Source of the DNA: Myxococcota bacterium | Lineage (GTDB): Bacteria > Myxococcota > B64-G9 | Assembly (NCBI GenBank): GCA_022710975.1 | Contig: JAKLGA010000002.1 | Span: 62,001-126,000 of the forward strand | DNA length: 64,000 bases | Reading direction: 5' to 3' | In this document: positions 1 to 64,000 of the stretch, in pieces | How the letters are laid out: each line of letters starts with the position of its first letter | Numbering within the stretch: the first letter of the stretch is position 1 | The notes under the pieces: model-generated | Database searches by the model: none | What the model was told of the DNA's origin: nothing | Seen by the model: the letters and a program-made list of their open reading frames with translations, nothing else | Made by a program: the position numbers and the translations under genes

Positions 1-1115
1 CTCGAGGTGGGGACCGGCTCCCAGGTCTGGCCCCCGTCCGCCGTGCGCAGCGCGAGCCCCGCGTCCCCCACGGCCAGGCCACGCGAGGCGTCCGCGAAGC
101 TCACCGCCCGCAGCCAGCCCAGCTCGGGCCCCGACAGCGACTCCCAGGTCAGGCCGAAGTCGGTCGAGCGCAGCAGCAGCCCCGCGTCCCCGGCGATCCA
201 GCCCCGCCCGTCGGGCAGCAGGCGCACCGCGCGCAGGTCGCCGGCGACGCCCGAGGGCACCAGGCTCCAGCTCGCGCCGCCGTCCTCGCTGCGCACGATC
301 GTGCCCTGATCCCCCACCGCCACCACCCGCTGCTCGTCGGCGAAGGCCACCCCAGCCAGGTTGCGGATGGTGGGCAGGGGCTCGACCAGCACGACGGTCG
401 CGCCGTCGCGCATCACGGCGATGGTGCCGTTGTTGCCCACCGCCACCAGGTGGCAGGCCGAGCGCAGGTCCACGGCGCGCAGCGTCTGGTACACCCCGAC
501 CGCGGGGCGCTGCCAGACCTGGCCTCCGTCCTGGGTGGTGAGCAGCAGCCCCCCCTCGCCCGCCGCGGCCCCGGTCCAGGCGTCCGCGAAGCGCACGGCG
601 CGCAGATCCTGGGACACGCCCAGCAACAGGGGCTGCCAGGTGTCCCCGCCGTCCAGGGTCCGCACGATCGTGCCCTGATCTCCGGCCGCGAAGCCGACCC
701 AGGGGTGGATGAAGCTCAGCGCGTACAGGTCCACGCCGGTCGGCGCGAGCAGCGGTGCGAAGCTCGCCCCCCCGTCCAGGGAGCGCAGCAGCGTGCCCTC
801 CCCGCCCACGGCGTAGAGCCAGGCCGGGCCGACCACGGGCTGGACCAGCTCGAGCGCCCGCAGATCCACCCCCACCCGGGTGTGCGCCGTCCGCCAGGCC
901 AAGCCCCCGTCCCCGGACAGCACCAGGGCGCCGTCCTGCCCGCAGGCGGCCAGCCCGCCCTCGGCGGTGACGTCCAGGGCCATCAGGTCCTGCCCCGTGG
1001 TGCGCGGGAGCTGCCAGCCCCAGCCGTCCTCGGCCCGGGCCCGGGGCCAGGCCGCCAGGCAGGCCAGGGCTCCCAGGAGGACCACCCACGAGGCCGGACG
1101 CTGGGCGTAGCTCAA
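1..1115 (-). CDS. Exported Ycf48-like / BNR-repeat beta-propeller protein (partial, C-terminus outside window)
   Basis: The frame runs off the left edge, so only about the first 371 codons are present. I place the start at a TTG codon with GGGGAGA about nine bases upstream; a hydrophobic stretch (about residues 8-28) ending in RARA looks like a Sec signal peptide. The rest is a chain of roughly 45-residue blades with variants of G-x-x-G-x-(I/L)-(V/L)-R-(S/T)-x-D-G-G, as in Ycf48/HCF136 and BNR-type propellers. No glycosidase active site could be identified, so a binding or assembly-scaffold role outside the cytoplasm is more likely than catalysis. It is the last gene in the window of a minus-strand run beginning at 6768 and lies 23 bases after the PilZ gene. 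Confidence 0.85.
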   Translation of the reverse strand, partial: MSYAQRPASWVVLLGALACLAAWPRARAEDGWGWQLPRTTGQDLMALDVTAEGGLAACGQDGALVLSGDGGLAWRTAHTRVGVDLRALELVQPVVGPAWLYAVGGEGTLLRSLDGGASFAPLLAPTGVDLYALSFIHPWVGFAAGDQGTIVRTLDGGDTWQPLLLGVSQDLRAVRFADAWTGAAAGEGGLLLTTQDGGQVWQRPAVGVYQTLRAVDLRSACHLVAVGNNGTIAVMRDGATVVLVEPLPTIRNLAGVAFADEQRVVAVGDQGTIVRSEDGGASWSLVPSGVAGDLRAVRLLPDGRGWIAGDAGLLLRSTDFGLTWESLSGPELGWLRAVSFADASRGLAVGDAGLALRTADGGQTWEPVPTS

Positions 1116-1138
1116 GAGTGTCTCCCCGGGGAGGCGCC

Positions 1139-1477
1139 TCAGCCCTCGTCCAGGATGCGGCGGACGAGGTAGCGCAGGAACTCCCGTGCCTGATCGCTGA
1201 TGTCGAGGAAGCGGACCGCGAACCCCGCCGGCGGGTGGCGCTGGCGCCAGACCACCTCGCCCTGGGCGCGGATGGGCACCGGGCTGTCCGGGATGGTGAT
1301 CTCCAGGCTCACCCGGGTCTCCTCCTGCAGCGGATCGTCGGCCAGCAGGAAGATGCCGCCCGCGCTGATGTTCTTGCTGGTGAAGTGCCGGACGCCACCC
1401 GGCCCCTCGAGCTTGACCATGGCGGTCAAGGGGGCGCGGTCGGCTTGTCGTTTCTCCCAGGGGCGGCGCTCGTCCAT
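1139..1477 (-). CDS. Small PilZ-domain protein (probable c-di-GMP receptor)
   Basis: This 112-residue protein is essentially one PilZ domain. Both c-di-GMP contact motifs are present: RxxxR at residues 10-14 (RQADR) and the [D/N]xSxxG motif at residues 36-41 (NISAGG), followed by the beta-barrel strands of the fold. Stand-alone PilZ proteins usually bind c-di-GMP and then a partner controlling motility, secretion or surface polysaccharide; the partner cannot be read here. It lies 78 bases after the preceding 522-residue orphan and 23 bases before the propeller gene, so it is probably co-transcribed with them. Confidence 0.92.
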   Translation of the reverse strand: MDERRPWEKRQADRAPLTAMVKLEGPGGVRHFTSKNISAGGIFLLADDPLQEETRVSLEITIPDSPVPIRAQGEVVWRQRHPPAGFAVRFLDISDQAREFLRYLVRRILDEG

Positions 1478-1555
1478 GCCTGGATATCCCGGTGGCGGTC
1501 CTGGGGCATCCTAGGCGCAGGCCCGGCGGGCTGTCAACGCGGTCTGCCGCCCGGC

Positions 1556-3124
1556 TCAGTCGCAGTCGCGGTAGGTCGAGTCCGGCTTCAGGCCGATCTT
1601 CCGGCGGCGCGCCTCCCGCTTCCGATCGCGCTTGACCTGCTCCTTGATCCGCCGGTCTTGGTCCTTCTGGAACTCGTCCCACTCCTCGGTGTGCTTCTTG
1701 CACTCCGGGCCCTTGCCAGCGCACACGTTGCTCGACTCCTCGTCGAGCTTCTTCTGCTCCGGGTGGGTGTTGCTCTCGCACTGGGCCAGGAACTTGGCCT
1801 GGTCCAGCTCCTCCTGGCTCCCCCGGGAGAGCTCCGCGATGCGCTTCTCGATCTTGGCCCGGTCCTCGGCGGAGTTGCCCTTGTTCTTGAGCAGCATCTC
1901 CTGGAACTGGCGGGCCTCCTCGCGCGCGAAGCTCAGGCGCGCGACCTCGAGCTGGGCCTCGCGCACCCCGGTCGCGCTGCAGGGCCCCCGGGCCGCCTCC
2001 AGGCGCTTGTCGTAACACTGGGAGGCCCCGCAGCCGCGGGCGTGCTTCAGGGCGGCCTCGCGGTTCTTGGTCGCGCTGGTCGCGTCCATGTACTCCTTGT
2101 ACTCCTTGCACTCCGTGGCGTTCAGCTCGCGGTCCTGCTTCATCAGCCTCTCGACCTCGGCGCGATCCTCGGCCTTCTCCTTGGCCAGGCGCAGCCTCTT
2201 GACGAGGTCGGCCACGAGGGTGACGAACTCGGCGTACTGCCTGCCCTTGAAGTGCGCGGAACCGCTGAACACCTGCTGCTTCACCACCTCGCCGAAGGCC
2301 TTGTCGAACTCCTCCTGGGCCGAGCGCTGCGCGCTGAGCCCCTGCTTCAGCACGTCGGCCCAGCCACGGACGGTCGTCCGCCAGCCGTCGGGGACGGCCT
2401 TGTGAGCCTCGTCGATCCCGGCGAAGGCCTGCTGGGCCTTCAGCACGTTGGCGGGCAGGGCGACCGCCTTGCCCAGGCTGGCCTGGGCCTGCTTGGCGAC
2501 CGCCATGGCGTCGAAGGCCACGTTGCCCACGACCGCGCCGGCGGAGGTGAGCTCGAGGATGGCCGCGTCGATCTTCTTGATGTCGGGCTCGCGCCGCTCG
2601 AGCAGGGCCTCCCCCCTGGCCATGGCCTCGTCCACGCCGGCCACGCGCTTCAGCCACTCGGACCGGCGCGCGGGGAAGGAGCCGATCGAGGTCTTGAGCG
2701 AGTCGATCAGCAGGCGGGTCTGGTGCCGCCACAGCGCCGCGTCCTTGCCCGCCGCGCGCAGCACCTCCATGAAGGCCTCGCGCGAGCGGCGGTACTCCTT
2801 CCAGTCGCTGGGCAGAGCGCGCTTGAAGCTCGGGCCCTCGGCCGTGTTGGCCAGGGCGCGGAAGCGTTGCAGGCGCTCCCCGGTCGCGCTGTCCCAGTTC
2901 TGCAGCACCTTCTCCGGCCGGTCCTTGCTCTTGACGAGCAGCTCGTCCAGCGCGCCCGGCACGGGCTCGAGCACCTTGTCCGCCAGCTTGCGCGGGTCCC
3001 CGCCGCCCGAGAGCGCCTTCTTGGCGGCCTCCTCGACGGTGATCTCGTCGTCCTCGGCCCGGACCGGCAGGCAGAGCAGCAGGCCGGCCAGCGCCCCGAT
3101 CCCCAGCAGCTTCACGTAGCTCAT
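1556..3124 (-). CDS. Exported, highly charged helical protein of unknown function
   Basis: I do not recognise a family. The ATG at 3124 is preferred because GAGGTGA sits six bases upstream; a GTG nine bases earlier would also be in frame. The 522-residue product begins with a Sec signal peptide (about residues 1-20, ending PVRA) and is then rich in Lys, Glu, Ala and Arg with long predicted helices, especially residues 230-520, suggesting coiled coil. A few Cys residues lie in the second half, including a C-x4-C pair and the final CD. The C-terminus is strongly basic. It follows the 455-residue orphan by 25 bases and probably acts with it in the periplasm. Confidence 0.85.
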   Translation of the reverse strand: MSYVKLLGIGALAGLLLCLPVRAEDDEITVEEAAKKALSGGGDPRKLADKVLEPVPGALDELLVKSKDRPEKVLQNWDSATGERLQRFRALANTAEGPSFKRALPSDWKEYRRSREAFMEVLRAAGKDAALWRHQTRLLIDSLKTSIGSFPARRSEWLKRVAGVDEAMARGEALLERREPDIKKIDAAILELTSAGAVVGNVAFDAMAVAKQAQASLGKAVALPANVLKAQQAFAGIDEAHKAVPDGWRTTVRGWADVLKQGLSAQRSAQEEFDKAFGEVVKQQVFSGSAHFKGRQYAEFVTLVADLVKRLRLAKEKAEDRAEVERLMKQDRELNATECKEYKEYMDATSATKNREAALKHARGCGASQCYDKRLEAARGPCSATGVREAQLEVARLSFAREEARQFQEMLLKNKGNSAEDRAKIEKRIAELSRGSQEELDQAKFLAQCESNTHPEQKKLDEESSNVCAGKGPECKKHTEEWDEFQKDQDRRIKEQVKRDRKREARRRKIGLKPDSTYRDCD

Positions 3125-3149
3125 GGCGGTCACCTCGCTGTCCCCGGCG

Positions 3150-4517
3150 TCAGTAGGGCTGCTCGTAGTTGAGGATGTACCAGCGGCCCTTCGGGCCGCC
3201 CACCCGCCTGAGGAAGTGGGGCTTGGGCGAGCCGTACTGCCGCCCCCGCTCGTCCCAGGCCTTGCTCCACACCGTGGCCTGCTCCACCTTCTCCTCGGAG
3301 ATCGCCGCCACCTTGGCCTTCTGCTCGTCGGTCAGGAAGAAGTCCTCGACCGCGTTGTCCGCGTCGTAGCCCTTCTGCACCTCGACCTTGGCCTCGTCCG
3401 CGGTCACGTGGACGTAGAAGGTGCGGAAGCGGTGCTGGTGCCAGTCCCAGTGGTACTCGAAGCGGTCCATGGCCCGGGGCCCGGCCAGGTAGTTCGGCCA
3501 CACCAGGCTCTTGGCCAGGGTGAAGTTCTTCTCCTTGAGCGCCGTGGCGTAGGCCAGCACCACGGCCTCGGGGCTCGCGTCCGCGGCCACCTCCTTGAGG
3601 GTATAGAGGCTCGACTTCAGCTGCTCGAGGCGCTCCTCGCCGGCGAACACCCCGCCCAGCTCGGTGGTCTTGTCGATCACCGCGAAGGTCAGGCCCGGGA
3701 CGATGATGGCCTCGGGCTCCACCACCCAGCCCCACTGCGGGCTCAGGGTCTTCTTCTTCTCGGCCTGGGGCACCAGCAGCCTCACCCCGGTGATGCGCCC
3801 CACCACGGTCCACTTGCCGCCCTCGGGCACGTCCCGGTTGACCAGCCGGCGGTAGCGCTTGACCGCCTCGTACGGCCCGATCCAGGGCTGACCGCCCAGC
3901 GACACCCAGTAGAAGCCCTGGGTGAGCGAGCCCACGTACAGGTACTGCTGTCCGCCCTCGGTGAACTCGTTCGTCGGGTACTCGAAGCCCTCCAGGATCA
4001 CGTAGCGGTCCTTCAGGGTCGCCGGCGACTCCTGGTCGATGGCCGGCGGCGGGAAGGCCTTGTCCAGCAGGCGCCCGCTGGAGCGCACCATGGCCAGGTA
4101 GTCCCGCTGCTGCGCCTCGGCCTCGGCGGCGAAGATCTCCCTGAGCTTGTTCTCGTTCTGCCGGTAGGCCAGCATGTCCGGGGTGATCTCGATGGAGTCG
4201 CCCTTGCTCTCCATGAGCGCCGCGCGGGTGCGCTGGAACAGCGCCTCCACGGCCGTATCGTCCGGGTACTTCTCCTTCAGCGCCTTGATGCGCTCGAGGG
4301 CCTGCTTCTCCTCGTAGCCCGGCTTGAAGGCCTGGCCGCGCATGCGCCTGGCCTTGTCCTCGAGCTTCTTCAGGAAGTGCTCGGCCTTGGTGACCTCGTT
4401 CTTCGGCGCCGCCTCGCCGGCCAGCGCCGCGCCGCCGGCCAGGCCAAGGCCGAGCGCGAGCAGCCAGGCCAGAACGCTGCGGGCGGGCTGGAATCGGGGG
4501 GTGTCGAGTGGCTGCAT
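3150..4517 (-). CDS. Exported protein of unknown function
   Basis: No family recognised. The start is the ATG at 4517 with an AAGGAGG ribosome-binding site nine bases upstream. The 455-residue product has a signal peptide (about residues 14-34, ending ALAG), a charged helical N-terminal third, then a mixed alpha/beta C-terminal half rich in Trp and Tyr (for example FEYHWDWHQHRF), suggesting a folded ligand-binding or scaffold domain. It is followed 25 bases later by another exported charged orphan and preceded 29 bases upstream by the HAD phosphatase gene, so all are probably on one message. Confidence 0.85.
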   Translation of the reverse strand: MQPLDTPRFQPARSVLAWLLALGLGLAGGAALAGEAAPKNEVTKAEHFLKKLEDKARRMRGQAFKPGYEEKQALERIKALKEKYPDDTAVEALFQRTRAALMESKGDSIEITPDMLAYRQNENKLREIFAAEAEAQQRDYLAMVRSSGRLLDKAFPPPAIDQESPATLKDRYVILEGFEYPTNEFTEGGQQYLYVGSLTQGFYWVSLGGQPWIGPYEAVKRYRRLVNRDVPEGGKWTVVGRITGVRLLVPQAEKKKTLSPQWGWVVEPEAIIVPGLTFAVIDKTTELGGVFAGEERLEQLKSSLYTLKEVAADASPEAVVLAYATALKEKNFTLAKSLVWPNYLAGPRAMDRFEYHWDWHQHRFRTFYVHVTADEAKVEVQKGYDADNAVEDFFLTDEQKAKVAAISEEKVEQATVWSKAWDERGRQYGSPKPHFLRRVGGPKGRWYILNYEQPY

Positions 4518-4546
4518 GCGGAGTCCTCCTTGCGCCGGATGGTGCC

Positions 4547-5494
4547 TCAGGAAACCGGCGGGTCGATGAAGCGGGGTTGGAGCAGGAACCGGGGCGGGCC
4601 GGCGGCTGGCCGGCCGGCCACCCGGCGGCGCATGCCCGGATCGCCGTGATCGATCACCAGGGCGAGCCCGGTGCTCGCGCACAGCATCTCCCAGTCGCTG
4701 CCCGAGTCGCCCGCGGCCAGCACGGGCAGGCGGCCGATGAGGCGCCGGATGGCCTCCACCTTGCCGGGCCCCACGGTCAAGGGGACCTCTGGGTCCAGCG
4801 CGGCGCTCACCCGCCCGGCCACCACCCGCGGCCGCACGCCGATCACCCGCTCCGGCGGGATGCCCAGGTGCTCCCCGGCGAACACCTCGACCGTCCAGCG
4901 GTTGGAGGCGGACACGATCCAGGGCTCGATCCCCGCCGCCCGCAGGGCCCGCACCAGGGCCTGCATGGGCGCGTAGGGCCGCAGGCCGGCCGCGATCAGC
5001 ACGGGCTCGGGATCCCCCGGCCGGTCCTCCAGGCGGTCCTGGCCGAGGGGGCGGGCCAACTCGGCGGCCAGGACGCGGCGGCTCTCGGAGCGCACCTCGT
5101 CTTCGCGGAGCCCGGTCAGGAGGAACGCGCACCAGGCGTAGGCGGTCTCCTTGCCGAGGCGCTCGAGCAGCGCCCAGTAGGCCCGCACCAGCCCCTTGGC
5201 CGCGGCCGGCAGGCGGCGCGGGTCGTCCAGGCAGGCCCGGACGAGCGGCCGCGGATCCGGCAGGGCCGGATCCCGCGTGAAGCTCTCCCACACCCCGGGC
5301 GCGGCCAGCACGGCCTCGAGATCCAGCCGGCCCTCCCGGCACAGGGAGTGGAAGACCGCCTCGCCCGTGTCGTGGTGTACGCAGGTGTTGTCGAGGTCGA
5401 GGGTGGCCACGGCCCCGGGCGTGTGGGAGGCCGCCAGCAGGCGCTCCAGCGCCGCCCGCACCTCGGGCCGGAAACCGTCCAGGCCGGCGCTCAT
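4547..5494 (-). CDS. HAD-superfamily phosphatase (phosphoserine-phosphatase-like)
   Basis: This 315-residue protein carries the four HAD motifs: DLDNT with the nucleophile D33 and acid/base D35, the motif II serine in SASN (residues 195-198), the motif III lysine near 245 in GPGK, and GDSGSD at 262-267 for Mg2+ binding. The long helical insert between motifs I and II is a C1-type cap, as in phosphoserine phosphatase and related small-molecule phosphatases. Its ATG overlaps the TGA of the OPA-type transporter gene (ATGA, 5491-5494), so the two are translationally coupled. That pairing suggests it dephosphorylates an imported organophosphate such as a phosphoglycerate or phosphocholine-like ester; the substrate is an inference. 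Confidence 0.9.
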   Translation of the reverse strand: MSAGLDGFRPEVRAALERLLAASHTPGAVATLDLDNTCVHHDTGEAVFHSLCREGRLDLEAVLAAPGVWESFTRDPALPDPRPLVRACLDDPRRLPAAAKGLVRAYWALLERLGKETAYAWCAFLLTGLREDEVRSESRRVLAAELARPLGQDRLEDRPGDPEPVLIAAGLRPYAPMQALVRALRAAGIEPWIVSASNRWTVEVFAGEHLGIPPERVIGVRPRVVAGRVSAALDPEVPLTVGPGKVEAIRRLIGRLPVLAAGDSGSDWEMLCASTGLALVIDHGDPGMRRRVAGRPAAGPPRFLLQPRFIDPPVS

Positions 5495-6768
5495 GCCTTG
5501 GCCCCCTTGGGTCGGGCGTTCCAGATGGAGACCATCAGCAGGGCCGAGAGCACGGCCAGCCCGGCCAGCACCAGGAAGACCGCGGTCCACTGCCCCTGCA
5601 TGGCGTCCTTGAGCGCGCCCACCCCGGCGCCGGAGAAGATCGCCCCGGTGGCCCCCAGGCACATGGTGAAGCCCGTGGCGGCCGCGGCGGCCCTGGGGTG
5701 TGCCAGATCCACGGTGGCCGCGCCGCTCATCAGCATGTCCGGGCCGTACAGCAGGAAGCCAGCCGCGCCGAGCAGCGCGGTGGCCGCCAGCCACTCGCCC
5801 TTGGGGATGGCCAGGAAGGCCACGCACACCCCGCTGAGCGCGAACAGCATGAGGGCGCACACCGGCGCCCGGCGCTTGCCGAACAGGGAATCCGAGGCCC
5901 AGCCCGCGCTGATGGCCCCGACCGAGCCGATCAGCGGCAGGGCCACGGCCATGAAGGCGCCGCCCTTGATGTCCTGACCGTGGAAGTCGGTCATGTACTG
6001 GACCGCCCAGTTCATGAAGGCGTAGCGCACCGAGTTCATGCAGAAGTAGCCGATCCCCAGGATCCACAGGATCCGGCTGGTCAAGGTCATGCGCAGGATC
6101 TGGCCCGCGCTCGGGCTGGAGAGCTCGGCCGCGGCGCCGGGGGCCGGGGGCGCGCCCAGGTCGTCGCGCACCGGCGGGAAGCCCGCGTCCCCGGGCTCGT
6201 TGCGCACGAACAGCACGAAGGCCGCGGCCACCGGCAGCATGATCGCGGCCGGCACCCAGAAGGCGGCCCGCCAGCCCACGACCTGGCACAGGTAGCCCGC
6301 CAGCAGCCAGGAGACCACGTTGCCGATCTGGTAGCAGGTGGAGATCAGTCCGATCACCGTGCCCCGGCGCCTGACCGTGGTCCAGTTGGAGATGGTCTTG
6401 ACCACCAGCGGCCAGCCGGCCGACTGGGCGAAGCCGTTCAGCGCCCACAGCCCCAGCATGGCCGGGAAGCTGGAGGTGAAGGAGAACGCCAGGTTGGTCG
6501 CCGCGGCCGTGAGCATGGCCATGGTCATCATGCGCCGGGCGCCGAAACGCTCGCCGAGCTGCCCGTTCAGGAACTGCCCCGCGGCGTAGAAGGCGGCGTA
6601 GATGGAGGGGATCCAGCCCACCTGGGCCGCGCTCCAGCCGGTGAACTCCTTGAGCATCTCGGGCTGGGCCACGGCGAAGTTCATCCGGCACAGGTAGTAC
6701 GAGGCGTAGGAGGTCCACAGCAGGGTGAAGATGCGGACCTGCCAGTGCTTGAGATCCCGCGCGGGCAT
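5491..6768 (-). CDS. MFS transporter of the OPA (GlpT/UhpT/PgtP) family
   Basis: A 425-residue protein with about twelve membrane segments. The N-terminus has the organophosphate:phosphate antiporter signature: SYASYYLCRMNF in helix 1, a G-x-x-A-D/G-R-x-G-x-R/K-like loop (GERFGARRM) between helices 2 and 3, GWP in helix 4 and SNWTTVRRRGT in the following loop. Family members exchange glycerol-3-phosphate, hexose-phosphate or phosphoglycerate for inorganic phosphate. A CCGGAGG site is six bases upstream of the ATG and a promoter-like TTGAGA-N17-TACGGT lies at 6789-6817. It heads the minus-strand run and is coupled to a HAD phosphatase, supporting import and breakdown of a phosphate ester. Confidence 0.93.
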   Translation of the reverse strand: MPARDLKHWQVRIFTLLWTSYASYYLCRMNFAVAQPEMLKEFTGWSAAQVGWIPSIYAAFYAAGQFLNGQLGERFGARRMMTMAMLTAAATNLAFSFTSSFPAMLGLWALNGFAQSAGWPLVVKTISNWTTVRRRGTVIGLISTCYQIGNVVSWLLAGYLCQVVGWRAAFWVPAAIMLPVAAAFVLFVRNEPGDAGFPPVRDDLGAPPAPGAAAELSSPSAGQILRMTLTSRILWILGIGYFCMNSVRYAFMNWAVQYMTDFHGQDIKGGAFMAVALPLIGSVGAISAGWASDSLFGKRRAPVCALMLFALSGVCVAFLAIPKGEWLAATALLGAAGFLLYGPDMLMSGAATVDLAHPRAAAAATGFTMCLGATGAIFSGAGVGALKDAMQGQWTAVFLVLAGLAVLSALLMVSIWNARPKGAKA

Positions 6769-6788
6769 CCAGCCTCCGGGTTCCCGAG

Positions 6789-6817
6789 ACCGTACACCAC
6801 CGACAGGGCATTCTCAA
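6789..6817 (-). promoter_or_regulatory. Putative sigma-70-type promoter for the OPA transporter operon
   Basis: On the minus strand TTGAGA (6817-6812) is followed after 17 bases by TACGGT (6794-6789), about 20 bases upstream of the transporter ATG. The -10 match is weak (3 of 6). Confidence 0.45.
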
Positions 6818-6826
6818 GCGTCCGGA

Positions 6827-6877
6827 CCTCCGCCATACCCGGGCCTCCGCCACATACGGGCCTCCGCCAGGTAGCGT
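6827..6877 (+). repeat. Three tandem 17-bp units (CCTCCGCCA core)
   Basis: The word CCTCCGCCA begins at 6827, 6844 and 6861, exactly 17 bases apart; the rest of each unit is partly conserved (ATACCCGGG, CATACGGG, GGTAGCGT). The third unit overlaps the left arm of the 22-bp inverted repeat. Confidence 0.8.
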
Positions 6878-7015
6878 GGCCTCTGCCTGCGGAACTCGTC
6901 CGTTGATTGCGACGCTCGGATGCTGTGAACTCATCCGGTCCTGGCTGGTCGGCCGCATCCTCGCGTGGTCATCGGTGGACTCAGACAGTCCTCGGCAGAG
7001 GCCACGCTACCTGGC
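6866..7015. repeat. Perfect 22-bp inverted repeat with a 106-bp spacer
   Basis: The 22 bases at 6866-6887 (core CCAGGTAGCGTGGCCTCTGC) are exactly reverse-complemented at 6994-7015 (core GCAGAGGCCACGCTACCTGG). Nothing coding lies between them. This is long and perfect for chance and could be a miniature element, an operator pair or a cruciform-forming site. Confidence 0.85.
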
Positions 7016-7133
7016 TCCGGCCTGCCCCAACTCCCCTTCCCTCCCCACCCTCAAAGAAATCCTCTCCTTCTTCGCTGTTTTCCTGAGGTTCCCCTGGTAG
7101 TAAGATGCCGCCAGACCCTGGAGGAGCACGGGC

Positions 7134-7646
7134 ATGCGAACCTGGAAGGCGATCGTCTGGCTGGTCGGGCTGGGGCTGCTCGGCCCGGCCTGCGGGGTGG
7201 ACGTGATCGAGGTGGAGATCAAGGAGCAGGGCCAGGTGGGCCTGGCGGCCATCTCCTTCCCGGGCATGGAGCAGTTCGGTGCCAGCCTGGGCCGCTCGCT
7301 CTCGGACGAGGACGTGAACCCCGACGACGTGGACTCGCTGAAGCTCATCCGCCTGCAGCTCTTCCACCGCTCGGTGGGGGTCGATCCGGCCGACCTGACC
7401 TTCCTGCACGACCTCAGCCTGCAGGCCACGGCCACCGGCCTGCCCGCGGCCAGCCTGGCGAGCCAGGCCGAGTTCAGCGCCGGCACCCGGGAGGCCGACC
7501 TCCCGCCCGCCGACCTGGAGCTCAAGCCCTACCTGGAGGCAGGCGGCATGCGCCTGGAGCTCGACGCGACCCTCGACCCGCCCCCCGCGGCGCTCATCGA
7601 GCTCGAGGTCGTGCTGCGTTTCCGGGTGGACGTCGACGTGATCTGA
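7134..7646 (+). CDS. Putative lipoprotein of unknown function
   Basis: A 170-residue product starting at an ATG with GGAGGAG seven bases upstream. Residues 1-19 form a short signal peptide ending GPAC, a plausible lipobox with Cys19 as the acylated residue. The remainder is mostly beta-strand with an acidic loop (DEDVNPDDVD) and resembles a small exported beta-sandwich. No family recognised. Sixteen bases separate it from the cation transporter gene, so it may be co-transcribed with it. Confidence 0.8.
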   Translation: MRTWKAIVWLVGLGLLGPACGVDVIEVEIKEQGQVGLAAISFPGMEQFGASLGRSLSDEDVNPDDVDSLKLIRLQLFHRSVGVDPADLTFLHDLSLQATATGLPAASLASQAEFSAGTREADLPPADLELKPYLEAGGMRLELDATLDPPPAALIELEVVLRFRVDVDVI

Positions 7647-7662
7647 TCGCGGAGGGGCGCAG

Positions 7663-8583
7663 GTGAAGGAAGGCTCCACCAAGGTGGTCGTGGCCGCGCT
7701 GGCCGGCAACTCGCTCATCGCGATCATCAAGCTCGCGGTGGCGCTGGTGACCGGCAGCGCCGCGCTGCTGGCCGAGGGCGTGCACTCGGTGGCCGACACG
7801 GGCAACCAGGTCCTGCTGCTGGTCGGGCTGAAGCGCAGCCAGCGCCTGCCCGACGCGGAGCACCCCTTCGGCTACGGGCACGAGCAGTACTTCTGGGCCT
7901 TCGTGGTGGCGCTCATGCTGTTCTTCGTGGGCGCGGTGGTGTCCATCTACGAGGGCGTGGAGAAGCTGCTCGAGCCCCACGCCATCGAGCGCCCCTGGCT
8001 CATCTACGCCATCTTGGTGGCGGCCCTGGCGATCGAGGCCGTCTCCCTGACCGTGGCCCTGCGCGAGTTCCACCGCACCCGTCCGCGGGGGCTGGGCTAC
8101 CTGGCCGCCATCCGGGCCTCCAAGGACGCCAACCTGGTGGTGGTGCTGCTCGAGGACACCGCGGCGCTGATCGGCCTGCTGATCGCCCTGGTGGGCGTGG
8201 GGCTGGCGCAGCTGACCGGGCTGATGATGTTCGACGCGCTGGCCTCGGTCCTGATCGGGCTCCTGCTGGCGGGCGTGGCCTTCATGCTGGCCTCGGAGAC
8301 CCGCTCGCTCCTCATCGGGGAGGCGGCCCTGGCGCCGCACCAAGAGCGCATCCGGGCGCTGGCCGCGGCCATGCCGGAGGTCAAGAGCGTCGAGGAGGTG
8401 CTGACCATGCACCTCGGGCCGCGCGCCATCCTGGTCGGCCTGCGGCTCGACTTCCGGGACGACCTGGTGGACCGCGACCTCGAGGCGGTGATCATCGACA
8501 TCAAGACCCGCATCCACCAGGCCATCCCCGAGGTGGAGCGCATCCTCATCGAGAGCTGCCGCGGACCCTGCGGACCCGGCTGA
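7663..8583 (+). CDS. Cation diffusion facilitator (ZnT9-like CDF transporter)
   Basis: A 306-residue membrane protein starting at GTG with GGAGGGG upstream. It has the six-helix CDF core: AEGVHSVADTGNQ in helix 2 with candidate metal ligands H41 and D45, HPFGYGHEQYFW in the loop before helix 3, and a second acidic site in helix 5 (LLEDTAALIG). The extended GYGHEQYFW block and the ED in helix 5 are typical of the SLC30A9/ZnT9-like branch rather than the FieF/YiiP branch. A cytoplasmic domain of about 90 residues follows and ends in a C-x3-C pair. Family members exchange Zn2+, Fe2+ or Mn2+ for protons; the metal is not determinable here. Confidence 0.93.
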   Translation: MKEGSTKVVVAALAGNSLIAIIKLAVALVTGSAALLAEGVHSVADTGNQVLLLVGLKRSQRLPDAEHPFGYGHEQYFWAFVVALMLFFVGAVVSIYEGVEKLLEPHAIERPWLIYAILVAALAIEAVSLTVALREFHRTRPRGLGYLAAIRASKDANLVVVLLEDTAALIGLLIALVGVGLAQLTGLMMFDALASVLIGLLLAGVAFMLASETRSLLIGEAALAPHQERIRALAAAMPEVKSVEEVLTMHLGPRAILVGLRLDFRDDLVDRDLEAVIIDIKTRIHQAIPEVERILIESCRGPCGPG

Positions 8584-8610
8584 GCTCCCGCCGGGGGAGG
8601 AAGGACCGAC

Positions 8611-9258
8611 ATGCCCTTCGCGCTCGTCGCCGGGTTCCTGCTGCTGGCCTGCAGCGCCAGCCAGTGCGTGCCGGGCGACCAGGAGTCCGGGTCCGGGGTG
8701 CTCTTCGCCACCCCCTTCTTCGTGGCCTGCACGCTGGGCATCCTGCGGCTCCTGCTGGCCCTGTGGCGCGGGGCCCGGCCGGAGCTCGGCATGCGCTGGC
8801 TGCCCGGGCTGTGCGGCGTCTGGGTCAGCTTCGTCCTGGGGCTGGGGGCCATGGTGTACCTGGGGGTGAAGGCGGACAGCTACGCCCTGGAGGAGGCGTT
8901 CTCGCTGGCCGGCATGGCCTTCGCGCTGGTCGGCAGCCTGGTCCTGGGGCTGACGCTGATCGTCTGGCGCGTCTGGCTGGCCGTCCGCCCGGCCTCGGCC
9001 TTCACCTGGGCCTGGTTGCCGCCCACGTTGCTGCTGGTGCTGCCGGCCCTGCCCATGGCCACCGGGGCGACCCAGGACGCCATGGACTTCATGCTGGTGC
9101 CCTGGGCCCTCGGCGGGTTCTTCGGCGCCCCCGTCAGCGGCCTGATGCTCATCGCGTTGCTGATCGAGGCCGGCGTGCGCCGCTCCCGGGCCAGGCGCGC
9201 CGCCAGCGCGGTCACCGCGCCCCCACCTCCGCCCCCACCGCCGCCCCAGGCGAGCTGA
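8611..9258 (+). CDS. Integral membrane protein of unknown function, paralogue A
   Basis: A 215-residue protein with about five membrane helices, starting at an ATG behind a GGGGGAGGAAGG site. It is clearly paralogous to the next gene: both begin MP(F/Y)ALVA, carry a C-x-P-x-D box after helix 1, and share WRVWL, RP, AFTW, LPP and LPALPM in the second half. A Pro run (about eleven prolines near residues 202-212) forms a disordered C-terminal tail absent from the paralogue. No family recognised. The gene lies between the cation transporter (27-base gap) and its paralogue (10-base gap). Confidence 0.82.
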   Translation: MPFALVAGFLLLACSASQCVPGDQESGSGVLFATPFFVACTLGILRLLLALWRGARPELGMRWLPGLCGVWVSFVLGLGAMVYLGVKADSYALEEAFSLAGMAFALVGSLVLGLTLIVWRVWLAVRPASAFTWAWLPPTLLLVLPALPMATGATQDAMDFMLVPWALGGFFGAPVSGLMLIALLIEAGVRRSRARRAASAVTAPPPPPPPPPQAS

Positions 9259-9268
9259 AGGAGATCCC

Positions 9269-9886
9269 ATGCCCTACGCGCTCGTGGCCCTGCTGCTGCT
9301 GCTCGCCACCGAGGCCACCCGCTGCGGGCCCGACGACGGCGAGGCCGCCGGCGCCGTGTTCCTGGCCGCCCCCCTGTTCATCGCCGTGGGGATGGGGCTG
9401 CTCCAGCTCCTGCGGCTGCTGTGGCGCCCCGCGCGGCCCGGGCTGCGCTTCGGCGTCGCGCCGAGCCACGTGGCGCTCGGCGTGTGCCTGCTGCTGGGCA
9501 TCGCCGGCGTCGCGCTCAGCACCATGCGCCACACCGATCCCGGCGGCGCGGTGAGCACCCAGCTCGACTTCGACCTCGTGCTCATCGCCATCCTGATGGT
9601 GGGCCCGAGCTACCTTAGCCTGCTGCTGGTCACCTGGCGGGTGTGGCTGTGGAGGAGGCCGGAGACGGCCTTCACCTGGTCCTGCCTGCCGCCGCTGCTC
9701 GTGCTGCTGCTGCCGGCCCTGCCCATGCTATCCGGCCTGACCGAGGGCTGGCTCGACCCGGCCATGTGGCTGTGGATGGTCCCGGGGGTGTACGGCCTGC
9801 CCACCCTCGCCATCCTGGTCGGCCTGGTCGTCGAGGCGCTGGTGCGGCGCAGGCGCGTCCCGGCAGGTGCCCCGCCCGCCGGCTGA
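9269..9886 (+). CDS. Integral membrane protein of unknown function, paralogue B
   Basis: A 205-residue protein with about five membrane helices and the same conserved landmarks as the preceding gene (MPYALVA start, RCGPDD box, TWRVWL, AFTW, LPP, LPALPM). GGAGAT lies six bases before the ATG. The two genes look like a tandem duplication that has diverged, chiefly in helices 3-4 and the C-terminal tail. The ten-base gap makes co-expression very likely, so the products may form a heteromeric membrane complex. The function is not known to me. Confidence 0.82.
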   Translation: MPYALVALLLLLATEATRCGPDDGEAAGAVFLAAPLFIAVGMGLLQLLRLLWRPARPGLRFGVAPSHVALGVCLLLGIAGVALSTMRHTDPGGAVSTQLDFDLVLIAILMVGPSYLSLLLVTWRVWLWRRPETAFTWSCLPPLLVLLLPALPMLSGLTEGWLDPAMWLWMVPGVYGLPTLAILVGLVVEALVRRRRVPAGAPPAG

Positions 9887-9917
9887 TTGTTTCCCCGAAC
9901 GGGTCTAGACTGGAGCC

Positions 9918-10796
9918 ATGCATCGGGGCTCAGACCAGGGTTGGCTGTGGCGCTGCGCCGCGCTCGTGGCTGCGCTCGGGGCCCCCGCCTGCACGGATCC
10001 CGGCGTGCTGGACGGCAAGGACTGCGATCCCGCCGGGCGCTGCCTGGAGGGCTACCTGTGCGATCCCTCCGCCTGGAGCTGCCTGGCCCACGCCGGCCGG
10101 CTGCTGGCCGAGGCCGCCCTGGCGGCGGGGAAGGTCGAGATCGACGCGGACCGGGAGGAGTGGGACGGGGTCCAGCGCCTCCCCTTGACCAAGCTCGGTT
10201 GGGGGACGGCGCCCGAGTCCGCCGCGGACTTCGCCTGCGCCTTCGGCGCCCTGTGGGACCGGCGGGGGCTCTACCTGCTGGTCGAGTGCCAGGACGAGGC
10301 CCACCCCGCACCCGACTCCGGCGCCGACCTCCACGAGGACGACTGCGTCGAGGTGTTCCTGGACCTCGATCCGTCCACCCGCCAGAGCGCCTACGCGCGG
10401 GACTCGAACCAGCTCCTGGTCACCGCCGCGGCCGAGCTCCAGGAGTACCCGGCCCACCCCTGGGGCTGGAGCGGGAGCGCCGCCCACCGCGCCGAGGGCG
10501 GCGCGTGGTGGCTCGAGCTGCGCCTGGACTGGCCCGACGATCTGCCTCCACCCGAGGCCGGCGCGCTGCTCGGGTTCGATCTCGCGGCGGACGACGACGA
10601 CGGCGAGGGCGGCGACGCGTTGCGCGAGCGCCAGCTCTTCTTCAACGACGCGAGTGGCCAGGCCTGGCAGGACGCGAGCCTGTTCGGCTGGCTCCGCCTG
10701 CTGCCCGAGGGCACCGACCCGCACCCGGACGCCTGCGGCGACGGCAGGTGCGCCGGCCTGGAGTCGGCCGCGAGCTGTCCGGCAGACTGCCGCTGA
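9918..10796 (+). CDS. Lipoprotein with CBM9-like domain and C-terminal CGDGxC motif
   Basis: A 292-residue product. The signal peptide ends ALGAPAC (lipobox-like, Cys25). Residues about 70-265 match the carbohydrate-binding CBM9 / DOMON-like beta-sandwich pattern: IDADREEWD near the start, CAFGALWDRRGLYLLVE, and DDCVEVFLDLD, the last being a typical CBM9 calcium and ligand strand. The C-terminus ends in CGDGRC-x8-CPADC, a small disulphide module common in secreted proteins of this lineage and present again in the lipoprotein at 26359. A surface role binding glycans or cell-wall material is likely; no catalytic domain is attached. Confidence 0.82.
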   Translation: MHRGSDQGWLWRCAALVAALGAPACTDPGVLDGKDCDPAGRCLEGYLCDPSAWSCLAHAGRLLAEAALAAGKVEIDADREEWDGVQRLPLTKLGWGTAPESAADFACAFGALWDRRGLYLLVECQDEAHPAPDSGADLHEDDCVEVFLDLDPSTRQSAYARDSNQLLVTAAAELQEYPAHPWGWSGSAAHRAEGGAWWLELRLDWPDDLPPPEAGALLGFDLAADDDDGEGGDALRERQLFFNDASGQAWQDASLFGWLRLLPEGTDPHPDACGDGRCAGLESAASCPADCR

Positions 10797-10805
10797 GGGC
10801 GGGGC

Positions 10806-11621
10806 TCAACCCTGGGTGACGTTCCCGGCCCGGTTCACCAGGAAGGTGAAGCCGCGCACGCCGTTGGTGATCTCCACCCGGATGGTGTCCTCGTCGACCC
10901 GCTGGAAGGTCATGCCCAGGGTCTTCTCCCCGAACGGGGTGGCCAGGGCGTAGCTGCCGGCCTGGGGCACGGGATCGATCCAGCGCATCTCCACCCCGTC
11001 GATGTCGAGGTCCCAGCCCCCGCGGGCCGAGGTCCACTGCCGGGCGCCCTCCACCTGGATGCCCTCGGCGATGCCGCCCGCGAGCGCGGTCATGGTGCGG
11101 TCGCCGCTGCCCGTGACCCGGCCGCCGGTCGCCAGCTCGGTCCACTCGAGCTCGTGGACCACGCGCCGGCTGGCCTCGGCCGAGCTCCAGGTCACGTCCG
11201 CCGTGCCGCTGACCGACAGGCGCTGGTTGGCGAGCTCGTCCCAGACGTGGTGCACCACCAGGTTGCCCTGGGAGGCGGATACGATCTCCACGCTGTGGCT
11301 ACCGCTGAAGGTCTGGCCGTGGTAGCTGCAGCTGCCCGGGTTGGCCCCGTACACCACGGTGAGCACGGCGCCCGCGAGGGTGACCTCGGCGCAGGGGAGC
11401 TGGGACTGGATGAAGGCCCGCAGCTCCTGGGCCGCGTCCTCCACCGCCTGGCCGATGGTGAAGTGGGTGGTGATCTCCACCGTGCCGTCGGCGAAGGTGA
11501 GCGCCTGCTCGGCCCGGGAGGACTCCTCCAGGGCCTGCTGGACCTCGGCCAGGGTGAGCTCCTGGTTGCAGCCCACCGCGAGCAGCGCGCCGCACAGCCA
11601 GGCCACGTGTGTCCACCGCAT
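10806..11621 (-). CDS. Lipoprotein of unknown function
   Basis: A 271-residue product with a clear lipobox (LLAVGC, Cys18) and an AGGAGGGAG site upstream of its ATG. After a short helical segment (EVQQALEESSRAEQAL) the protein is nearly all beta-strand, with repeated two-strand hairpins of alternating polar and apolar residues, as in exported beta-barrels or jelly-roll domains. A single additional Cys pair (near residues 76 and 97) could form a disulphide. No family recognised. It converges with the CBM9-like lipoprotein gene, nine bases apart. Confidence 0.82.
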   Translation of the reverse strand: MRWTHVAWLCGALLAVGCNQELTLAEVQQALEESSRAEQALTFADGTVEITTHFTIGQAVEDAAQELRAFIQSQLPCAEVTLAGAVLTVVYGANPGSCSYHGQTFSGSHSVEIVSASQGNLVVHHVWDELANQRLSVSGTADVTWSSAEASRRVVHELEWTELATGGRVTGSGDRTMTALAGGIAEGIQVEGARQWTSARGGWDLDIDGVEMRWIDPVPQAGSYALATPFGEKTLGMTFQRVDEDTIRVEITNGVRGFTFLVNRAGNVTQG

Positions 11622-11695
11622 GACTTCTCCCTCCTGGCCAGGGGCTCGCCCCGGCTGGCAGGGAGCTTAGCACGGACGCGCGCGGCCGGGGAGGC

Positions 11696-13543
11696 TCAGC
11701 TCGGGAAGACCACCTCGAGCGGGCTCTTGTCCCGGCCCGCGGCGGCCTCGAAGATGGCGAAGGAGTGCGGCAGCACGTTGTGGATGAAGTAGCGCGCCGA
11801 GGCCACCCGGCCGTGGTAGAAGGCCGCCTCGCTCGACTCCGCCAGCAGCTTCCGCAGGCCGGCCTCGTCCTTGGCCCCGGCCTTCTTGGCGGCCTCGAGC
11901 ACCTTGAGCTGGGCGATGCTGGCCGCCTCCAGCAGGTAGTGGGCCATGGCCACGTGGCCGAAGGCCTCCAGGAAGGGCGTCGTGTGCAGCAGCGCGTAGC
12001 CCGGGTCCTTGCCCAGGCCCACGGCCAGGTCGGTGGCCGCCTTGCCGAGGGCGCCGGAGGCCTTCTCCAGCCGCTCGGCCAGCGGCGCGAGCTCGGCCTT
12101 GCGGGCCGTGGCGCAGCCCTGGGCGACCAGGCCCAGGAAGTCCTTGAGCCACTCGCCCTTGTTGCGGGCGATCTTGCGGCCGAGCAGGTCCATGGCCTGG
12201 ATGCCGTTGGTGCCCTCGTACAGGGAGGAGATCTTCTGATCGCGCAGGTACTGCTCCACGGGGTATTCCTGGCAGTAGCCGTAGCCTCCGAAGCACTGCA
12301 CCGCCATCTCGTTGACGCGGAAGCCCTGGTCCGAGCCGTAGGCCTTGCAGATCGGGGTCAGCAGCTCCACCAGCCCCTGGAACCGGCTGCGCACCTTCTC
12401 GTCCGGATCGTGGCGGGACAGGTCGAGGTACTTGGCCACGCTCAGCATGAGCGAGCGCATGCCGTCCACGGTGGCCTTCATGTGCAGCAGCATGCGTCGC
12501 ACGTCGGGGTGGTTGACGATCTGGGTGCGGGGGGCGTCCTGGCTCTTGGCGTCGAAGGCCGCGCCCTGCGTGCGCTCCTGGGCGTAGGCCAGCGCGCACT
12601 GGTAGGCGGCCGCGGCCAGGCTCAGGCCCTGCAGGCCCACCGCCAGGCGCTCCTCGTTCATCATCTGGAACATGCAGGCCATGCCCTGGTTCTCTTCTCC
12701 CAGCAGCCAGCCCACGCACTTGCCCTCGTCGCCGAAGTTCAGCGTACAGGTGGGCGATGCCTTCATGCCCATCTTGTGCTCGATGTTGCCGCAGCCCATG
12801 TCGTTGCGCGCGCCCAGCGAGCCGTCCGGGTTGACCAGGAACTTGGGCACCAGGAACAGGCTGATGCCCTTCGTGCCGGCCGGGGCGCCCTCGATGCGCG
12901 CCAGCACCGCGTGGATGATGTTCGGGGTGTAGTCGTGCTCGCCGGCGGTGATGAAGATCTTGTTGCCGGAGATCAGGAAGTGGTCGCCCGCGCGCTTGGC
13001 GGTGGTCTTCAGGTTGCCCACGTCGCTGCCGGCCGAGGGCTCGGTCAGGCACATGGTGCCGCCCCACTCGCCCGAGAGCATGCGCGCCACGTAGATCTTC
13101 TTCAGCTCCTCGGTGCCGAACCGCTCGATCAGGTGGGCCGTGCCCTCGGTCAGGGTCTGGGTCAGGAAGAAGGCCACGTTTGCGCCGGAGAAGACCTCGG
13201 ACACGGCGAACTTCATCATGTGGGGCAGGCCCTGGCCGCCGTACTCGGGCGGCTGCACCATGCCGACCCAGCCGCCCTGCACGAACTCCTGGTAGACCTC
13301 CCGGAAGCCCGCGGGCATGGTCACCACGCCCTTGTCGAACTGGGCCCCGACCCGGTCGCCGATCTTGTTCAGCGGGGCCAGCTTCTCGACGGCCACCTTG
13401 ACCGCCTCGCCCAGCACCATGTCGAACAGCTCGCGGTTGCACTCCCGGTAGGCCTCGAGGCCGCACAGCCGATCGAGGCTGCACTGCTCGAACAGCACGA
13501 AGTCGATGTCCCGCCGGTTGACCGAGAACTCGGTGGTCGCCAT
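11696..13543 (-). CDS. Acyl-CoA dehydrogenase, long form (FadE5/DmdC-like)
   Basis: A 615-residue flavoenzyme starting at the ATG behind AAGGAGG. It has all three acyl-CoA dehydrogenase domains plus the roughly 130-residue C-terminal helical extension of the long FadE5/DmdC-type subgroup. Recognisable parts are the FAD-binding CLTEPSAGSD block (165-174), the catalytic glutamate E443 in LYEGTNGIQ, and QCFGGYGYCQEYPVE (about 416-430). It would oxidise an acyl-CoA to the 2,3-enoyl-CoA with electrons passing to ETF; the chain length is unknown. No beta-oxidation partners lie next to it. The WYL-regulator pair lies 130 bases upstream on the same strand and could regulate it. Confidence 0.95.
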   Translation of the reverse strand: MATTEFSVNRRDIDFVLFEQCSLDRLCGLEAYRECNRELFDMVLGEAVKVAVEKLAPLNKIGDRVGAQFDKGVVTMPAGFREVYQEFVQGGWVGMVQPPEYGGQGLPHMMKFAVSEVFSGANVAFFLTQTLTEGTAHLIERFGTEELKKIYVARMLSGEWGGTMCLTEPSAGSDVGNLKTTAKRAGDHFLISGNKIFITAGEHDYTPNIIHAVLARIEGAPAGTKGISLFLVPKFLVNPDGSLGARNDMGCGNIEHKMGMKASPTCTLNFGDEGKCVGWLLGEENQGMACMFQMMNEERLAVGLQGLSLAAAAYQCALAYAQERTQGAAFDAKSQDAPRTQIVNHPDVRRMLLHMKATVDGMRSLMLSVAKYLDLSRHDPDEKVRSRFQGLVELLTPICKAYGSDQGFRVNEMAVQCFGGYGYCQEYPVEQYLRDQKISSLYEGTNGIQAMDLLGRKIARNKGEWLKDFLGLVAQGCATARKAELAPLAERLEKASGALGKAATDLAVGLGKDPGYALLHTTPFLEAFGHVAMAHYLLEAASIAQLKVLEAAKKAGAKDEAGLRKLLAESSEAAFYHGRVASARYFIHNVLPHSFAIFEAAAGRDKSPLEVVFPS

Positions 13544-13673
13544 GGAAAGCCTCCTTGGGTAGCCCGCGATCGGAATAGCACGCCGGCCGCGGGCGGCGCA
13601 ACCCATTTTTGACGCGGGAATCAAGTCCGCGGCAGCGGGAGAAAACGGTCTCTTTCGAGGGAGTTGGCTGGTC

Positions 13674-14648
13674 TCAGGCGTAGCGGGCCAGGGCCTCGCG
13701 GGCCTCGGCGCGGAGCCGCTCGGCCAGCTCCGCGGGCTCCAGGATCTCGGCCCGGCCCCCCAGCGCGGCCACGGTGGTCAGCACGTACTCGTCCGACACG
13801 TCGTGGAGCACGACCCGGAGCGTGCCGTCCGGGGAGTCCTGGAGGTGCTCCGGCCGGTACCGCTCCCGCACCCAGCGCGCCACCTCCGCGGCGAAGCGGA
13901 GCACCACCCGGCGCCCGCCCACGGTGGGCAGGGTCAGGGCCGCGTCCAGGAAGGCGCCAGGCTCGAAGCCCGCCGGCGGATCGAAGATGGTCTCGCACAG
14001 CGCGGCCGTCTGGATGCGGCTCACCCGGAAGGCGCGCGGCTCGTCCCGCTCGGTGCAGTGCGCCACCAGGTACCACACGCCGCCCCGCAGCTGCAGCCCG
14101 AGCGGCTGGACCACCCGCCGGGTGACCTGGCCCTTACCCGCGCTGTAGTGCAGGATCTCGAGCTCGCGGTGCTCCTCGAGGGCCTGGCGCAGCACGGGCA
14201 GCAGCGGCAGCCCCGCGCCGCTCGGCAGCACGGCGAAGTGGGCCGAGAGCTGCTCGAACAGCGCCCGCGTCTCGGCCGGCAGGGAGCCCAGGATCTTCCC
14301 CAGCGCGACCCGCATGGCCGTGGCCGCGTCCGCCAGGCGCTCGTCGGTCACGAAGAGCTGCGCCGCGGTGGCCAGCGCCAGGGTCTCGGCGGCGGTGAAG
14401 CGCGGGGCCTTGACCAGGGACTGGGGCAGGTCGACGAACACCCGCCCGCCCTCCACGTAGATGTCCAGCATGTCCCCGGGCATGAAGGGCGGCCGCCCGA
14501 CCAGCAGCAGGAAGTCGATCTCGCGCTCGAGCCCGGCCTCGTCCATCCCCAGGCGGGCGGCCAGCTCCGCGAGCGGCACGCCCCGGTGCCGGTAGACGTA
14601 CGGCACGAGCAGCAGCAGCGTGCGCAGGCGGTCGTGGAGGTCGCTCAC
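13674..14648 (-). CDS. WYL-domain transcriptional regulator, second of a PafBC-like pair
   Basis: A 324-residue protein starting at a GTG that overlaps the stop of the preceding gene (GTGA, 14645-14648). An N-terminal winged-helix-like region (about 1-65) is followed by a linker helix region, a WYL domain (about 175-245, with RRVVQPLGLQLRGGVWYLVAH) and a C-terminal WCX-type beta domain. In mycobacteria the coupled PafB and PafC proteins activate DNA-damage genes in response to single-stranded DNA; the overlap and size match that arrangement, but whether this pair senses DNA damage here is inference. Confidence 0.9.
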   Translation of the reverse strand: MSDLHDRLRTLLLLVPYVYRHRGVPLAELAARLGMDEAGLEREIDFLLLVGRPPFMPGDMLDIYVEGGRVFVDLPQSLVKAPRFTAAETLALATAAQLFVTDERLADAATAMRVALGKILGSLPAETRALFEQLSAHFAVLPSGAGLPLLPVLRQALEEHRELEILHYSAGKGQVTRRVVQPLGLQLRGGVWYLVAHCTERDEPRAFRVSRIQTAALCETIFDPPAGFEPGAFLDAALTLPTVGGRRVVLRFAAEVARWVRERYRPEHLQDSPDGTLRVVLHDVSDEYVLTTVAALGGRAEILEPAELAERLRAEAREALARYA

Positions 14649-15655
14649 GGCTGCCCCTCCCCCGCCAGGCGCGCGAGCGCCGCGCGGGCCAGCGCGCGGA
14701 GCTCCGGCGGCTCCAGCGCCACGGCCCGCCCCCGGTAGGCGAGCAGCGTGGGCAGCAGGCCCTCGAGGGAAGTGCACTCCAGGCTGACCACGCGCGCCTC
14801 GCCCTCCTCGCGCACCTCGAGCGCCTCCGGGCCCAGCTCGGCCGCGGCGGCCTCGGCCACGGGCGGCTCGAAGCGCAGCACGGCCCGCACCGGCGGGTGG
14901 GCCCTGAGCTGCCAGGGCTCGCGGGGCACGTGCGCGGTGAGCTCGAAGCCCGCGGGCCACTCGAAGTCGGGGCTGCGGGGCTTCAGCGGGTTGACCGCCA
15001 GGCCGCGGATGCGATCCACGTGGAAGAGGCGCACGGCGTCCCGGAGCTGGCAGTGGGCCACCAGGATCCACACCCCGCGGCGGTACACCAGGCCGTAGGG
15101 GTGGACCTTGCGCTGGGTGATCTCGTCCTTCCACAGCCCGTGGTAGGTCAACGTCACCAGCTTGCGCTCGGCGATGGCCCTGCGCAGCACCTCGAGGTGC
15201 TCGCGCTGCCGCAGGCCGGCGGTCGGCGCGCTGCGGGCCAGCGGCACGCTGCGCACGCTCCGGGCGCCGCCCTCGGGCGAGGTCGCCAGGCTGATCTTGT
15301 TCAGCGCCAGCACCAGATCGCGCTGGAACGGGGAGCCCTCCAGGTCCAGCGCGGCCGAGCCGGCCAGGAACAGCAGCGCCAGCTCCTCGGGCCCCAGGTC
15401 GAGGGCCGGCTGGCCGTAGCGCTGGCGCTCGATCAGGTAGCCCTCCTTCTCGTACTCGTCCCCCAGGCACAGCTTCAGCGGCAGGCCCAGCGCCAGGATG
15501 TCCGCCTTGTCGCGCTCGAACTTGCGCGCGATGGCGTCCTCGTGGCCCTGCCCGTAGTCCTCGGGGAAGGCGTGCTGGATCTCCTCGAAGGACAGCGGTT
15601 CGCGGGTGTGCAGCAGGAGCGCGACCAGGTCCAGGAGACGTTCAGCCTTGTCCAC
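14645..15655 (-). CDS. WYL-domain transcriptional regulator, first of a PafBC-like pair
   Basis: A 336-residue protein with an N-terminal helix-turn-helix-like region (LSFEEIQHAFPEDY, with an adjacent segment resembling RKFERDKADILALG), a WYL domain around 155-225 (RKVHPYGLVYRRGVWILVAH) and a WCX-type C-terminal domain. The RKFERDK segment is typical of PafB-like proteins. It overlaps the upstream HEAT-repeat gene by 14 bases and the downstream WYL gene by four, so lipoprotein, HEAT protein and both regulators are translationally linked. Members of this family often respond to nucleic-acid ligands through the WYL pocket. Confidence 0.9.
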   Translation of the reverse strand: MDKAERLLDLVALLLHTREPLSFEEIQHAFPEDYGQGHEDAIARKFERDKADILALGLPLKLCLGDEYEKEGYLIERQRYGQPALDLGPEELALLFLAGSAALDLEGSPFQRDLVLALNKISLATSPEGGARSVRSVPLARSAPTAGLRQREHLEVLRRAIAERKLVTLTYHGLWKDEITQRKVHPYGLVYRRGVWILVAHCQLRDAVRLFHVDRIRGLAVNPLKPRSPDFEWPAGFELTAHVPREPWQLRAHPPVRAVLRFEPPVAEAAAAELGPEALEVREEGEARVVSLECTSLEGLLPTLLAYRGRAVALEPPELRALARAALARLAGEGQP

Positions 15656-16427
15656 TCGACGGTTCCTCCGCGGGGGAGTTCACCCAGCGGCCCTTGATCT
15701 TGCCCGCCTTGTCCACCCCCAGGCCCTCGGGCAGGCTGTCCTCGACCTTCTTGCGGTGGCCCTTGACCGACCAGCCGAGCCGCTGCAGGGCGTCGGCCAC
15801 GGAGGCCCGCAGGCGCATCGGCGACTCCTCGTCGGTCAGCAGATCCAGCATGGGCTCGCGCGCCGCCTCATCGGCCCGGCGGACCAGCACGGCCAGCGCC
15901 TCCAGGCGCACCTCGTCGCGGTGGTCGCGCAGGAAGGGCACCACGGCGCCCACCACGCGCGGGTCCTCGAGCTCCGCGAGCTGGGCCAGCAGCGAGACCT
16001 TGCGCTCGGGCTCGCGCACGTAGGAGGTGCCCATCTCCTGCAGCACCTCGATGATCACCCCGGCCGCCTCGGACTGGCTGGCCACCTTGCGCAGCACCTT
16101 GAGCGGCCAGGCCACCGGCACCGTGGCCGCGTCCTTGCGCTTGAGGTAGTCGGCGATGGACGGGATGATCTGCGGCCCGAGCTCCACCAGGGCCTCGAAG
16201 AGATCCTCCTTCTCCTCCTCGTCGCGGATGCCCGGCTCGGCGTTGATCATGAAGCGCTCGAGCATGCCCAGGTAGCCCTCCCGTCCGCCCAGCGCGCGGA
16301 AGAAGCCGATCGCCCGGGCCCGGTCCTCCCCGTAGCCGTACCTGTTCTTGATGGCCTTCTTGTGCTTGGCGATGCGCCGGAGCTGCTGCTTCGCGCGCAG
16401 CCCCTGCCACCAGCTACTCAGGCTCAT
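15642..16427 (-). CDS. HEAT-repeat-like cytoplasmic protein
   Basis: A 261-residue all-helical protein starting at the ATG that overlaps the lipoprotein stop (ATGA, 16424-16427). From about residue 60 to 235 it contains paired amphipathic helices of HEAT type (for example EDPRVVGAVVPFLRDHRDEVRLEALAVL), with a basic N-terminus (residues 1-35). There are no enzyme motifs; HEAT arrays serve as protein-binding scaffolds. It sits between a lipoprotein and the WYL pair with overlapping ends on both sides, so it probably works with those products. Confidence 0.82.
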   Translation of the reverse strand: MSLSSWWQGLRAKQQLRRIAKHKKAIKNRYGYGEDRARAIGFFRALGGREGYLGMLERFMINAEPGIRDEEEKEDLFEALVELGPQIIPSIADYLKRKDAATVPVAWPLKVLRKVASQSEAAGVIIEVLQEMGTSYVREPERKVSLLAQLAELEDPRVVGAVVPFLRDHRDEVRLEALAVLVRRADEAAREPMLDLLTDEESPMRLRASVADALQRLGWSVKGHRKKVEDSLPEGLGVDKAGKIKGRWVNSPAEEPSSGQG

Positions 16428-17083
16428 GGTTTCACCTTCCAGGCCAGGGTGGCGACGCCGTAGGCGCTGGCGAGCTTGAGCGTCAGCTCGCCCACGGCGG
16501 GGTCCAGCACCGGTTGGCCGCTGGCCTGGACCTCGGGGAAGGTCACCAGGTAGGACCGGCCGAAGTCGTTGAGGTACGGGAAGAAGGCCTTCAGGTTGGG
16601 GCCGCGCCCCTCGAACCGCACGATGCTGATCGGGGGCACGCCGTTCTGCCCCCAGCCGCCCCACAGCCCCAGCCGCCAGACCGAGTTCGTCTCGTCCAGG
16701 TTGTTCCAGTTGAAGGAGGTCATGTCGGCGAACACGAAGAACTCGTGGGTGCTCCCGGCCGAGCCGGTGATCTTCTCCAGATCCGTGTCCACCTTGCCCG
16801 GATCGATGCCGAAGATCGTGACGTACTGCTCGCGCAGCGCCGCGCGCAGGTCGGGCGCCAGGTAGGTGGTGTGGACCACCATGATGCGATCTTCCTTGTG
16901 GTAGATCGCGTCCGAGCGGGTCCACTTGCCGAGCAGCTCCTCGTAACGATCCTCGAGCTTCTGCGGGCCGCGCATGTTGGGAGACGGGGTGCATCCCGCG
17001 GCCGCCCCGGCGAGCAGAAAGACGAGCGCAAGCCACGGACGCGGCAGGGTAATCAGCGTTGGATGGGCATGGCGACCTGGCAA
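16424..17083 (-). CDS. Lipoprotein of unknown function
   Basis: A 219-residue product. I place the start at TTG 17083, six bases after GGGAGG. The signal peptide is hydrophobic around residues 16-30 and ends AGAAAGC, a good lipobox (Cys31). The mature part begins with a helical segment (KLEDRYEELLGKWTRSD) and continues as a compact alpha/beta domain with conserved-looking HEFFVFADMTSFNW and NPP-like stretches. I do not recognise the family. It is the first gene of the coupled lipoprotein-HEAT-WYL-WYL unit; a TTGACG-N17-CAAGAT promoter-like site lies at 17131-17159. Confidence 0.83.
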   Translation of the reverse strand: MPGRHAHPTLITLPRPWLALVFLLAGAAAGCTPSPNMRGPQKLEDRYEELLGKWTRSDAIYHKEDRIMVVHTTYLAPDLRAALREQYVTIFGIDPGKVDTDLEKITGSAGSTHEFFVFADMTSFNWNNLDETNSVWRLGLWGGWGQNGVPPISIVRFEGRGPNLKAFFPYLNDFGRSYLVTFPEVQASGQPVLDPAVGELTLKLASAYGVATLAWKVKP

Positions 17084-17130
17084 CCTGCGCCTCCCTCGGG
17101 GTGGGCTCGGGACCGCCCGGATGCGCCCGG

Positions 17131-17159
17131 ATCTTGCACCCGGCCCCCGCCTCCGTCAA
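17131..17159 (-). promoter_or_regulatory. Putative promoter of the lipoprotein-HEAT-WYL operon
   Basis: On the minus strand TTGACG (17159-17154) and CAAGAT (17136-17131) are separated by 17 bases, about 48 bases upstream of the TTG start. Confidence 0.55.
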
Positions 17160-17185
17160 GCGCCCAGGCCCGAATTCCTCGTGCG

Positions 17186-18622
17186 TCACTGCGCCGGTTT
17201 CGCCTTCGCCCGAAGACCCTCGAGGATCCTGGCGTCGACCCAGTAGATGTCGTGATCGCCGTTCTGGCTGCTCTGGGCCAGCCGCTGCAGATCGCCGAGC
17301 CTCCACCCGCGGCGCGTGCCGCCGAACCGTTCGGCCGTCTTCTGCGCGGCGAAGAAGAGGACCTTCCCGTCCGGCGACACGGAGGCCGACGTGGCGCGGG
17401 AGCCGGGCAAGTTGATCTCGGGGCCGAACGGGACCCCCTCGCTCCAGCGGTCGTCCCCGTCGCGGAAGAAGACGAAGTAGTTCGGCAAGCCCGGGTTGCC
17501 CTCGACCGGGCGCCCGTCCACGGGGGCGATCAGGTAGCTCTCGTCGGGCGCGATGAACGCGTTGAAGGGGGTGCCCTGGCCGTTCACCGCGTCCGGCAGC
17601 CTCTCCGGCGCCGAGAGCTTCCCCTGGATGGGCCGGGAGCGGAAGACGGCCGGCTGGCCGGTCGCGGAATCCATGCGGGTGAAGTAGAGCGTGCCGCCCC
17701 GTGTGAGAGAGGGGTAGAACTGCTGGCCGCCAGCGTTGAGGACGGGGCCCGGATCGTAGGGCTCCCCCCAGGCGCCGTCGGGCTGCCGATCGACGGCCCA
17801 GATGTGCTGGTAGGCCCAGCCCGCCTTCGCCTCCTCGCCCTGGCCAGGCCGGTTGGTCAGGAAGAACATGCGCTGCCCGTCCGCGCTGAGGCAGGGCTCG
17901 AAGTGGAGGTAGCGCGGGTCCGCGGCGAACGGGGCCACCTCGGGCTCGGTCCAGCCCTCCGCGCGCCAGCGCGTCCACAGGATGGTCACCAGCTGCCCCA
18001 CGGCCACCCCGAAGTAGAGCTCCCGGCCGTCGGGCGAGAGGGCCACGTCCCGCTCCGCGTTCCCCGCGCTCACGATGCCCGGGGCGAAGAGCTCGGGCGT
18101 CCTGCCCGGCAGGGGCTGGCCCAGGTAGGGGCCCGACAGGCGCGGGAAGCCCTTGCGGGCGTCGAAGGAGAAGTGCATCTGCACGATGACCCAGGCGCCG
18201 GCGCGCTTCTCGAGCACACCGGTCCAGCGCGTGTCCTTCCAGCCGATGGGCCGGCCGTCCCACTCGGCCAGGTCGTCGAGCACGCAGGACCACCAGGCCA
18301 CCTCTCCCGCACGCGCGAGCTCGATGCGCAGCTCGCGCAGCTCGAACCGGGTGGCCTTGAAGCGCGGGTCCAGCCAGAACTCGAAGCCCTTCACGAACTC
18401 GGTCCAGCCGGCCGTGCTCGGGCCCTCGGGGTTCACGATGAACAGGCGCTCGTCGTGGGCCAGGGCGCGCTCGAGGCGCGGCCGGTCCTTGGTCAGGGCC
18501 CAGCCGATGCTGTCGCGGATGACCTGCTCGATGGCCACGCGCTCGTCGGCCGCCGCCGGACAGGGCCGCGCCCAGCCCACGGCCCACGCGCAGACCAGGG
18601 CCACGCCCAGGAGCCGGGCCAT
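17186..18622 (-). CDS. Exported SnoaL-like plus TolB/PD40-type propeller protein
   Basis: A 478-residue product starting at the ATG behind GGGAGG (an in-frame start 21 bases earlier lacks a good site). A signal peptide (about 1-25) precedes an NTF2/SnoaL-like domain (about 27-160; typical end VLEKRAGAWVIVQMHFSF), then PD40/WD40-like TolB strands with SPDGRELYF, SADGQRMFFLTN, SPDGKVLFFA and similar signatures. Fusing a SnoaL-type pocket to a TolB-like propeller is unusual but both parts are clear. Cellular role unknown; an exported ligand-sensing or binding protein is plausible. Confidence 0.85.
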   Translation of the reverse strand: MARLLGVALVCAWAVGWARPCPAAADERVAIEQVIRDSIGWALTKDRPRLERALAHDERLFIVNPEGPSTAGWTEFVKGFEFWLDPRFKATRFELRELRIELARAGEVAWWSCVLDDLAEWDGRPIGWKDTRWTGVLEKRAGAWVIVQMHFSFDARKGFPRLSGPYLGQPLPGRTPELFAPGIVSAGNAERDVALSPDGRELYFGVAVGQLVTILWTRWRAEGWTEPEVAPFAADPRYLHFEPCLSADGQRMFFLTNRPGQGEEAKAGWAYQHIWAVDRQPDGAWGEPYDPGPVLNAGGQQFYPSLTRGGTLYFTRMDSATGQPAVFRSRPIQGKLSAPERLPDAVNGQGTPFNAFIAPDESYLIAPVDGRPVEGNPGLPNYFVFFRDGDDRWSEGVPFGPEINLPGSRATSASVSPDGKVLFFAAQKTAERFGGTRRGWRLGDLQRLAQSSQNGDHDIYWVDARILEGLRAKAKPAQ

Positions 18623-18736
18623 GAATCCTCCCTTCGCCTCCACTCCAACCCAGCCGAAGCTACCGCGCTCCCGAGCTACAGATCAACGCCCCCCTCCGAG
18701 ACCGACAGGGCCTCGGATGTGCTATCCTCCGCCTGC

Positions 18737-20488
18737 ATGGGACATCTCGCCTGGACCCACCTGGCTGCCTTCGCGCGGCTCGTCGCCGCCCTGGGGTTCG
18801 CCGCCCTGCTCGGCTGCGGGGGCAGCGGGGACGCCCGCGACGCCGGTCCGGACGGGGTCGCCGACGCTGACGACGGGGAAGCGGACGCGGGCGCCGACGA
18901 GGGCGAGGCGGACGGGGGCGCCGACGACGCCGACGAGGGCGAGGCGGACGCGGGCGCCGACGACGGCGACGCCGACGGCGCCGATGCCGAGGACGCCGAC
19001 GCCGGGCCCGAGCCCGAGTGCTACGGCCCGCTCGAGGACCCTCCCCTGCCCGGACGCGTGGTCTTCCGCTCGAGGACCACGTCGTTCAACCGGCGCTGGC
19101 TCGCCGCGCTCCAGGACGGCCGAATCTGGGTCAAGCCCAACGCCGAGGCGGGGCAGCCCCCGGGCGACTGGGCCCTGCTGGGCACCGGCCTCCCGGCCGG
19201 GGGCGGTCTCACCCACTTCGAGCCCCCGACCGAGATCGTCGAGCTGTCCGGGGACGGCACCTGGCTGCACGCCCTGTCCTCCGCCGGGGTGTTCTACCGG
19301 GGCACGGACTTCACCCAGGACATCCAGGCGAGCTTCACCTGGTCGGACGCCTGGGGGCACCCGGGCGCCACGGGCCCGGGCCTGACCCTCGAGTTCCCCG
19401 CCACCCACGGCTGGTCGGTGTCCGATTCCCAGGTCGCCGGGGTGCACCACTACGAGGACCGGCTCGGGACCTCGCACGGCGTCGGCATGGGGGTGGCTCA
19501 CCTGTACCGCGTGGGCGCGGACGGCCGGAGCCTCCACATGAACGACTGGTGGTTGCCGGCCGACTGGAGCCGGCAGATCTGCCTGCCCGAGCGCGGCACC
19601 TTCTTCGGCGAGAACCTGAGCGCCAGCGCCTCGACGCTGTTCATCATCGGCGCCCTGGGCGAGATGTACACGCGGCTGTACGACTTCGACACGAGCGGCG
19701 AGAACGACACGCTGGAGTACTCCTTCCTGATCACCGCGCCCTCCGGGGACACCCGCGCGCTCCCCGCCGAGGACTGGCGCCGGCAGCCCGACGTCACCGA
19801 CGGGCTGATCACCCGTCGCATCACCATCTTCCAGGACGGCCAGGGCAACGCCGCCCGGGTGCTGCGCGTCGAGGGCGTGCGCGAGGGGCGGACGGGCTTC
19901 TACCACAAGCGCATCTTCGACGCCGCCTGGAGCTTCGAGGATACCGGCCAGCGGGTGTGCGGCCCGTTCCTCAACGCGCCCGGCCGGATCCCGCCGGAGC
20001 CCGTGGCGCCCGACGACCACGCCTACGCGGGCACGCTGGGGGTCGACCGCGCGGCGGGCGAGGACGTGACGATCGGCATCGAGATCCCCGACTTCAACCC
20101 GTTCTGCTCCCCGGCGAGGGCGCGGCTGCTGCTCGACGGCGCCCTGGTGACGGCCAGCGGGGCGCCGCTCGAGCTCCCCCTGCACCACGTGCACGCGCTG
20201 GTGCTGGAGACCCGGCCGACGGACTACTGGCTCCAGGGGCTCCCGGCCGAGATCCGCGGTGCGCTCGTGCTGCCGGCCTCCTTCGCGGAGGTCGACGACC
20301 CGGCGGCGCGCGCCACCCTGGAGAACCTCTTCGAGGATCGCCGGGGGGTGAACCTCCAGGGCCAGGCCAGCCAGCGCGAGCTCAGCCTGGACGAGATGAC
20401 CTGGCTCGACCCGCTGGTCGGGGTCGTGCCCGGCGACGAGAAGGCTGACCCGGGCAACGCCCTCCAGCTCCGGGCCTCGAGCCCATAG
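18737..20488 (+). CDS. Lipoprotein with acidic repeat linker, unknown function
   Basis: A 583-residue product. The signal peptide ends AALLGC (lipobox). Residues about 27-93 are a low-complexity linker of Asp, Ala, Gly and Glu in degenerate repeats of the type DEGEADAGAD, likely holding the folded domain away from the membrane. The remaining roughly 490 residues are rich in beta-strand and Trp and look like a propeller or beta-sandwich; no family was recognised. Only two Cys follow the linker region closely (PECYGP) with a few more later. A TGCTATCCT extended -10-like sequence lies immediately upstream of the ATG, so the transcript may have almost no leader. Confidence 0.82.
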   Translation: MGHLAWTHLAAFARLVAALGFAALLGCGGSGDARDAGPDGVADADDGEADAGADEGEADGGADDADEGEADAGADDGDADGADAEDADAGPEPECYGPLEDPPLPGRVVFRSRTTSFNRRWLAALQDGRIWVKPNAEAGQPPGDWALLGTGLPAGGGLTHFEPPTEIVELSGDGTWLHALSSAGVFYRGTDFTQDIQASFTWSDAWGHPGATGPGLTLEFPATHGWSVSDSQVAGVHHYEDRLGTSHGVGMGVAHLYRVGADGRSLHMNDWWLPADWSRQICLPERGTFFGENLSASASTLFIIGALGEMYTRLYDFDTSGENDTLEYSFLITAPSGDTRALPAEDWRRQPDVTDGLITRRITIFQDGQGNAARVLRVEGVREGRTGFYHKRIFDAAWSFEDTGQRVCGPFLNAPGRIPPEPVAPDDHAYAGTLGVDRAAGEDVTIGIEIPDFNPFCSPARARLLLDGALVTASGAPLELPLHHVHALVLETRPTDYWLQGLPAEIRGALVLPASFAEVDDPAARATLENLFEDRRGVNLQGQASQRELSLDEMTWLDPLVGVVPGDEKADPGNALQLRASSP

Positions 20489-20627
20489 GGCCCGCCCCCG
20501 CCTTGCCCCGATCTCCTCTAGGAATGCCCGGAGAGATTCACCCACGCGGGATCGGACAACGTCTCTCTTCCGGGGCGTTGAACCGCATGGCAGGACCCTG
20601 ATGGCACCTGAGGCCTGGGGGCGGGCC
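20489..20627. other. Convergent intergenic region with hairpins (possible terminator)
   Basis: Between two converging lipoprotein genes. A 7-bp stem (TGAGGCC at 20609-20615 with GGCCTCA at 20624-20630) surrounds an eight-base loop and overlaps the stop codon of the minus-strand gene. A longer imperfect hairpin pairs CCCGGAGAGA (20527) with TCTCTCTTCCGGG (20562). No U-rich tract follows, so intrinsic termination is uncertain. Confidence 0.4.
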
Positions 20628-21176
20628 TCAGCGGTCGACGCCCAGGGCGGCGCGGACCAGGGCGCGCGCCTCGGGCGCGGGCATCCCCTCCTCGACCAGC
20701 CAGGCGTACAGCCCCGGGGCCAGGTAGCTCGCGCCCGCGCGCCGCTGCGCCGCCGCCTGGTACTCCTCCAGGCTGACCAGCCCGAGCTTCGAGTAGCCGC
20801 ACCCCCCGTACAGCACGCGCGGCCGGTCCGCCGGCGCCACGCTGGCGACGGAGGCGAACAGCTTCTCGAAGCCGGGGCAGGCCGCCTCGCCGAAGCCCGG
20901 CTCCTGGCTGAGGGCGTAGGCGGCCAGGGTCGCCTCCTGGGAGGGCTCGGCGTCCGCCTGCAGGGCCTCGGCGATGGGCTTCGGCAGCCTGGCCGCGCAG
21001 GCCTCGCCGAGCCCTCGCAGGGCGAGCGCCTGGCGCATGTCCGCGTCGACCGCGGGCAGCGCCGCCTTGAGCTCGCCGAGGGCCTTCGGGTCACACGGGC
21101 CACCCCCGGTCCGGGTGCAGGACACGAGGCCGAGGAGCGCCAGCACGGACAGGAGCGATAGCGCGAGGTTTCTCAT
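20628..21176 (-). CDS. Small Cys-containing lipoprotein of unknown function
   Basis: A 182-residue product with a clear signal peptide and lipobox (LLGLVSC). An in-frame upstream extension exists, but the ATG at 21176 gives a textbook lipoprotein N-terminus and lies just downstream of a TTGACC-N17-TATTTC promoter-like site. The mature protein is mainly helical with about five Cys residues, suggesting two or more disulphides. No family recognised. The leader is very short (about ten bases). Confidence 0.83.
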   Translation of the reverse strand: MRNLALSLLSVLALLGLVSCTRTGGGPCDPKALGELKAALPAVDADMRQALALRGLGEACAARLPKPIAEALQADAEPSQEATLAAYALSQEPGFGEAACPGFEKLFASVASVAPADRPRVLYGGCGYSKLGLVSLEEYQAAAQRRAGASYLAPGLYAWLVEEGMPAPEARALVRAALGVDR

Positions 21177-21182
21177 GCCTCG

Positions 21183-21211
21183 GAAATACCCCAGGGCTGC
21201 CCCGGGGTCAA
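21183..21211 (-). promoter_or_regulatory. Putative promoter of the 182-residue lipoprotein gene
   Basis: TTGACC (21211-21206) and TATTTC (21188-21183) on the minus strand, 17 bases apart, ending six bases before the ATG. Confidence 0.5.
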
Positions 21212-21248
21212 TCCAAAGGGGCCCAGCCCCGGTCCCCTCCCCGCCGGC

Positions 21249-21278
21249 TTGACCGGAGCGCGGCGGCCGGACCAAGAT
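21249..21278 (+). promoter_or_regulatory. Putative promoter of the DJ-1/PfpI gene
   Basis: TTGACC (21249-21254) and CAAGAT (21273-21278) with an 18-base spacer, 27 bases before the ATG. The same CAAGAT -10 box occurs at 17131. Confidence 0.45.
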
Positions 21279-21305
21279 GGCGGCTCCAGATCACGGGAGG
21301 AAGCC

Positions 21306-21914
21306 ATGGAGCTCGAGGGCAAGCGGGTGGCGGTGCTGATCGAGGAGCTGTTCAACGAGCACGAGGTGCTCTACCCCTACTACCGCCTCAAGGAGGCCGG
21401 GGCCGAGGTGCGCCTGGTGGGCACCGGGCGGGCCGAGGTCTACCGCGGCAAGAGCGGCCTGCCGCTCGCCGAGGAGGCCAGCGCGCGCGAGCTCGGCGCC
21501 GAGCCGCTGGACGCCGTGGTGGTGCCGGGCGGCTTCGCCCCGGACCACCTGCGGCGCGATCCGGCCACGGTGGCGCTGGTGCGGCGGGTGCACCAGGCCG
21601 GCGGGCTGGTGGCCACGATCTGCCACGGCGGCTGGCTGCTGTGCTCGGCCGACATCGCGGCCGGGCGGCTGCTGACCTCGTTCGAGTCGATCCGCGACGA
21701 CCTGGTGCACGCCGGCGCCGGCTGGCTGGACGAGGACGTGGTGGTGGACGGGAACCTGATCACCAGCCGCAGGCCCGAGGATCTGCCGGCCTTCATGCGC
21801 GCGGTGATCGGCTGGCTGAGGAGCGGGGCAGCGAGGGCGTCCAGGCCCAGGCGGCGCCGGGCCCGCGCGCCTCAGCGGAAGTCCTCGCGGGTGAAGAGGC
21901 TGAGCAAGGGGTAG
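21306..21914 (+). CDS. DJ-1/PfpI family protein
   Basis: A 202-residue protein starting at the ATG behind GGGAGGAAG. It has the Class I glutamine amidotransferase-like fold of PfpI: VAVLIEELF at the N-terminus with the conserved Glu, the GGxAPD box (VVVPGGFAPD, 73-80), and the nucleophile elbow ATICHGGW with Cys106 followed by His107. Family members act as deglycases, glyoxalases, chaperones or peptidases; the exact activity cannot be read. The last 25 or so residues are an Arg/Lys-rich tail not seen in typical members, and the final 43 bases overlap the end of convergent pyrE, so the true C-terminus deserves checking. Confidence 0.92.
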   Translation: MELEGKRVAVLIEELFNEHEVLYPYYRLKEAGAEVRLVGTGRAEVYRGKSGLPLAEEASARELGAEPLDAVVVPGGFAPDHLRRDPATVALVRRVHQAGGLVATICHGGWLLCSADIAAGRLLTSFESIRDDLVHAGAGWLDEDVVVDGNLITSRRPEDLPAFMRAVIGWLRSGAARASRPRRRRARAPQRKSSRVKRLSKG

Positions 21915-22441
21915 CCGGCCGCCTCGATCGCCTGCCGGCCGCCCTCCAGGCGGTCCACCAGCACCACCGCGCCCAGCACCCGGAGCCCCGCCTCCCGGGC
22001 GTGTCCGATGGCCTTCAGCGTGGAGGCGCCGGTGGTGACCACGTCCTCGACCATCACCACCGGGTGGTCGGGCCCCAGGTTCTTCATGCCCTCGATCCAG
22101 GCGGCCGTGCCGTGGCCCTTGGGCTCCTTGCGGATGATGAAGGCGTCGAGTGGCGCGCCCGCCTGGGCGCTCACCACCGCGATGGCTGCCACCATGGGAT
22201 CGGCCCCCAGCGTCGGCCCGCCCACGGCGCGCGCCTGGGGGAAGCGCTCGCGGATGGCGGCGAAGAGCAGCGCGCCCAGCAGCGCCGCGCCCTCGGCCGA
22301 CAGCGTGGTCTGCTTGCAGTCGATGTAGAAGTCGCTCTCCTTGCCGGAGCTCAGGATCACCTTGCCGGCGCGGTAGGAGCGCGTGCGCAGGAGCTCGAGC
22401 AGCCGCGAGCGATCGGCGCTGTCGGCGACGGGCTTGTCCAC
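21872..22441 (-). CDS. pyrE: Orotate phosphoribosyltransferase
   Basis: A 189-residue enzyme starting at GTG. It converts orotate and PRPP to orotidine monophosphate in pyrimidine synthesis, in the cytoplasm. The PRPP-binding signature VVMVEDVVTTGAST lies near residues 127-140; the SGKESDFYID and GGPTLGADPM blocks and the RKEPKGHG catalytic-loop segment are typical of PyrE. It is nine bases downstream of the third bactofilin gene, which implies a shared transcript of morphogenesis and pyrimidine genes. Its 3' end overlaps the convergent DJ-1-like gene by 43 bases. Confidence 0.96.
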   Translation of the reverse strand: MDKPVADSADRSRLLELLRTRSYRAGKVILSSGKESDFYIDCKQTTLSAEGAALLGALLFAAIRERFPQARAVGGPTLGADPMVAAIAVVSAQAGAPLDAFIIRKEPKGHGTAAWIEGMKNLGPDHPVVMVEDVVTTGASTLKAIGHAREAGLRVLGAVVLVDRLEGGRQAIEAAGYPLLSLFTREDFR

Positions 22442-22450
22442 GGCGGGCTC

Positions 22451-23023
22451 TCAGCGCTTCTTCTTGATGACGACCTTCTTCTTCGAGGCTCCAGCCAGGG
22501 CCTCCGCCAGCGGGGCCTCGGGCTTCGAGGCCGCCTTCTCGGCGGGCTTGGCGGGGGCCGGGACGGGCTTGGCGGGTGCAGGCGCCGGCCTGGCCGGCGC
22601 AGGGGCCGGCTTGGCGGGCGCGGGCCGGGCCATGGGCTTCGGCGCGACGGCCGGCTTGAAGACCGCCTTGGGCCGCTCGGCGCCCGCCTGGCGAGGCAGG
22701 GCGAGATCACCCATGTCCACCCGGCCCTTGAAGGAGGCGCCCTCGGTGATGATCACCCGCGGGGCCTGGATGTCGCCCACCATGCGGCCGGTCTCGGCGA
22801 TCTCCACCGAGTCCGTGGCCGTCAGGTTGCCGACCATGATGCCGCTGATCACGGCGTTGGCCACCGACACCTCGGCCTTCACCACGCCGCTCTGCTCCAC
22901 GATCAGGGTCTTGGTGAGGTGGATCGAGCCCTCGATCCGGCCCTGGACGGTGAGATCCTCGTCACCCTCCAGGTTGCCCTTGATCAGGATCGACTCACCC
23001 ACCACCGTGTTGGTATCCGCCAT
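22451..23023 (-). CDS. Bactofilin with long Pro/Ala/Lys-rich tail
   Basis: A 190-residue bactofilin. The beta-helical core (about residues 5-105) shows the regular hydrophobic and Gly pattern of the family (IKGNLEGDEDLTVQGRIEGSI, then GDIQAPRVIITEGASFKGRVDM). It is followed by about 75 residues of PAPAKP-type repeats ending in a very basic KKKVVIKKKR. This tail is the largest difference from the two upstream paralogues and could bind a partner, membrane or DNA. Bactofilins polymerise without nucleotide into filaments for cell shape or chromosome and polar organisation. It is the third of three tandem bactofilin genes. Confidence 0.94.
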   Translation of the reverse strand: MADTNTVVGESILIKGNLEGDEDLTVQGRIEGSIHLTKTLIVEQSGVVKAEVSVANAVISGIMVGNLTATDSVEIAETGRMVGDIQAPRVIITEGASFKGRVDMGDLALPRQAGAERPKAVFKPAVAPKPMARPAPAKPAPAPARPAPAPAKPVPAPAKPAEKAASKPEAPLAEALAGASKKKVVIKKKR

Positions 23024-23052
23024 GGGCTGGTCCTCTCCGCGTCAGGGCCGCC

Positions 23053-23364
23053 TCAGCGGTCCATGTCCACGTTGCCCTTGAACACGGCCCCGTCGGCGAT
23101 CAAGATGCGGGGCGACTTGATGTCGCCGACCATGCGGCCGTCCGTCTTGATCTCGACGCGCTCCGAGGCGCGGATGTTGCCCGTCACCGCCCCGGAGATG
23201 ACCACGTTCTGGGTCTCGATGTCGGCCTCGACGACGCCCGAGTTCTCGACGAAGAGGCTCTCCTTCAGGGCGATCTTGCCCTTGACCGTGCCCTGGATGA
23301 CCAGATCCTCGTCCCCGCTGATCTCGCCGTCGATCACGATGGACCTGCCGATGACGTTGGCCAT
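23053..23364 (-). CDS. Bactofilin, minimal core form
   Basis: A 103-residue protein consisting almost only of the bactofilin beta-helix (GRSIVIDGEISGDEDLVIQG at the start; GDIKSPRILIADGAVFKGNVDM at the end). I choose the ATG at 23364, eight bases after GGAGG; an in-frame GTG 15 bases upstream is less likely. It lies 40 bases after the first bactofilin gene and 29 before the third. Three adjacent bactofilins of different tail length resemble the BacN-BacO-BacP arrangement known from Myxococcus, where they assemble together. Confidence 0.94.
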   Translation of the reverse strand: MANVIGRSIVIDGEISGDEDLVIQGTVKGKIALKESLFVENSGVVEADIETQNVVISGAVTGNIRASERVEIKTDGRMVGDIKSPRILIADGAVFKGNVDMDR

Positions 23365-23404
23365 ATGCGTATCCTCCACGCGGAAGTTCGCTGCCTGGGC
23401 CCGG

Positions 23405-23749
23405 TTACAGGATCCCGTCGGGCAACTTCACGTCCATGTCGATGTTGCCCTTGAAGCCGGCGCCGTCCTCGATCACCACCACCGGGGCCTTGATGTCGCC
23501 CTGCACCTTGGCGTTGGCCAGCACGGCCACCCGCTCCGAGGCGTTGATGTTGCCGCTCATCTCGCCCTTGATGGTCAACCGCTCGGCCTCGATGTCCGCG
23601 CGCACCACCCCCGTCTCCTCGATGGTCAGGTGGTTGTGCAGCGAGATCTGGCCCTCGACCGTCCCCTCGATGATCAGGTCTCCCCCGCCGCTCAGGTTAC
23701 CGCGGATGCTGATTCCTTTTCCGATGACACCAGGTGGTTCGGCGCTCAT
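23405..23749 (-). CDS. Bactofilin, first of three tandem genes
   Basis: A 114-residue bactofilin starting at ATG 23749. Its core pattern (GKGISIRGNLSGGGDLIIEG ... GDIKAPVVVIEDGAGFKGNIDM) is closely similar to the two downstream copies, and its tail is only a few residues (DVKLPDGIL). It is the first gene of the bactofilin-bactofilin-bactofilin-pyrE unit; a good promoter-like site (TTGACA-N18-TATCTT) lies at 23815-23844. Confidence 0.94.
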   Translation of the reverse strand: MSAEPPGVIGKGISIRGNLSGGGDLIIEGTVEGQISLHNHLTIEETGVVRADIEAERLTIKGEMSGNINASERVAVLANAKVQGDIKAPVVVIEDGAGFKGNIDMDVKLPDGIL

Positions 23750-23814
23750 GGGCTCGCCTCCTTACAGAGTCGTTGGGTTCCAACCCCGGCCGCGCCATGT
23801 TGCAGCGCGGAGGC

Positions 23815-23844
23815 AAGATACCAAGGGGGCCGAAGCCTTGTCAA
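23815..23844 (-). promoter_or_regulatory. Putative promoter of the bactofilin-pyrE operon
   Basis: On the minus strand TTGACA (23844-23839, perfect consensus) is followed after 18 bases by TATCTT (23820-23815). It lies about 65 bases upstream of the first bactofilin ATG. Confidence 0.65.
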
Positions 23845-23873
23845 TCGAAGATGCGCGGTCTCCCCCGGGACCC

Positions 23874-23902
23874 TTGAAGGCGTGGATCCGACCTGCTACA
23901 AA
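23874..23902 (+). promoter_or_regulatory. Putative promoter of the 775-residue exported protein gene
   Basis: TTGAAG (23874-23879) and TACAAA (23897-23902) separated by 17 bases, back-to-back with the bactofilin promoter and about 50 bases before the ATG. Confidence 0.55.
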
Positions 23903-23951
23903 TTGCGCACACCCGCGTTCCGCCACCTTTCGTGGTGGGAGGAGGCCGCCC

Positions 23952-26279
23952 ATGCACCGTACCTTGTCGCTGTCCTTGGTCCTGACCGCCGTCCTGGCGG
24001 CGTCGCCGGCCTCGGCCGATCCCAAGGCCGACCTGCAGGCGAGCTGCGTCGACATCGCCAGGTACCTCGACATGGGCGACTTCGACGACCTGTGGCGCCT
24101 GTCCCAGGCGGACGCCGACTCCCTGTGGGGCCGGGTGCAGGGCTGCCTGAAGGCCGCCTCGGCCCTGCCGGAGAGCGAGGAGGTCGAGCTACAAGGCTTC
24201 AAGAAGGCCGGAAAGCCCTGGATCGGCAAGGTCGAGAAGGTCAAGGAGATCTGCGTCCGCGTGGGGGGCTGGGCCTTCGATCTGAAGAACGGCGGCAAGC
24301 TGCACTGGGCGGCCGTGGCGGAGGACAAGCTGCGCGACGAGAAGTACGCCGAGCAGATGAAGGAGATCGCCGACGCCTGCATCGCCTTCGCCGGCGAGCT
24401 CAAGAAGAACAACGAGATCGCGGACATCCGCTTCTCGCTCAACCCGGAGAACTCGCTGCTCATGGCCCGCAGCGTCCAGGACGTGTTCTGCGACGACCTG
24501 CGCGAGAAGGCGGTGAAGTACCTGAACAACCGCCCGGATGGCGTACAGCCCGAGCGGCTGGAGCTGGTCAGCAAGACCCGGCCTGGCGCGGTCACCGAGG
24601 CGCTGATGCGCAAGATCGAGCCCAGACCCGGGGTCGAGGTGGTCAAGCCGATGAAGCCCGACTGGTGCCCATCCGGGCGCATCGACGCGGCCGGCGAGTA
24701 CCAGGTCAAGGAGTGGAACGAGCGGGTGGAGAAGTCCTGGGACGTGAGCGAGCTCCGCCTGCGGCAGATCGCGCTCTACGCCTGCGCGAACCCGGACGAC
24801 CCGGGCTGGCAGCAGCAGATCGCCTACTGGCGCCAGCTCTACCTGAACGGCACGCGCACCACGGAGGCCTTCGACCGGGCGGCGCTCAAGGCCCGGGCGG
24901 ACGAGAAGGCCTGGGACGAGCAGCAGTCCAAGACCTGCGACGTGGTCGAGGCCCTGCCGGACAAGACCCCCGAGCAGAAGGCGACCCGAGCCGGCTACAC
25001 CTTCGTCTTTGCCTGCGACCGCAGCCGCAGCCCGGAGTATTACCCCAGCGTGAACAACTCGCTCAACCCGGCCATGGACCTCGGCTGGTGGCTCGACGCC
25101 CGGCCCGGGTTCCAGTCGCACCTGCTCATGGCCGCCTGGATCAAGTCCTGCTACGTCGCCGCCCGCAAGTTCGGGGACGCCGGAGACGCCTCCTGCATGC
25201 TGGCCTTCCGCGAGGACGCGCCCGCGCTCGACGCCGAGAAGGCCCTGGCCGAGGCAGCCGCGCTGGGCTTCACCAACGGCTACGCCAGGACCCGCGTCCA
25301 GGAGCTGGTCACCTCCGCCAAGGCGGAGCAGCCCCTGACCGACGAGGTCTTCTCCAAGTGGTTCAAGCAGAACGCGCCGGCGCTGGCGAAGGCGTTCTTC
25401 GAGGTGCCCGACAAGGCCTACGCCCGCTGGAAGACGCACTACGCGGCCCACCGCGCGCTCCACGAGCGGCGCCTGGCGCTCGATGCCAGGATCTTCGATC
25501 CCGGCGCCGACGCGAAGGGCACCACCCGCGAGGCGCACGCCCTGCTGATCGAGGTGCTGCAGAAGAGCAAGCTCGACGACCTGAAGTCGATGGAGGCCAT
25601 GGGCTTCGACCCGGTCCTGTCGCCCTTCGTCTACACCCTGGTCCTGGCCACCCGGCGGGAGGAGGCCACCTCGGTGTACCTCGGCTTCTACCGCATGCTG
25701 AAGGGGCTCAAGGGCGACTTCCGCGGGCCGCGCACGGCCGCCTTCTACGCGGCCTTCTCCACCCTGGTGGACCTGGAGCGCTCGGGCAAGCAGCCCCTCG
25801 AGTCGCGCTTCCTGATGGCCCCTGCGTTCCCGCCCTACGACGCCAAGCTGGCCTGGGGCTACGGCGACGAGCCCACCCCCAAGGACCAGTACAACGTCGG
25901 CCAGGTGACCAAGGTGGTCAAGGGCCCGGGCGCCGCCCAGGTCACGGTGCACTTCAAGTCGCACAAGTTCGAGCAGGACATCATCGAGTGCATCCCGACC
26001 AACCAGATCGAGCAGTTCCTGCCGGACGGCCGCATCCAGTACCGGCAGAACTGCAAGCACCTCGGCTCCTACATGAAGGAGTTCGTGCCCGCCCCGGCGG
26101 CCATCCCGGCCGAGCTGGCCAAGCCCATCAAGCCCGGCATGTTCCTGGACTACGACCACGCCACCACGGGCAAGGGCACCTACACGGGCGACAAGGACGA
26201 GTGCTTCCCCGCGGTGCTGTACGCCGACAAGAGCCTGAAGAAGGTGCTCCAGTTCCACGGCATCCCTGTCCGAAAGTGA
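23952..26279 (+). CDS. Large exported protein of unknown function
   Basis: A 775-residue product whose ATG follows a GGGAGGAGG site. Residues 1-22 are a Sec signal peptide (ending ASPASA) without a lipobox. The mature protein is mostly helical and highly charged to about residue 640, with scattered paired Cys (for example near residues 32 and 66), and its last 130 residues have a small beta-rich part around VGQVTKVVKGPGAAQVTVHF. Style and composition resemble the exported orphans at 1556 and 3150, and it may belong with them. No known family was recognised. Confidence 0.85.
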   Translation: MHRTLSLSLVLTAVLAASPASADPKADLQASCVDIARYLDMGDFDDLWRLSQADADSLWGRVQGCLKAASALPESEEVELQGFKKAGKPWIGKVEKVKEICVRVGGWAFDLKNGGKLHWAAVAEDKLRDEKYAEQMKEIADACIAFAGELKKNNEIADIRFSLNPENSLLMARSVQDVFCDDLREKAVKYLNNRPDGVQPERLELVSKTRPGAVTEALMRKIEPRPGVEVVKPMKPDWCPSGRIDAAGEYQVKEWNERVEKSWDVSELRLRQIALYACANPDDPGWQQQIAYWRQLYLNGTRTTEAFDRAALKARADEKAWDEQQSKTCDVVEALPDKTPEQKATRAGYTFVFACDRSRSPEYYPSVNNSLNPAMDLGWWLDARPGFQSHLLMAAWIKSCYVAARKFGDAGDASCMLAFREDAPALDAEKALAEAAALGFTNGYARTRVQELVTSAKAEQPLTDEVFSKWFKQNAPALAKAFFEVPDKAYARWKTHYAAHRALHERRLALDARIFDPGADAKGTTREAHALLIEVLQKSKLDDLKSMEAMGFDPVLSPFVYTLVLATRREEATSVYLGFYRMLKGLKGDFRGPRTAAFYAAFSTLVDLERSGKQPLESRFLMAPAFPPYDAKLAWGYGDEPTPKDQYNVGQVTKVVKGPGAAQVTVHFKSHKFEQDIIECIPTNQIEQFLPDGRIQYRQNCKHLGSYMKEFVPAPAAIPAELAKPIKPGMFLDYDHATTGKGTYTGDKDECFPAVLYADKSLKKVLQFHGIPVRK

Positions 26280-26358
26280 CCTCCCCTCGCCCGCCGGATG
26301 CAGCCGGACGCACGGCCGTGCTAGGATGGCCTCCGGGAAGTCCGGATCGGAGGCTGGC

Positions 26359-27096
26359 ATGCGCACACTGCTCGCGGGATTCGCGCTCGTGGCCCTGGCC
26401 TGCGGAGGGTGCTGGTACCACTGGGACGACGACCCCTACGACCATGGGAACGAGGTCTGTGGGAACGACGTCTGCGAGTACTACGAGGAACGCGAGGGGA
26501 GTTGCCCGACGGACTGCGATTCGGCCACCTGCTCGACGGCCGACTCGAAGTTCGGCGACGCGACCTGCGGCGGGGCGCGCTGCTGCCAAGACCTGGAGTG
26601 CGCGCCCATCCTGCAGCCCGGGGCGACCTCCTACGCGTGCCTGGCCCCGGCCGGGGGCCTGTGCTTCAACCACGTCGACCCGCCCGCCACCCCGGTCTCC
26701 CAGACCGGGACGGGGCTCTACTGCTGCAACACCTTCGGCGGCGCCGCCGGGACGGGCAACCTGACCAGCCTGTGCGCGGCCGAGCCGCCCGTGGGCGACT
26801 GCCCGCCGGAGGACACCCCGCTGTGCTGCACCCGGGACCAGGACTGCCCCCTGGGCTCGGCCTGCGACTACTCGAACGCCCAGGGCGAGTGCGCGTGCGC
26901 CTCCGCCCACGCCTGCGTCAGGCTCTGCCTGACCACCGCGGAGTACGGCGGCGCGAGCGGGCTGCCCTGCTGCGACGGGCTGGTGTACGACCCGGACCGG
27001 CGGCTGTGCGGCCTGCCCGCGGGCCAAGCTTGCTTCCGGCACGGAGACTGCGCCTCCGGCCAGTGCAGCGCGGACCTCGGCGGACAGTGCGACTGA
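26359..27096 (+). CDS. Cys-rich lipoprotein with CGNDxC module
   Basis: A 245-residue product starting at the ATG behind CGGAGG. The signal peptide ends ALACGGC, giving a lipobox Cys. The mature protein has about 36 Cys residues in closely spaced pairs (CCQ, LYCC, LCC, PCC), so it must be heavily disulphide-bonded outside the cytoplasm. Near the N-terminus CGNDVC-x9-CPTDC matches the module that ends the CBM9-like lipoprotein at 9918. No enzyme motif is visible. It converges with the large Cys-rich lipoprotein gene at 27155, with a perfect palindrome between the two stops. Confidence 0.83.
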   Translation: MRTLLAGFALVALACGGCWYHWDDDPYDHGNEVCGNDVCEYYEEREGSCPTDCDSATCSTADSKFGDATCGGARCCQDLECAPILQPGATSYACLAPAGGLCFNHVDPPATPVSQTGTGLYCCNTFGGAAGTGNLTSLCAAEPPVGDCPPEDTPLCCTRDQDCPLGSACDYSNAQGECACASAHACVRLCLTTAEYGGASGLPCCDGLVYDPDRRLCGLPAGQACFRHGDCASGQCSADLGGQCD

Positions 27097-27102
27097 ACGC
27101 CG

Positions 27103-27145
27103 ACCGATCCGTCGGATCCGACCGATCGGTCGGATCGGTCCGAGC
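27103..27145. repeat. GATCGGTCGG-type palindromic repeat, copy 1 (possible bidirectional terminator)
   Basis: The 58-base gap between two converging genes is filled by permutations of GATCCG and GATCGG. The centre, 27115-27136, is a perfect 22-bp palindrome (core ATCCGACCGATCGGTCGGAT). An inverted, slightly diverged copy of the whole block lies at 29444-29482. A strong hairpin in either transcript is expected. Confidence 0.8.
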
Positions 27146-27154
27146 CATCCAGGC

Positions 27155-29395
27155 CTACAGCGGGGTGACCACGCCGGACGGGAACTCGACCTGGCACACG
27201 TTCCAGTCGACGTCCTCGCCGGACAGGTCCTGCTCGAAGGTGTCCACCAACACCCCGCGGACCCACACGTTCATCGTGACGTGGTTGGAGGCGCTGTACA
27301 CGCTGCCCGGGTAGTCGTGCACGAAGACGGTGTAGACCCCGTCGATCGGGGCGGGCAAGTAGATGACCTCCGGACCCAGGCCCGGGATGTCGTCGAGCGC
27401 CAGCACCGGGTTGTCCTCGGCCACCCCCGCCTGGCCCCAGTCGAGCGTGGTCCCGAAGCTGGGCACGCAGTTGGCGTAGTAGCAGTCGGTGCGGGTGCGC
27501 GGGATGCCGTTGGGCGCCAGCAGGTGGAGGTCCATGTCGTCGCCGGGTAGCGCCCAGTAGAGCTCGAGCCACAGCGCCTGCGAGGGCACCATGACGGCCG
27601 TGGCCACGCACGGCTGGCTCGTCTGGCCGATGTCGTTGCGCACCACGAGCTGCGCGCTGTAGACGCCCGCCAGGTCGATGACGGTGCCGCGGCTCGCGGG
27701 GGCAGAGGTCGTCAGGCCCGCGGCCGAGCCCTCCGGGAAGGAGACCACGGACCAGTCCCAGGCCTGGATGGTCCGGTTGGGGCTGGAGTCGTAGCTCTGG
27801 CTGCCGTCCCACACGAGCGCGGCGAAGGGCGCCGGCTGGGTGGGATCCACGGTGCAAATCGCCACCGGGCCCGTGGCGCCCGACTGGCCGAACCCCGCCA
27901 GCGACACCACGAGCTCGCCGCCGTCCACGTCGTCGCTCAGGACGGTGAGCGCGCCCGCGTCCTGGCCGAGGTCAGTCGGGTGGTAGGCCACCGCCACACC
28001 GAGCGAGCCGCCCGGGGCGAGCGACGTGCCGGGGCCGACCGGCCGCGGCAGGCTGAACTCCTGCGCGGCGGAGTTGAGGGAGATGGCGACGCCCTCGAGC
28101 ACGCAGTCAAGGTTGCCCTCGTTGGTCAGGGCGAGCTCGAGCTCGCGGGTCTCCCCGACGTCGAGCAAGCCGAAGTCGAGCGCGGTCGGGGTCACCACCA
28201 GGTCGCAGTAGGAGGTCTCGCTGCGGCCCGCGAGCGCGACCGTGGCGGTCAGGCCGGTGGCCGGCTCGGCCGACACGTCGTCGGAGAAGACGTCCACCCC
28301 GCCGGCGTCGAGGCCCGCCTGGCCCGGCTGGTAGCGCACCTCGACGGTGAGCGTGGCCCCTGCGGGCAGCTCGACCGGGGGGGCCGAGGGGCTCAGCACC
28401 GTGAAGTCAGCGCTCGTGCCCGGGCTGGGGGACAGGCCGTGGACCGTCAGGGGCGCCTGCCCGCAGCTCCGGATCCCGAAGGACAGGCTGGCGGTCTGCC
28501 CGGGGGGGACCGCGCCGAAGTCCAGGGACAGCGGCTCGACGCAGGCCCGCGCCTCCTCGGGGCACTGCCCGGGCACGCACTCGACGCAGGCGCCGTGCGG
28601 GGGCTCGTCGGGTAGACAGATCAGGCCGGCCGGGCAGTCGCGGTTCCCCTTGCAGCCCGGGGTGCAGGCACCCTCGAAGCACAGCTCGCCGAGCGCGCAG
28701 TCGTCCACCTCCAGGCACTCGACGCAGGCCAGGCTGTCCGGGTCGCAGCGCCCGCCCGGGCAGGCCAGATCGTCCCGGCAACCGGTCCGGCAGCCGCCGC
28801 CCTCGCAGATCTCTCCCGCCGGGCAGTCGCCATCGGCGGCGCACGGGCTCTGGCACTGGTTCGAGAGGCAGCGCTCGCCCGCCTGGCAATCCCCGTCCAC
28901 GGCGCACTCGACGCACTGGCCGTGCGGCGGAGTGGCCGGGAGGCACACCAGGCCGTCCGGACAGTCGCGGTTCCCCTCGCAGCCCGGCGCGCAGGCGCCG
29001 TCGACGCACAGCTCGCCGAGCGCGCAGTCGCCCTTGTCCAGGCAGGCCAGGCAGGTGCGGCCCACGGGATCGCACACCCCCGGCAGGCACTCGAGCTGCG
29101 TACGGCAGCCGGGCCGGCAGATCTCATCGTCGCACACCTCGCCGGACGGGCAGTCGCCGTCCGCCGCGCAGGCGGCCGCGGGGACGCAGGCGTGGGAGCT
29201 GCAGGCCTCGCCCGACGGGCAGTCCGCGTTCGTCCGGCACTCGACCTGCAGGCAGGTGCCCGCGATGCAGCCCTGCCCCTCGGGGCAGGTGGCGTCGACG
29301 GTGCAGCTGGTCAGCCGGTCCTTGGGGGCACAGCCGGCCAGCCAGGCCACCAGCCCCAGGGCGCACAGGAGCAGACAGGAATTCGCGCGAGCCAT
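27155..29395 (-). CDS. Large surface lipoprotein: Cys-rich repeats, two ASH-like domains, PKD-like and YfaP-like C-terminal domain
   Basis: A 746-residue protein. The signal peptide ends LAGC (Cys22). Residues 31-285 contain about 50 Cys in C-x5-DCP-type modules; residues 76-164 and 185-273 are an ungapped internal duplication (about 58 of 89 identical by eye). Two ASH/DUF1573-like beta-sandwiches follow (about 285-390 and 395-505, each with LDFG and L-x-x-G-x-x-x-x-V), then a PKD-like domain (about 515-605, WDGSQSYD), then residues 608-746 resembling the YfaP/DUF2135 fold (GDDMDLHLLAPNG ... GVYTVFVHDY). It is probably an adhesive or structural cell-surface protein. A YfaP-like protein also occurs in the alpha-2-macroglobulin operon. 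Confidence 0.85.
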   Translation of the reverse strand: MARANSCLLLCALGLVAWLAGCAPKDRLTSCTVDATCPEGQGCIAGTCLQVECRTNADCPSGEACSSHACVPAAACAADGDCPSGEVCDDEICRPGCRTQLECLPGVCDPVGRTCLACLDKGDCALGELCVDGACAPGCEGNRDCPDGLVCLPATPPHGQCVECAVDGDCQAGERCLSNQCQSPCAADGDCPAGEICEGGGCRTGCRDDLACPGGRCDPDSLACVECLEVDDCALGELCFEGACTPGCKGNRDCPAGLICLPDEPPHGACVECVPGQCPEEARACVEPLSLDFGAVPPGQTASLSFGIRSCGQAPLTVHGLSPSPGTSADFTVLSPSAPPVELPAGATLTVEVRYQPGQAGLDAGGVDVFSDDVSAEPATGLTATVALAGRSETSYCDLVVTPTALDFGLLDVGETRELELALTNEGNLDCVLEGVAISLNSAAQEFSLPRPVGPGTSLAPGGSLGVAVAYHPTDLGQDAGALTVLSDDVDGGELVVSLAGFGQSGATGPVAICTVDPTQPAPFAALVWDGSQSYDSSPNRTIQAWDWSVVSFPEGSAAGLTTSAPASRGTVIDLAGVYSAQLVVRNDIGQTSQPCVATAVMVPSQALWLELYWALPGDDMDLHLLAPNGIPRTRTDCYYANCVPSFGTTLDWGQAGVAEDNPVLALDDIPGLGPEVIYLPAPIDGVYTVFVHDYPGSVYSASNHVTMNVWVRGVLVDTFEQDLSGEDVDWNVCQVEFPSGVVTPL

Positions 29396-29443
29396 GGAGG
29401 GACCTCCCCGGAGCGAAAAGCGATCTGAGCGATCGGACCGAAT

Positions 29444-29482
29444 CCGACCGATCCGACCGATCGGTCCGATCCGACGGATCCG
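29444..29482. repeat. GATCGGTCGG-type repeat, copy 2 (inverted relative to copy 1)
   Basis: The reverse complement of 29444-29482 matches 27105-27143 at all but a few positions. Its core GACCGATCGGTC (29455-29466) is a perfect 12-bp palindrome. It lies between two same-strand lipoprotein genes, so copies 1 and 2 bracket the 746-residue lipoprotein gene as inverted flanking repeats. Confidence 0.78.
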
Positions 29483-29486
29483 TTGT

Positions 29487-31502
29487 TCACCGTTCTCCGC
29501 CGCACACGCGCTGGACCGACAGGGCCCGCAGGAGCGGGGTCAGGCCCTCGGTCTCCGAGGCCAGGTCGACCTCGACCCGCAGGTACAGGCCGACGATCTC
29601 GCCGGCCGCGCTGAGATCCACCGGCGACTCCTCGAAGGGCCCGAAGCGCGGGGCGGAGGCCAGCCCGGCCAGGCTGTCGGCCGCCTGCACGTACACCTTG
29701 AGCGAGGTGCCGCCCGGGACCGAGGCGTCCCACTCCAGCCTGGTCCAGCGGGTGCTCACCCCCTGGCAGCCGGTGAACACGTGCTCGTAGGTGCCGCGCG
29801 GCGCGGTGAAGTTCCGCAGCGCGTACCCGGTGAAGTCCGAGTAGGTGTAGGTGCCCAGCCCGGTCGGGTAGCAGGCGACCTGGAAGGTGTCCCTGGCGAT
29901 CTTGCAGGCGCTGCCGATGGCGCAGCCCCCCACGTTGTCGCAGTTGTTGCGCTGCACGGCCCAGGCGTTGCCGTCGAAGTCGAGGCCCACGCCGATGGTC
30001 TCGATGTTGTTCGGGCCGAGGTCGATGGTCTGGAGCTGGCTGCCGTCGTCCCCGCGGAAGCGGCTCACCTTGCCCCAGTACGTGCCGCCGCTGCTCCAGG
30101 AGTGAGCCAGCCAGATCCACCCGTCCGCGTCCGCGGCGATGCCCCGGCCCACCCCCGCGCCCGGGGTCTGGACCACGAAGGAGCTGCCGTCGGCCGGATC
30201 GTAGCGGCAGGCCTGCTCGGAGCTGTAGCCGCCCACCCAGACCCGATCCCGGCCGTCGACGGCGATGCCGTAGGAGCCCTCGCACCCGGCGATGCCCACC
30301 ACCGGCCCGGCCACCTTGGTGCGGGTGTCGATGGAGGTCAGCGTGGCGGTGTCCACGCTGGTGGCCCACAGGGTGCCGCGGGAGTCGATGGCCGCGCCGT
30401 AGGGCTGCAGGCCCACGTTCACCTCGGCCAGCACTCGGCCGTCCTGCCCGGACAGCTGGAAGAACTTCTGATCGTTGAAGACCCCCACCCAGGCGTTGTT
30501 CTTCTGGCCGTCCATGGTGTCGCCGGCGTCGAGCGCCATGGCCCGGGGCCAGCCGTTGTTCCCGCCGACGTCCACGGTGAACAGGATGCACTCGTCGGCC
30601 TCGCCCAGGTACTCGGTCGGGTCGCCGAGGTCGATCACCCCGTTGCCGTTCTGGTCCCGGGAGGTCTCCACGCTGCCGTCGCCGTCGGCGTCCAGGCAGT
30701 CCTGGTGGGCGATCTTGGTGGCCGTGCCCTGCTGGCCGAAGGCCCGGTTGGCCACCCACACGTCGCCGTTCCAGTCCACCGCGGTGCGCGAGGGGGCGTT
30801 GCCCGTGGCGCTGGCGTGGCCGCGGTTGCGCGGGTCGGACGAGTACAGGGCCGAGATGTAGCGCCCCACCTCGGCGCCGGTGCGGGTGTCGATCTTGGAG
30901 ACCGTGCCCTCGTCCGAGTTGGCCACCCACAGGAAGGTGAGCTGGATCTGCTCGCCCTGCTCCTCCAGGCCGATCGACCCGTCCGGGTTGAGCACCAGCC
31001 CGCTGTCCTCCTGACCGGTCAGGTCGAAGGGCCGGCCGTCGTCCCTGCCCAGGCTCTCCTCGGTGCAGCGCGGGCCGCAGAAGGAGCAGCCGGCGTTCTC
31101 GTCGGTGTCCCCGTCGCAGTCGTTGTCCAGCCCGTCGCAGCCCTCCGCCCCGGGCAGGAGCTGGCCCTCGCAGGCGCCCCAGGTGCCGGCCGCGCAGGTG
31201 CGCTGACCCGCGTGGCAGGGCGGGTTGGCGAGCAGCGCCTGGTTGGCCTCGAAACACGAGCTGGGCGCCTCGTCCGTGCAGGCGCAGCCCGCGCGGGGCA
31301 TCACCTCGCAATCACAGGAGAAGTTGACCGAGGCGTCCTCGTCGTCGCAGTCCTCCCCCAGCGGGCAATCCAGCCCGTACCCGTCGCCGTCCTGATCCAC
31401 GCAGATTCCCTCGCCACCCCCGCTGTCGCAGTCACAGCCCGAGAACGGCAGGGCCAGGGCCAGGAGGCAGGGCAGGAACCGCATCCAGCGCGCCGCACGC
31501 AT
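29487..31502 (-). CDS. Surface lipoprotein with MopE-type motif and SMP-30/NHL-like propeller
   Basis: A 671-residue product. The signal peptide ends PFSGC (lipobox). Just after it come Asp/Cys-rich stretches (DQDGDGYG, DCDDED) and the MopE-type putative metal-binding motif CDGLDNDCDGDTDE (about residues 118-131). Residues 165-560 form repeated strands of the type G-x-x-W-V-A-N-x-x-x-x-x-V-S-K-I-D and AVDGRDRVWVGG, as in NHL/SMP-30 or YVTN propellers, with an EF-hand-like DADGDGSVE loop. A C-terminal beta domain completes it. It is likely exposed at the surface and binds Ca2+; the substrate or partner is unknown. Confidence 0.86.
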   Translation of the reverse strand: MRAARWMRFLPCLLALALPFSGCDCDSGGGEGICVDQDGDGYGLDCPLGEDCDDEDASVNFSCDCEVMPRAGCACTDEAPSSCFEANQALLANPPCHAGQRTCAAGTWGACEGQLLPGAEGCDGLDNDCDGDTDENAGCSFCGPRCTEESLGRDDGRPFDLTGQEDSGLVLNPDGSIGLEEQGEQIQLTFLWVANSDEGTVSKIDTRTGAEVGRYISALYSSDPRNRGHASATGNAPSRTAVDWNGDVWVANRAFGQQGTATKIAHQDCLDADGDGSVETSRDQNGNGVIDLGDPTEYLGEADECILFTVDVGGNNGWPRAMALDAGDTMDGQKNNAWVGVFNDQKFFQLSGQDGRVLAEVNVGLQPYGAAIDSRGTLWATSVDTATLTSIDTRTKVAGPVVGIAGCEGSYGIAVDGRDRVWVGGYSSEQACRYDPADGSSFVVQTPGAGVGRGIAADADGWIWLAHSWSSGGTYWGKVSRFRGDDGSQLQTIDLGPNNIETIGVGLDFDGNAWAVQRNNCDNVGGCAIGSACKIARDTFQVACYPTGLGTYTYSDFTGYALRNFTAPRGTYEHVFTGCQGVSTRWTRLEWDASVPGGTSLKVYVQAADSLAGLASAPRFGPFEESPVDLSAAGEIVGLYLRVEVDLASETEGLTPLLRALSVQRVCGGER

Positions 31503-31555
31503 GGCTCACCTCGCTTCAGGGGACAGGGGAATTGTATACCTTGCGGGGAGCTGGC

Positions 31556-32299
31556 TCAACCGGCGTCTTTGGCCCCGGCCCGGGCCGGGCCGCGCAGCAG
31601 GCCGTAGGTCGAGCCCACCAGCAGGTAGAACAGCGCCAGGGCCAGCAGGTACTCGGGCAGGATCATCAGCACGCCGCACACGTAGATGCCCCCGGCGGCG
31701 ACCAGCTGGAACACGTTGAAGGCGCGGGACCGGCGGGACACGATCTTGGGCAGCGGGATGCGGGAGACCATGGACAGCCCGAGCAGGACCAGCACCAGCG
31801 GGAAGTAGCGCGCCACCTGGACCGGCCAGCCCCACTTCGCGCCCACCAGCAGGGCGGTGCACACGATGCCGCCGCACAGCGTGGTGGTGACGCCCTCGAA
31901 GTAGCGCGCGGAGGGCTCGCTCACCGCCCGCACGTTGAAGCGCGCCAGGCGCACCGCGGCCATCAGCACGTACAGCACCGCGCAGGAGGCCAGCACCCAG
32001 TGGAACGGATCGCCGAAGGCGATGCCCCACGCCTGGCGCCCGGTGCAGTAGGTCAGCACCGCCGGGGCCAGGCCGAAGGCGATCAGATCGGCCATCGAGT
32101 CGAACTGCAGGCCGAACTCGGAGGAGGCCTTGAGCAGGCGGGCCGCGCTGCCGTCGGCCTTGTCCAGCAGCACGCACCACAGCGCCATCCAGGCGGCCAG
32201 CTCGAGCCGGCCCTCGAGGGACAAAACCACGGACACCACCGCCAGCACGGCGCTGGCCGCGGTGAAGGAGTTGGGGACGAGGAAGCGCCAGCCGCCCAC
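31556..32299 (-). CDS. pssA: CDP-alcohol phosphatidyltransferase, probable phosphatidylserine synthase
   Basis: A 247-residue membrane enzyme starting at GTG with GGAGG eight bases upstream. The complete CDP-alcohol transferase motif D-x2-DG-x2-AR-x8-G-x3-D-x3-D is present as D46, D49-G50, A53-R54, G63, D67 and D71. About six further membrane segments follow. Size and the N-terminal LVPNSFTAAS segment fit PssA, which makes phosphatidylserine from CDP-diacylglycerol and L-serine in the inner membrane; other CDP-alcohol transferases are less likely. No phosphatidylserine decarboxylase gene is adjacent. It lies 13 bases after the alpha/beta hydrolase gene. Confidence 0.9.
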   Translation of the reverse strand: MGGWRFLVPNSFTAASAVLAVVSVVLSLEGRLELAAWMALWCVLLDKADGSAARLLKASSEFGLQFDSMADLIAFGLAPAVLTYCTGRQAWGIAFGDPFHWVLASCAVLYVLMAAVRLARFNVRAVSEPSARYFEGVTTTLCGGIVCTALLVGAKWGWPVQVARYFPLVLVLLGLSMVSRIPLPKIVSRRSRAFNVFQLVAAGGIYVCGVLMILPEYLLALALFYLLVGSTYGLLRGPARAGAKDAG

Positions 32300-32312
32300 G
32301 CGCGTCCTCCGC

Positions 32313-33161
32313 CTACGCCAGCCGGTCCAGCCAGCCGGTCAGATCGGCGAACACCCGGTCCTTGCCGACCTCGTTGAAGATCTCGTGGTAGTAGCCCTCG
32401 TACACCTCGAGGCGCTTGTCCTGGCTGCCGGCGCCGCCGAACAGTCGCCGGGTCGCCTCCACCAGGGCCAGGCGGTCATCCCCGGCCTGCTGCACCAGGA
32501 GCGGCAGCGCGAGCCGGCCAGCCTCCGCCAGCGTCTCGGCCTGGGCGCGGGTCACCTCGGTGAACCAGCGCGCGGTGGTGTTGTGGCTGACCAGCGGGTC
32601 GGCCGCGTAGCGCGCCACGGCGGCCTGATCGTGGCTCACCCAGGACGGGTCCAGCCCGCTGGGCATGGAGAAGGACGGCCACACCCTGGACATCACCCGC
32701 CCCGCCATGGCCTTGACCGCCGGGATCTGCATGGCCAGGTCCATGAACGGCGAGGACAGCGCCAGCGCGCGCAGCCCCTCGGGGTGCAGCTCGGCGTAGC
32801 GGGCCGCGATCAGCCCGCCCTGGCTGTGGCCGAGCAGCACCGGCTTGCCCTCGAAGCCCGCGCGCCGCGCCTCCCCCAGGAAGGCATCCAGGTCGCCCAG
32901 GTACTCCTCGAAGGCCTCGATGTGGGCGCGCTTGCCGCCGCTCTGTCCGTGCCCGCGGTAGTCCACCGCGGCCACCGACCAGCCCGCCTCGTTCAGCCGC
33001 GCGGCCACGTGATCGTAGCGGCCGCAGTGCTCCGCGTAGCCGTGCAGCAGGGCCACCAGGCCACGGGGCTCGGGCACGCTCCAGCTCCGGAAGAAGAGGC
33101 GCAGGCCGTCCTCCGCATGGAAGAAGTGCTCCTTGTGCTCGGCGCCGCCCTTCGCATCCAT
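32313..33161 (-). CDS. Alpha/beta hydrolase, monoacylglycerol-lipase-like
   Basis: A 282-residue cytoplasmic hydrolase (serine aminopeptidase S33 / lysophospholipase family). The oxyanion segment HGYAEH (40-45), DYRGHGQS (67-74), the nucleophile elbow GHSQGG with Ser113, a late aspartate (GDDRL) and the catalytic His in YYHEIFNE are all visible; HEIFNE near the end is characteristic of the monoglyceride-lipase group. It would release fatty acid from mono- or lysoglycerolipids. It precedes pssA by 13 bases, so a phospholipid-turnover pair is likely. It has its own promoter-like site at 33196-33224. Confidence 0.92.
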   Translation of the reverse strand: MDAKGGAEHKEHFFHAEDGLRLFFRSWSVPEPRGLVALLHGYAEHCGRYDHVAARLNEAGWSVAAVDYRGHGQSGGKRAHIEAFEEYLGDLDAFLGEARRAGFEGKPVLLGHSQGGLIAARYAELHPEGLRALALSSPFMDLAMQIPAVKAMAGRVMSRVWPSFSMPSGLDPSWVSHDQAAVARYAADPLVSHNTTARWFTEVTRAQAETLAEAGRLALPLLVQQAGDDRLALVEATRRLFGGAGSQDKRLEVYEGYYHEIFNEVGKDRVFADLTGWLDRLA

Positions 33162-33195
33162 GGCCTGGGACCTCCCGCGTACCGTTCCGCGGCGC

Positions 33196-33224
33196 ATCAT
33201 GCCACGCACCCCGGGCAGGGTCAA
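33196..33224 (-). promoter_or_regulatory. Putative promoter of the hydrolase-pssA unit
   Basis: TTGACC (33224-33219) and CATGAT (33201-33196) with a 17-base spacer on the minus strand, beginning inside the last codons of the upstream gene. Confidence 0.55.
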
Positions 33225-33964
33225 TTCGTCCGCGCAGGCGGCGGGAAGAGCCAGGCGCGCAGCGGTCGCCCGGCCAGCTCCCGCCCAAGCCAGTCTGGCC
33301 CGACCAACCCGGGCAGCCCGCGCACCAGCCGCTCGAGTCCGACCTGGCTCGAGAGCCGCTCGACACAAGCCAGGGCGGCCCGGTAGTCCTCGGCCCGCGC
33401 CTGGCGCCCCGCCTCGTCCGGCGCGTCCGGCGCGCCCAGCCTCTGCTCCAGGGCCAGCAGGGCGTCCTCGCCGGCCGGGAGCGCCGCGGCCGGGGCCGGC
33501 GCGCCCGGGAGGTGCTGGGCCAGCCCCTCCTCCAGCCAGCGCGGCAGGCCGGGCCCCGCCAGGCGTCTGAGCACCAGGTGGCAGAGCTCGTGCGCCAGGA
33601 CCTGCCCGAGGTCCTCCACCCGGGCCAGCCCGCGGCCCGGCTGGGTGATGATCTCGTCCGCGTGCACGGCCGCGGCGATGTAGGCCGCCCGCCCGGTGCG
33701 CGCCCGGAACTCCTGCATGTCCCGGGCCACCCAGGCCCGCACCCGGACGCGCGGCAGCACGCCGGGCAGGCGCGCCTCCAGCGCCTCGCGGGCGCGGCAC
33801 AGGTGCGCGGCCACCCCCTCCCCCGCGGCCAGCTCGGACGGATCCGCGATCCGCACCAGCACCCCCGCGCAGCCCTCGACCTCCACCGGCGGCGCGGGGG
33901 GCGCCGCCTGGCCGGCCCCGGCGGAGCACACCAGGCAGAGCGCCAGCGCGCGCAGCCCCCTCAC
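33221..33964 (-). CDS. Exported gluzincin metalloprotease (peptidase MA-like)
   Basis: A 247-residue product whose GTG overlaps the SpoIID stop (GTGA, 33961-33964). A signal peptide (about 1-20) precedes a zinc-protease domain with HELCH at 125-129 and the third-ligand glutamate in PRWLEEGLAQ (about E146), the spacing and WLxEGLA pattern of the MA-like gluzincins. It would act in the periplasm on an unknown protein substrate. It is the last gene of the nine-gene alpha-2-macroglobulin/cell-wall operon, which makes it interesting as either a partner or a regulated protease. Confidence 0.88.
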   Translation of the reverse strand: MRGLRALALCLVCSAGAGQAAPPAPPVEVEGCAGVLVRIADPSELAAGEGVAAHLCRAREALEARLPGVLPRVRVRAWVARDMQEFRARTGRAAYIAAAVHADEIITQPGRGLARVEDLGQVLAHELCHLVLRRLAGPGLPRWLEEGLAQHLPGAPAPAAALPAGEDALLALEQRLGAPDAPDEAGRQARAEDYRAALACVERLSSQVGLERLVRGLPGLVGPDWLGRELAGRPLRAWLFPPPARTN

Positions 33965-35184
33965 GGCAGCCTCCCGAGGCGCAACCCGGGGAAGTAGCGC
34001 TGCAGGATGGCCCGGTGATCGGCCCCGGCACGCGCCATGCCCAGCGCCCCGTGCTGGCACAGCCCCACCCCGTGCCCCAGCCCCAGGCCGCGGAACTCCA
34101 CGCTCCCACCGCGCTCGCTCGCGCTCCAGCGCCCGGACTTGAACGCGCTCCAGCCGTAGCGCCTGCCCATGAGCAGCCGGAACTCGTCCCCCGTCAGCTC
34201 CCAGCGCCCCTGGGCCTCCACCACGACCCGGCGCACCCAGCCGCCCTGCCCCGGCTCGACCGCGCTCAGGCTGCACTCCCCCGGCCCGAGCGCCGGGTGC
34301 AGCCCGCGCAGGTGGGCGCACAGCTCGGACCGCGGCACCCGGAGCCGCCACGGGCCGTGGGGCGAGGCCCGGCAGTCCGGCCGCTCGGCGGGTCCGTCCG
34401 GCACCCCGCCCAGCCAGGGCCGTTCGGAGCGCGAGCCCCACACCTCGCCGGCCCGGGCCGTGTGCCCGCCGCAGGTCGAGAAGTAGGCCACCTCGGCCGG
34501 CCGCTCGCCGTCGAGCAGCACCAGCCCCGCCACCGCCCCGAGCGCCTCCCGCGCCTCGGGCGTGCAGGCGCCCTCGCCCGGGTAGACCTGGCAGTGGGTC
34601 AGATCGCAGAAGTCGGCGCCCTCGGCCCGGTGCATCCGCTCCCGGGTGAGCGTGTAGGTGCGCACCGCGATGGCCTGCGCGCGCAGGGCCTCGGCGCCGC
34701 CGGGGGCCGGGCCCAGCTCCTGGCAGGCCACGGCCGCCACGTAGCGCTCGAGGGGCACCTCGGCCACGACCTGGCACAGCCCCGCGCGCGCGCGCACCCG
34801 CAGCGCGCCGGGGTAGCGCCGGCTGGAGAAGCCGCGCCCGCCCACCTGGACGCCGTCCGTGCCGGCGGCGGGGCGGACGAGCAGCTCCGCGCCCTGGCGG
34901 CTGAGGCCCCGGGCGACGAGCGCGAGCGGCCCCGACCCGTCGCAGCGCACCCGCAGCGGCCCGGAGGTCAGCGCCTCCGCGCGGCCGTCGCCGGCGCCCA
35001 GCTCGAGCTGCAGGCGGGCTCCGCCCACCCCGGCCAGCCGGAGCTCGCGCGGCCGGTGCCGGGAGAGCACGTCCACCTGGACCGTGGCGGCCGGGCTCAC
35101 GGCGGGCTCGCCCGCCCGGACCGCGCCGGTACCGCCCGGCCACCCCAGGCCCCATAGCCCGAGGCCGAGCAGGAGTCCCCTCAT
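33961..35184 (-). CDS. SpoIID/LytB-type lytic transglycosylase
   Basis: A 407-residue exported enzyme starting at ATG overlapping the PBP stop (ATGA, 35181-35184). A signal peptide spans about 1-24. The SpoIID domain shows VPLERYVAAVACQELG (143-158, with a candidate catalytic glutamate E156), ALRAQAIAVRTYTL, the FSTCGGHT box (235-242) and near the C-terminus GHGVGLCQHGALGMA. In spore formers SpoIID cleaves glycan strands denuded of stem peptides; in non-sporulating bacteria homologues remodel septal or polar wall. No sporulation genes are nearby. It is coupled to a transpeptidase upstream and a metalloprotease downstream. Confidence 0.93.
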   Translation of the reverse strand: MRGLLLGLGLWGLGWPGGTGAVRAGEPAVSPAATVQVDVLSRHRPRELRLAGVGGARLQLELGAGDGRAEALTSGPLRVRCDGSGPLALVARGLSRQGAELLVRPAAGTDGVQVGGRGFSSRRYPGALRVRARAGLCQVVAEVPLERYVAAVACQELGPAPGGAEALRAQAIAVRTYTLTRERMHRAEGADFCDLTHCQVYPGEGACTPEAREALGAVAGLVLLDGERPAEVAYFSTCGGHTARAGEVWGSRSERPWLGGVPDGPAERPDCRASPHGPWRLRVPRSELCAHLRGLHPALGPGECSLSAVEPGQGGWVRRVVVEAQGRWELTGDEFRLLMGRRYGWSAFKSGRWSASERGGSVEFRGLGLGHGVGLCQHGALGMARAGADHRAILQRYFPGLRLGRLP

Positions 35185-36209
35185 GGCGCACCGCCCCCGC
35201 AGGCCGCGCGCGCCTGCTCCACCCGCTCCACCACCCGCCCGGCCAGGCCCGCGGCCTCGTCCGCGCCCTGGCCCTCGTGGACGAAGACGACCAGCGCGAA
35301 GGCCGGCCGGTGGGCAGGCCAGAAGCCCACGTACCAGGCGTGGGTGCGCCAGGACACGCTCTGCCAGGCGGTGGTGCCGGTCTTGCCCGCCAGCCCCAGC
35401 CGGCCCAGGCGGGCCCGGCTGCCGGTGCCGAAGGCCGAGGCTTCCTCCATGGCGCCGCGCAGGAAGCGCAGGGCCTCCGGCGCCCCCAGCACCCCGCGGG
35501 GCGGGAGCGAGGCGCCGCCAGCCGGCACCGCCAGGCGCGGGCTCAGCAGCAGCCCGCCGTTGCCCACCGCGCCCACCAGGCTGAGGAGCTGCAGCGGCGT
35601 CACCCGCAGCCCCTCGACCTGGCCCACGGCCAGCCGGGCGGCCGTCTCCGGGAACAGGGCCGAGGGCAGGCCGCCGGCCACCTCGCCCGGGAGATCCGAG
35701 CCGGTGGAGCGGCCCAGGCCCAGCTCGCGGGCCGCGGCCAGGATGGGCTCCCCCCCCAGCTCTTGCCCCAGCCAGGCGAAGTAGCGATTGCAGGAGAGCG
35801 CCAGGGCCTTGGACAGGCTGACCGGGCCGTGGCCCTCGGGCAACCAGCAGCGCACCCCGCCCACGTCCGGCTCGCGCTCCTTCCCCAGGCAGCGCTGGGT
35901 GCGGTGGGGATCGACCAGCCGCCCGGACAGCGCGGCGTAGGCGGTGACCAGCTTGAACACGGAGCCCGGGGAGACGGCCAGCTGGGCCAGCCAGGCGTCC
36001 TGCTGGTGCCAGACCAGGCGCCCCCTGGACAGGTCCATGACCGCGAAGGCCGCCCGCTGCCCGGCCGGCACCAGGTCGGCCTGGGGCTCACCCAGGCGGA
36101 GGGCGAGGCAGTCCAGGTCGTCCGGGCCAGCCGCCGCCGGCCACGCCGCCAGCGCGGCCGCGCCGAACCCCAGCAGGAGGACCACGCGAGCCCGGGTCCG
36201 CGCCCGCAT
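35181..36209 (-). CDS. Minimal penicillin-binding transpeptidase
   Basis: A 342-residue protein with an N-terminal signal or anchor (about 8-27) and only the transpeptidase domain. The three active-site motifs are intact: SVFK with nucleophile Ser83 and Lys86, SCN at 139-141, and KTGT at 276-279, followed by AWYVGFWP. The family includes class B PBPs and class D beta-lactamase relatives; absence of the usual PBP2/FtsI dimerisation domain makes it a compact D,D-transpeptidase or carboxypeptidase, or a sensor. It begins three bases after the Ser/Thr kinase stop and overlaps the SpoIID-like gene, so synthesis with both is expected. Confidence 0.92.
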   Translation of the reverse strand: MRARTRARVVLLLGFGAAALAAWPAAAGPDDLDCLALRLGEPQADLVPAGQRAAFAVMDLSRGRLVWHQQDAWLAQLAVSPGSVFKLVTAYAALSGRLVDPHRTQRCLGKEREPDVGGVRCWLPEGHGPVSLSKALALSCNRYFAWLGQELGGEPILAAARELGLGRSTGSDLPGEVAGGLPSALFPETAARLAVGQVEGLRVTPLQLLSLVGAVGNGGLLLSPRLAVPAGGASLPPRGVLGAPEALRFLRGAMEEASAFGTGSRARLGRLGLAGKTGTTAWQSVSWRTHAWYVGFWPAHRPAFALVVFVHEGQGADEAAGLAGRVVERVEQARAACGGGAP

Positions 36210-36212
36210 GGC

Positions 36213-37721
36213 TCAGCGCCCTCCCCGCTTGCCGGTCGTCCGCTTCTTGGCCGGCTGCTTGCGCGGGGGCCTGGGCCAGGTCACCTCCAGCACCAGCGGC
36301 TCGCCCGGGGCCACCTGGCGCTCGAAGGTGCGCGCTTGCTTGCGCCCGACCCGCCGGAGCTCGATGCGGTGGGGACCCGGCGGCACCGGACGGGCGACGA
36401 TGGGCGCGGCCCCGAGCGGGACCCCGTCCAGCCACACCTCGGCCGGCCGGCTGGAGCTGACGCTGAGCAGCCCGTCCGCCGGCGGCCAGAGCAGCAGGAC
36501 CGCCAGCGCGGCCGCGGCGAGCAGGCCCGCGGCCAGCCCGAGCCCGAGCCACAGCCGCCAGCCGCGCCAGCGCCAGGCGCGGGCAGGCGCGGGCACCTTG
36601 GCCAGGGTCACGGCCTGGGTCTGGGCCTGGAGCAGCGCGCGCGCCTCCTCCGGCACCGGCAGGCGGGGCACGGACACCGGCTCCACCAGCCCAAGCAGCT
36701 CGTCCAGGTGGATCTCCTGGGTGGCGTCGGTCGCCCCCTCGTCGCCGGCCAGCGCCAGCTTCTCGGTCTTCGCCTCCTCGAGGTTGGCGCAGGCCGGCGT
36801 CAGCCCGCAGGCCACCCGCGCGCCCAGCACCTGGGGCGGGAGCTGGGTGCCCCGGCGGGGCTTGAGCGTGAAGAAGCGCTGCAGGGCCTGGGCCATCTCC
36901 GCGCCGGTCTGGTAGCGCTTCTCCGGGCGCTTGGCCAGCGCCTTCAGCGCCACGCTGTCCATAGGCCGGGTCGCCTCCCGCACCAGGGAGCTCGGCGGGG
37001 CGGGCTCCTCCCGCAGGACGCGCGCCCAGATCTCCTTGGCATTGACGCCCTGGAACGGGCTGCGGCCGGTCAGCAACTCGTACAGCACCACCCCCAGCGA
37101 GAACAGGTCGGCCCGGCCGTCGAACGGCAGCCCCTGCACGTACTCCGGGGCCATGTACTCGTACTTGCCCTTGAGCAGGCCCGGCCGGGTGAAGGAGGCG
37201 TACTGCATGGCGCGCGCGATGCCGAAGTCGGTGATCTTCACCCGGCCCTGGCGGTCCACCAGCACGTTACCCGGGGTGATGTCGCGGTGCACCACCGGAC
37301 CCCGATCGCTGCGGCCGCCGCCCTGGTGGGCGTAGTCGAGCCCCAGGGCCACCTGGTGGACCACGTAGCCGATCTCGGGCAGGGTGAGCGCGAGCTGGCC
37401 CGGGGGCGAGGCCGCCACCAGGCTCTCCAGGTCGAGCCCTTCCAGGTACTCCATGACGATGTAGTAGCTCGAGCCGATGTTCACCAGGTCGTGGACGCGC
37501 ACGATGTTGGGGTGCTGCATGCCCGAGGCGATGCGCGCCTCGTTGACGAACATGCCCACGAACTCGCGGTCGGCCGCCAGCTTGGGGAACAGGCGCTTCA
37601 CGGCCACCAGCCGGGGCGGGCCGTCCGGGGGGCGGTCCTCGGCCTTGAACACCTCGGCCATGCCGCCCTTGCCGACCCGCTCCAGGAGCCGGTAGCGGCC
37701 GATCTGCCTGTCCTCGCCCAT
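36213..37721 (-). CDS. Membrane Ser/Thr protein kinase with PEGA domain
   Basis: A 502-residue Hanks-type kinase. Kinase domain about 8-285: glycine loop GKGGMAEVF, ATP lysine K42 in VAVK, catalytic HRDITPGN with D147, DFG at 165-167, and APE at 191-193. A disordered linker rich in Gln and Thr (about 290-385) leads to one membrane helix (about 389-412) and an extracytoplasmic PEGA domain (about 417-482, SSRPAEVWLDGVPLG), then a basic tail. HRDITPGN and the PEGA domain are typical of Myxococcota kinases. It lies between the Nif3-like gene (10-base gap) and the PBP gene (3-base gap), suggesting it senses or controls the envelope functions of this operon. Confidence 0.95.
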   Translation of the reverse strand: MGEDRQIGRYRLLERVGKGGMAEVFKAEDRPPDGPPRLVAVKRLFPKLAADREFVGMFVNEARIASGMQHPNIVRVHDLVNIGSSYYIVMEYLEGLDLESLVAASPPGQLALTLPEIGYVVHQVALGLDYAHQGGGRSDRGPVVHRDITPGNVLVDRQGRVKITDFGIARAMQYASFTRPGLLKGKYEYMAPEYVQGLPFDGRADLFSLGVVLYELLTGRSPFQGVNAKEIWARVLREEPAPPSSLVREATRPMDSVALKALAKRPEKRYQTGAEMAQALQRFFTLKPRRGTQLPPQVLGARVACGLTPACANLEEAKTEKLALAGDEGATDATQEIHLDELLGLVEPVSVPRLPVPEEARALLQAQTQAVTLAKVPAPARAWRWRGWRLWLGLGLAAGLLAAAALAVLLLWPPADGLLSVSSSRPAEVWLDGVPLGAAPIVARPVPPGPHRIELRRVGRKQARTFERQVAPGEPLVLEVTWPRPPRKQPAKKRTTGKRGGR

Positions 37722-37731
37722 GTCTTCCGCT

Positions 37732-38499
37732 TCACACCGGGTTCGGCACGTCCAGGTGGACGACCTCCAGCCCGAAGCGAGCCCCGAGCCGGTCGCCCAG
37801 GGCGCGCACCCCGAGCTTCTCCGAGTTGTAGTGTCCGAGCGCGATCACCCCCAGCCCGAGCTCGCGGGCCGCGGCCACGCCGGGCTCCGCCAGGCTGCCG
37901 GTCAGGTAGGCGTCGCAGCCGGCCTGGCGGGCCTGGAGCAGGAGGGCCGGATCCCCCGCCCCGCCCGAGACCACCCCCACCCGGCGCACCTGGGCCGGGC
38001 CGGCCTCCACCAGCACGGGCTGGGCCGCGAGCGGCCGGGCCAGCCGGCTGGCCAGCTCGCCGAGCGCCAGGGGCTCGCGCAGGCGCCCCAGGCAGCCCAG
38101 GTGCTGGCCCTGGTGCGCGCCGAAGGCGAAATCGAGCTCCTCGAGCCCGGCCAGGCGGGCCAGGCAGGCGTTGTTGCCCACCTCGGGGTGGGCGTCCAGC
38201 GGAAGGTGGTAGGCGAGCAGGTTGATCTCCCGCTCGAGCAGCGCCCGCAGGCGCGGCGCCATCAGGGCGTCCACCACCCGCGGGTCGCGGTCCCAGAACA
38301 GCCCGTGGTGGAGCAGGATCAGCTGCGCGCCGCGCGCGGCCGCCTCGCGGAAGAGCATCAGCGAGGGCGAGGCGCCGGTGGCCAGGCAGCCCACCTCGGG
38401 CTGGCCGTGCACCTGCAGCCCGTTGGGGGTGTGATCGGCGAACAGCCCCGGGGACAGCAGGTCGTCGCAGAAGGACACGATCTCGTCGCGCGAGGCCAT
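37732..38499 (-). CDS. Nif3/DUF34-family dinuclear metal protein
   Basis: A 255-residue Nif3-like protein. Metal ligands are recognisable: HH at 64-65 in ILLHHGLFWD, an aspartate in YHLPLDAHP, and the C-terminal GHYNSEKLG with the conserved His and Glu. Homologues such as YbgI form toroidal hexamers with two metals per subunit and have been linked to GTP cyclohydrolase-like activity and metal insertion, but the function is unsettled. Its ATG is two bases after the YfaP-like stop and its end is ten bases before the kinase gene, an odd cytoplasmic partner in an otherwise envelope-directed operon. Confidence 0.92.
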   Translation of the reverse strand: MASRDEIVSFCDDLLSPGLFADHTPNGLQVHGQPEVGCLATGASPSLMLFREAAARGAQLILLHHGLFWDRDPRVVDALMAPRLRALLEREINLLAYHLPLDAHPEVGNNACLARLAGLEELDFAFGAHQGQHLGCLGRLREPLALGELASRLARPLAAQPVLVEAGPAQVRRVGVVSGGAGDPALLLQARQAGCDAYLTGSLAEPGVAAARELGLGVIALGHYNSEKLGVRALGDRLGARFGLEVVHLDVPNPV

Positions 38500-38501
38500 G
38501 C

Positions 38502-39227
38502 TCAGGTGCCCCCGGCGGCGGCCTGCGACTCCTCCTCGGGCGCCTCGAGGGTGAACAGCCCCACCTCCTCCTTGTCGCCGGTCTTGGTGAGGATCTTCTG
38601 GAAGGCCACCCGCTTCTCGCGCTCGGTGCCCTCGTACATGACCACCTGGACCTTGAGCGCCGTCTGCGGGTGATCGTTGCTGGAGTAGTACTTCACCTCG
38701 ACCTTGTACTCGCCGCTTTTCGCGTTGGCGAGGGTGAACACCTCGGGCCCGAACCCGTCCGTGTCGTCCACGTCGAGCTTGCCGCCGAGCTGGGTGTCGC
38801 GGTGGCCGTAGAAGCACTCCTCGCCGGCGGGATCGGTCACGTGCAGATCGACGTCGGTGCCGTCCGTGTCCCACATCAGCACCACCTGCAGGTCCACGGG
38901 TGGCACGTCGGAGACGAAGTGGATGGCGTCCCGGCCCTCGCCGAGCGCGTTCCTGGCCACCACCTCGATGGAGTTGGCCCCGGCCGAGACCACCAGGGTG
39001 GCCTGGAAGCGGCCGCCGCGCACGTCGATCCAGCGCTCGAAGCCGTTGACCACCATGACGGCGCGGGCGAGCTCCGCGTCGTCCACGCTGCCCTTCAGCT
39101 CCACGATGCGGGTGGTGGACCAGCCGCTCGTGGGAGCCTCGATGTCCACCTTGGGCGGGCCCTTGGGCGCCGCCAGGGCGGCGGCGGAGGCCAGGCACGC
39201 GAGCGCAGCCAGCCAGGTGAGGCGCAT
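38502..39227 (-). CDS. YfaP-like exported protein (DUF2135)
   Basis: A 241-residue product. The signal peptide is about 1-20 (ending LAA). An Ig-like N-terminal domain (about 27-108) is followed by the DUF2135 domain (about 112-185): LQVVLMWDTDGTDVDLHVTDPAGEECFYG, LGGKLDVDDTDGFGPEVF and SGEYKVEVKYY. In Escherichia coli and Pseudomonas aeruginosa, DUF2135 proteins are encoded in the same cluster as the YfaS/MagD alpha-2-macroglobulin, which matches this position 15 bases after the alpha-2-macroglobulin gene. It likely binds the macroglobulin or its prey in the periplasm. Confidence 0.9.
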   Translation of the reverse strand: MRLTWLAALACLASAAALAAPKGPPKVDIEAPTSGWSTTRIVELKGSVDDAELARAVMVVNGFERWIDVRGGRFQATLVVSAGANSIEVVARNALGEGRDAIHFVSDVPPVDLQVVLMWDTDGTDVDLHVTDPAGEECFYGHRDTQLGGKLDVDDTDGFGPEVFTLANAKSGEYKVEVKYYSSNDHPQTALKVQVVMYEGTEREKRVAFQKILTKTGDKEEVGLFTLEAPEEESQAAAGGT

Positions 39228-39242
39228 GTTCTCCTCCTCCCC

Positions 39243-42200
39243 TCAATCCGCCACGCGCAGCTCGTCGCCGGCCGAGTTGCCGGCGTAGCGCGGGTCGTAC
39301 ATGGGCAGCACGCGCGCGGGCAGCACCTTGTACTGGCCCGGCTGCGTGGCCCGCGCCAGGTAGGCCAGCCGGCGCTCGCCCCGGCCGAGCTCGCGCACGA
39401 AGAAGGCCACGCGGTCGTCGCGGAACTCTCGGTGCAGGCCGCGCTGGCGGAGCTCCACGCCCGGCAGCTCGTAGCCCTGGTCCTGCTCCAGCGGCACCAC
39501 GCCGGCGGCCAGGGGATCCTCGACCAGGACGTAGTCCACGTCCTCGCCGGCGCGCACGGTGAGCAACACCAGCAGCTCCTCGCCGGGCTTGACCGGCCGA
39601 TCGAGCGGCCGGGTGACGAACTTCCAGGTGTCCCCCTCCAGGCGTTTCTCCAGCCGCAGGAGCTGGCGCTCCACGCGCAGCCGCTCGCCCCGGGCCGGGA
39701 TGTCCGCCTGCCGCCCGAAGAAGCGCACCGAGGCGGTGTAGAACACGCTGCCCTTGCCCTGGCGCTCGAGCTCGAACAGGTTCGCGCCCGCCCTGGCCGG
39801 AGCCGCGAACAGCTCCAGGCTGGGCTTCAGCAGCTCGGCCTGGCCGAGGGCCCGCTGGCCAGCCGGGGCGGCGTTCAGCTTGCCCGTCACCTGGGCCTCC
39901 ACCAGGGCCCCGCCGGACTTCTTGAGGTAGTCCACCAGGGCGAAGACCGCCATGGCCGTGTCGCGCGTGGACTGCCAGTGGCCCTCCTCGCGCGCGGCCA
40001 TCAGCCAGCGCACCGCCTCGGGGATGCGCGCCGAGCCGGGCTTGCCCAGGACCAGCGCCCGCAGCACGGCCGCGGTGGACTCGACCGGATCGCGCTCCCA
40101 GCCCGGTCCGTCCTCCCGGCCCCAGGGGGCGTCGCCCGGGTCGGTGGCCACCGCCAGCTCGAGCTGGGCGGTCAGCCGCTCGGCCGGCTCGCGCTGGCCC
40201 AGCTCGTGCAGCGCGAGCGCCAGCAGCGCGCGGCCGTAGTCGGACAGCTCCCCGGGGCTGGCCACCAGCTTCTCCAGCATCGACTCGAACTTCACGCCCG
40301 CCAGCGCCAGGCTGTAGAGCAGGTAGCTGCGCCCGGTGGGGCTGAGGCTGGAGTCGCGCACCAGGGCCTGCAGGCGGTTGGAGCCCCGGGCCAGCAGGTC
40401 CTCGTCCAGGGGCCAGCCGAGCTTCTTGGCCAGCGCCAGCCCGTGCACCACGTAGGCCGTCATCATGGGGTCGGTGCTGTCGCCCTCCCACCAGCCCCAG
40501 CCGCCGTCCGCGTGCTGCAGGGCCTTGAGCCTCGCCAGCCCGGCGTGGATGTACTCCGGCAGCTTGGCCTGGAGCGCCGGATTGGGGAGCTTCAGCTCGT
40601 CCAGCGCCTTGGCCACCACCAGATCGGGCAGGAAGCGGCTCATGGTCTGCTCGGTGCAGCCGTAGGGGTAGCCGGCCAGGTAGTCGAGCGCGGACAGCAG
40701 CGCCGGCGCCAGGCCGGAGGACAGGCTGACCTCGGCCCGCACGCTGCCCTCGGCCACCGCCGCGGGCACCTCGAGCTCCAGGCGGGCCGTCGGCCGCTCG
40801 TCGTCCAGCACGCCGCCGGACACCAGCACCTGCTCCAGCCCGTAGCGCAGGATCGGGAGGGTGCGCTGCACGCCGTCCTCGGCGCCGTCGCCGCCGTCGG
40901 CCGCCGCGCGCAGCACGACCTCGCCGGGCGCGGTCGCGCTGGCCTGCCAGGTGGCCAGCGCCAGCCCGCCCGGGGCCACCTTGAGGGCGGCCGGCTGGCC
41001 CTCCAGCGTCAGGCCCGGGGCGCCGCTCTCGAGCCGCACCTGGAAGGTGCGCTCGGCCTCGGTGTAGTTCTGCACCAGCACCCCCAGCCGGGAGCGATCC
41101 CCCTCGACCAGGAAGGCCGGCGCCACGAGCTGGACCACCACCGGCTTGCTGACCCGCACCTCGCCGGTCCCCTCGCCCACCCGGGTGTCGCCGGTCACCA
41201 CGCGCGCCGTGGCGCGCCAGGTGGTCAGGTTGTCCGGGGCCACGGCCGACAGCCGGGCCACGCCCTGGGCGTCGGTGAGCAGGGCCGGCTCCCAGGCCAG
41301 GGTGTCCTTGAAGTCCTTGCGCACCTGGGCGCTGGCCAGCTCCTTGAACGAGCCGGGCACCACCGGGGCCCGCAGGTGCAGGGCGGCCATGCGATCCTTG
41401 CGGTCCACCCCGTAGCCGTAGAAGCGGAAGTCGAGCGAGCAGCTCGCCCGCACGTCGTCGCGCTTGCGGTGGTAGAAGAAGCGCTCGATGGGGATGGCGA
41501 ACTCGGGGCTGATGCCGTAGACGGCCTCGTCCACGACCCCCAGGGCCACCTCGGCCCGGGGGACCGGCTGTCCATCGCTGTCCCGCACCTCCACCAGGAA
41601 GCTCACCTGCTCGCCTGGCCGGACCGGGCTCTTCTCGGCCCGCACGGCCACCTGCAGCAGCTTCTCCCGGGGCGGCACCACCACGTCCAGGCGCTGCTCC
41701 AGCAGGTTGCGCTCGAAGACGGTGGCGGCCCGCACGAAGAAGTTCGGGGACTGCGCCTCGGCGATGGGCACCTCCAGGACCGCCGCGTTGCCGCGGGCCC
41801 GCAGCACCTCGTGGCGGTAGAGCCTGCCGCCCTCCACGGTCACCAGCAGGTGCGACTCCGCGTGCGGGCTGAGCACCAGGAAGCGGGCCTTGTCACCCAC
41901 CCGGTAGGTCCGCCGGTCGGCCAGGATCTCCAGCCCGGACGGCTCGGCCGGCACGTCGGCGCCGTCGGAGGTCACGTACAGCGTGGCCCGCCCCACGACC
42001 GGCTGGCCGCCCGCGTCCTTGGCGCTGCCGCTCACCTGGTAGGCGCCACCCCGTTCGGCCGGGAAGGACACCCAGGCCTCGCCCTTGGGGCCGGTCGCCA
42101 CCCGCTGCCGGTGGACCTCGGCCTCCTCCACCTGGCCGCCCGCGCCCGCGCGGCGGGCGGTGACCACGACCTCCACCTCCGCGGGGACCGGCGCCCGGGC

Positions 42201-43841
42201 GAAGTCCGTGGTGCGCACCCTCACCCGGGCCTGGCCGCCCGGGGAGGCCAGCAGCACCTCCGGCTCGAGCACCAGGCGGAACTCCGCCTTGGTGACGCGC
42301 AGCGAGGCCCGGCCGGTGATGGTGTTCTCGGCCGCGTCGACGACCACCGCCTCGATCCCGTAGGTCCAGTCCAGGCTGTCGGGCTTGGTCTCGAAGGAGA
42401 AGGCGTGCTTGCCCTGCTCGTCCAGCCGGCCCTCGCCCTCGAAGATGGTCTCGCGCAGCGAGCTGCGCACCTCGGACTCCGAGTAGTACCAGGCGTACTC
42501 CGCGTCCACCCACCAGGGCACGTAGAAGCGGGTGCGGTAGGCCGACACCTTCACCTTGGCCCCCGGCAGCGGCGGGCCGAAGAAGTAGTTGGCGTTCACC
42601 TCGGCCTGCACCCTGGCGCCGCTCGGGTAGGCCTTCTTGTCGGTCCGGACGCCCACCTTGAACTCGGGCTTGCGGTAGGCCTTGACCTTGAACTCGCCCG
42701 CGTACTCCTGCGACCCCAGCGCGGCCACGAGGCGGTAGGTCCCCACGCTGGCGCTCTCGGGCAGGCGGAAGGCGCCGTGGAAGCTGCCGCGCTCGGAGAC
42801 CGTGGCCTGCCCCTCGAACACCGCCTGCCCGTTCGGATCGCGCACCGTGAGCTTGGCCTGCTCGCCGGCCCCGTCCACCTGGTAGCGCTCGTCGCGCCAG
42901 GCCCGCACCACGCCCTTCCACTGCACCTCGTGGCCCGGGCGGTAGACCGGGCGCTCGCTGGTCAGGTAGACCTTGCGCTCCATCAAGTTGGCCGGGTGGT
43001 AGCTCGGATCGAGGAGCGCGAAGTCCTCCCCCCGCCGGGCGAATACGACCGTCTCGCGCAGCAGCGGGACGTCCTTCTCCCACACACCCTGCGCGTCGGT
43101 GGTGCCCTTGGCGATCTCCTGGCCGCCGCTCCACAGGCTCACCTCGGCCTCGGGCACGGGCGTGCCCAGATCCGGGTCGGCGGCGAACACCAGGAAACGA
43201 TCCTGGCTCTGGCGGGTGAGCAGCAGCATCCGGGAGAGCACCACCACGGTGTAGCCCACCTCGGTGCCGTTCACCGCCTCGACCAGGTACACGCCCGGGC
43301 GGCGCACGCCCAGCGGGATCTTCGGGTAGACCCACTCGCCCCCGCCGGGCAGCTGCTCCTGCCACAGGTCCACGACCTCCAGCCCCTTGAGCAGGCCCAG
43401 CGAGGTGCGCCGCTCGGGCGCCGCCTCGGCCCGCTGCTGGAGTCCGTCCACCTGCTCGCCGTAGGCGCGCCGGCCGGACACACGGGCGGCCTTGCTCAGG
43501 CTGCCCTTGCCGGTGTCCCACAGCCGCCTGGAGAGCTGGTGCCAGGCCTCGGCGGCCACCTCCAGGCTGTGCGCGCGGGCGGGCCCTTGCTCGGTCTCCA
43601 CCCGGTGGAGGTCTGGCTGGGCGCGGAAGAAGGCCGCGGGATCGGGCACCCGGTACAGGCGGAAGTCGAGCTCGCTCAGGTCGTGCGCCTCGAGCTGGAC
43701 GTAGACCTCCGCCTCGCCCGGGCTGAACACCCGGTCGGTGGACAGGTAGAAGCGGGGCTGCTCGGCCCGGGCCGGAGCGGCCCCCAGGGCGAGCAGGCCG
43801 AGCGCCAGAAGGACGCGTGGGGCGATGCCAGGCAAGCTCAT
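39243..43841 (-). CDS. Alpha-2-macroglobulin with intact thioester (YfaS/MagD-type)
   Basis: A 1532-residue exported protein; ATG follows AAGGAGG. A cleavable signal peptide (about 1-26, ending ARAE) lacks a lipobox, so it is soluble in the periplasm. A row of MG domains covers about 30-1020. The thioester motif is GCTEQ with Cys1062, at the start of an all-helical TED domain (about 1050-1330); MG and receptor-like domains finish the chain. Such proteins trap proteases by cleavage of a bait region followed by covalent attachment through the thioester. The P. aeruginosa MagD homologue is described as lacking this motif, so an intact CTEQ here implies covalent trapping. It overlaps the DUF1175 gene (ATGA, 43838-43841). 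Confidence 0.96.
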   Translation of the reverse strand: MSLPGIAPRVLLALGLLALGAAPARAEQPRFYLSTDRVFSPGEAEVYVQLEAHDLSELDFRLYRVPDPAAFFRAQPDLHRVETEQGPARAHSLEVAAEAWHQLSRRLWDTGKGSLSKAARVSGRRAYGEQVDGLQQRAEAAPERRTSLGLLKGLEVVDLWQEQLPGGGEWVYPKIPLGVRRPGVYLVEAVNGTEVGYTVVVLSRMLLLTRQSQDRFLVFAADPDLGTPVPEAEVSLWSGGQEIAKGTTDAQGVWEKDVPLLRETVVFARRGEDFALLDPSYHPANLMERKVYLTSERPVYRPGHEVQWKGVVRAWRDERYQVDGAGEQAKLTVRDPNGQAVFEGQATVSERGSFHGAFRLPESASVGTYRLVAALGSQEYAGEFKVKAYRKPEFKVGVRTDKKAYPSGARVQAEVNANYFFGPPLPGAKVKVSAYRTRFYVPWWVDAEYAWYYSESEVRSSLRETIFEGEGRLDEQGKHAFSFETKPDSLDWTYGIEAVVVDAAENTITGRASLRVTKAEFRLVLEPEVLLASPGGQARVRVRTTDFARAPVPAEVEVVVTARRAGAGGQVEEAEVHRQRVATGPKGEAWVSFPAERGGAYQVSGSAKDAGGQPVVGRATLYVTSDGADVPAEPSGLEILADRRTYRVGDKARFLVLSPHAESHLLVTVEGGRLYRHEVLRARGNAAVLEVPIAEAQSPNFFVRAATVFERNLLEQRLDVVVPPREKLLQVAVRAEKSPVRPGEQVSFLVEVRDSDGQPVPRAEVALGVVDEAVYGISPEFAIPIERFFYHRKRDDVRASCSLDFRFYGYGVDRKDRMAALHLRAPVVPGSFKELASAQVRKDFKDTLAWEPALLTDAQGVARLSAVAPDNLTTWRATARVVTGDTRVGEGTGEVRVSKPVVVQLVAPAFLVEGDRSRLGVLVQNYTEAERTFQVRLESGAPGLTLEGQPAALKVAPGGLALATWQASATAPGEVVLRAAADGGDGAEDGVQRTLPILRYGLEQVLVSGGVLDDERPTARLELEVPAAVAEGSVRAEVSLSSGLAPALLSALDYLAGYPYGCTEQTMSRFLPDLVVAKALDELKLPNPALQAKLPEYIHAGLARLKALQHADGGWGWWEGDSTDPMMTAYVVHGLALAKKLGWPLDEDLLARGSNRLQALVRDSSLSPTGRSYLLYSLALAGVKFESMLEKLVASPGELSDYGRALLALALHELGQREPAERLTAQLELAVATDPGDAPWGREDGPGWERDPVESTAAVLRALVLGKPGSARIPEAVRWLMAAREEGHWQSTRDTAMAVFALVDYLKKSGGALVEAQVTGKLNAAPAGQRALGQAELLKPSLELFAAPARAGANLFELERQGKGSVFYTASVRFFGRQADIPARGERLRVERQLLRLEKRLEGDTWKFVTRPLDRPVKPGEELLVLLTVRAGEDVDYVLVEDPLAAGVVPLEQDQGYELPGVELRQRGLHREFRDDRVAFFVRELGRGERRLAYLARATQPGQYKVLPARVLPMYDPRYAGNSAGDELRVAD

Positions 43842-44920
43842 GGACGACCTCCTTCGAGGATCTTCCAGCGGTAGAAGCCCAGGAAACGCGGGTTGGACGG
43901 GGACGGGTGCCAGCGATCGTCGGCGTGCCCGTCCAGGTCCTGGAGACGGACCAGGCGAACCTCGCCCGGGCCGGAGGCGTCCGGGCCGGTGTGGTAGACC
44001 ACCCGGCGCTGGCGCCCGAGCGCGGGCGGATCGAGCAGGATCATGGAGTGCATCGGGGCGGTGTGGTGCTCGGGGTCGCGGAAGAAGAGCAGGTCCCCGG
44101 CCAGCGCCCGGGCGGCGTCGGCGCCCAGGGGCACGCAGTTCTGCTCCCACAGCAGCGTGGCCGAGGCCGTCGGGCCGAAGTCCGCGGCCGCGCCGGGCTC
44201 CTGCCGGTAGGGCCCGGGCTGGACGCGGAACAACCGCTCCCCGAGCAGGGGGATCTCGGGGTAGCGGAAAGCGCGCGGGTCGGCCGGCCCGGGCGTGTGC
44301 AGGTAGGGCACCCGCGACCGCCAGCCGTCGTCGTGGGCGCGCAGCGCCTCCTTGTAGGCGAACCGCAGCAGCCCGGCGCAGTCCCGGTGCACCGGCTCCC
44401 AGCGCGGGTCCGGCGCGTAGAACTGGGCCTCGGCGATGGTGGTGAACCAGGCGCGGAAGGCGCGGCGGTCGCCCTCGTCGCGGAGCTCGGCCGCGTCCGG
44501 GAAGCCGTCCTGGTCGGCGTCCACCTGCGGCGGGGCCAGCACCAGGCTGAAGCGCTCGCGCCCCAGGCCCGTGTCCAGCTCGACCACGGCCGCCCCGGCC
44601 TGGCCGGCGGGCCGCAGGCCGAGCTCCAGGGAGGCCGGCCCCTGGGTGCGGCTGCCCTCGCCCACCAGCCGCACCCGTCCGGCGCCCTCCACCACGCGCG
44701 CCTGGACGTCGAAGGGCCAGAAGGGCACGGCCGCGCCGTAGACGTTGTCGAGCCTCCAGACCAGCCGGGCGCTGCGGCCCGGATCGGCCGGCAGGCTGCC
44801 GGGCGTCAGGCTGGCGACCCGGGAGACGGGCACCAGCACGCTGGCCGCGAACAGCAGCACCAGGCCGCCCAGGGCGGCCAGGCCGACGCGCAGGTCGGAG
44901 GGTGCCCGCGCGGGCCTCAC
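43838..44920 (-). CDS. DUF1175 / YfaT-like membrane-anchored protein
   Basis: A 360-residue protein starting at GTG that overlaps the upstream stop (GTGA). One N-terminal membrane helix (about 12-30) is followed by a beta-sandwich (about 45-130) and the DUF1175 domain (about 140-355), recognisable by AQFYAPDPRWEPVHRDCAGLLRFAYKEAL with a conserved Asp-Cys, then GDLLFFRDPEHHTAPMHSMI. The Cys near HRDC and the His near PMHS are arranged like an NlpC/P60-type pair, so peptidoglycan or amide hydrolysis is possible. DUF1175 proteins accompany YfaS-type macroglobulins; this one is longer than the enteric form because of the N-terminal domain. Confidence 0.88.
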   Translation of the reverse strand: MRPARAPSDLRVGLAALGGLVLLFAASVLVPVSRVASLTPGSLPADPGRSARLVWRLDNVYGAAVPFWPFDVQARVVEGAGRVRLVGEGSRTQGPASLELGLRPAGQAGAAVVELDTGLGRERFSLVLAPPQVDADQDGFPDAAELRDEGDRRAFRAWFTTIAEAQFYAPDPRWEPVHRDCAGLLRFAYKEALRAHDDGWRSRVPYLHTPGPADPRAFRYPEIPLLGERLFRVQPGPYRQEPGAAADFGPTASATLLWEQNCVPLGADAARALAGDLLFFRDPEHHTAPMHSMILLDPPALGRQRRVVYHTGPDASGPGEVRLVRLQDLDGHADDRWHPSPSNPRFLGFYRWKILEGGRP

Positions 44921-46569
44921 AGCGGCACCACGCTCCCCTGGATGGCCGGCGGGCGGGCCCACAGCGCGCCGCCCAGCTTGCCGAGCTGGCCCAAGCCCTC
45001 GAGGAAAGGCTTCAGGGTGTCGTCCACGTCGTTGGCATCGAACCGCTCGCCCAGGGCCACCCCGGCCCGCAGGAGCGCCAGGGCGTCCTGGCACAGGCCG
45101 GCCGCGTCCAGGTAACCCAGCCCGAAGGCCGGCGCGCCCCCTCCGGCCAGCAGATCCTTCAGCCCGGGCACGTCCCTCAGGGCCGGCGCCTGGCCGGCGG
45201 CCGTGCCCATGACCTTGCGCACCGCGTCCGCGGTCGTGCCGCAAACCAGCCATCCGTCCAGGACCGCGCAGGCCGGGCTCCAGGGCTCCTCGGCGCCCCG
45301 GGCCAGCCACAGCCGCTTGCCCCCGGGCGCCCCGGCCTCCTCCTGCTGGGGCTGCCCGAAGGCACCCGCCAGGGCCGCGGCGGCGAACTCGCCGGCCGCC
45401 CGGGGATCGGTGGTGGGGACGAGCAGCGCGGCGTGCAGGCGGGGCCCCCCCGGGCCGCCCTCCAGGCCGGTGAGCACCAGCACTCCCTCGCTGCCAAGCG
45501 ACTCGGGCGCGGCGGGCAGCGCCGGCCGCTTGTCCTCGCCCTCACCCTCGTCCTCGGGAGCGGACTCGGCCAGGGCGGCCCACAGCCCGGCCGTGTTCAC
45601 CTGCGCCCGGCCGAGCACCAGCCGGCTCTCCAGGGGCAGGAGGCCGGCCGAGGCCGGCAGCAGCTCCGGGGACAGCGGCGCGCCGCCCTCCGCGAGCGGC
45701 GCCCGGAACTCGAGCCGGGGAGACGGCTCCGCCCGCCAGCCCAGGGCCACGGCCGGGAGCGGCAGGGCGAGCGCCCACAGCCCGCCCAGCCCCTCGGGCC
45801 CGAGCAGCACCAGCAGGTCGGGATCGGCCGCGGCCTGGAGCAGGCCGCCCAGGGCCTCGTCCTTGGCCAGGCCGGCCTTGGCGTCCGGCTTGCCCGCAGC
45901 CCGCGCCAGGGCCTCCACCAGCATGTCCTGGTCGTTGGAGACCAGCAGCAGGTTGGAGAACAGGTGGTAGTGCATGGCCTGGTCCGGGCCGAGGTCCACC
46001 GAGCGCACCGCGAACCCACCGACCTCGGCGGTCTGGACCAGCTCCCCCGGGCGGGCCTGGGCGAAGGCCTCCACCAGCCGCTCCAGGGACTGCACCTTGA
46101 GATCGACCGCCTTGACCGCCAGGAACGAGGCCTTCTCGCCGTCCCAGCGCATGGCCAACCCGACCGGGCCCACCAGCAGCTCGCCCAGGCTCGGCTGCTG
46201 CAGCGGGACGGGCGAGGCGGCCGCCACCCGGTGCCGCAGGGTGGAGAGCTGGCGCAGCGGACCGGACAGGCTGAGATCGACCCACACCGGCGAGGCGCGC
46301 AGCGCCTGCCACCACGCACGGCCCTCCAGCCAGGCCAGGACCTTCTCCGGTCGATCGGACAGCACGGCCGCCTGGGCGTCCGCGGGCAGCAGCCCGGCCA
46401 CCTGCACCAGCGCGGCGCTGGGGAGCTTGCCCACGGTGGACTCGAAGTCCCGGGCCCCGGGGGTCGGCCCGCTGCCGGAGCCCTCCTCGCCGCACTTGCA
46501 GGCGGCCAGGGCCAGCAGGCAGAGCAAGGTGCACAGACCGCAAACCAGGCCGGTCCTTCGTCGAAGCAT
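44917..46569 (-). CDS. Lipoprotein in the YfaA/DUF2138 position of the macroglobulin cluster
   Basis: A 550-residue product; ATG 46569 follows GGAGG by six bases and gives a clean lipoprotein signal (LLALAAC, Cys26). The mature part has repeated alpha/beta units with FLAVKAVDLK, LLLVSNDQDMLVEAL and RLVLGRAQVN, resembling DUF2138/DUF3352-type proteins, and its length and place match YfaA of the enteric yfa cluster. The assignment to DUF2138 rests on synteny plus general pattern and needs a profile search. It is the first gene of the nine-gene operon; a TTGACG-N17-TACGCT promoter-like site lies at 46598-46626. Confidence 0.83.
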   Translation of the reverse strand: MLRRRTGLVCGLCTLLCLLALAACKCGEEGSGSGPTPGARDFESTVGKLPSAALVQVAGLLPADAQAAVLSDRPEKVLAWLEGRAWWQALRASPVWVDLSLSGPLRQLSTLRHRVAAASPVPLQQPSLGELLVGPVGLAMRWDGEKASFLAVKAVDLKVQSLERLVEAFAQARPGELVQTAEVGGFAVRSVDLGPDQAMHYHLFSNLLLVSNDQDMLVEALARAAGKPDAKAGLAKDEALGGLLQAAADPDLLVLLGPEGLGGLWALALPLPAVALGWRAEPSPRLEFRAPLAEGGAPLSPELLPASAGLLPLESRLVLGRAQVNTAGLWAALAESAPEDEGEGEDKRPALPAAPESLGSEGVLVLTGLEGGPGGPRLHAALLVPTTDPRAAGEFAAAALAGAFGQPQQEEAGAPGGKRLWLARGAEEPWSPACAVLDGWLVCGTTADAVRKVMGTAAGQAPALRDVPGLKDLLAGGGAPAFGLGYLDAAGLCQDALALLRAGVALGERFDANDVDDTLKPFLEGLGQLGKLGGALWARPPAIQGSVVPL

Positions 46570-46597
46570 GGTCGCCTCCGTGGCAGGATGGCCCGGG

Positions 46598-46626
46598 AGC
46601 GTACCAGCGCCTCCGGCGATCGTCAA
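46598..46626 (-). promoter_or_regulatory. Putative promoter of the alpha-2-macroglobulin/cell-wall operon
   Basis: TTGACG (46626-46621) and TACGCT (46603-46598) on the minus strand, 17 bases apart, 28 bases upstream of the first ATG. Confidence 0.55.
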
Positions 46627-46635
46627 CGGAGCAAG

Positions 46636-47160
46636 CTAGGCCAGGACCTTCAGGTAGAGCACCTTGGCGTCCCCGGGGCCGTAGAAGTCGTCCAGCACGG
46701 CGACCTTGCGGTAACCCAGCGCCTCGTAGAACGCCCGGGTCGGGTCGTACTGCGGGCGGCCGGAGGTCTCGACGTAGGCCCGCGTGCCGCCCAGCTCCAC
46801 CACCCGGCGCTCGCTGGCCTCGATGAGCTTGCGGCCCAGCCCCAGCCCCTGGGCGGCCGGGTGGACGGCGATCCAGTACAGGTCGAAGGCGGAGCGGGTG
46901 CAGGGGATGGGGCCGAAGCAGGAGTAGCCCAGGCTCTGGTCCGCCCGATCGGCCAGCAGGAAGTGGTAGCCAGAGCCGGTCTGGCCCTTGGCCAGGGCCT
47001 CATCGACCAGCTCGACCGCGACCTGCTCCTCGTCGGGGTAGAAGAACCCCGTGGCCTTCACGATGGCCGCCACCCGGGCCGGGTCGTCCGGCCGGAGCTC
47101 GCCGCGCAGGCTGATCTCGCCGCCGCCGTCCGCCGGGCTTGACCGCTGTCGTCGGGCCAT
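46636..47160 (-). CDS. GNAT-family N-acetyltransferase
   Basis: A 174-residue acetyltransferase whose ATG follows GGAGGA. Motif A for acetyl-CoA binding is clear: DLYWIAVHPAAQGLGLGRKLIE (about residues 93-114), followed by motif B with RAFYEALGY near 145. Family members acetylate small amines or protein N-termini. It is divergent from a KamA aminomutase gene and faces two ATP-grasp ligase genes beyond it, a grouping that suggests it modifies the same small molecule. At 174 residues it is shorter than AblB beta-lysine acetyltransferases, so that identity is not assumed. Confidence 0.92.
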   Translation of the reverse strand: MARRQRSSPADGGGEISLRGELRPDDPARVAAIVKATGFFYPDEEQVAVELVDEALAKGQTGSGYHFLLADRADQSLGYSCFGPIPCTRSAFDLYWIAVHPAAQGLGLGRKLIEASERRVVELGGTRAYVETSGRPQYDPTRAFYEALGYRKVAVLDDFYGPGDAKVLYLKVLA

Positions 47161-47204
47161 GCTCTCCTCCTGCCGCCGCGTCCGGATGGCCGCGAGGCCC
47201 GAGA

Positions 47205-47233
47205 CGAGTACCGCACCAGGCGCGGAGGGTCAA
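47205..47233 (-). promoter_or_regulatory. Putative promoter of the GNAT gene
   Basis: TTGACC (47233-47228) and TACTCG (47210-47205) with a 17-base spacer on the minus strand; the -10 box is poor. Confidence 0.4.
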
Positions 47234-47306
47234 GATCGCGCATGCGCGTTTCGAGGCTGCTGTGGCTGCGTCCCGCGGTTTCTTTGCCCCAGCCCGAACT
47301 TCCCTA

Positions 47307-47336
47307 TTGACAACCGATGGTTAATCTGGTTAACAA
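47307..47336 (+). promoter_or_regulatory. Putative promoter of kamA with GGTTAA direct repeats
   Basis: TTGACA (47307-47312, perfect) followed after 18 bases by TAACAA (47331-47336). Two GGTTAA words at 47319 and 47328, spaced nine bases, lie in the spacer and overlap the -10 box. Confidence 0.5.
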
Positions 47337-47494
47337 ACGTCCCCAACAAGGCACCTACCTCGTTTTGGGTGCCGCGCTCACGCTGGATCTCGAAGCGTTT
47401 GATACAAGTGGGTGGATCGGCAGCTCCTGGCTGGTGCGGCGCGTCAGCCGCCTGGGGGTTCGACCACCACCCTGTTGGAGGCCGCGTTAGGAAC

Positions 47495-48916
47495 ATGGAG
47501 ACGATCGTCGAAGAAGAGAGTTCTTCCCAGCCTCCAGGTAGTAAGCGCAACTCCCTGGAGAAAAACCTGCCTGCGCCCGCTCGCAGCGACCGGCGAGCCG
47601 TCCGTAGAAACGCCAGCCAGGAGAAAGGTGCCTCCTCCGCGAGGGGAAAGGCGCTGGAGCAGCCGCGGCGGTCCGCGCGTCCGGTGACGCCGTCGAACTT
47701 CCCGCAGTTGTTCCTGTTCCCGCACCTGCGCGGCCAGCCTCGCCGGAACACCGCGCCGTCGGAGTTCCAGGCGAAGCACTTCCCCGGCTCGACCGTGGAG
47801 GATTGGGCCGACTGGCACTGGCAGCTCAAGAACCGGCTGCGGACGGTGTCCGATCTGGAGCGCATCGTCCAGCTCTCGGCCCCCGAGCGCGAGGCGCTCT
47901 CCCGCCGGCGAGGCCACCTGCCGGCGTCCATCACGCCGTACTACGCCAGCCTGATGGACCCGAAGGACGCGGGCCAGGCCATCCGCCGGGCGGTGATCCC
48001 GGTGACGGCCGAGTTCGTCCGCACCAAGGGCGAGGAGGACGATCCGCTGGGCGAGGATCACACCAGCCCGGTTCCGGGCCTGGTGCACCGGTACCCTGAC
48101 CGGGTCCTGTTCCTCACCACGGACCACTGCTCGGTCAACTGCCGGTACTGCACCCGCTCGCGGGTGATCGACCACGGCGAGATGGCCCCCGACCCCAAGC
48201 GCTGGGACCGGGCCATCGAGTACATCGAGCGGACCCCGACCGTGCGCGACGTGCTGCTCTCGGGCGGCGATCCGCTCACCCTGCCGGACGAGCGGCTGGA
48301 CTACCTGCTCGGCCGGCTGCGGCGGATCCGCCACGTCGAGGTGCTGCGCATCGGCACCAAGTCGCCGGCGGTGCTGCCCCAGCGCGTCACCCCGCAGCTC
48401 ACGCGGATGCTCAGACGCTACCACCCGCTGTGGATGAGCCTGCACTTCATGCACCCGGCCGAGCTCACCCCCGAGGTGCAGCAGGCCTGCGGCCGCCTGG
48501 CGGACGCGGGCATCCCGCTGGGCAGCCAGACGGTGCTGCTCAAGGGCATCAACGACTCGGTCGAGGTGATGAAGAAGCTCGTGCAGGGGCTGCTGCGTTG
48601 CCGCGTGCGGCCGTACTACCTGTACCAGTGCGACCCGATCACCGGCTCGGAGCGTTTCCGCACCAACGTGGAGAAGGGCCTGGAGATCATCCAGGGCCTG
48701 CGCGGGTTCACCTCGGGCTACGCGGTGCCGCACTTCGTGGTGGACGCCCCGGCCGGCGGCGGCAAGATCGCGCTGCTGCCCGACGCGGTGCTCGGCCGTG
48801 ACGGTCGGGATCTGGTGCTGCGCAACTACGAGGGCCGGCTGTTCCGCTACCCGGAGCCCGCCGAGGAGAGCCCCTCGACCACCTGGCCGCTCATCCCCCA
48901 ACCCACCTGTAGCTGA
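47495..48916 (+). CDS. kamA: KamA-family radical SAM aminomutase, lysine-2,3-aminomutase-like
   Basis: A 473-residue protein. The radical SAM cluster motif is C212-SVN-C216-RY-C219; the PLP lysine is K424 in APAGGGK. D380 (QCDPITG) and D417 (VVDAP) are 37 residues apart and D417 is seven before the PLP lysine, exactly the spacing of D293, D330 and K337 that bind lysine in Clostridium lysine 2,3-aminomutase; glutamate aminomutases replace these aspartates with Lys and Asn. A conversion of L-lysine to beta-lysine is therefore likely. The first 85 or so residues are a basic low-complexity extension absent from typical members, so a downstream start is possible. It lies 32 bases before two coupled ATP-grasp ligases. 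Confidence 0.93.
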   Translation: METIVEEESSSQPPGSKRNSLEKNLPAPARSDRRAVRRNASQEKGASSARGKALEQPRRSARPVTPSNFPQLFLFPHLRGQPRRNTAPSEFQAKHFPGSTVEDWADWHWQLKNRLRTVSDLERIVQLSAPEREALSRRRGHLPASITPYYASLMDPKDAGQAIRRAVIPVTAEFVRTKGEEDDPLGEDHTSPVPGLVHRYPDRVLFLTTDHCSVNCRYCTRSRVIDHGEMAPDPKRWDRAIEYIERTPTVRDVLLSGGDPLTLPDERLDYLLGRLRRIRHVEVLRIGTKSPAVLPQRVTPQLTRMLRRYHPLWMSLHFMHPAELTPEVQQACGRLADAGIPLGSQTVLLKGINDSVEVMKKLVQGLLRCRVRPYYLYQCDPITGSERFRTNVEKGLEIIQGLRGFTSGYAVPHFVVDAPAGGGKIALLPDAVLGRDGRDLVLRNYEGRLFRYPEPAEESPSTTWPLIPQPTCS

Positions 48917-48948
48917 GCCAGGCGCGGGTGGTCTGCGCGAGGCACGCC

Positions 48949-49947
48949 ATGCGCGTCGGCCTGACCTATGATCTGCGAGACGACTACCTCGCGGAGGGTT
49001 ACTCCCTCGAGGAGACCGCCGAGTTCGACAAGCCGGACACCATCGAGGGCATCGAGGGGGCGCTCCGCGCGCTCGGCTACCAGACCGAGCGCATCGGGCA
49101 CGCCCGGGCCCTCATCCAGCGCCTGTGCGCCGGCGATCGCTGGGACCTGGTGTTCAACATCGCCGAGGGCCTTTGGGGGCTGGGCCGCGAGGCCCAGGTG
49201 CCGGCCATCCTGGACGTGTACCGCATCCCCTACGTGTTCTCCGACCCGGTGGTGCTGGGGCTCACCCTGCACAAGGCCTTCACCAAGGCCGTGCTGCGGG
49301 ACGCCGGCGTGCCCACGCCGGACTACTTCACCGTGGAGCGGCCCGAGCAGATCTCCGAGGTGAAGCTGGCCTTCCCGGTGTTCGCCAAACCGCTGGCGGA
49401 GGGCACCGGCAAGGGCATCGGCCCTCGCTCGCGCTGCCAGGACGCGCGGGAGCTCGACGAGGTGTGCCGCGAGCTCCTGGCGCACTTCCACCAGCCCGTG
49501 CTAGTCGAGCGCTTCCTGCCGGGCCGGGAGGTGACCGTGGGCGTGGTGGGCACCGGCCCCAGGGCCGAGGCGCTGGGCTGCATCGAGGTGAAGCTCCTGT
49601 CCACCGCCGCGCCTGACGCCTACGGCTACGAGAACAAGGAGAAGTGGGTCGGTCGGGTGGAGTATGCCCTGGCGCCGCCCGAGGTGAGCCGCGAGGCCTG
49701 CGACGTGGCGCTGGCGGCCTGGCGGGTGCTCGGCTGCCGGGACGGCGGCCGGGTCGACCTGCGCGCGGACGAGCACGGCCGCATGAACATCATCGAGCTC
49801 AACCCCCTGGCGGGCATCAACCCCACCATCTCGGATCTCCCCATCCTGTGCTACAAGCTCGGCATGACCTACGCGCAGCTCATCGAGCGGATCATGCGCT
49901 CGGCGCTCGAGCGCTGCGGGCTCACCCCGCCGGAGGCCCGCCCGTGA
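48949..49947 (+). CDS. ATP-grasp ligase A (D-Ala-D-Ala ligase family)
   Basis: A 332-residue protein starting MRVGLTYDLRDDYL. It has the D-Ala-D-Ala ligase N-terminal domain (about 1-105), then the ATP-grasp domain: FPVFAKPLAEGTGKGI for the nucleotide lysine and Gly-rich loop, VLVERFLPGREVTVGVVG, and the Mg2+ and catalytic end ELNPLAGINPTISDLPIL. The KTxxxGxDxxG-like loops differ from true cell-wall Ddl, and a paired second ligase is coupled by a GTGA overlap, so murein dipeptide synthesis is unlikely. Together with KamA and GNAT it probably joins amino acids, one perhaps beta-lysine; this is inference. Confidence 0.92.
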   Translation: MRVGLTYDLRDDYLAEGYSLEETAEFDKPDTIEGIEGALRALGYQTERIGHARALIQRLCAGDRWDLVFNIAEGLWGLGREAQVPAILDVYRIPYVFSDPVVLGLTLHKAFTKAVLRDAGVPTPDYFTVERPEQISEVKLAFPVFAKPLAEGTGKGIGPRSRCQDARELDEVCRELLAHFHQPVLVERFLPGREVTVGVVGTGPRAEALGCIEVKLLSTAAPDAYGYENKEKWVGRVEYALAPPEVSREACDVALAAWRVLGCRDGGRVDLRADEHGRMNIIELNPLAGINPTISDLPILCYKLGMTYAQLIERIMRSALERCGLTPPEARP

Positions 49948-50918
49948 AGGTGGTGGTGCTCTACACCCCGGCCCCGCCGGACGCGCCGCCCCAGGACCTG
50001 GACGGCCTGGTCCAGGCCGAGGCCGTGTCCGCCGCCCTGACCCGCCTGGGCCACCAGGTGGAGCGCATCCCCTTCGAGCTGGACCTAGCCGCCGCCAAGC
50101 GCGCCCTCCTGCAGGCCGCCCCGCAGGTGGTCTTCAACCTGGTCGAGGCGGTCTCGGGCCAGGACCGCTTGCTGCACCTGGCCCCCGCCCTGCTGGAGGC
50201 GATGGGCCTGCCCTTCTGCGGCTCGGGCCTGGTGGGCATGCTGTCGACCACCAACAAGGTGCTGGCCAAGCAGCGCCTGCGGGCCGAGGGGCTGCCGACT
50301 CCGGACTGGTGGGAGGCCTACGGGGCGCTCCAGCCGCTCCGGCCCGGCGACCGGGTCATGGTGAAGTCCGCCTGGGACCACGGCTCGGCGGGCCTGGACG
50401 AGCACTCCCTGGTGGACGTCACCGACCCGGAGGTGGTGGTGGCCCGCCTGCGCGAGCTCGCCTCCCGGCCCGGCCAGGTGTGGTTCGCCGAGCGCTTCGT
50501 CGACGGGCGCGAGTTCAACCTGTCGGTGCTGGGCGGCCCGGCTGGCCCGCGGGTGCTGCCGCCGGCCGAGATCCGTTTCGAGGGCTACGGCCCCGACAAG
50601 GCCAAGGTGGTCGGCTACCGCGCCAAGTGGGACACCGACTCCTTCGAGTACCAGCACACCGTGCGCTCCTTCGACTTCCCGGCGGCGGACGCCCCGCTGC
50701 TGGCCGAGCTCCAGGACCTGGCGCTGTCCACCTGGCGGCTGTTCGGGCTGCGCGGCTGGGTGCGGGTGGACTTCCGCGTGGATCCCCAGGGCCGACCCTG
50801 GATCCTGGAGACGAACGCCAACCCGTGCATCTCCCCCGACGCCGGCTTCGCCGCGGCCGCCGCCCAGGCCGACCTGGGCTACGACCAGGCCATCGCCAGC
50901 ATCCTGCAGGATCTCTAG
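49944..50918 (+). CDS. ATP-grasp ligase B (D-Ala-D-Ala ligase family)
   Basis: A 324-residue protein starting at GTG within the stop of the previous gene (GTGA, 49944-49947). N-terminal domain about 1-95 (with GLPFCGSG and STTNKVLAKQ as in Ddl-type ligases), ATP-grasp domain about 96-320 with VMVKSAWDHGSAGLD, VWFAERFVDGREFNLSV, and ETNANPCISPDAGF at the metal site. It is clearly related to, but distinct from, ligase A, so the two may act in sequence or as a heterodimer. The tryptophan-containing WDHGS loop is unusual and may mark a different acceptor substrate. Confidence 0.92.
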   Translation: MKVVVLYTPAPPDAPPQDLDGLVQAEAVSAALTRLGHQVERIPFELDLAAAKRALLQAAPQVVFNLVEAVSGQDRLLHLAPALLEAMGLPFCGSGLVGMLSTTNKVLAKQRLRAEGLPTPDWWEAYGALQPLRPGDRVMVKSAWDHGSAGLDEHSLVDVTDPEVVVARLRELASRPGQVWFAERFVDGREFNLSVLGGPAGPRVLPPAEIRFEGYGPDKAKVVGYRAKWDTDSFEYQHTVRSFDFPAADAPLLAELQDLALSTWRLFGLRGWVRVDFRVDPQGRPWILETNANPCISPDAGFAAAAAQADLGYDQAIASILQDL

Positions 50919-50949
50919 CGTCCCTGCCTCCCGCCGGGCTCGGGCCGGC

Positions 50950-50978
50950 TTGACCCGCCTGGCCTGGCGTGCTTTCCT
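50950..50978 (+). promoter_or_regulatory. Putative promoter of the hybrid histidine kinase gene
   Basis: TTGACC (50950-50955) and TTTCCT (50973-50978) with a 17-base spacer. Transcription from it would begin close to the ATG at 50991. Confidence 0.45.
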
Positions 50979-51011
50979 TGGCGCGTTGGAATGATCCTCC
51001 GGGAGGCGGGT

Positions 51012-52772
51012 GTGGGCCTGAACGCTAGGCCTGCGAGGGCGCCGGCCCCGGCGCCCGCGGCGGACTCCATCGAGCAGGCGCGCCTGGCGCGCGTGCTGCG
51101 CGGGGCGCTCAAGCCCCTGGTCGCCCTCGCCCTCCTCGGCAGCCTGATGATCTGGATCCCCGGCTTCACCCGGGTGCCCGGGCTGGGGACCGGCCTCGGC
51201 CTGGCCTTCCTCGGCCTGCTCCTGGGGACCGAGTGGCTCATCCGGCGGGACAGGGTGCGCCTGGCCGCCTTCCTCTTCCTGGTCCTGGTCCACGCCCTGT
51301 TCGGGCTGGCCTTCTTTTTGTTCGGCGCCCTCCAGGGTCCCTACGTGGCGGCCCTGGTCGCCCAGGTGTGCATCGCCGGCCTGGTCGGCGGCCGGCGCGC
51401 GGCCCTGCTGTCCTTCCTGCTGGGCGGGGCGGTCCTCGCCAGCGCCTACGTCCTGGCGGTGTCCGGCAGCAGCCTGCCGGATCTGTCGCCGAGCAACCCG
51501 CTCGCCAACATGCTGGTCACCTTCCTGTTGACCGGCCTGGTCGCCCACCTGCTCTGGGTCGCCTTCGAGCAGCTCGAGCTGGCCCGGAGGGAGCGGGAGG
51601 CCTACGAGCGCGAGCGCCGGGCGGCCCACCGGCTGGAGGCCCTTGGCCGGCTGGCCGGTGGCGTAGCCCACGACTTCAACAACCTGCTGACCGTGATCCT
51701 GGCCAACTCCGACCCGCACCAGCCCCCCGGAGAGACCCCCGCCGGGACCCTGAGTCGGCTGGAGGAGATCCAGGCGGCCGGTCAGCGCGCGGCCGGGCTC
51801 ACCCAGCAGCTCCTGGCCTTCGCCCGCAAGCAGGTGCTCGAGCCCCGGCCGCTCGAGCTGAACCGGCTCGTGTCCGGGCTGCGCCCCATGCTGGCGCGCC
51901 TGCTGCGCGAGAACATCGAGCTCCGCCTGGAGCTCGCGCCCGACCTCCCGGCGGTGCGCTCCGATCCCGCCCGCCTGGAGCAGGTGGTGGTCAACCTGGC
52001 GGTCAACGCCCAGGACGCCATGCCGCGCGGCGGACGCCTGACCCTGGAGACCTCCCGCGCGGTCCTCGACGAGGCCGCCTGCCACAAGCACCCCGGCTTG
52101 CGGGCCGGGGAGCACGTCCTGCTTTCGGTCAGCGACACGGGCACGGGCATGCCCGCCGAGATCCTCGAGCAGGTGTTCGAGCCGTTCTTCACCACCAAGG
52201 CCTCGCAAGGCGGCTCCGGCCTGGGCCTGGCCACGGTGCATGGGATCGTCACCCAGAGCGGCGGCGCGGTCCTGGTCTACAGCGAACCGGGCAAGGGCTC
52301 GACCTTCAAGGTTTACCTGCCGGCGCTCGCCGGCTCCGCGCCGGCCGCGGAGCCCGTGGCCTCCCCGCCCCGCCTCGCGGCCCACTCCGGTCTGGGGCAG
52401 GGCCGGGTGGCCCTGCTGGCGGACGACGATGCCGCGGTGCGGGCGGTGGCCGGCCGCATGCTCCAGGCGCTCGGCTTCCAGGTACTGCAGGCCGGCGACG
52501 GCCACGAGGCCCTGCGGCTGGAGGCGGCCCACGCCGGAGCCCTCGACGTGCTGGTGACCGACGTGGTCATGGTGCAGATGGATGGCCTGGCCCTGGTGGA
52601 GGCGCTCCTGGTGCGTCGGCCCGGGCTCAAGGTGCTCTTCATCTCGGGCTACTCCGAGGAGGCGGTCCAGGGCAATGGCCTGCTCAAGCCCGGAGCCCGC
52701 TTCCTGTCCAAGCCGTTCAGCGTGACCCAGCTCGAGGAGAGCCTGCGCGGGTTGCTGGGCGAGCGCGCCTGA
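51012..52772 (+). CDS. Hybrid membrane histidine kinase with C-terminal receiver
   Basis: I choose GTG 51012 because GGGAGG lies five bases upstream; ATG 50991 is in frame but has no good site. After a Pro/Ala-rich N-terminus come about six membrane helices (roughly residues 30-185), a short coiled linker, and an HATPase-type kinase core: H-box GGVAHDFNNLL with the phospho-accepting His at about 220, then N-box, DTGTGM, FEPFFTTK and GSGLGLATV. A receiver domain (about 460-580) carries DDDAAVR and the phospho-accepting Asp in LVTDVVM. The HDFNN-type H-box is common in NtrB-like and hybrid kinases. The membrane part is a sensor of unknown signal; there is no adjacent response-regulator gene. 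Confidence 0.93.
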   Translation: MGLNARPARAPAPAPAADSIEQARLARVLRGALKPLVALALLGSLMIWIPGFTRVPGLGTGLGLAFLGLLLGTEWLIRRDRVRLAAFLFLVLVHALFGLAFFLFGALQGPYVAALVAQVCIAGLVGGRRAALLSFLLGGAVLASAYVLAVSGSSLPDLSPSNPLANMLVTFLLTGLVAHLLWVAFEQLELARREREAYERERRAAHRLEALGRLAGGVAHDFNNLLTVILANSDPHQPPGETPAGTLSRLEEIQAAGQRAAGLTQQLLAFARKQVLEPRPLELNRLVSGLRPMLARLLRENIELRLELAPDLPAVRSDPARLEQVVVNLAVNAQDAMPRGGRLTLETSRAVLDEAACHKHPGLRAGEHVLLSVSDTGTGMPAEILEQVFEPFFTTKASQGGSGLGLATVHGIVTQSGGAVLVYSEPGKGSTFKVYLPALAGSAPAAEPVASPPRLAAHSGLGQGRVALLADDDAAVRAVAGRMLQALGFQVLQAGDGHEALRLEAAHAGALDVLVTDVVMVQMDGLALVEALLVRRPGLKVLFISGYSEEAVQGNGLLKPGARFLSKPFSVTQLEESLRGLLGERA

Positions 52773-52809
52773 GGCCTGGCCTGTCGGTGCCCGGGCGTAC
52801 CCTGGGCGC

Positions 52810-53751
52810 ATGGGCTACCCGCCTCCTTCCCCGCCGGCCACGCACCTCCGCGCCCCGATCCGCGTGCTGGCCCTGGGGGACACCCACCTGGGCTTCGACA
52901 GCCCCCGGCGTCCGCGCGCCGACCGGCCCCGCCGGGGACCGGCGTTCTTCGAGGCCTACCTGCGCGCGCTGGCGCCGGCCTTCGCCGGTCAGGTCGATGT
53001 GGTCATCCACCTGGGCGACCTGCTGTACCGCAGCCGGGTGCCGGCTGGCCTGCAGGGCCAGGCGCTCGCCCCCCTGCTCGCGCTCGCCCGGGCAGGCCTG
53101 CCCGTCTGCCTGGTGCCAGGCAACCACGAGCGCTCGGCCCTCCCCTACCCGCTGCTGGACCGGCACCCCGACCTGCACGTCCTGGCGAGGCCGGCCTGCG
53201 TGCGCCTCGCGGTGCGCGGACTCCGCCTGATCGTGGGGGGGTTCCCCTTCCAGCGCGAGGGGATCCGGCCGCGCTTCCGCGCCCTTGTCGCGGCCACCGG
53301 CCTGCTCGACACGCAGGCCGACATCCGCCTGCTGTGTTTCCACGAGGCGGTCGAAGGGGCGCGGGTCCAGGGCTTCACCTTCCCGGCCACACGCCGGGAC
53401 GTGGTTCCTGGCCAGGCGCTCCCAGCGGGTGTGGCGGCCGTGCTCTCGGGGCACATCCACCGCCACCAGCGGCTCACCCGAGACCTGGCCGGCCGGCATC
53501 TGCCTGCGCCGGTGCTCTACCCGGGCTCGACCGAGCGCACCTCCCCGGCCGAGCGGGACGAGGCCAAGGGCTGCCTGCACCTCGCGCTGGGCGCCGGCCC
53601 CACGCCGGCCGGGCGCCTGCTCGCCTGGCGCTTCCGCACCCTGTCCGCGCCGGTTGCCGCGCAGGGTCCCCCTCGGGTACTCTCGGGCCATCCACCCGCG
53701 TGGGAGGAGGCCCCAGTTGAGCGAGCCCCCGGCCGTGCGCGCGAGCCCTGA
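52810..53751 (+). CDS. Calcineurin-like metallophosphoesterase (SbcD/Mre11-like)
   Basis: A 313-residue protein with the five metallophosphoesterase motifs in order: GDTHLG (about 24-29), GDLLY (about 70-74), GNHE (about 105-108), a histidine in CFHEAVEG, and GHIHRH (about 215-220). The GDTHLG/GHIH pattern and spacing resemble SbcD- and YhaO-type DNA nucleases, but no SbcC-like ATPase gene is adjacent and the SbcC-binding C-terminal domain is not obvious. It may act on nucleic acid or a small phosphodiester. Its end overlaps the GH13 gene by 35 bases. Confidence 0.88.
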   Translation: MGYPPPSPPATHLRAPIRVLALGDTHLGFDSPRRPRADRPRRGPAFFEAYLRALAPAFAGQVDVVIHLGDLLYRSRVPAGLQGQALAPLLALARAGLPVCLVPGNHERSALPYPLLDRHPDLHVLARPACVRLAVRGLRLIVGGFPFQREGIRPRFRALVAATGLLDTQADIRLLCFHEAVEGARVQGFTFPATRRDVVPGQALPAGVAAVLSGHIHRHQRLTRDLAGRHLPAPVLYPGSTERTSPAERDEAKGCLHLALGAGPTPAGRLLAWRFRTLSAPVAAQGPPRVLSGHPPAWEEAPVERAPGRAREP

Positions 53752-55597
53752 GCCGGGTACCACACCCGCCTGGCTGGAGTTCGTCCACCACGACGGCTCA
53801 CCGGACTTCCTGGACGATGCCTGCCCCCCGCTCGGCGCCGAGGTGCGGCTGCGGTTGCACACGCCGCCCGGGGCCCCGGTCCGCCAGGTCTGGCTGCGCC
53901 GGGCGCCAGACGGCGAGCAGACCCTCGAGCCGCTGTGCCCCGTGGGCGGCAGCGGACCTGGCCAGCTCTGGGAGATCCGGCTGTGCGTGCGTGAGCCGCT
54001 GGTCCACTACCGGTTCGCCCTGGAGTCCTCCGCGGGCACCGCCTGGCTCACGGCGGCCGGCCCGAGCCTGGCCGAGCCCCTGGACTTCTTCGACTTCCGC
54101 CTGGTGGCCGGCTACCGCGGCCCGGCCTGGCTCCGGGAGGCGGTCTTCTACCAGATCTTTCCGGATCGCTTCGCGCCCGGCCTGGCGCCGGGAGCGCGCC
54201 CGGACGACGGCCGCAGGGTGCTCCCCTGGGGCGCGCGGCCTGAGCCCAGCCTGCCTTTCCCCGAGGTGTTCTACGGAGGCGATCTTGAGGGGGTGCGCCG
54301 CCACCTGGACCACGTCCAGGCGCTGGGGGCGGAGGCCCTGTACCTGAACCCGGTGTTCGCCGCGCCCTCGAACCACCGCTACGACACCTCCGACTACGGC
54401 CGGGTAGACTCCATGCTGGGCGGGGACGCGGCCCTGCAGGCCCTGGCGGCCGCGCTGCGGCGCCGCGGCATGCGCTACCTGCTGGACATCGCGCCCAACC
54501 ACTGCGGGCGCAGCCACCCCTGGTTCGAGGCCGCGCAGGCCGACGCCTCCTGCCCGGAGGCGGCCTTCTTCCGCTTCCAGCGCCACCCGGAGGAGTACGC
54601 CTGCTGGCTCGGGGTCAAGACCCTCCCCAAGCTGAACTACGGCAGCGCCGAGCTCCGCCGGCGGATGTTCGAGGCCGAGGACGCGGTCTTCCGCCGCTGG
54701 CTCCGGCCGCCCTATGGCGCGGACGGCTGGCGCGTGGACGTGGCCAACATGCTGGGCCGGCTGGGGCCGGAGCAGCTCGGACCCGAGATCGCCCGGGCCA
54801 TCCGGGCCGCGGTCAAGGCCACCCGCCCGGAGGCCTACCTGCTGGCGGAGCATTGGTTCGACGCCAGCGCGCACCTGCAGGGCGACCAGTACGACGGCGC
54901 CATGAACTACGCCGGCTTCCTCCACCCGCTGGTGTGGTGGCTCACCGGCCACGATCTGGCCGCCTGGGGGCAGCCCACGCGGGTGCGCTCGGCCGCGCCC
55001 TGGCCCACCGCCGCGCTGCTGGCCACCTGGCGCCAGCGGCTCGGGGTGCTGCCCTGGGCGCTGGCCTGCCAGCAGCTCAACCTGCTCTCCTCGCACGACA
55101 CTCCCCGCATCCGCAGCCGGCTGGGCGGCGAGCGCGCCCTGCTCGAGCTGGCGGTGGCGGTGCAGCTCTGCTTCCCCGGCGTCCCGTGCGTCTACTACGG
55201 CGACGAGCTCGGCCTGGCCGACGATCCGCAGCTCGGCTCGCGCGGCTGCATGCCCTGGGAGACCGCCACCTGGGACCAGGCCCTGCTCGACCTCCACCGG
55301 CGGCTGCTGGCGCTCAGGCGCTCGAGCCGCGCGCTGCAGGCCGGCTCCTTCCGTTTCGCGGGCGCCGGCCCGGACCACTTCGCCTGCCTGCGCACCTGCG
55401 GGGCCGAGCGCGTGCTGGTGCTCGCCCAGCGCAGCCCGCGTCCCCTGCTGGCGCCCGCGCTGCCGGCCGCCCAGGTCGGCTTGCCGGACGGCCTCGAGCT
55501 CGAGGACGTCCTCACGGGCGGACGGAGCCGCGTGGCGGACGGCCTGCTACGGCTGCCCGACCAGCCCCGCGGGGCGAGCGTCTGGCGCGCTCACTGA
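53717..55597 (+). CDS. GH13 alpha-glucosidase / neopullulanase-like enzyme
   Basis: A 626-residue protein starting at TTG with GGGAGGAGG seven bases upstream. An N-terminal beta domain (about 15-130) resembles CBM34. The catalytic barrel begins with VFYQIFPDRFA. Catalytic residues are D341 (nucleophile, DGWRVDVAN), E378 (acid/base, LLAEHW) and D461 (SSHDTPR); an upstream DIAPNHCG supplies region I. The VFYQIFPDRF signature and CBM34 fit neopullulanase, cyclomaltodextrinase or MalZ-type enzymes acting on maltodextrin or pullulan. No signal peptide is present, so it works in the cytoplasm, possibly on glycogen or imported maltodextrin. It ends seven bases into the convergent neighbour. Confidence 0.95.
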   Translation: MSEPPAVRASPEPGTTPAWLEFVHHDGSPDFLDDACPPLGAEVRLRLHTPPGAPVRQVWLRRAPDGEQTLEPLCPVGGSGPGQLWEIRLCVREPLVHYRFALESSAGTAWLTAAGPSLAEPLDFFDFRLVAGYRGPAWLREAVFYQIFPDRFAPGLAPGARPDDGRRVLPWGARPEPSLPFPEVFYGGDLEGVRRHLDHVQALGAEALYLNPVFAAPSNHRYDTSDYGRVDSMLGGDAALQALAAALRRRGMRYLLDIAPNHCGRSHPWFEAAQADASCPEAAFFRFQRHPEEYACWLGVKTLPKLNYGSAELRRRMFEAEDAVFRRWLRPPYGADGWRVDVANMLGRLGPEQLGPEIARAIRAAVKATRPEAYLLAEHWFDASAHLQGDQYDGAMNYAGFLHPLVWWLTGHDLAAWGQPTRVRSAAPWPTAALLATWRQRLGVLPWALACQQLNLLSSHDTPRIRSRLGGERALLELAVAVQLCFPGVPCVYYGDELGLADDPQLGSRGCMPWETATWDQALLDLHRRLLALRRSSRALQAGSFRFAGAGPDHFACLRTCGAERVLVLAQRSPRPLLAPALPAAQVGLPDGLELEDVLTGGRSRVADGLLRLPDQPRGASVWRAH

Positions 55598-57750
55598 TAC
55601 ACGATGTAGTTGGTCGACTCGAGGGACCCGGGGAAGAACTCGAGCATGGCGTCCGAGCCCTCGAACAGGGCGTACACGCGGTCGTCCACGCGCGCGCCGG
55701 GCTCCGCGGCCGTGTCGTCGACGTCCAGGCTGATCAGCCGCCCGCCGAAACCCATGGAGACGGTGGGGGTGAACACCCCGGGCAGGTAGCCCGAGTCGGT
55801 GCCGAACCCGAAGGTCGAGCCGCGCGGGATGGAGCGCGGGAGCCCGTCCTCGTCCGGGCCGGGCTCGTAGATGGTGAACGCGATGCGGCCGTTGTCGTAG
55901 CTCGGCGGATCCGGGGGGATGGCCTGGTAGGGGCTGAGCGCCGCCCGCCCCACCAGCCCGTCCAGGGAGGACCACACCGTCCAGCCCGTGGCCGGACGCA
56001 GCTCGTACAGCACGGCCTCGGGCCAGCACAGGCCCGGATCCATGCCCTCGACGGCCTGCAACGTCAGGTACCCGGGCTCGACCACCAGCACCTTGAAGAA
56101 GGCCCTGGCCTGGCCAGTGTCCTCGGCGCCGGTGCCCGGCGAGCAGGAGGGGTGCACGCCCCCGGAGCCATCGGCGGCCTCGCGCGGCTGGCTGGTGACC
56201 ACCAGGAGGTCGTCCACCAGCGCGCCCAGGCGCTGGAAGTCCACCACCGCCCGCTCGTCCCGGAAGCGCCAGCCCTCGAAGCGCCCGCTCTGCGTCTGAC
56301 CCGTGCCGGGCAGGTTGCCCTGCCAGCGCAGGACCCAGTCCTCGCTGCGCGTCAGGCCGGTCTGCACCCACACGCCGTGGTAGATGGGGTCGAGCTCCGT
56401 GACGCCGTCGTAGGTGCGGTTGAAGTCCGCCAGGACCGGGTGCTCGCAGTCCGCCCTCGCCGCGCACTCCGCCACCACCTCGGTCTCCAGCGTCACGCCG
56501 CTGGAGGTGTACCCGGGGATGGACGCGGACGCCCCCACGAAGGGCGTGCGGTCGATCGGCCGGTGGTTCTCGGCGTCCAGGATGTACACGTTGCCGTTCA
56601 GATCAGTGAGGTAGGCCAGCGTGGTGACCACGTGCTCCTCGCCGCCCTGCGCCTCGAGCTCCTCGGCCGTCAGCATCTCCGTGGTCCACTCGCGCGCCTG
56701 GGCCGACTCGTCGGACACCAGGTACGGCACGCCCACCACGAAGGTCAGATCGCGCGGGATGCCCGGCAGGCGGATGCCCTCCGGGCTGCTGTCGGGGTCC
56801 GTGGCCGTCTCGCGGTTCGTGCCGGGCGGCACCACCGCGCCCACGGCGGGGTCGACCAGCACGATCAGCGGCTCGTCCGTGCGAACCACGTACAGGCGCG
56901 AGCCGTCCGGGGTCAGCGCCAGGCGCCTGGAGGGACCGCCGGTGAGCACCCGCGTGACCGCGCCGCTGGCGGTGTCCACCCGGGCCACGCTGTCCGCGTC
57001 CTCGTCGGCCACCCACAGCACGCCCCCGCCGGTCGACAGGGCCAGGCCCGAGGGCATGCCGCCCACGTCCACCGTCCGCACCTGCTCGAGCCGCTGGGGC
57101 CAGCCGGCGACCTCCTCGGGGTAGTGGAAGCGGAGCTCGGCCACCTGCCCCGCGCCGGCCAGGCTCACCCAGACCGACAGCGGCGCGCCCCGGTCCCAGG
57201 TCTGTCCCGCGGCCGGGGTCTGGGCCACCACCATCTCCGGCAGGCCGCCCGCCTCCTCCCCCAGCCCGACCCGGCTCACCCCGGCCCGGCAGCGATCGCT
57301 GTCGGGGTGCAGGGAGGCGGCGCAGGTGGAGGTGTTCATGTCCGTGTCCACCTCGACCAGCCGCCCGGGCCGGAGGTCGACCAGCGACACGTCCTCGGAC
57401 AGGCTGTTGACCACGAAGGCCCACTCGCCGTGGGGGTCCAGGGCCAGGCTGCGCGGCCGCTCGCCCACGGGGATGGCGAAGGGGAACAGCGGGTTGTCGG
57501 CCAGGAAGAAGGCCCGCTTCTCCACGTCGAACACCCGCAGCTCGTCGCTCTGGCTGTTGGCCATCAGCAGCAGGTGGTGGAGCGGGTCGCACTCGGGCTC
57601 GCCCAGGGGACAGCCGGTGAAGACCTGGAGGTCGGCCGGGGTGGTGAGGCGGCCGGACAGGGTCGGCTTGGCCTCCTCGCAGCCCGCGCCTCCCAGCGCG
57701 GCCAGCGGGCCGGCGGCGAGCCACGCCAGGGTCAGGATGCGTGCCTTCAT
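55591..57750 (-). CDS. Lipoprotein with YVTN-type beta-propeller
   Basis: A 719-residue product. The signal peptide ends GGAGC (lipobox, Cys24). Residues about 65-400 contain propeller strands with VFDVEKRAFFL, LALDPHGEWAFVVN, VARVDTASGAVTRVL and LALTPDGSRLYVV, the YVTN/lactonase-like pattern; the rest (about 400-719) is a beta-rich domain with paired Cys that I do not recognise. It starts in the stop of the neighbouring lipoprotein gene (TGATG), so both propellers are made together; they are likely two components of one surface structure. Confidence 0.88.
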   Translation of the reverse strand: MKARILTLAWLAAGPLAALGGAGCEEAKPTLSGRLTTPADLQVFTGCPLGEPECDPLHHLLLMANSQSDELRVFDVEKRAFFLADNPLFPFAIPVGERPRSLALDPHGEWAFVVNSLSEDVSLVDLRPGRLVEVDTDMNTSTCAASLHPDSDRCRAGVSRVGLGEEAGGLPEMVVAQTPAAGQTWDRGAPLSVWVSLAGAGQVAELRFHYPEEVAGWPQRLEQVRTVDVGGMPSGLALSTGGGVLWVADEDADSVARVDTASGAVTRVLTGGPSRRLALTPDGSRLYVVRTDEPLIVLVDPAVGAVVPPGTNRETATDPDSSPEGIRLPGIPRDLTFVVGVPYLVSDESAQAREWTTEMLTAEELEAQGGEEHVVTTLAYLTDLNGNVYILDAENHRPIDRTPFVGASASIPGYTSSGVTLETEVVAECAARADCEHPVLADFNRTYDGVTELDPIYHGVWVQTGLTRSEDWVLRWQGNLPGTGQTQSGRFEGWRFRDERAVVDFQRLGALVDDLLVVTSQPREAADGSGGVHPSCSPGTGAEDTGQARAFFKVLVVEPGYLTLQAVEGMDPGLCWPEAVLYELRPATGWTVWSSLDGLVGRAALSPYQAIPPDPPSYDNGRIAFTIYEPGPDEDGLPRSIPRGSTFGFGTDSGYLPGVFTPTVSMGFGGRLISLDVDDTAAEPGARVDDRVYALFEGSDAMLEFFPGSLESTNYIVYQ

Positions 57751-58997
57751 CAGCGCTGCTCCTCGGTGGGCCGGCCCACGCGCGCCAGGACGTCCATGAA
57801 GCCGCCGCTGGCCGGGTCCGCGTCCAGCACGATCACCTGGTTGTCGTCGAAGCAGGTCAGCAGCGCCCAGGCGCCTCCCCCCGGCGGGTCGTAGAAGCCG
57901 ATGTCGAAGGGTCCCTTGCAGACGCCCTCGCGGAAGCCCAGCATGCGCCGGGAGCTGCCGTCGATGGCGTACACCGCGTCGTCCATCGAGCCGGTGACCA
58001 GCAGCAGATCCCCGTGCGCGCGGACCCGCGACGGGTTGCCGCCGACCACGAGCGCGTCCAGGTAGGCGTTGCGCGGCTGCCCGACCTCGTCCAGGCTGGT
58101 GTCCAGGATCGCCAGTACGTCCGGGTTGCGCATCACCAGCCCCGCCCGCTCGCCGCCCTGGAAGAAGGTCAGGGAGCGCGTCTCGTTCCCCAGGAGCTGA
58201 CGGAAGAAGTCGGTGCGCGCGAGGCCCGCGGCCGCGCCCAGCGCGGGGTCGAGCATCAGCAACGGGTTGCTGTACGTCATCGGGTAGCGCACGGTCACGT
58301 ACACCAGCCCCGACGCGGCCGAGTACGCCAGGTCGTTGTAACCCGTCTCCGGCGTCTCGAAGGAGAAGGCCTCCTGGTTGAGTCCGTTGGACGCCTTGGG
58401 CAGGTCGTAGCCGAGCAGGTTGTCCCCGCGCAGGGCGCCCACCACCAGGGTGCGGCTCTCCTCCCCCTCCACCAGCAACAGGCTGAAGGGGTCGGGCTCA
58501 AGCAGGGTGATAAGGTGCCGGACGCCCTCGCAGCGAGGGAAGTCCCGCTCCGGACGCCTGCCGTCGGGCCAGCAGTTCAGCACCAGCCCGCCCCCGGCCG
58601 GATCCACGCTCACCTCCAGGAGCACGACCTGGTTGGACTCGCGCACGGCGACCGCGGCCACCGAGCCATCCTCGCTGAGCACCACCGAGCCGGCGAAGTT
58701 GTCCAGCCGCACGGCCTGGTCGTCCAGGATGAAGCGCGTGAAGTAGGGGTCGTCGGGATCCGGGCTGGCGAGGTCGGCCTGGGACAGCCCCAGGAGGTCG
58801 ATCACCCGCAGTGAACCGCCCGCGAAGGCCAGGTCGAAGTTCGAGCAGGACACCAGGGCGAAGCCCGCCGGGTGCACGGCCAGTCCCACGGGGTACTGGA
58901 AACCGCCCAGGGGGATCGGCACGCCCGCGCGCTCCTCCGCGCAGCCGGACAGGCCCGCCAGGGCGAGGAACAGCACGATCGACGACTTGAAGCGCAC
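57750..58997 (-). CDS. Lipoprotein with beta-propeller-like repeats
   Basis: A 415-residue product. I choose GTG 58997 because it gives a textbook lipoprotein signal (MRFKSSIVL-type, ending LSGC); ATG 59024 adds nine polar residues. The mature part has strands such as PVGLAVHPAGFALVS, GSVAAVAVRESNQVVLLEV and LLLVTGSMDDAVYAID typical of YVTN/PQQ-like propellers, with several Cys. It lies in front of the 719-residue propeller lipoprotein gene (one-base overlap) and 32 bases after the end of the PPDK gene. The partner is unknown. Confidence 0.86.
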   Translation of the reverse strand: MRFKSSIVLFLALAGLSGCAEERAGVPIPLGGFQYPVGLAVHPAGFALVSCSNFDLAFAGGSLRVIDLLGLSQADLASPDPDDPYFTRFILDDQAVRLDNFAGSVVLSEDGSVAAVAVRESNQVVLLEVSVDPAGGGLVLNCWPDGRRPERDFPRCEGVRHLITLLEPDPFSLLLVEGEESRTLVVGALRGDNLLGYDLPKASNGLNQEAFSFETPETGYNDLAYSAASGLVYVTVRYPMTYSNPLLMLDPALGAAAGLARTDFFRQLLGNETRSLTFFQGGERAGLVMRNPDVLAILDTSLDEVGQPRNAYLDALVVGGNPSRVRAHGDLLLVTGSMDDAVYAIDGSSRRMLGFREGVCKGPFDIGFYDPPGGGAWALLTCFDDNQVIVLDADPASGGFMDVLARVGRPTEEQR

Positions 58998-59029
58998 GCT
59001 CGACCCACCTTCCCGACGATTCATCCGTC

Positions 59030-62000
59030 TTACCGGCGACCCTTGGCGGCCTTCTTGATGACCTTCCTGGGAGCCTTCTTGGTGGTCTTCTTGATGGCCT
59101 TCTTGGAAGCCTTCTTGATGACCTTCTTGGAGACCTTCTTGGAGACCTTCTTGGAGGCCTTCTTGGGAGCCTTCTGGGGAGCCTTTTTGGCTGCCTTCTT
59201 GGCTACCTTCTTGGCTACCTTCTTGGCCGCCTTCTTGGCTACCTTCTTGGCCGCCTTCTCGAGGGTCTTCTTCGCGGCCTGCTTCACAACCGGTCTGGAC
59301 TTCGGCTTGTTCTTCACGGACGCGGTTTTCGTCGCAGCCTTCGCCTTCCCGGTGGCCCGGGTCTGCTGCCGTTCCAGGATGGCGGCGTGGGCCGCGGCCA
59401 GGCGCGCCACGGGCACGCGGAAGGGCGAGCAGGACACGTAGTCCATGCCCACCTGGTGGCAGAAGTGCACCGAGGCGGGGTCTCCGCCGTGCTCGCCGCA
59501 GATGCCCACCTTGAGCTTGGGCCGCACCGAGCGGCCGCGCTGGATGGCGAGGTCCACGAGCTGCCCGACGCCCTCCTGATCGAGGGTCTGGAACGGATCG
59601 GCCGGCAGGATGCGCTGCTCCACGTACTCGGGCACGAAGCCGCCGATGTCGTCACGCGAGAAGCCGAAGGTCATCTGGGTCAGGTCGTTGGTGCCGAAGG
59701 AGAAGAACTCGGCGGTCCCGGCGATCTGGTCCGCGGTCAAGGCGGCGCGCGGGATCTCGATCATCGTCCCGTACATGTGCGGGATGTTCTCCAGGCCGAG
59801 CTTGGCGCACACCTCGGCGTGCACGCGCCTGGCCAGGGCCAGCTGGTTCTCGAGCTCGCTCCGCATGCCCACCACCGGCACCATGATCTCCGGCATGACG
59901 ATCTTGCCCTCGGCGCGCAGCTCGGCGGTCGACTCCAGGATGGCGCGGATCTGCATCTCGCTGATCTCGGGGTAGGTCACGCCCAGGCGCACGCCGCGGT
60001 GGCCCATCATGGGGTTGGTCTCGTGCAGGTCGTCCGCGCGCCTGGCCAGCTCCTCGAGCCCGATGCCCAGGGCCTGGGCCAGCTTCTCGCGCTCCGCCTG
60101 CTGCGTGGGCACGAACTCGTGCAGCGGCGGGTCGAGCAGCCGGATGGTGACCGGCAACCCGTCCATGACCGCCAGGGTGTCCTTGATGTCCCTCTTCACG
60201 TGGGGGTAGAGCTCTACCAGGGCCGCGCGCCGCTCGGCCTCCGTGGTCGAGACGATCATCTTGCGCAGCAAGAACAGCGGCACCTCGGAGTGCTGCCCGT
60301 AGAACATGTGCTCGGTGCGGAACAGGCCGATGCCCTCGGCGCCGAAGGCGCGCGCCTTGGCGGCGTCCTCCGGGGTGTCGGCGTTGGTGCGCACCTTGAG
60401 CCGGCGGAGGCCGTCGGCCAGCTTCATGAAGGTCACGAAGCGCGGGTTCTCGGTGGCGTCCATCATGGCCAGGGCGCCCTGGTAGACCAGCCCGCGGGTG
60501 CCGTTGAGGGTGAGCTGATCTCCCTCGCGCAGGACGAGCCCGCCCACGTGGACTTCCTTCCGCTGCACGTCCACCTCGAGGGTCGAGGCGCCCACGATGC
60601 AGCACTTGCCCCAGCCGCGGGCCACCAGGGCGGCGTGGCTGGTCATGCCGCCGCGAGCCGTGAGGATGCCCACCGCCGCGCGCATGCCCTCGACGTCCTC
60701 GGGGTTGGTCTCCTCGCGCACCAGCAGCACCTTCTTGCCCAGCTTGGCCTGCTCCACGGCGTCCGCGGCGGTGAACACGATCCGCCCGCTGGCGCCGCCG
60801 GGGCCGGCCGGCAGGCCGCGCGCGATGGGCTTGGCGTTCTTCTCCGCGCCCGGGTCCACGATCGGGTGCAGCAACTCGTCGAGCTGGGCGGGCTGCACCC
60901 GCAGCACCGCCTCCGAGGCCGGGATCATCCCCTCGTCCAGCATGTCCATGGCCATGTTGAGCGCGGCCGTGCCGGTGCGCTTGCCCACCCGGCACTGCAG
61001 CATCCACAGGCGGCCCTCCTGGATGGTGAACTCGATGTCCAGCATGTCGCGGTAGTGCCGCTCGAGCGCCAGGCGGATTCCGTCCAGCTCGGTGTACACC
61101 CCGGGCATGGCCTTCTGCAGGGAGGGCATCTGCCTGTTCTGATCGTTCTTGGTGGCCTCGTTGAGGGGGTTCGGGGTGCGGATGCCGGCCACCACGTCCT
61201 CGCCCTGGGCGTTGACCAGCCACTCGCCGTAGAACTTGTTCTCGCCGGTGGCCGGGTTGCGGGTGAAGGCCACCCCGGTGGCGGAGCTGTCGCCCATGTT
61301 GCCGAACACCATCGACTGCACGCTGACCGCCGTGCCCCACTCGTCGGGGATGCCCTCGATGCGCCGGTAGGCGATGGCGCGCCTGCCGTTCCAGGAGGAG
61401 AACACCGCGCCGACGCCGCCCCAGAGCTGCTCGCGGGGATCGTCCGGGAAGTCCTTGCCCAGCACCTCGCGCACCTTGAGCTTGAAGCGCCGGATCAGGT
61501 CCTCGAGCTCCGCCACGCTCAGGTCCGCGTCGGTGGCGCGACCGCGCTCGCGCTTGACCGCCTCCAGCATGCGATCGAGCTGCTGGCGGATGCCCTGGCC
61601 CTCGGCCGGCTCGACGCCCCCGGCCTTCTCCATGACCACGTCGGAGTACATCATGATCAGCCGCCGGTAGGCGTCGTAGACGAAGCGCGGGTTCTTGGTC
61701 TTGGCGATCAGCCCCGGGATGGTGGCCGAGCACAGGCCCACGTTGAGCACCGTCTCCATCATGCCGGGCATGGACTTGCGCGCGCCGGAGCGCACCGACA
61801 CCAGCAGCGGGTCCTGGGCGTCGCCGAAGTGGGCGCCCATGGCCTTCTCGACCCGCGCCAGCGCGGCGTTCACCTGCGCCTCGAGGGCGGCCGGGTACTT
61901 GCGGCCGCTCGCGTAGTAGTGGGTGCAGACCTCGGTGGTGATGGTGAAGCCAGCCGGCACGGGGATGCCCAGCTTGGCCATCTCCGCCAGGTTGGCGCCC

Positions 62001-62077
62001 TTGCCGCCAAGCAAGTTCTTCATGCCGCCGTCGCCGTCCGCACCGTCCGCACCGAAGTAGTACACCAGCTTGGCCAT
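59030..62077 (-). CDS. ppdK: Pyruvate, phosphate dikinase with histone-H1-like Lys/Ala tail
   Basis: A 1015-residue enzyme; ATG follows CGGAGGA. It interconverts pyruvate, ATP and phosphate with PEP, AMP and pyrophosphate. The N-terminal ATP-grasp domain has GGKGANLAEM; the phosphohistidine domain has GGMTSHAAL with the swivelling His; the PEP domain near the end has GICGEHGGDP and SCSPFRVPVARLA. The core ends near residue 904, the usual family length. It is followed by a 111-residue tail with 43 Lys, 5 Arg and one Glu, in AKK/KKV repeats like histone H1 or PhaF tails. glyS lies 40 bases upstream. Confidence 0.97.
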   Translation of the reverse strand: MAKLVYYFGADGADGDGGMKNLLGGKGANLAEMAKLGIPVPAGFTITTEVCTHYYASGRKYPAALEAQVNAALARVEKAMGAHFGDAQDPLLVSVRSGARKSMPGMMETVLNVGLCSATIPGLIAKTKNPRFVYDAYRRLIMMYSDVVMEKAGGVEPAEGQGIRQQLDRMLEAVKRERGRATDADLSVAELEDLIRRFKLKVREVLGKDFPDDPREQLWGGVGAVFSSWNGRRAIAYRRIEGIPDEWGTAVSVQSMVFGNMGDSSATGVAFTRNPATGENKFYGEWLVNAQGEDVVAGIRTPNPLNEATKNDQNRQMPSLQKAMPGVYTELDGIRLALERHYRDMLDIEFTIQEGRLWMLQCRVGKRTGTAALNMAMDMLDEGMIPASEAVLRVQPAQLDELLHPIVDPGAEKNAKPIARGLPAGPGGASGRIVFTAADAVEQAKLGKKVLLVREETNPEDVEGMRAAVGILTARGGMTSHAALVARGWGKCCIVGASTLEVDVQRKEVHVGGLVLREGDQLTLNGTRGLVYQGALAMMDATENPRFVTFMKLADGLRRLKVRTNADTPEDAAKARAFGAEGIGLFRTEHMFYGQHSEVPLFLLRKMIVSTTEAERRAALVELYPHVKRDIKDTLAVMDGLPVTIRLLDPPLHEFVPTQQAEREKLAQALGIGLEELARRADDLHETNPMMGHRGVRLGVTYPEISEMQIRAILESTAELRAEGKIVMPEIMVPVVGMRSELENQLALARRVHAEVCAKLGLENIPHMYGTMIEIPRAALTADQIAGTAEFFSFGTNDLTQMTFGFSRDDIGGFVPEYVEQRILPADPFQTLDQEGVGQLVDLAIQRGRSVRPKLKVGICGEHGGDPASVHFCHQVGMDYVSCSPFRVPVARLAAAHAAILERQQTRATGKAKAATKTASVKNKPKSRPVVKQAAKKTLEKAAKKVAKKAAKKVAKKVAKKAAKKAPQKAPKKASKKVSKKVSKKVIKKASKKAIKKTTKKAPRKVIKKAAKGRR
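59033..59365 (-). repeat. Degenerate coding repeat encoding the Lys-rich PPDK tail
   Basis: The minus-strand coding sequence from 59365 is built from short in-frame units (AAGAAG, with GTC/GCC/GCT variants) about 12 bases long, visible on the plus strand as runs of TTCTTGG and GGCCTTCTTGG. It is protein-coding, not CRISPR: units vary and there are no constant spacers. Confidence 0.85.
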
Positions 62078-62117
62078 GTCCTCGATCCTCCGTGTTTGGT
62101 CATCTGCCCGGGCGGGT

Positions 62118-64000
62118 TCAGCCCGCGTCCGGGGTCTGCAGCCTAGTGAAATCCGCGATCCTGCCGAACAGCGAGTGGATGCCGCACAGCATCGCCTTGC
62201 GGTTCGCCTGCCGGGCCGGATCGTCGGGATCGTTGACCAGCACCTTCTCGAAGAAGCGATCCACCGGGGCTCGCAGCTCGGTGGCCAGCAGCGCCAGCGC
62301 CTCGTCGAAGCGGTTCGCGACCAGGCTGGCCTCGAATCGCGGCGCGGCGGCCTGGTACACCTCGAACAGCACCCGCTCCTCGTCCGCCACGAACAGCCCG
62401 GGCTCGAGGGCGGCGCGCTCGCAGCCCTTGATGATGTTGGCCACCCGCTTGAAGGCCACCGCCAGGTCCAGGTAGGCGGGCTTGGCGGTGAAGGCCCCCA
62501 GCGCCTTGACCCGCAGCAGCGTCTCGCTGAGGTCGTCCAGGCCGGCGGCCAGCACGGCCTCCACCACGTCCTGGGGGGCGCCCTCGCCCAGGCGCTGCCG
62601 CAGCCGTCCGGCGAAGAACTCGACCAGCTCGTCGAGCACCTGCTCGTCGAAGGGCTCGACCTGCGTGGGCAGCGTGGGCTCGACCTTCTTGCGCGCCGCC
62701 GCCTTGCGGGCCTTCTCCTGGGCCTTCTGCAGGCGGGCCGCGGTGAGCTTGTCGCGCAGCCCGTCCAGCGCGAGCGCGAGCATGCGGCGGAGCGAGAAGC
62801 GGTAGCCCTTGCCCTGGGCGATGGCGATCACCCCCAGGCAGGCGCGCCGGAGGGCGAACGGGTCCGCCCCGCCGCTGGGCTTCAGCCCCAGACCGAAGCA
62901 ACCCACCAGGGTGTCCAGCTTATCGGCGATGGCCACCAGCGCGCCCACGTCGCTGTCCGGGATGGCGTCGCCAGCGAAGCGCGGCCGGTAGTGCTCGCGC
63001 ACCGCCTCGGCCACGCCGGTGTCCTCGCCCGCGAGCGCGGCGTAGTGCCCGCCCATCTCCCCCTGCAGCTCGGGGAACTCGCGCACCAACTCGGTCAGCA
63101 GATCCACCTTGCTGAGCAGCGCGGCCCGGGCCACGCGCCAGGAGAAGCGCTCCGCCTCCTGGGAGATGGCCCCGAGCTTCACGCTGGTGGCCTCGATGAC
63201 CCGCTTGATGCGCTCCAGCCCGCCCAGCCCGAGCGCGTGGGCCAGCGCCACGGCCAGGTTGGCCACCCGGATGGACTTCTCGTAGTACGTCCCGAGCTCG
63301 GCCTGGAAGATCACGTCCTGGAGCCGCGGCAGCAGCTCGATCGGCGCGGTCTTGCGATCCGTGTCGTAGAAGAAGCGAGCGTCGGTCAGCCGGGCGGTCA
63401 GCACGCGTTCGTACCCGTGGCGCACCAGCTCGTCGTCGGGCACCGGCGTGTTGGAGATGGCCACGAAGGCGTTGACCAGCCCGCCGTCCGGGCGCTCCAC
63501 CGAGAAGTAACGCTGGTGGTTGCGCATGGCCGCGACCAGCACCTGGCGGGGCAGCTCCAGGAACTGCGCCGGGAAGCGGCCGAGCAGCGGCAGCGGGCGC
63601 TCGACCAGGTAGGTGACCTCGTCGGTCAGCCCGGGATCCTCGACCAGGCGCCCGCCGGCGGTCTCGGCCAGGCGGCGCGCCTCGCGCTCGATGTGCGCGC
63701 GGCGCTCGGCCGGCGCCACCAGCACGTCGTGCACGCGCAGCGTCTCCAGGTAGTCGTCGTACCCATGCACCTCGAGCGGGGCCGGGTGGGTGAAGCGGTG
63801 CCCGCGGGTGGTGCGGCCCGCGCGCACCCCGGCGAACTCGACCGGCAGCACCTCGCCGTCGAGCAGCGCGAGCAGCCAGTGCACGGGCCGGGCGAAGACG
63901 TGCTCGCCCGCGCCCCAGCGCATGGTCTTGGGGAACGCGAGCCCCTGCAGCGCGCCGCCGACCACCCCGCCCAGGACCTCGCCGGTCGGCCGCCCGGCCA
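62118..64000 (-). CDS. glyS: Glycyl-tRNA synthetase beta subunit (partial, N-terminus outside window)
   Basis: The frame is open to the right edge, so the beginning is missing (about 70 residues judging from the usual 690-700). Visible landmarks are TGEVLGGVVGGALQGLAFPKTMRW near the edge, RNHQRYFSVE, FYDTDRKT, the metal-binding-like HYAAL region with FALRRA, and a C-terminal all-helical anticodon-binding domain. GlyS pairs with GlyQ in the alpha2beta2 enzyme that charges tRNA-Gly; glyQ would be expected beyond the edge. It precedes ppdK by 40 bases, a gene order repeated in related deltaproteobacteria. The part from about 62640 to 62720 encodes a charged AKK-like loop. Confidence 0.95.
   Translation of the reverse strand, partial: AGRPTGEVLGGVVGGALQGLAFPKTMRWGAGEHVFARPVHWLLALLDGEVLPVEFAGVRAGRTTRGHRFTHPAPLEVHGYDDYLETLRVHDVLVAPAERRAHIEREARRLAETAGGRLVEDPGLTDEVTYLVERPLPLLGRFPAQFLELPRQVLVAAMRNHQRYFSVERPDGGLVNAFVAISNTPVPDDELVRHGYERVLTARLTDARFFYDTDRKTAPIELLPRLQDVIFQAELGTYYEKSIRVANLAVALAHALGLGGLERIKRVIEATSVKLGAISQEAERFSWRVARAALLSKVDLLTELVREFPELQGEMGGHYAALAGEDTGVAEAVREHYRPRFAGDAIPDSDVGALVAIADKLDTLVGCFGLGLKPSGGADPFALRRACLGVIAIAQGKGYRFSLRRMLALALDGLRDKLTAARLQKAQEKARKAAARKKVEPTLPTQVEPFDEQVLDELVEFFAGRLRQRLGEGAPQDVVEAVLAAGLDDLSETLLRVKALGAFTAKPAYLDLAVAFKRVANIIKGCERAALEPGLFVADEERVLFEVYQAAAPRFEASLVANRFDEALALLATELRAPVDRFFEKVLVNDPDDPARQANRKAMLCGIHSLFGRIADFTRLQTPDAG

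Follow-up and report, generated by a model that had tools for sequence, protein, structure and literature searches.

The alpha-2-macroglobulin (A2M) of the operon described here resembles a protease-trapping protein of animal immunity. Among bacterial systems, the magABCDEF products of Pseudomonas aeruginosa (Type II A2M) form a periplasmic complex with an inner-membrane anchor that protects against wall-targeting T6SS effectors (PMC5764988, PMC12663445). In vitro, MagD captures a protease that cuts its bait, and it also binds MagA/B/F (PMC5764988); the DUF1175 protein MagC binds peptidoglycan according to work cited in PMC10318531. In a 2025 screen, Pseudomonas MagD protected against peptidoglycan-targeting T6SS effectors by a mechanism that is unknown (PMC12663445). 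For the Type I A2M encoded with pbpC, the idea of a trap combined with wall repair has already been published (PMC5764988, PMC7554673). The E. coli protein YfaQ (DUF2300) has been reported independently to be transpeptidase-like and SpoIID-like; deletion of yfaQ leads to wide cells resembling wall mutants, and this recent work links YfaQ to the wall, not to macroglobulins (PMC12282094). Our literature search found no paper joining a macroglobulin, a SpoIID protein and a transpeptidase.

Gene content and boundaries of the operon

The window analyzed is a 64,000-nucleotide stretch of a Myxococcota genome. All nine minus-strand open reading frames were found within positions 33221–46626, with intergenic gaps of -4, -4, 15, 2, 10, 3, -4 and -4 bases, and the ORF positions bear out the gene number and spacing given in the first-pass annotation. 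In order of transcription, the features are:

46598..46626, minus strand: weak promoter-like site TTGACG-17-TACGCT, 8/12 consensus bases, under the promoter-scan threshold
44917..46569, minus strand: lipoprotein, 550 aa; start ATG at 46569, lipobox LAAC-K
43838..44920, minus strand: DUF1175/MagC-like protein; PF06672 E 1e-62, N-terminal membrane anchor
39243..43841, minus strand: A2M, 1532 aa; Sec signal peptide without lipobox, thioester C1062-TEQ (GYPYGCTEQTMSRF)
38502..39227, minus strand: DUF2135/YfaP homolog, exported; hhalign to E. coli YfaP, prob 99.8
37732..38499, minus strand: Nif3/DUF34 protein, cytosolic; family match
36213..37721, minus strand: Ser/Thr kinase (STPK); VAVK Lys, HRD and DFG motifs intact, TM helix at about residue 395
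35181..36209, minus strand: minimal penicillin-binding DD-transpeptidase (PBP), 342 aa, exported; S83VFK, S139CN, K276TG
33961..35184, minus strand: SpoIID/LytB-type predicted peptidoglycan enzyme; TIGR02669 146 bits against a cut-off of 83
33221..33964, minus strand: exported gluzincin metallopeptidase; H125ELCH...E146
33196..33224, minus strand: promoter-like site TTGACC-17-CATGAT, 9/12 consensus, TG ahead of the second hexamer

Seven of the nine products (lipoprotein, DUF1175, A2M, DUF2135, PBP, SpoIID and gluzincin) are predicted to be exported. Family searches upheld the earlier labels DUF1175, A2M, DUF2135/YfaP-like, Nif3, STPK, minimal PBP, SpoIID and gluzincin, but the label "DUF2138-like" for the first gene did not stand. 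The lipoprotein has no Pfam or NCBIfam match, and profile comparison with E. coli YfaA, which is a DUF2138 protein, detected no similarity (hhalign E 0.04, not meaningful). Its AlphaFold model (mean pLDDT 72) likewise returned no fold match in the PDB, and the DUF2138 label was dropped as unsupported. The lipoprotein family is kept in the genomes of the operon's own family and in Archangium-type genomes, and occupies the same operon position as YfaA.

The DUF1175 protein matches the MagC structure 7bk8 (E 1e-22) and keeps an NlpC/P60-type Cys (DCAG, about residue 181) and His. The PEGA domain of the STPK scores just under cut-off. The PBP consists of the transpeptidase domain and lacks a glycosyltransferase domain, and the catalytic Glu of the SpoIID protein is present in CQEL at about residue 156. 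For the gluzincin, H125, E126, H129 and E146 are invariant across seven sequences, and a Deinococcus homolog matches at E 5e-20; the best PDB matches of its model (pLDDT 75) are LTA4H and M1 aminopeptidases, with probability up to 1.00 but E 0.02.

The promoter-like site reported earlier at the operon head is real but weak, and lies directly 3' of the stop codon of an upstream GNAT gene. A site directly after the ninth gene scores above the head site (9/12 versus 8/12) and is of a quality that the promoter scan found twice in the region against 0.1 expected, so that the nine-gene unit plausibly ends there; this site is likely the start of the next unit, encoding a hydrolase and a CDP-alcohol phosphatidyltransferase. 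Separate promoters at 37700 or 36200 had been proposed as a sign of accidental linkage; the scan of the operon region detected no promoter-like site at either position.

Comparison with the mag, yfhM-pbpC and yfa systems

Like mag, the operon pairs an A2M with a MagC-type DUF1175 protein. The two A2Ms differ at the thioester: MagD lacks the CxEQ motif (PMC5764988), and the YfaS proteins of E. coli and Citrobacter carry GVIN in its place, whereas alignment revealed CxEQ in nearly all homologs of the operon A2M. Since it carries CTEQ, unlike YfaS and MagD, the operon A2M is by its sequence not a standard Type II A2M. Its domain order and CxEQ motif are those of known traps; in the family alignment, no hypervariable bait stretch was found at residues 760–850. 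The operon breaks the rule that assigns the thioester to A2Ms paired with pbpC and denies it to those in DUF1175 clusters.

In the E. coli Type I pair yfhM-pbpC, too, the genes for a thioester A2M and a penicillin-binding protein are neighbors. PbpC, however, is a bifunctional class A enzyme with glycosyltransferase (PBP1C), whereas the PBP here is a transpeptidase only; YfhM is named a lipoprotein in PDB entries, and the operon A2M has no lipobox. The yfhM-pbpC neighborhood has no DUF1175, DUF2135, SpoIID or gluzincin gene; all four are present here.

The E. coli operon yfaA-yfaT-yfaS-yfaQ-yfaP, like the present one, unites DUF1175, A2M, DUF2135 and PBP-like/SpoIID domains in one cluster and begins with a large N-terminally anchored protein, but it is devoid of Nif3 and STPK. 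YfaQ is one fused protein whose transpeptidase part has a degenerate SxN motif (SCG); the PBP here is separate and intact. No DUF2300 match was found among the operon genes, which include separate PBP and SpoIID genes instead. The DUF2300 proteins collected were those of E. coli and one Citrobacter (plasmid collection). YfaQ matched the family profiles of the PBP (E 6e-7, prob 92) and of SpoIID (E 6e-9, prob 96), with the SpoIID domain over the Pfam cut-off. From these profiles, the PBP and SpoIID genes read as YfaQ taken apart. The C-terminal HExxH of YfaQ gave a weak match to the gluzincin (E 0.007–0.02, probability 2–6%); this correspondence is likely, if weakly supported. Because YfaQ carries PBP-like and SpoIID domains together with an HExxH, the wall enzymes appear to be not an addition to this operon but the unfused form of a part of the enteric yfa operon.

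Conservation of the module and placement of the kinase

We queried gene neighborhoods in the operon's own family (nine genomes, order and class level) and, more widely, in the phylum and in one scan of genome contigs. Throughout the own family, the module is syntenic wherever the A2M is present: the order lipoprotein-DUF1175-A2M-DUF2135-(Nif3)-(STPK)-PBP-SpoIID-gluzincin is found in G003, G005 and G008 and, across contig breaks, in G004, G001 and G006. In Archangium-type genomes, the seven-part unit is contiguous, has neither Nif3 nor STPK, and carries PBP and SpoIID fused on one ORF. PBP orthologs (E<1e-44) occur in 12 of 195 Myxococcota, 11 of them among the 12 genomes with an operon-type A2M; one genome (G047) has the PBP without A2M. 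Relatives keeping the A2M without wall genes, which the first-pass annotation had named as counting against the linkage, came down to one Myxococcota exception (locus L033 of G013, DUF1175-A2M alone), with none in the own family or the Archangium-type genomes.

Beyond this phylum, in Acidobacteria, DUF1175-A2M faces a converging PBP and SpoIID-gluzincin fusion at nine loci, with L062 showing the start of the arrangement. Deinococcus (Deinococcota) has DUF1175-A2M-gluzincin, the gluzincin being the only part of the wall module there, and in Saganbacteria and Obscuribacterales/Vampirovibrio the A2M has a PBP gene as neighbor, with or without SpoIID, in other orientations. A Fisher test of DUF1175 against the wall module over the 46 loci with enough flank gave 8/1 versus 3/34 (P 5e-6, kinship ignored). 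That the A2M and wall genes are neighbors by accident might be argued from the lone DUF1175-A2M of G013 and from the many related A2Ms without such neighbors (50 of 80 loci with a thioester A2M of the same superfamily have neither DUF1175 nor wall genes nearby). Yet the pairing recurs in several phyla in differing orientations, wall parts are fused to each other elsewhere, and presence or absence of wall genes tracks the A2M in Myxococcota; we rejected accidental linkage as very improbable, largely refuted by the neighbor analysis. Judged by synteny, the seven exported-protein genes are one conserved module of the yfa/mag kind.

The Nif3 and STPK genes behave differently. An STPK ortholog is present in 9/9 own-family genomes, with or without A2M, and in 0/186 other Myxococcota. 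G002 and G007 keep it in the absence of A2M and of PBP and gluzincin orthologs, both module halves being missing; Nif3-STPK in G007, and STPK in G002, lie directly ahead of the hydrolase. By this gene order, Nif3-STPK appears to belong to an older Nif3-STPK-hydrolase cluster, and Nif3 is probably outside the A2M module because it is not beside STPK in G005 and G002. As G007 groups with A2M-bearing G004 in an RpoB tree of BLAST-selected frames (support 97/97), it most likely lost both flanking module halves and kept Nif3-STPK; in the STPK tree, G007 again falls with G004 and G001, less firmly, and G002 forms a long branch.

These distributions bear on whether the PEGA-STPK is a sensor-regulator that phosphorylates the operon products or turns on wall repair upon A2M cleavage. 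The gene is an internal member of the operon, separated from its neighbors by 10 and 3 bases, occurs in every own-family genome with A2M and has intact kinase motifs; but the whole module exists without STPK or Nif3 in Archangium-type genomes, G002 and G007 keep STPK without the A2M, PBP or gluzincin orthologs, and G007, grouped with A2M-bearing G004, most likely lost the module while retaining Nif3-STPK. Such a role is doubtful, and a kinase-regulated system was set aside on the distribution of the STPK. The first-pass annotation had proposed trapping, wall repair and kinase signaling newly fused in one unit. Own-family and Archangium-type synteny sustains its link between A2M and wall enzymes; the kinase, distributed independently of the A2M, drops out as a system part, and so does the novelty of the fusion, given that the same genes recur in the other phyla and that YfaQ already combines PBP-like and SpoIID domains (PMC12282094).

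Proposed function

The best explanation of the whole, to which we assign a probability of about 0.62, is a seven-gene exported trap-and-mend module of yfa/mag type, with two cytoplasm-side genes, Nif3 and STPK, lodged inside it in the own family. Its function is most likely that of an envelope system trapping attacking proteases and mending peptidoglycan, in line with the published finding that MagD protects against T6SS effectors aimed at peptidoglycan. DUF1175 and the lipoprotein would anchor the assembled proteins where the inner membrane faces the peptidoglycan. A protease that gets into the envelope would cut the A2M bait, upon which the thioester would fire and hold the protease covalently; the SpoIID enzyme would clear damaged glycan, and the transpeptidase would re-crosslink at the same spot. 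The gluzincin might process the A2M or a wall-bound protein, or clean up trapped complexes, its substrate being a guess. Nif3 and STPK would be co-transcribed passengers, and the enteric version, with YfaS lacking the thioester and YfaQ lacking SxN, would have arisen from such a system by degeneration.

The main task of the system may be something other than protease trapping, because the MagD phenotype concerns wall-cutting effectors, not proteases. The module could instead serve wall morphogenesis, with the A2M acting not as a protease trap but as a structural or cross-linking scaffold that its thioester attaches to wall or protein; the gluzincin would possibly be a built-in trigger that opens the A2M. 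Three wall/peptidase enzymes per A2M, kept across phyla, the wide, wall-mutant-like cells of the yfaQ deletion (PMC12282094) and the protection by MagD against wall hydrolases (PMC12663445) are in keeping with a scaffold; the in vitro trapping of a bait-cleaving protease by MagD (PMC5764988) and the agreement of the A2M with known traps in both domain order and CxEQ motif argue against it. We consider the scaffold unlikely, if still deserving weight beside the trap-and-mend module.

In this operon, each wall enzyme of an A2M system has a gene of its own and has kept its catalytic motifs, beside an intact thioester, and the enzymes are therefore easier to test singly. It bears on the mechanism of MagD protection and on the role of YfaQ; a gene set shared with distant bacteria and with E. 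coli YfaQ suggests what this poorly understood defense system does. A more speculative extension, rather improbable in our estimate, is that A2M, DUF1175, transpeptidase, SpoIID and gluzincin represent the ancestral yfa/mag form, a trap-and-mend envelope immune module with the gluzincin as a bait-cutting trigger upon wall breach. Were this so, the thioester would tether the A2M to the intruder or to the wound, the transpeptidase and SpoIID would meanwhile mend the damage, and the Type II systems of enterics and Pseudomonas would be derived versions without the thioester, their wall enzymes fused or lost.

Architecture of the nine-gene operon

The first-pass annotation had joined an alpha-2-macroglobulin (A2M), cell wall enzymes and a kinase in one unit of nine minus-strand genes, with gaps of -4, -4, 15, 2, 10, 3, -4 and -4 bases, and its positions were exact. 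Its family labels also hold, save for the assignment of the lipoprotein gene to DUF2138, which was not confirmed by family and profile comparison. The promoter-like site that it had placed before the first gene is present, though weak; a better one lies beyond the last gene, and a scan of the operon revealed no internal promoter-like site at 37700 or 36200.

Best start positions of the operon genes and flanking promoter-like sites
46626-46598, promoter-like site, weak (8/12 consensus), upstream of the lipoprotein gene
46569, minus strand, lipoprotein
44920 (GTG), minus strand, DUF1175
43841, minus strand, A2M
39227, minus strand, DUF2135
38499, minus strand, Nif3
37721, minus strand, kinase
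36209, minus strand, PBP
35184, minus strand, SpoIID
33964 (GTG), minus strand, gluzincin
33224-33196, promoter-like site, better than that at 46626-46598, downstream of the gluzincin gene

Seven of the operon products are predicted to have a signal peptide, a lipobox or a membrane anchor at the N terminus, the weakest being that of SpoIID; these seven are referred to as the module, and the PBP, SpoIID and gluzincin within it as the wall module. Nif3 carries no export signal or anchor, and one internal membrane helix is predicted for the kinase. The PBP possesses all of the SVFK, SCN and KTG motifs, SpoIID retains its catalytic Glu, the gluzincin displays HELCH with a Glu further downstream, and VAVK, HRD and DFG were found in the kinase. 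The thioester motif of the A2M is CTEQ, at residue 1062. While CxEQ is conserved in nearly all of the 92 A2M sequences aligned, enteric YfaS, the A2M of the E. coli yfa operon, has GVIN at the position aligned with the CxEQ of the window A2M.

Distribution of the module, Nif3 and the kinase in Myxococcota

The lineage is a small Myxococcota group, with the family, order and class levels all comprising nine genomes; the genomes compared are drafts. An A2M of this type is present in seven of the nine. In these, the order lipoprotein-DUF1175-A2M-DUF2135-(Nif3)-STPK-PBP-SpoIID-gluzincin is conserved wherever contigs permit, with contig ends interrupting synteny at the gluzincin of G004 and the A2M of G006. 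An uninterrupted seven-part module, with neither Nif3 nor the Ser/Thr kinase (STPK) in it, is found in Archangium-type genomes, where one ORF comprises the PBP and SpoIID. Of 195 Myxococcota genomes, 12 have the A2M and 12 the PBP ortholog, and 11 have both; the exceptions are G013 and G047. The minimal PBP ortholog of G047, which lacks this A2M, lies at 9044-9859 of locus L153, and neither SpoIID nor gluzincin was found within 10 kb of it.

Each of the nine family genomes carries the STPK ortholog, compared with 0/186 other Myxococcota. The gene order is Nif3-STPK-hydrolase in family member G007 and STPK-hydrolase-CDP-alcohol phosphatidyltransferase in G002, and searches of these two genomes returned no A2M, PBP or gluzincin orthologs. 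Because G007 is sister to the A2M-bearing G004 in the RpoB tree (support 97/97), it most likely lost both flanking module pieces, retaining Nif3-STPK from between them; this pattern of loss implies that the two module pieces are linked, and that Nif3-STPK is separate from them. The hydrolase and CDP-alcohol phosphatidyltransferase, together with the STPK (and Nif3), form an older cluster conserved in the family. In the window, a monoacylglycerol-lipase-like hydrolase and a CDP-alcohol phosphatidyltransferase are encoded at 31556-33161 on the minus strand, with promoter-like sites both before and after the pair.

Wall enzymes beyond Myxococcota and in E. coli YfaQ

Eighty loci from one collection scan were searched with profiles built from the window's own family; the kinase and Nif3 profiles, which serve as a built-in control, had almost no matches there. 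At nine Acidobacteria loci, the A2M is convergent with SpoIID-gluzincin and the PBP, with DUF1175 in view at eight, and at locus L062 the gluzincin end is visible at the contig edge. The PBP and SpoIID adjoin the A2M in differing orientations in Saganbacteria (L032) and at three Obscuribacterales/Vampirovibrio loci (L083, L085 and L089); at a further locus of the latter group, L105, only the PBP does so. Deinococcota plasmids (L178, L179 and L180) bear a three-gene cluster, DUF1175-A2M-gluzincin, the third gene of which is annotated as 'hypothetical protein'. DUF1175 is associated with the wall module at P 5e-6, a value uncorrected for phylogeny.

E. coli YfaQ, a tandem DUF2300 protein, exceeds the Pfam SpoIID cut-off. 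Its N-terminal part matches the minimal PBP family (E 6e-7) in an alignment that takes in GSLWK, paired cysteines and SCGLYFA, although YfaQ has SCG where the PBP family has SxN, and its middle matches SpoIID (E 6e-9). The C-terminal end bears HEYLH...LDENYIE at the position where Acidobacteria have a gluzincin fused to SpoIID; its match to the gluzincin profile is weak by itself (E 0.007-0.02). YfaQ was independently found to be transpeptidase-like and SpoIID-like, with no link made to the A2M (PMC12282094). Wall enzymes are thus a general part of this type of A2M operon.

A putative trap-and-mend system and further A2M genes

In Pseudomonas aeruginosa, the A2M MagD traps protease and forms a complex with MagA, MagB and MagF (PMC5764988), and it affords protection from peptidoglycan-targeting T6SS effectors (PMC12663445). 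MagC, a DUF1175 protein, is cited as peptidoglycan-binding in PMC10318531. Given these published functions, and because discrete wall enzymes share the module with the A2M, the most economical reading is that the module would constitute a trap-and-mend envelope system, all functional steps of which we infer for the Myxococcota bacterium.

Divergent from the A2M operon, at 47189-50918 on the plus strand, lie a lysine-2,3-aminomutase-like radical SAM gene and then two D-Ala-D-Ala-ligase-like ATP-grasp genes. At 27155-29395 on the minus strand, a lipoprotein combines Cys-rich repeats with HYDIN/ASH-type Ig domains, and its C-terminal part (about 570-705) matches YfaP/DUF2135 genes found in relatives, with E about 1e-8. 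Five more A2M genes are located on contigs C14, C5, C3, C4 and C19 of the same genome, bringing its total to six.
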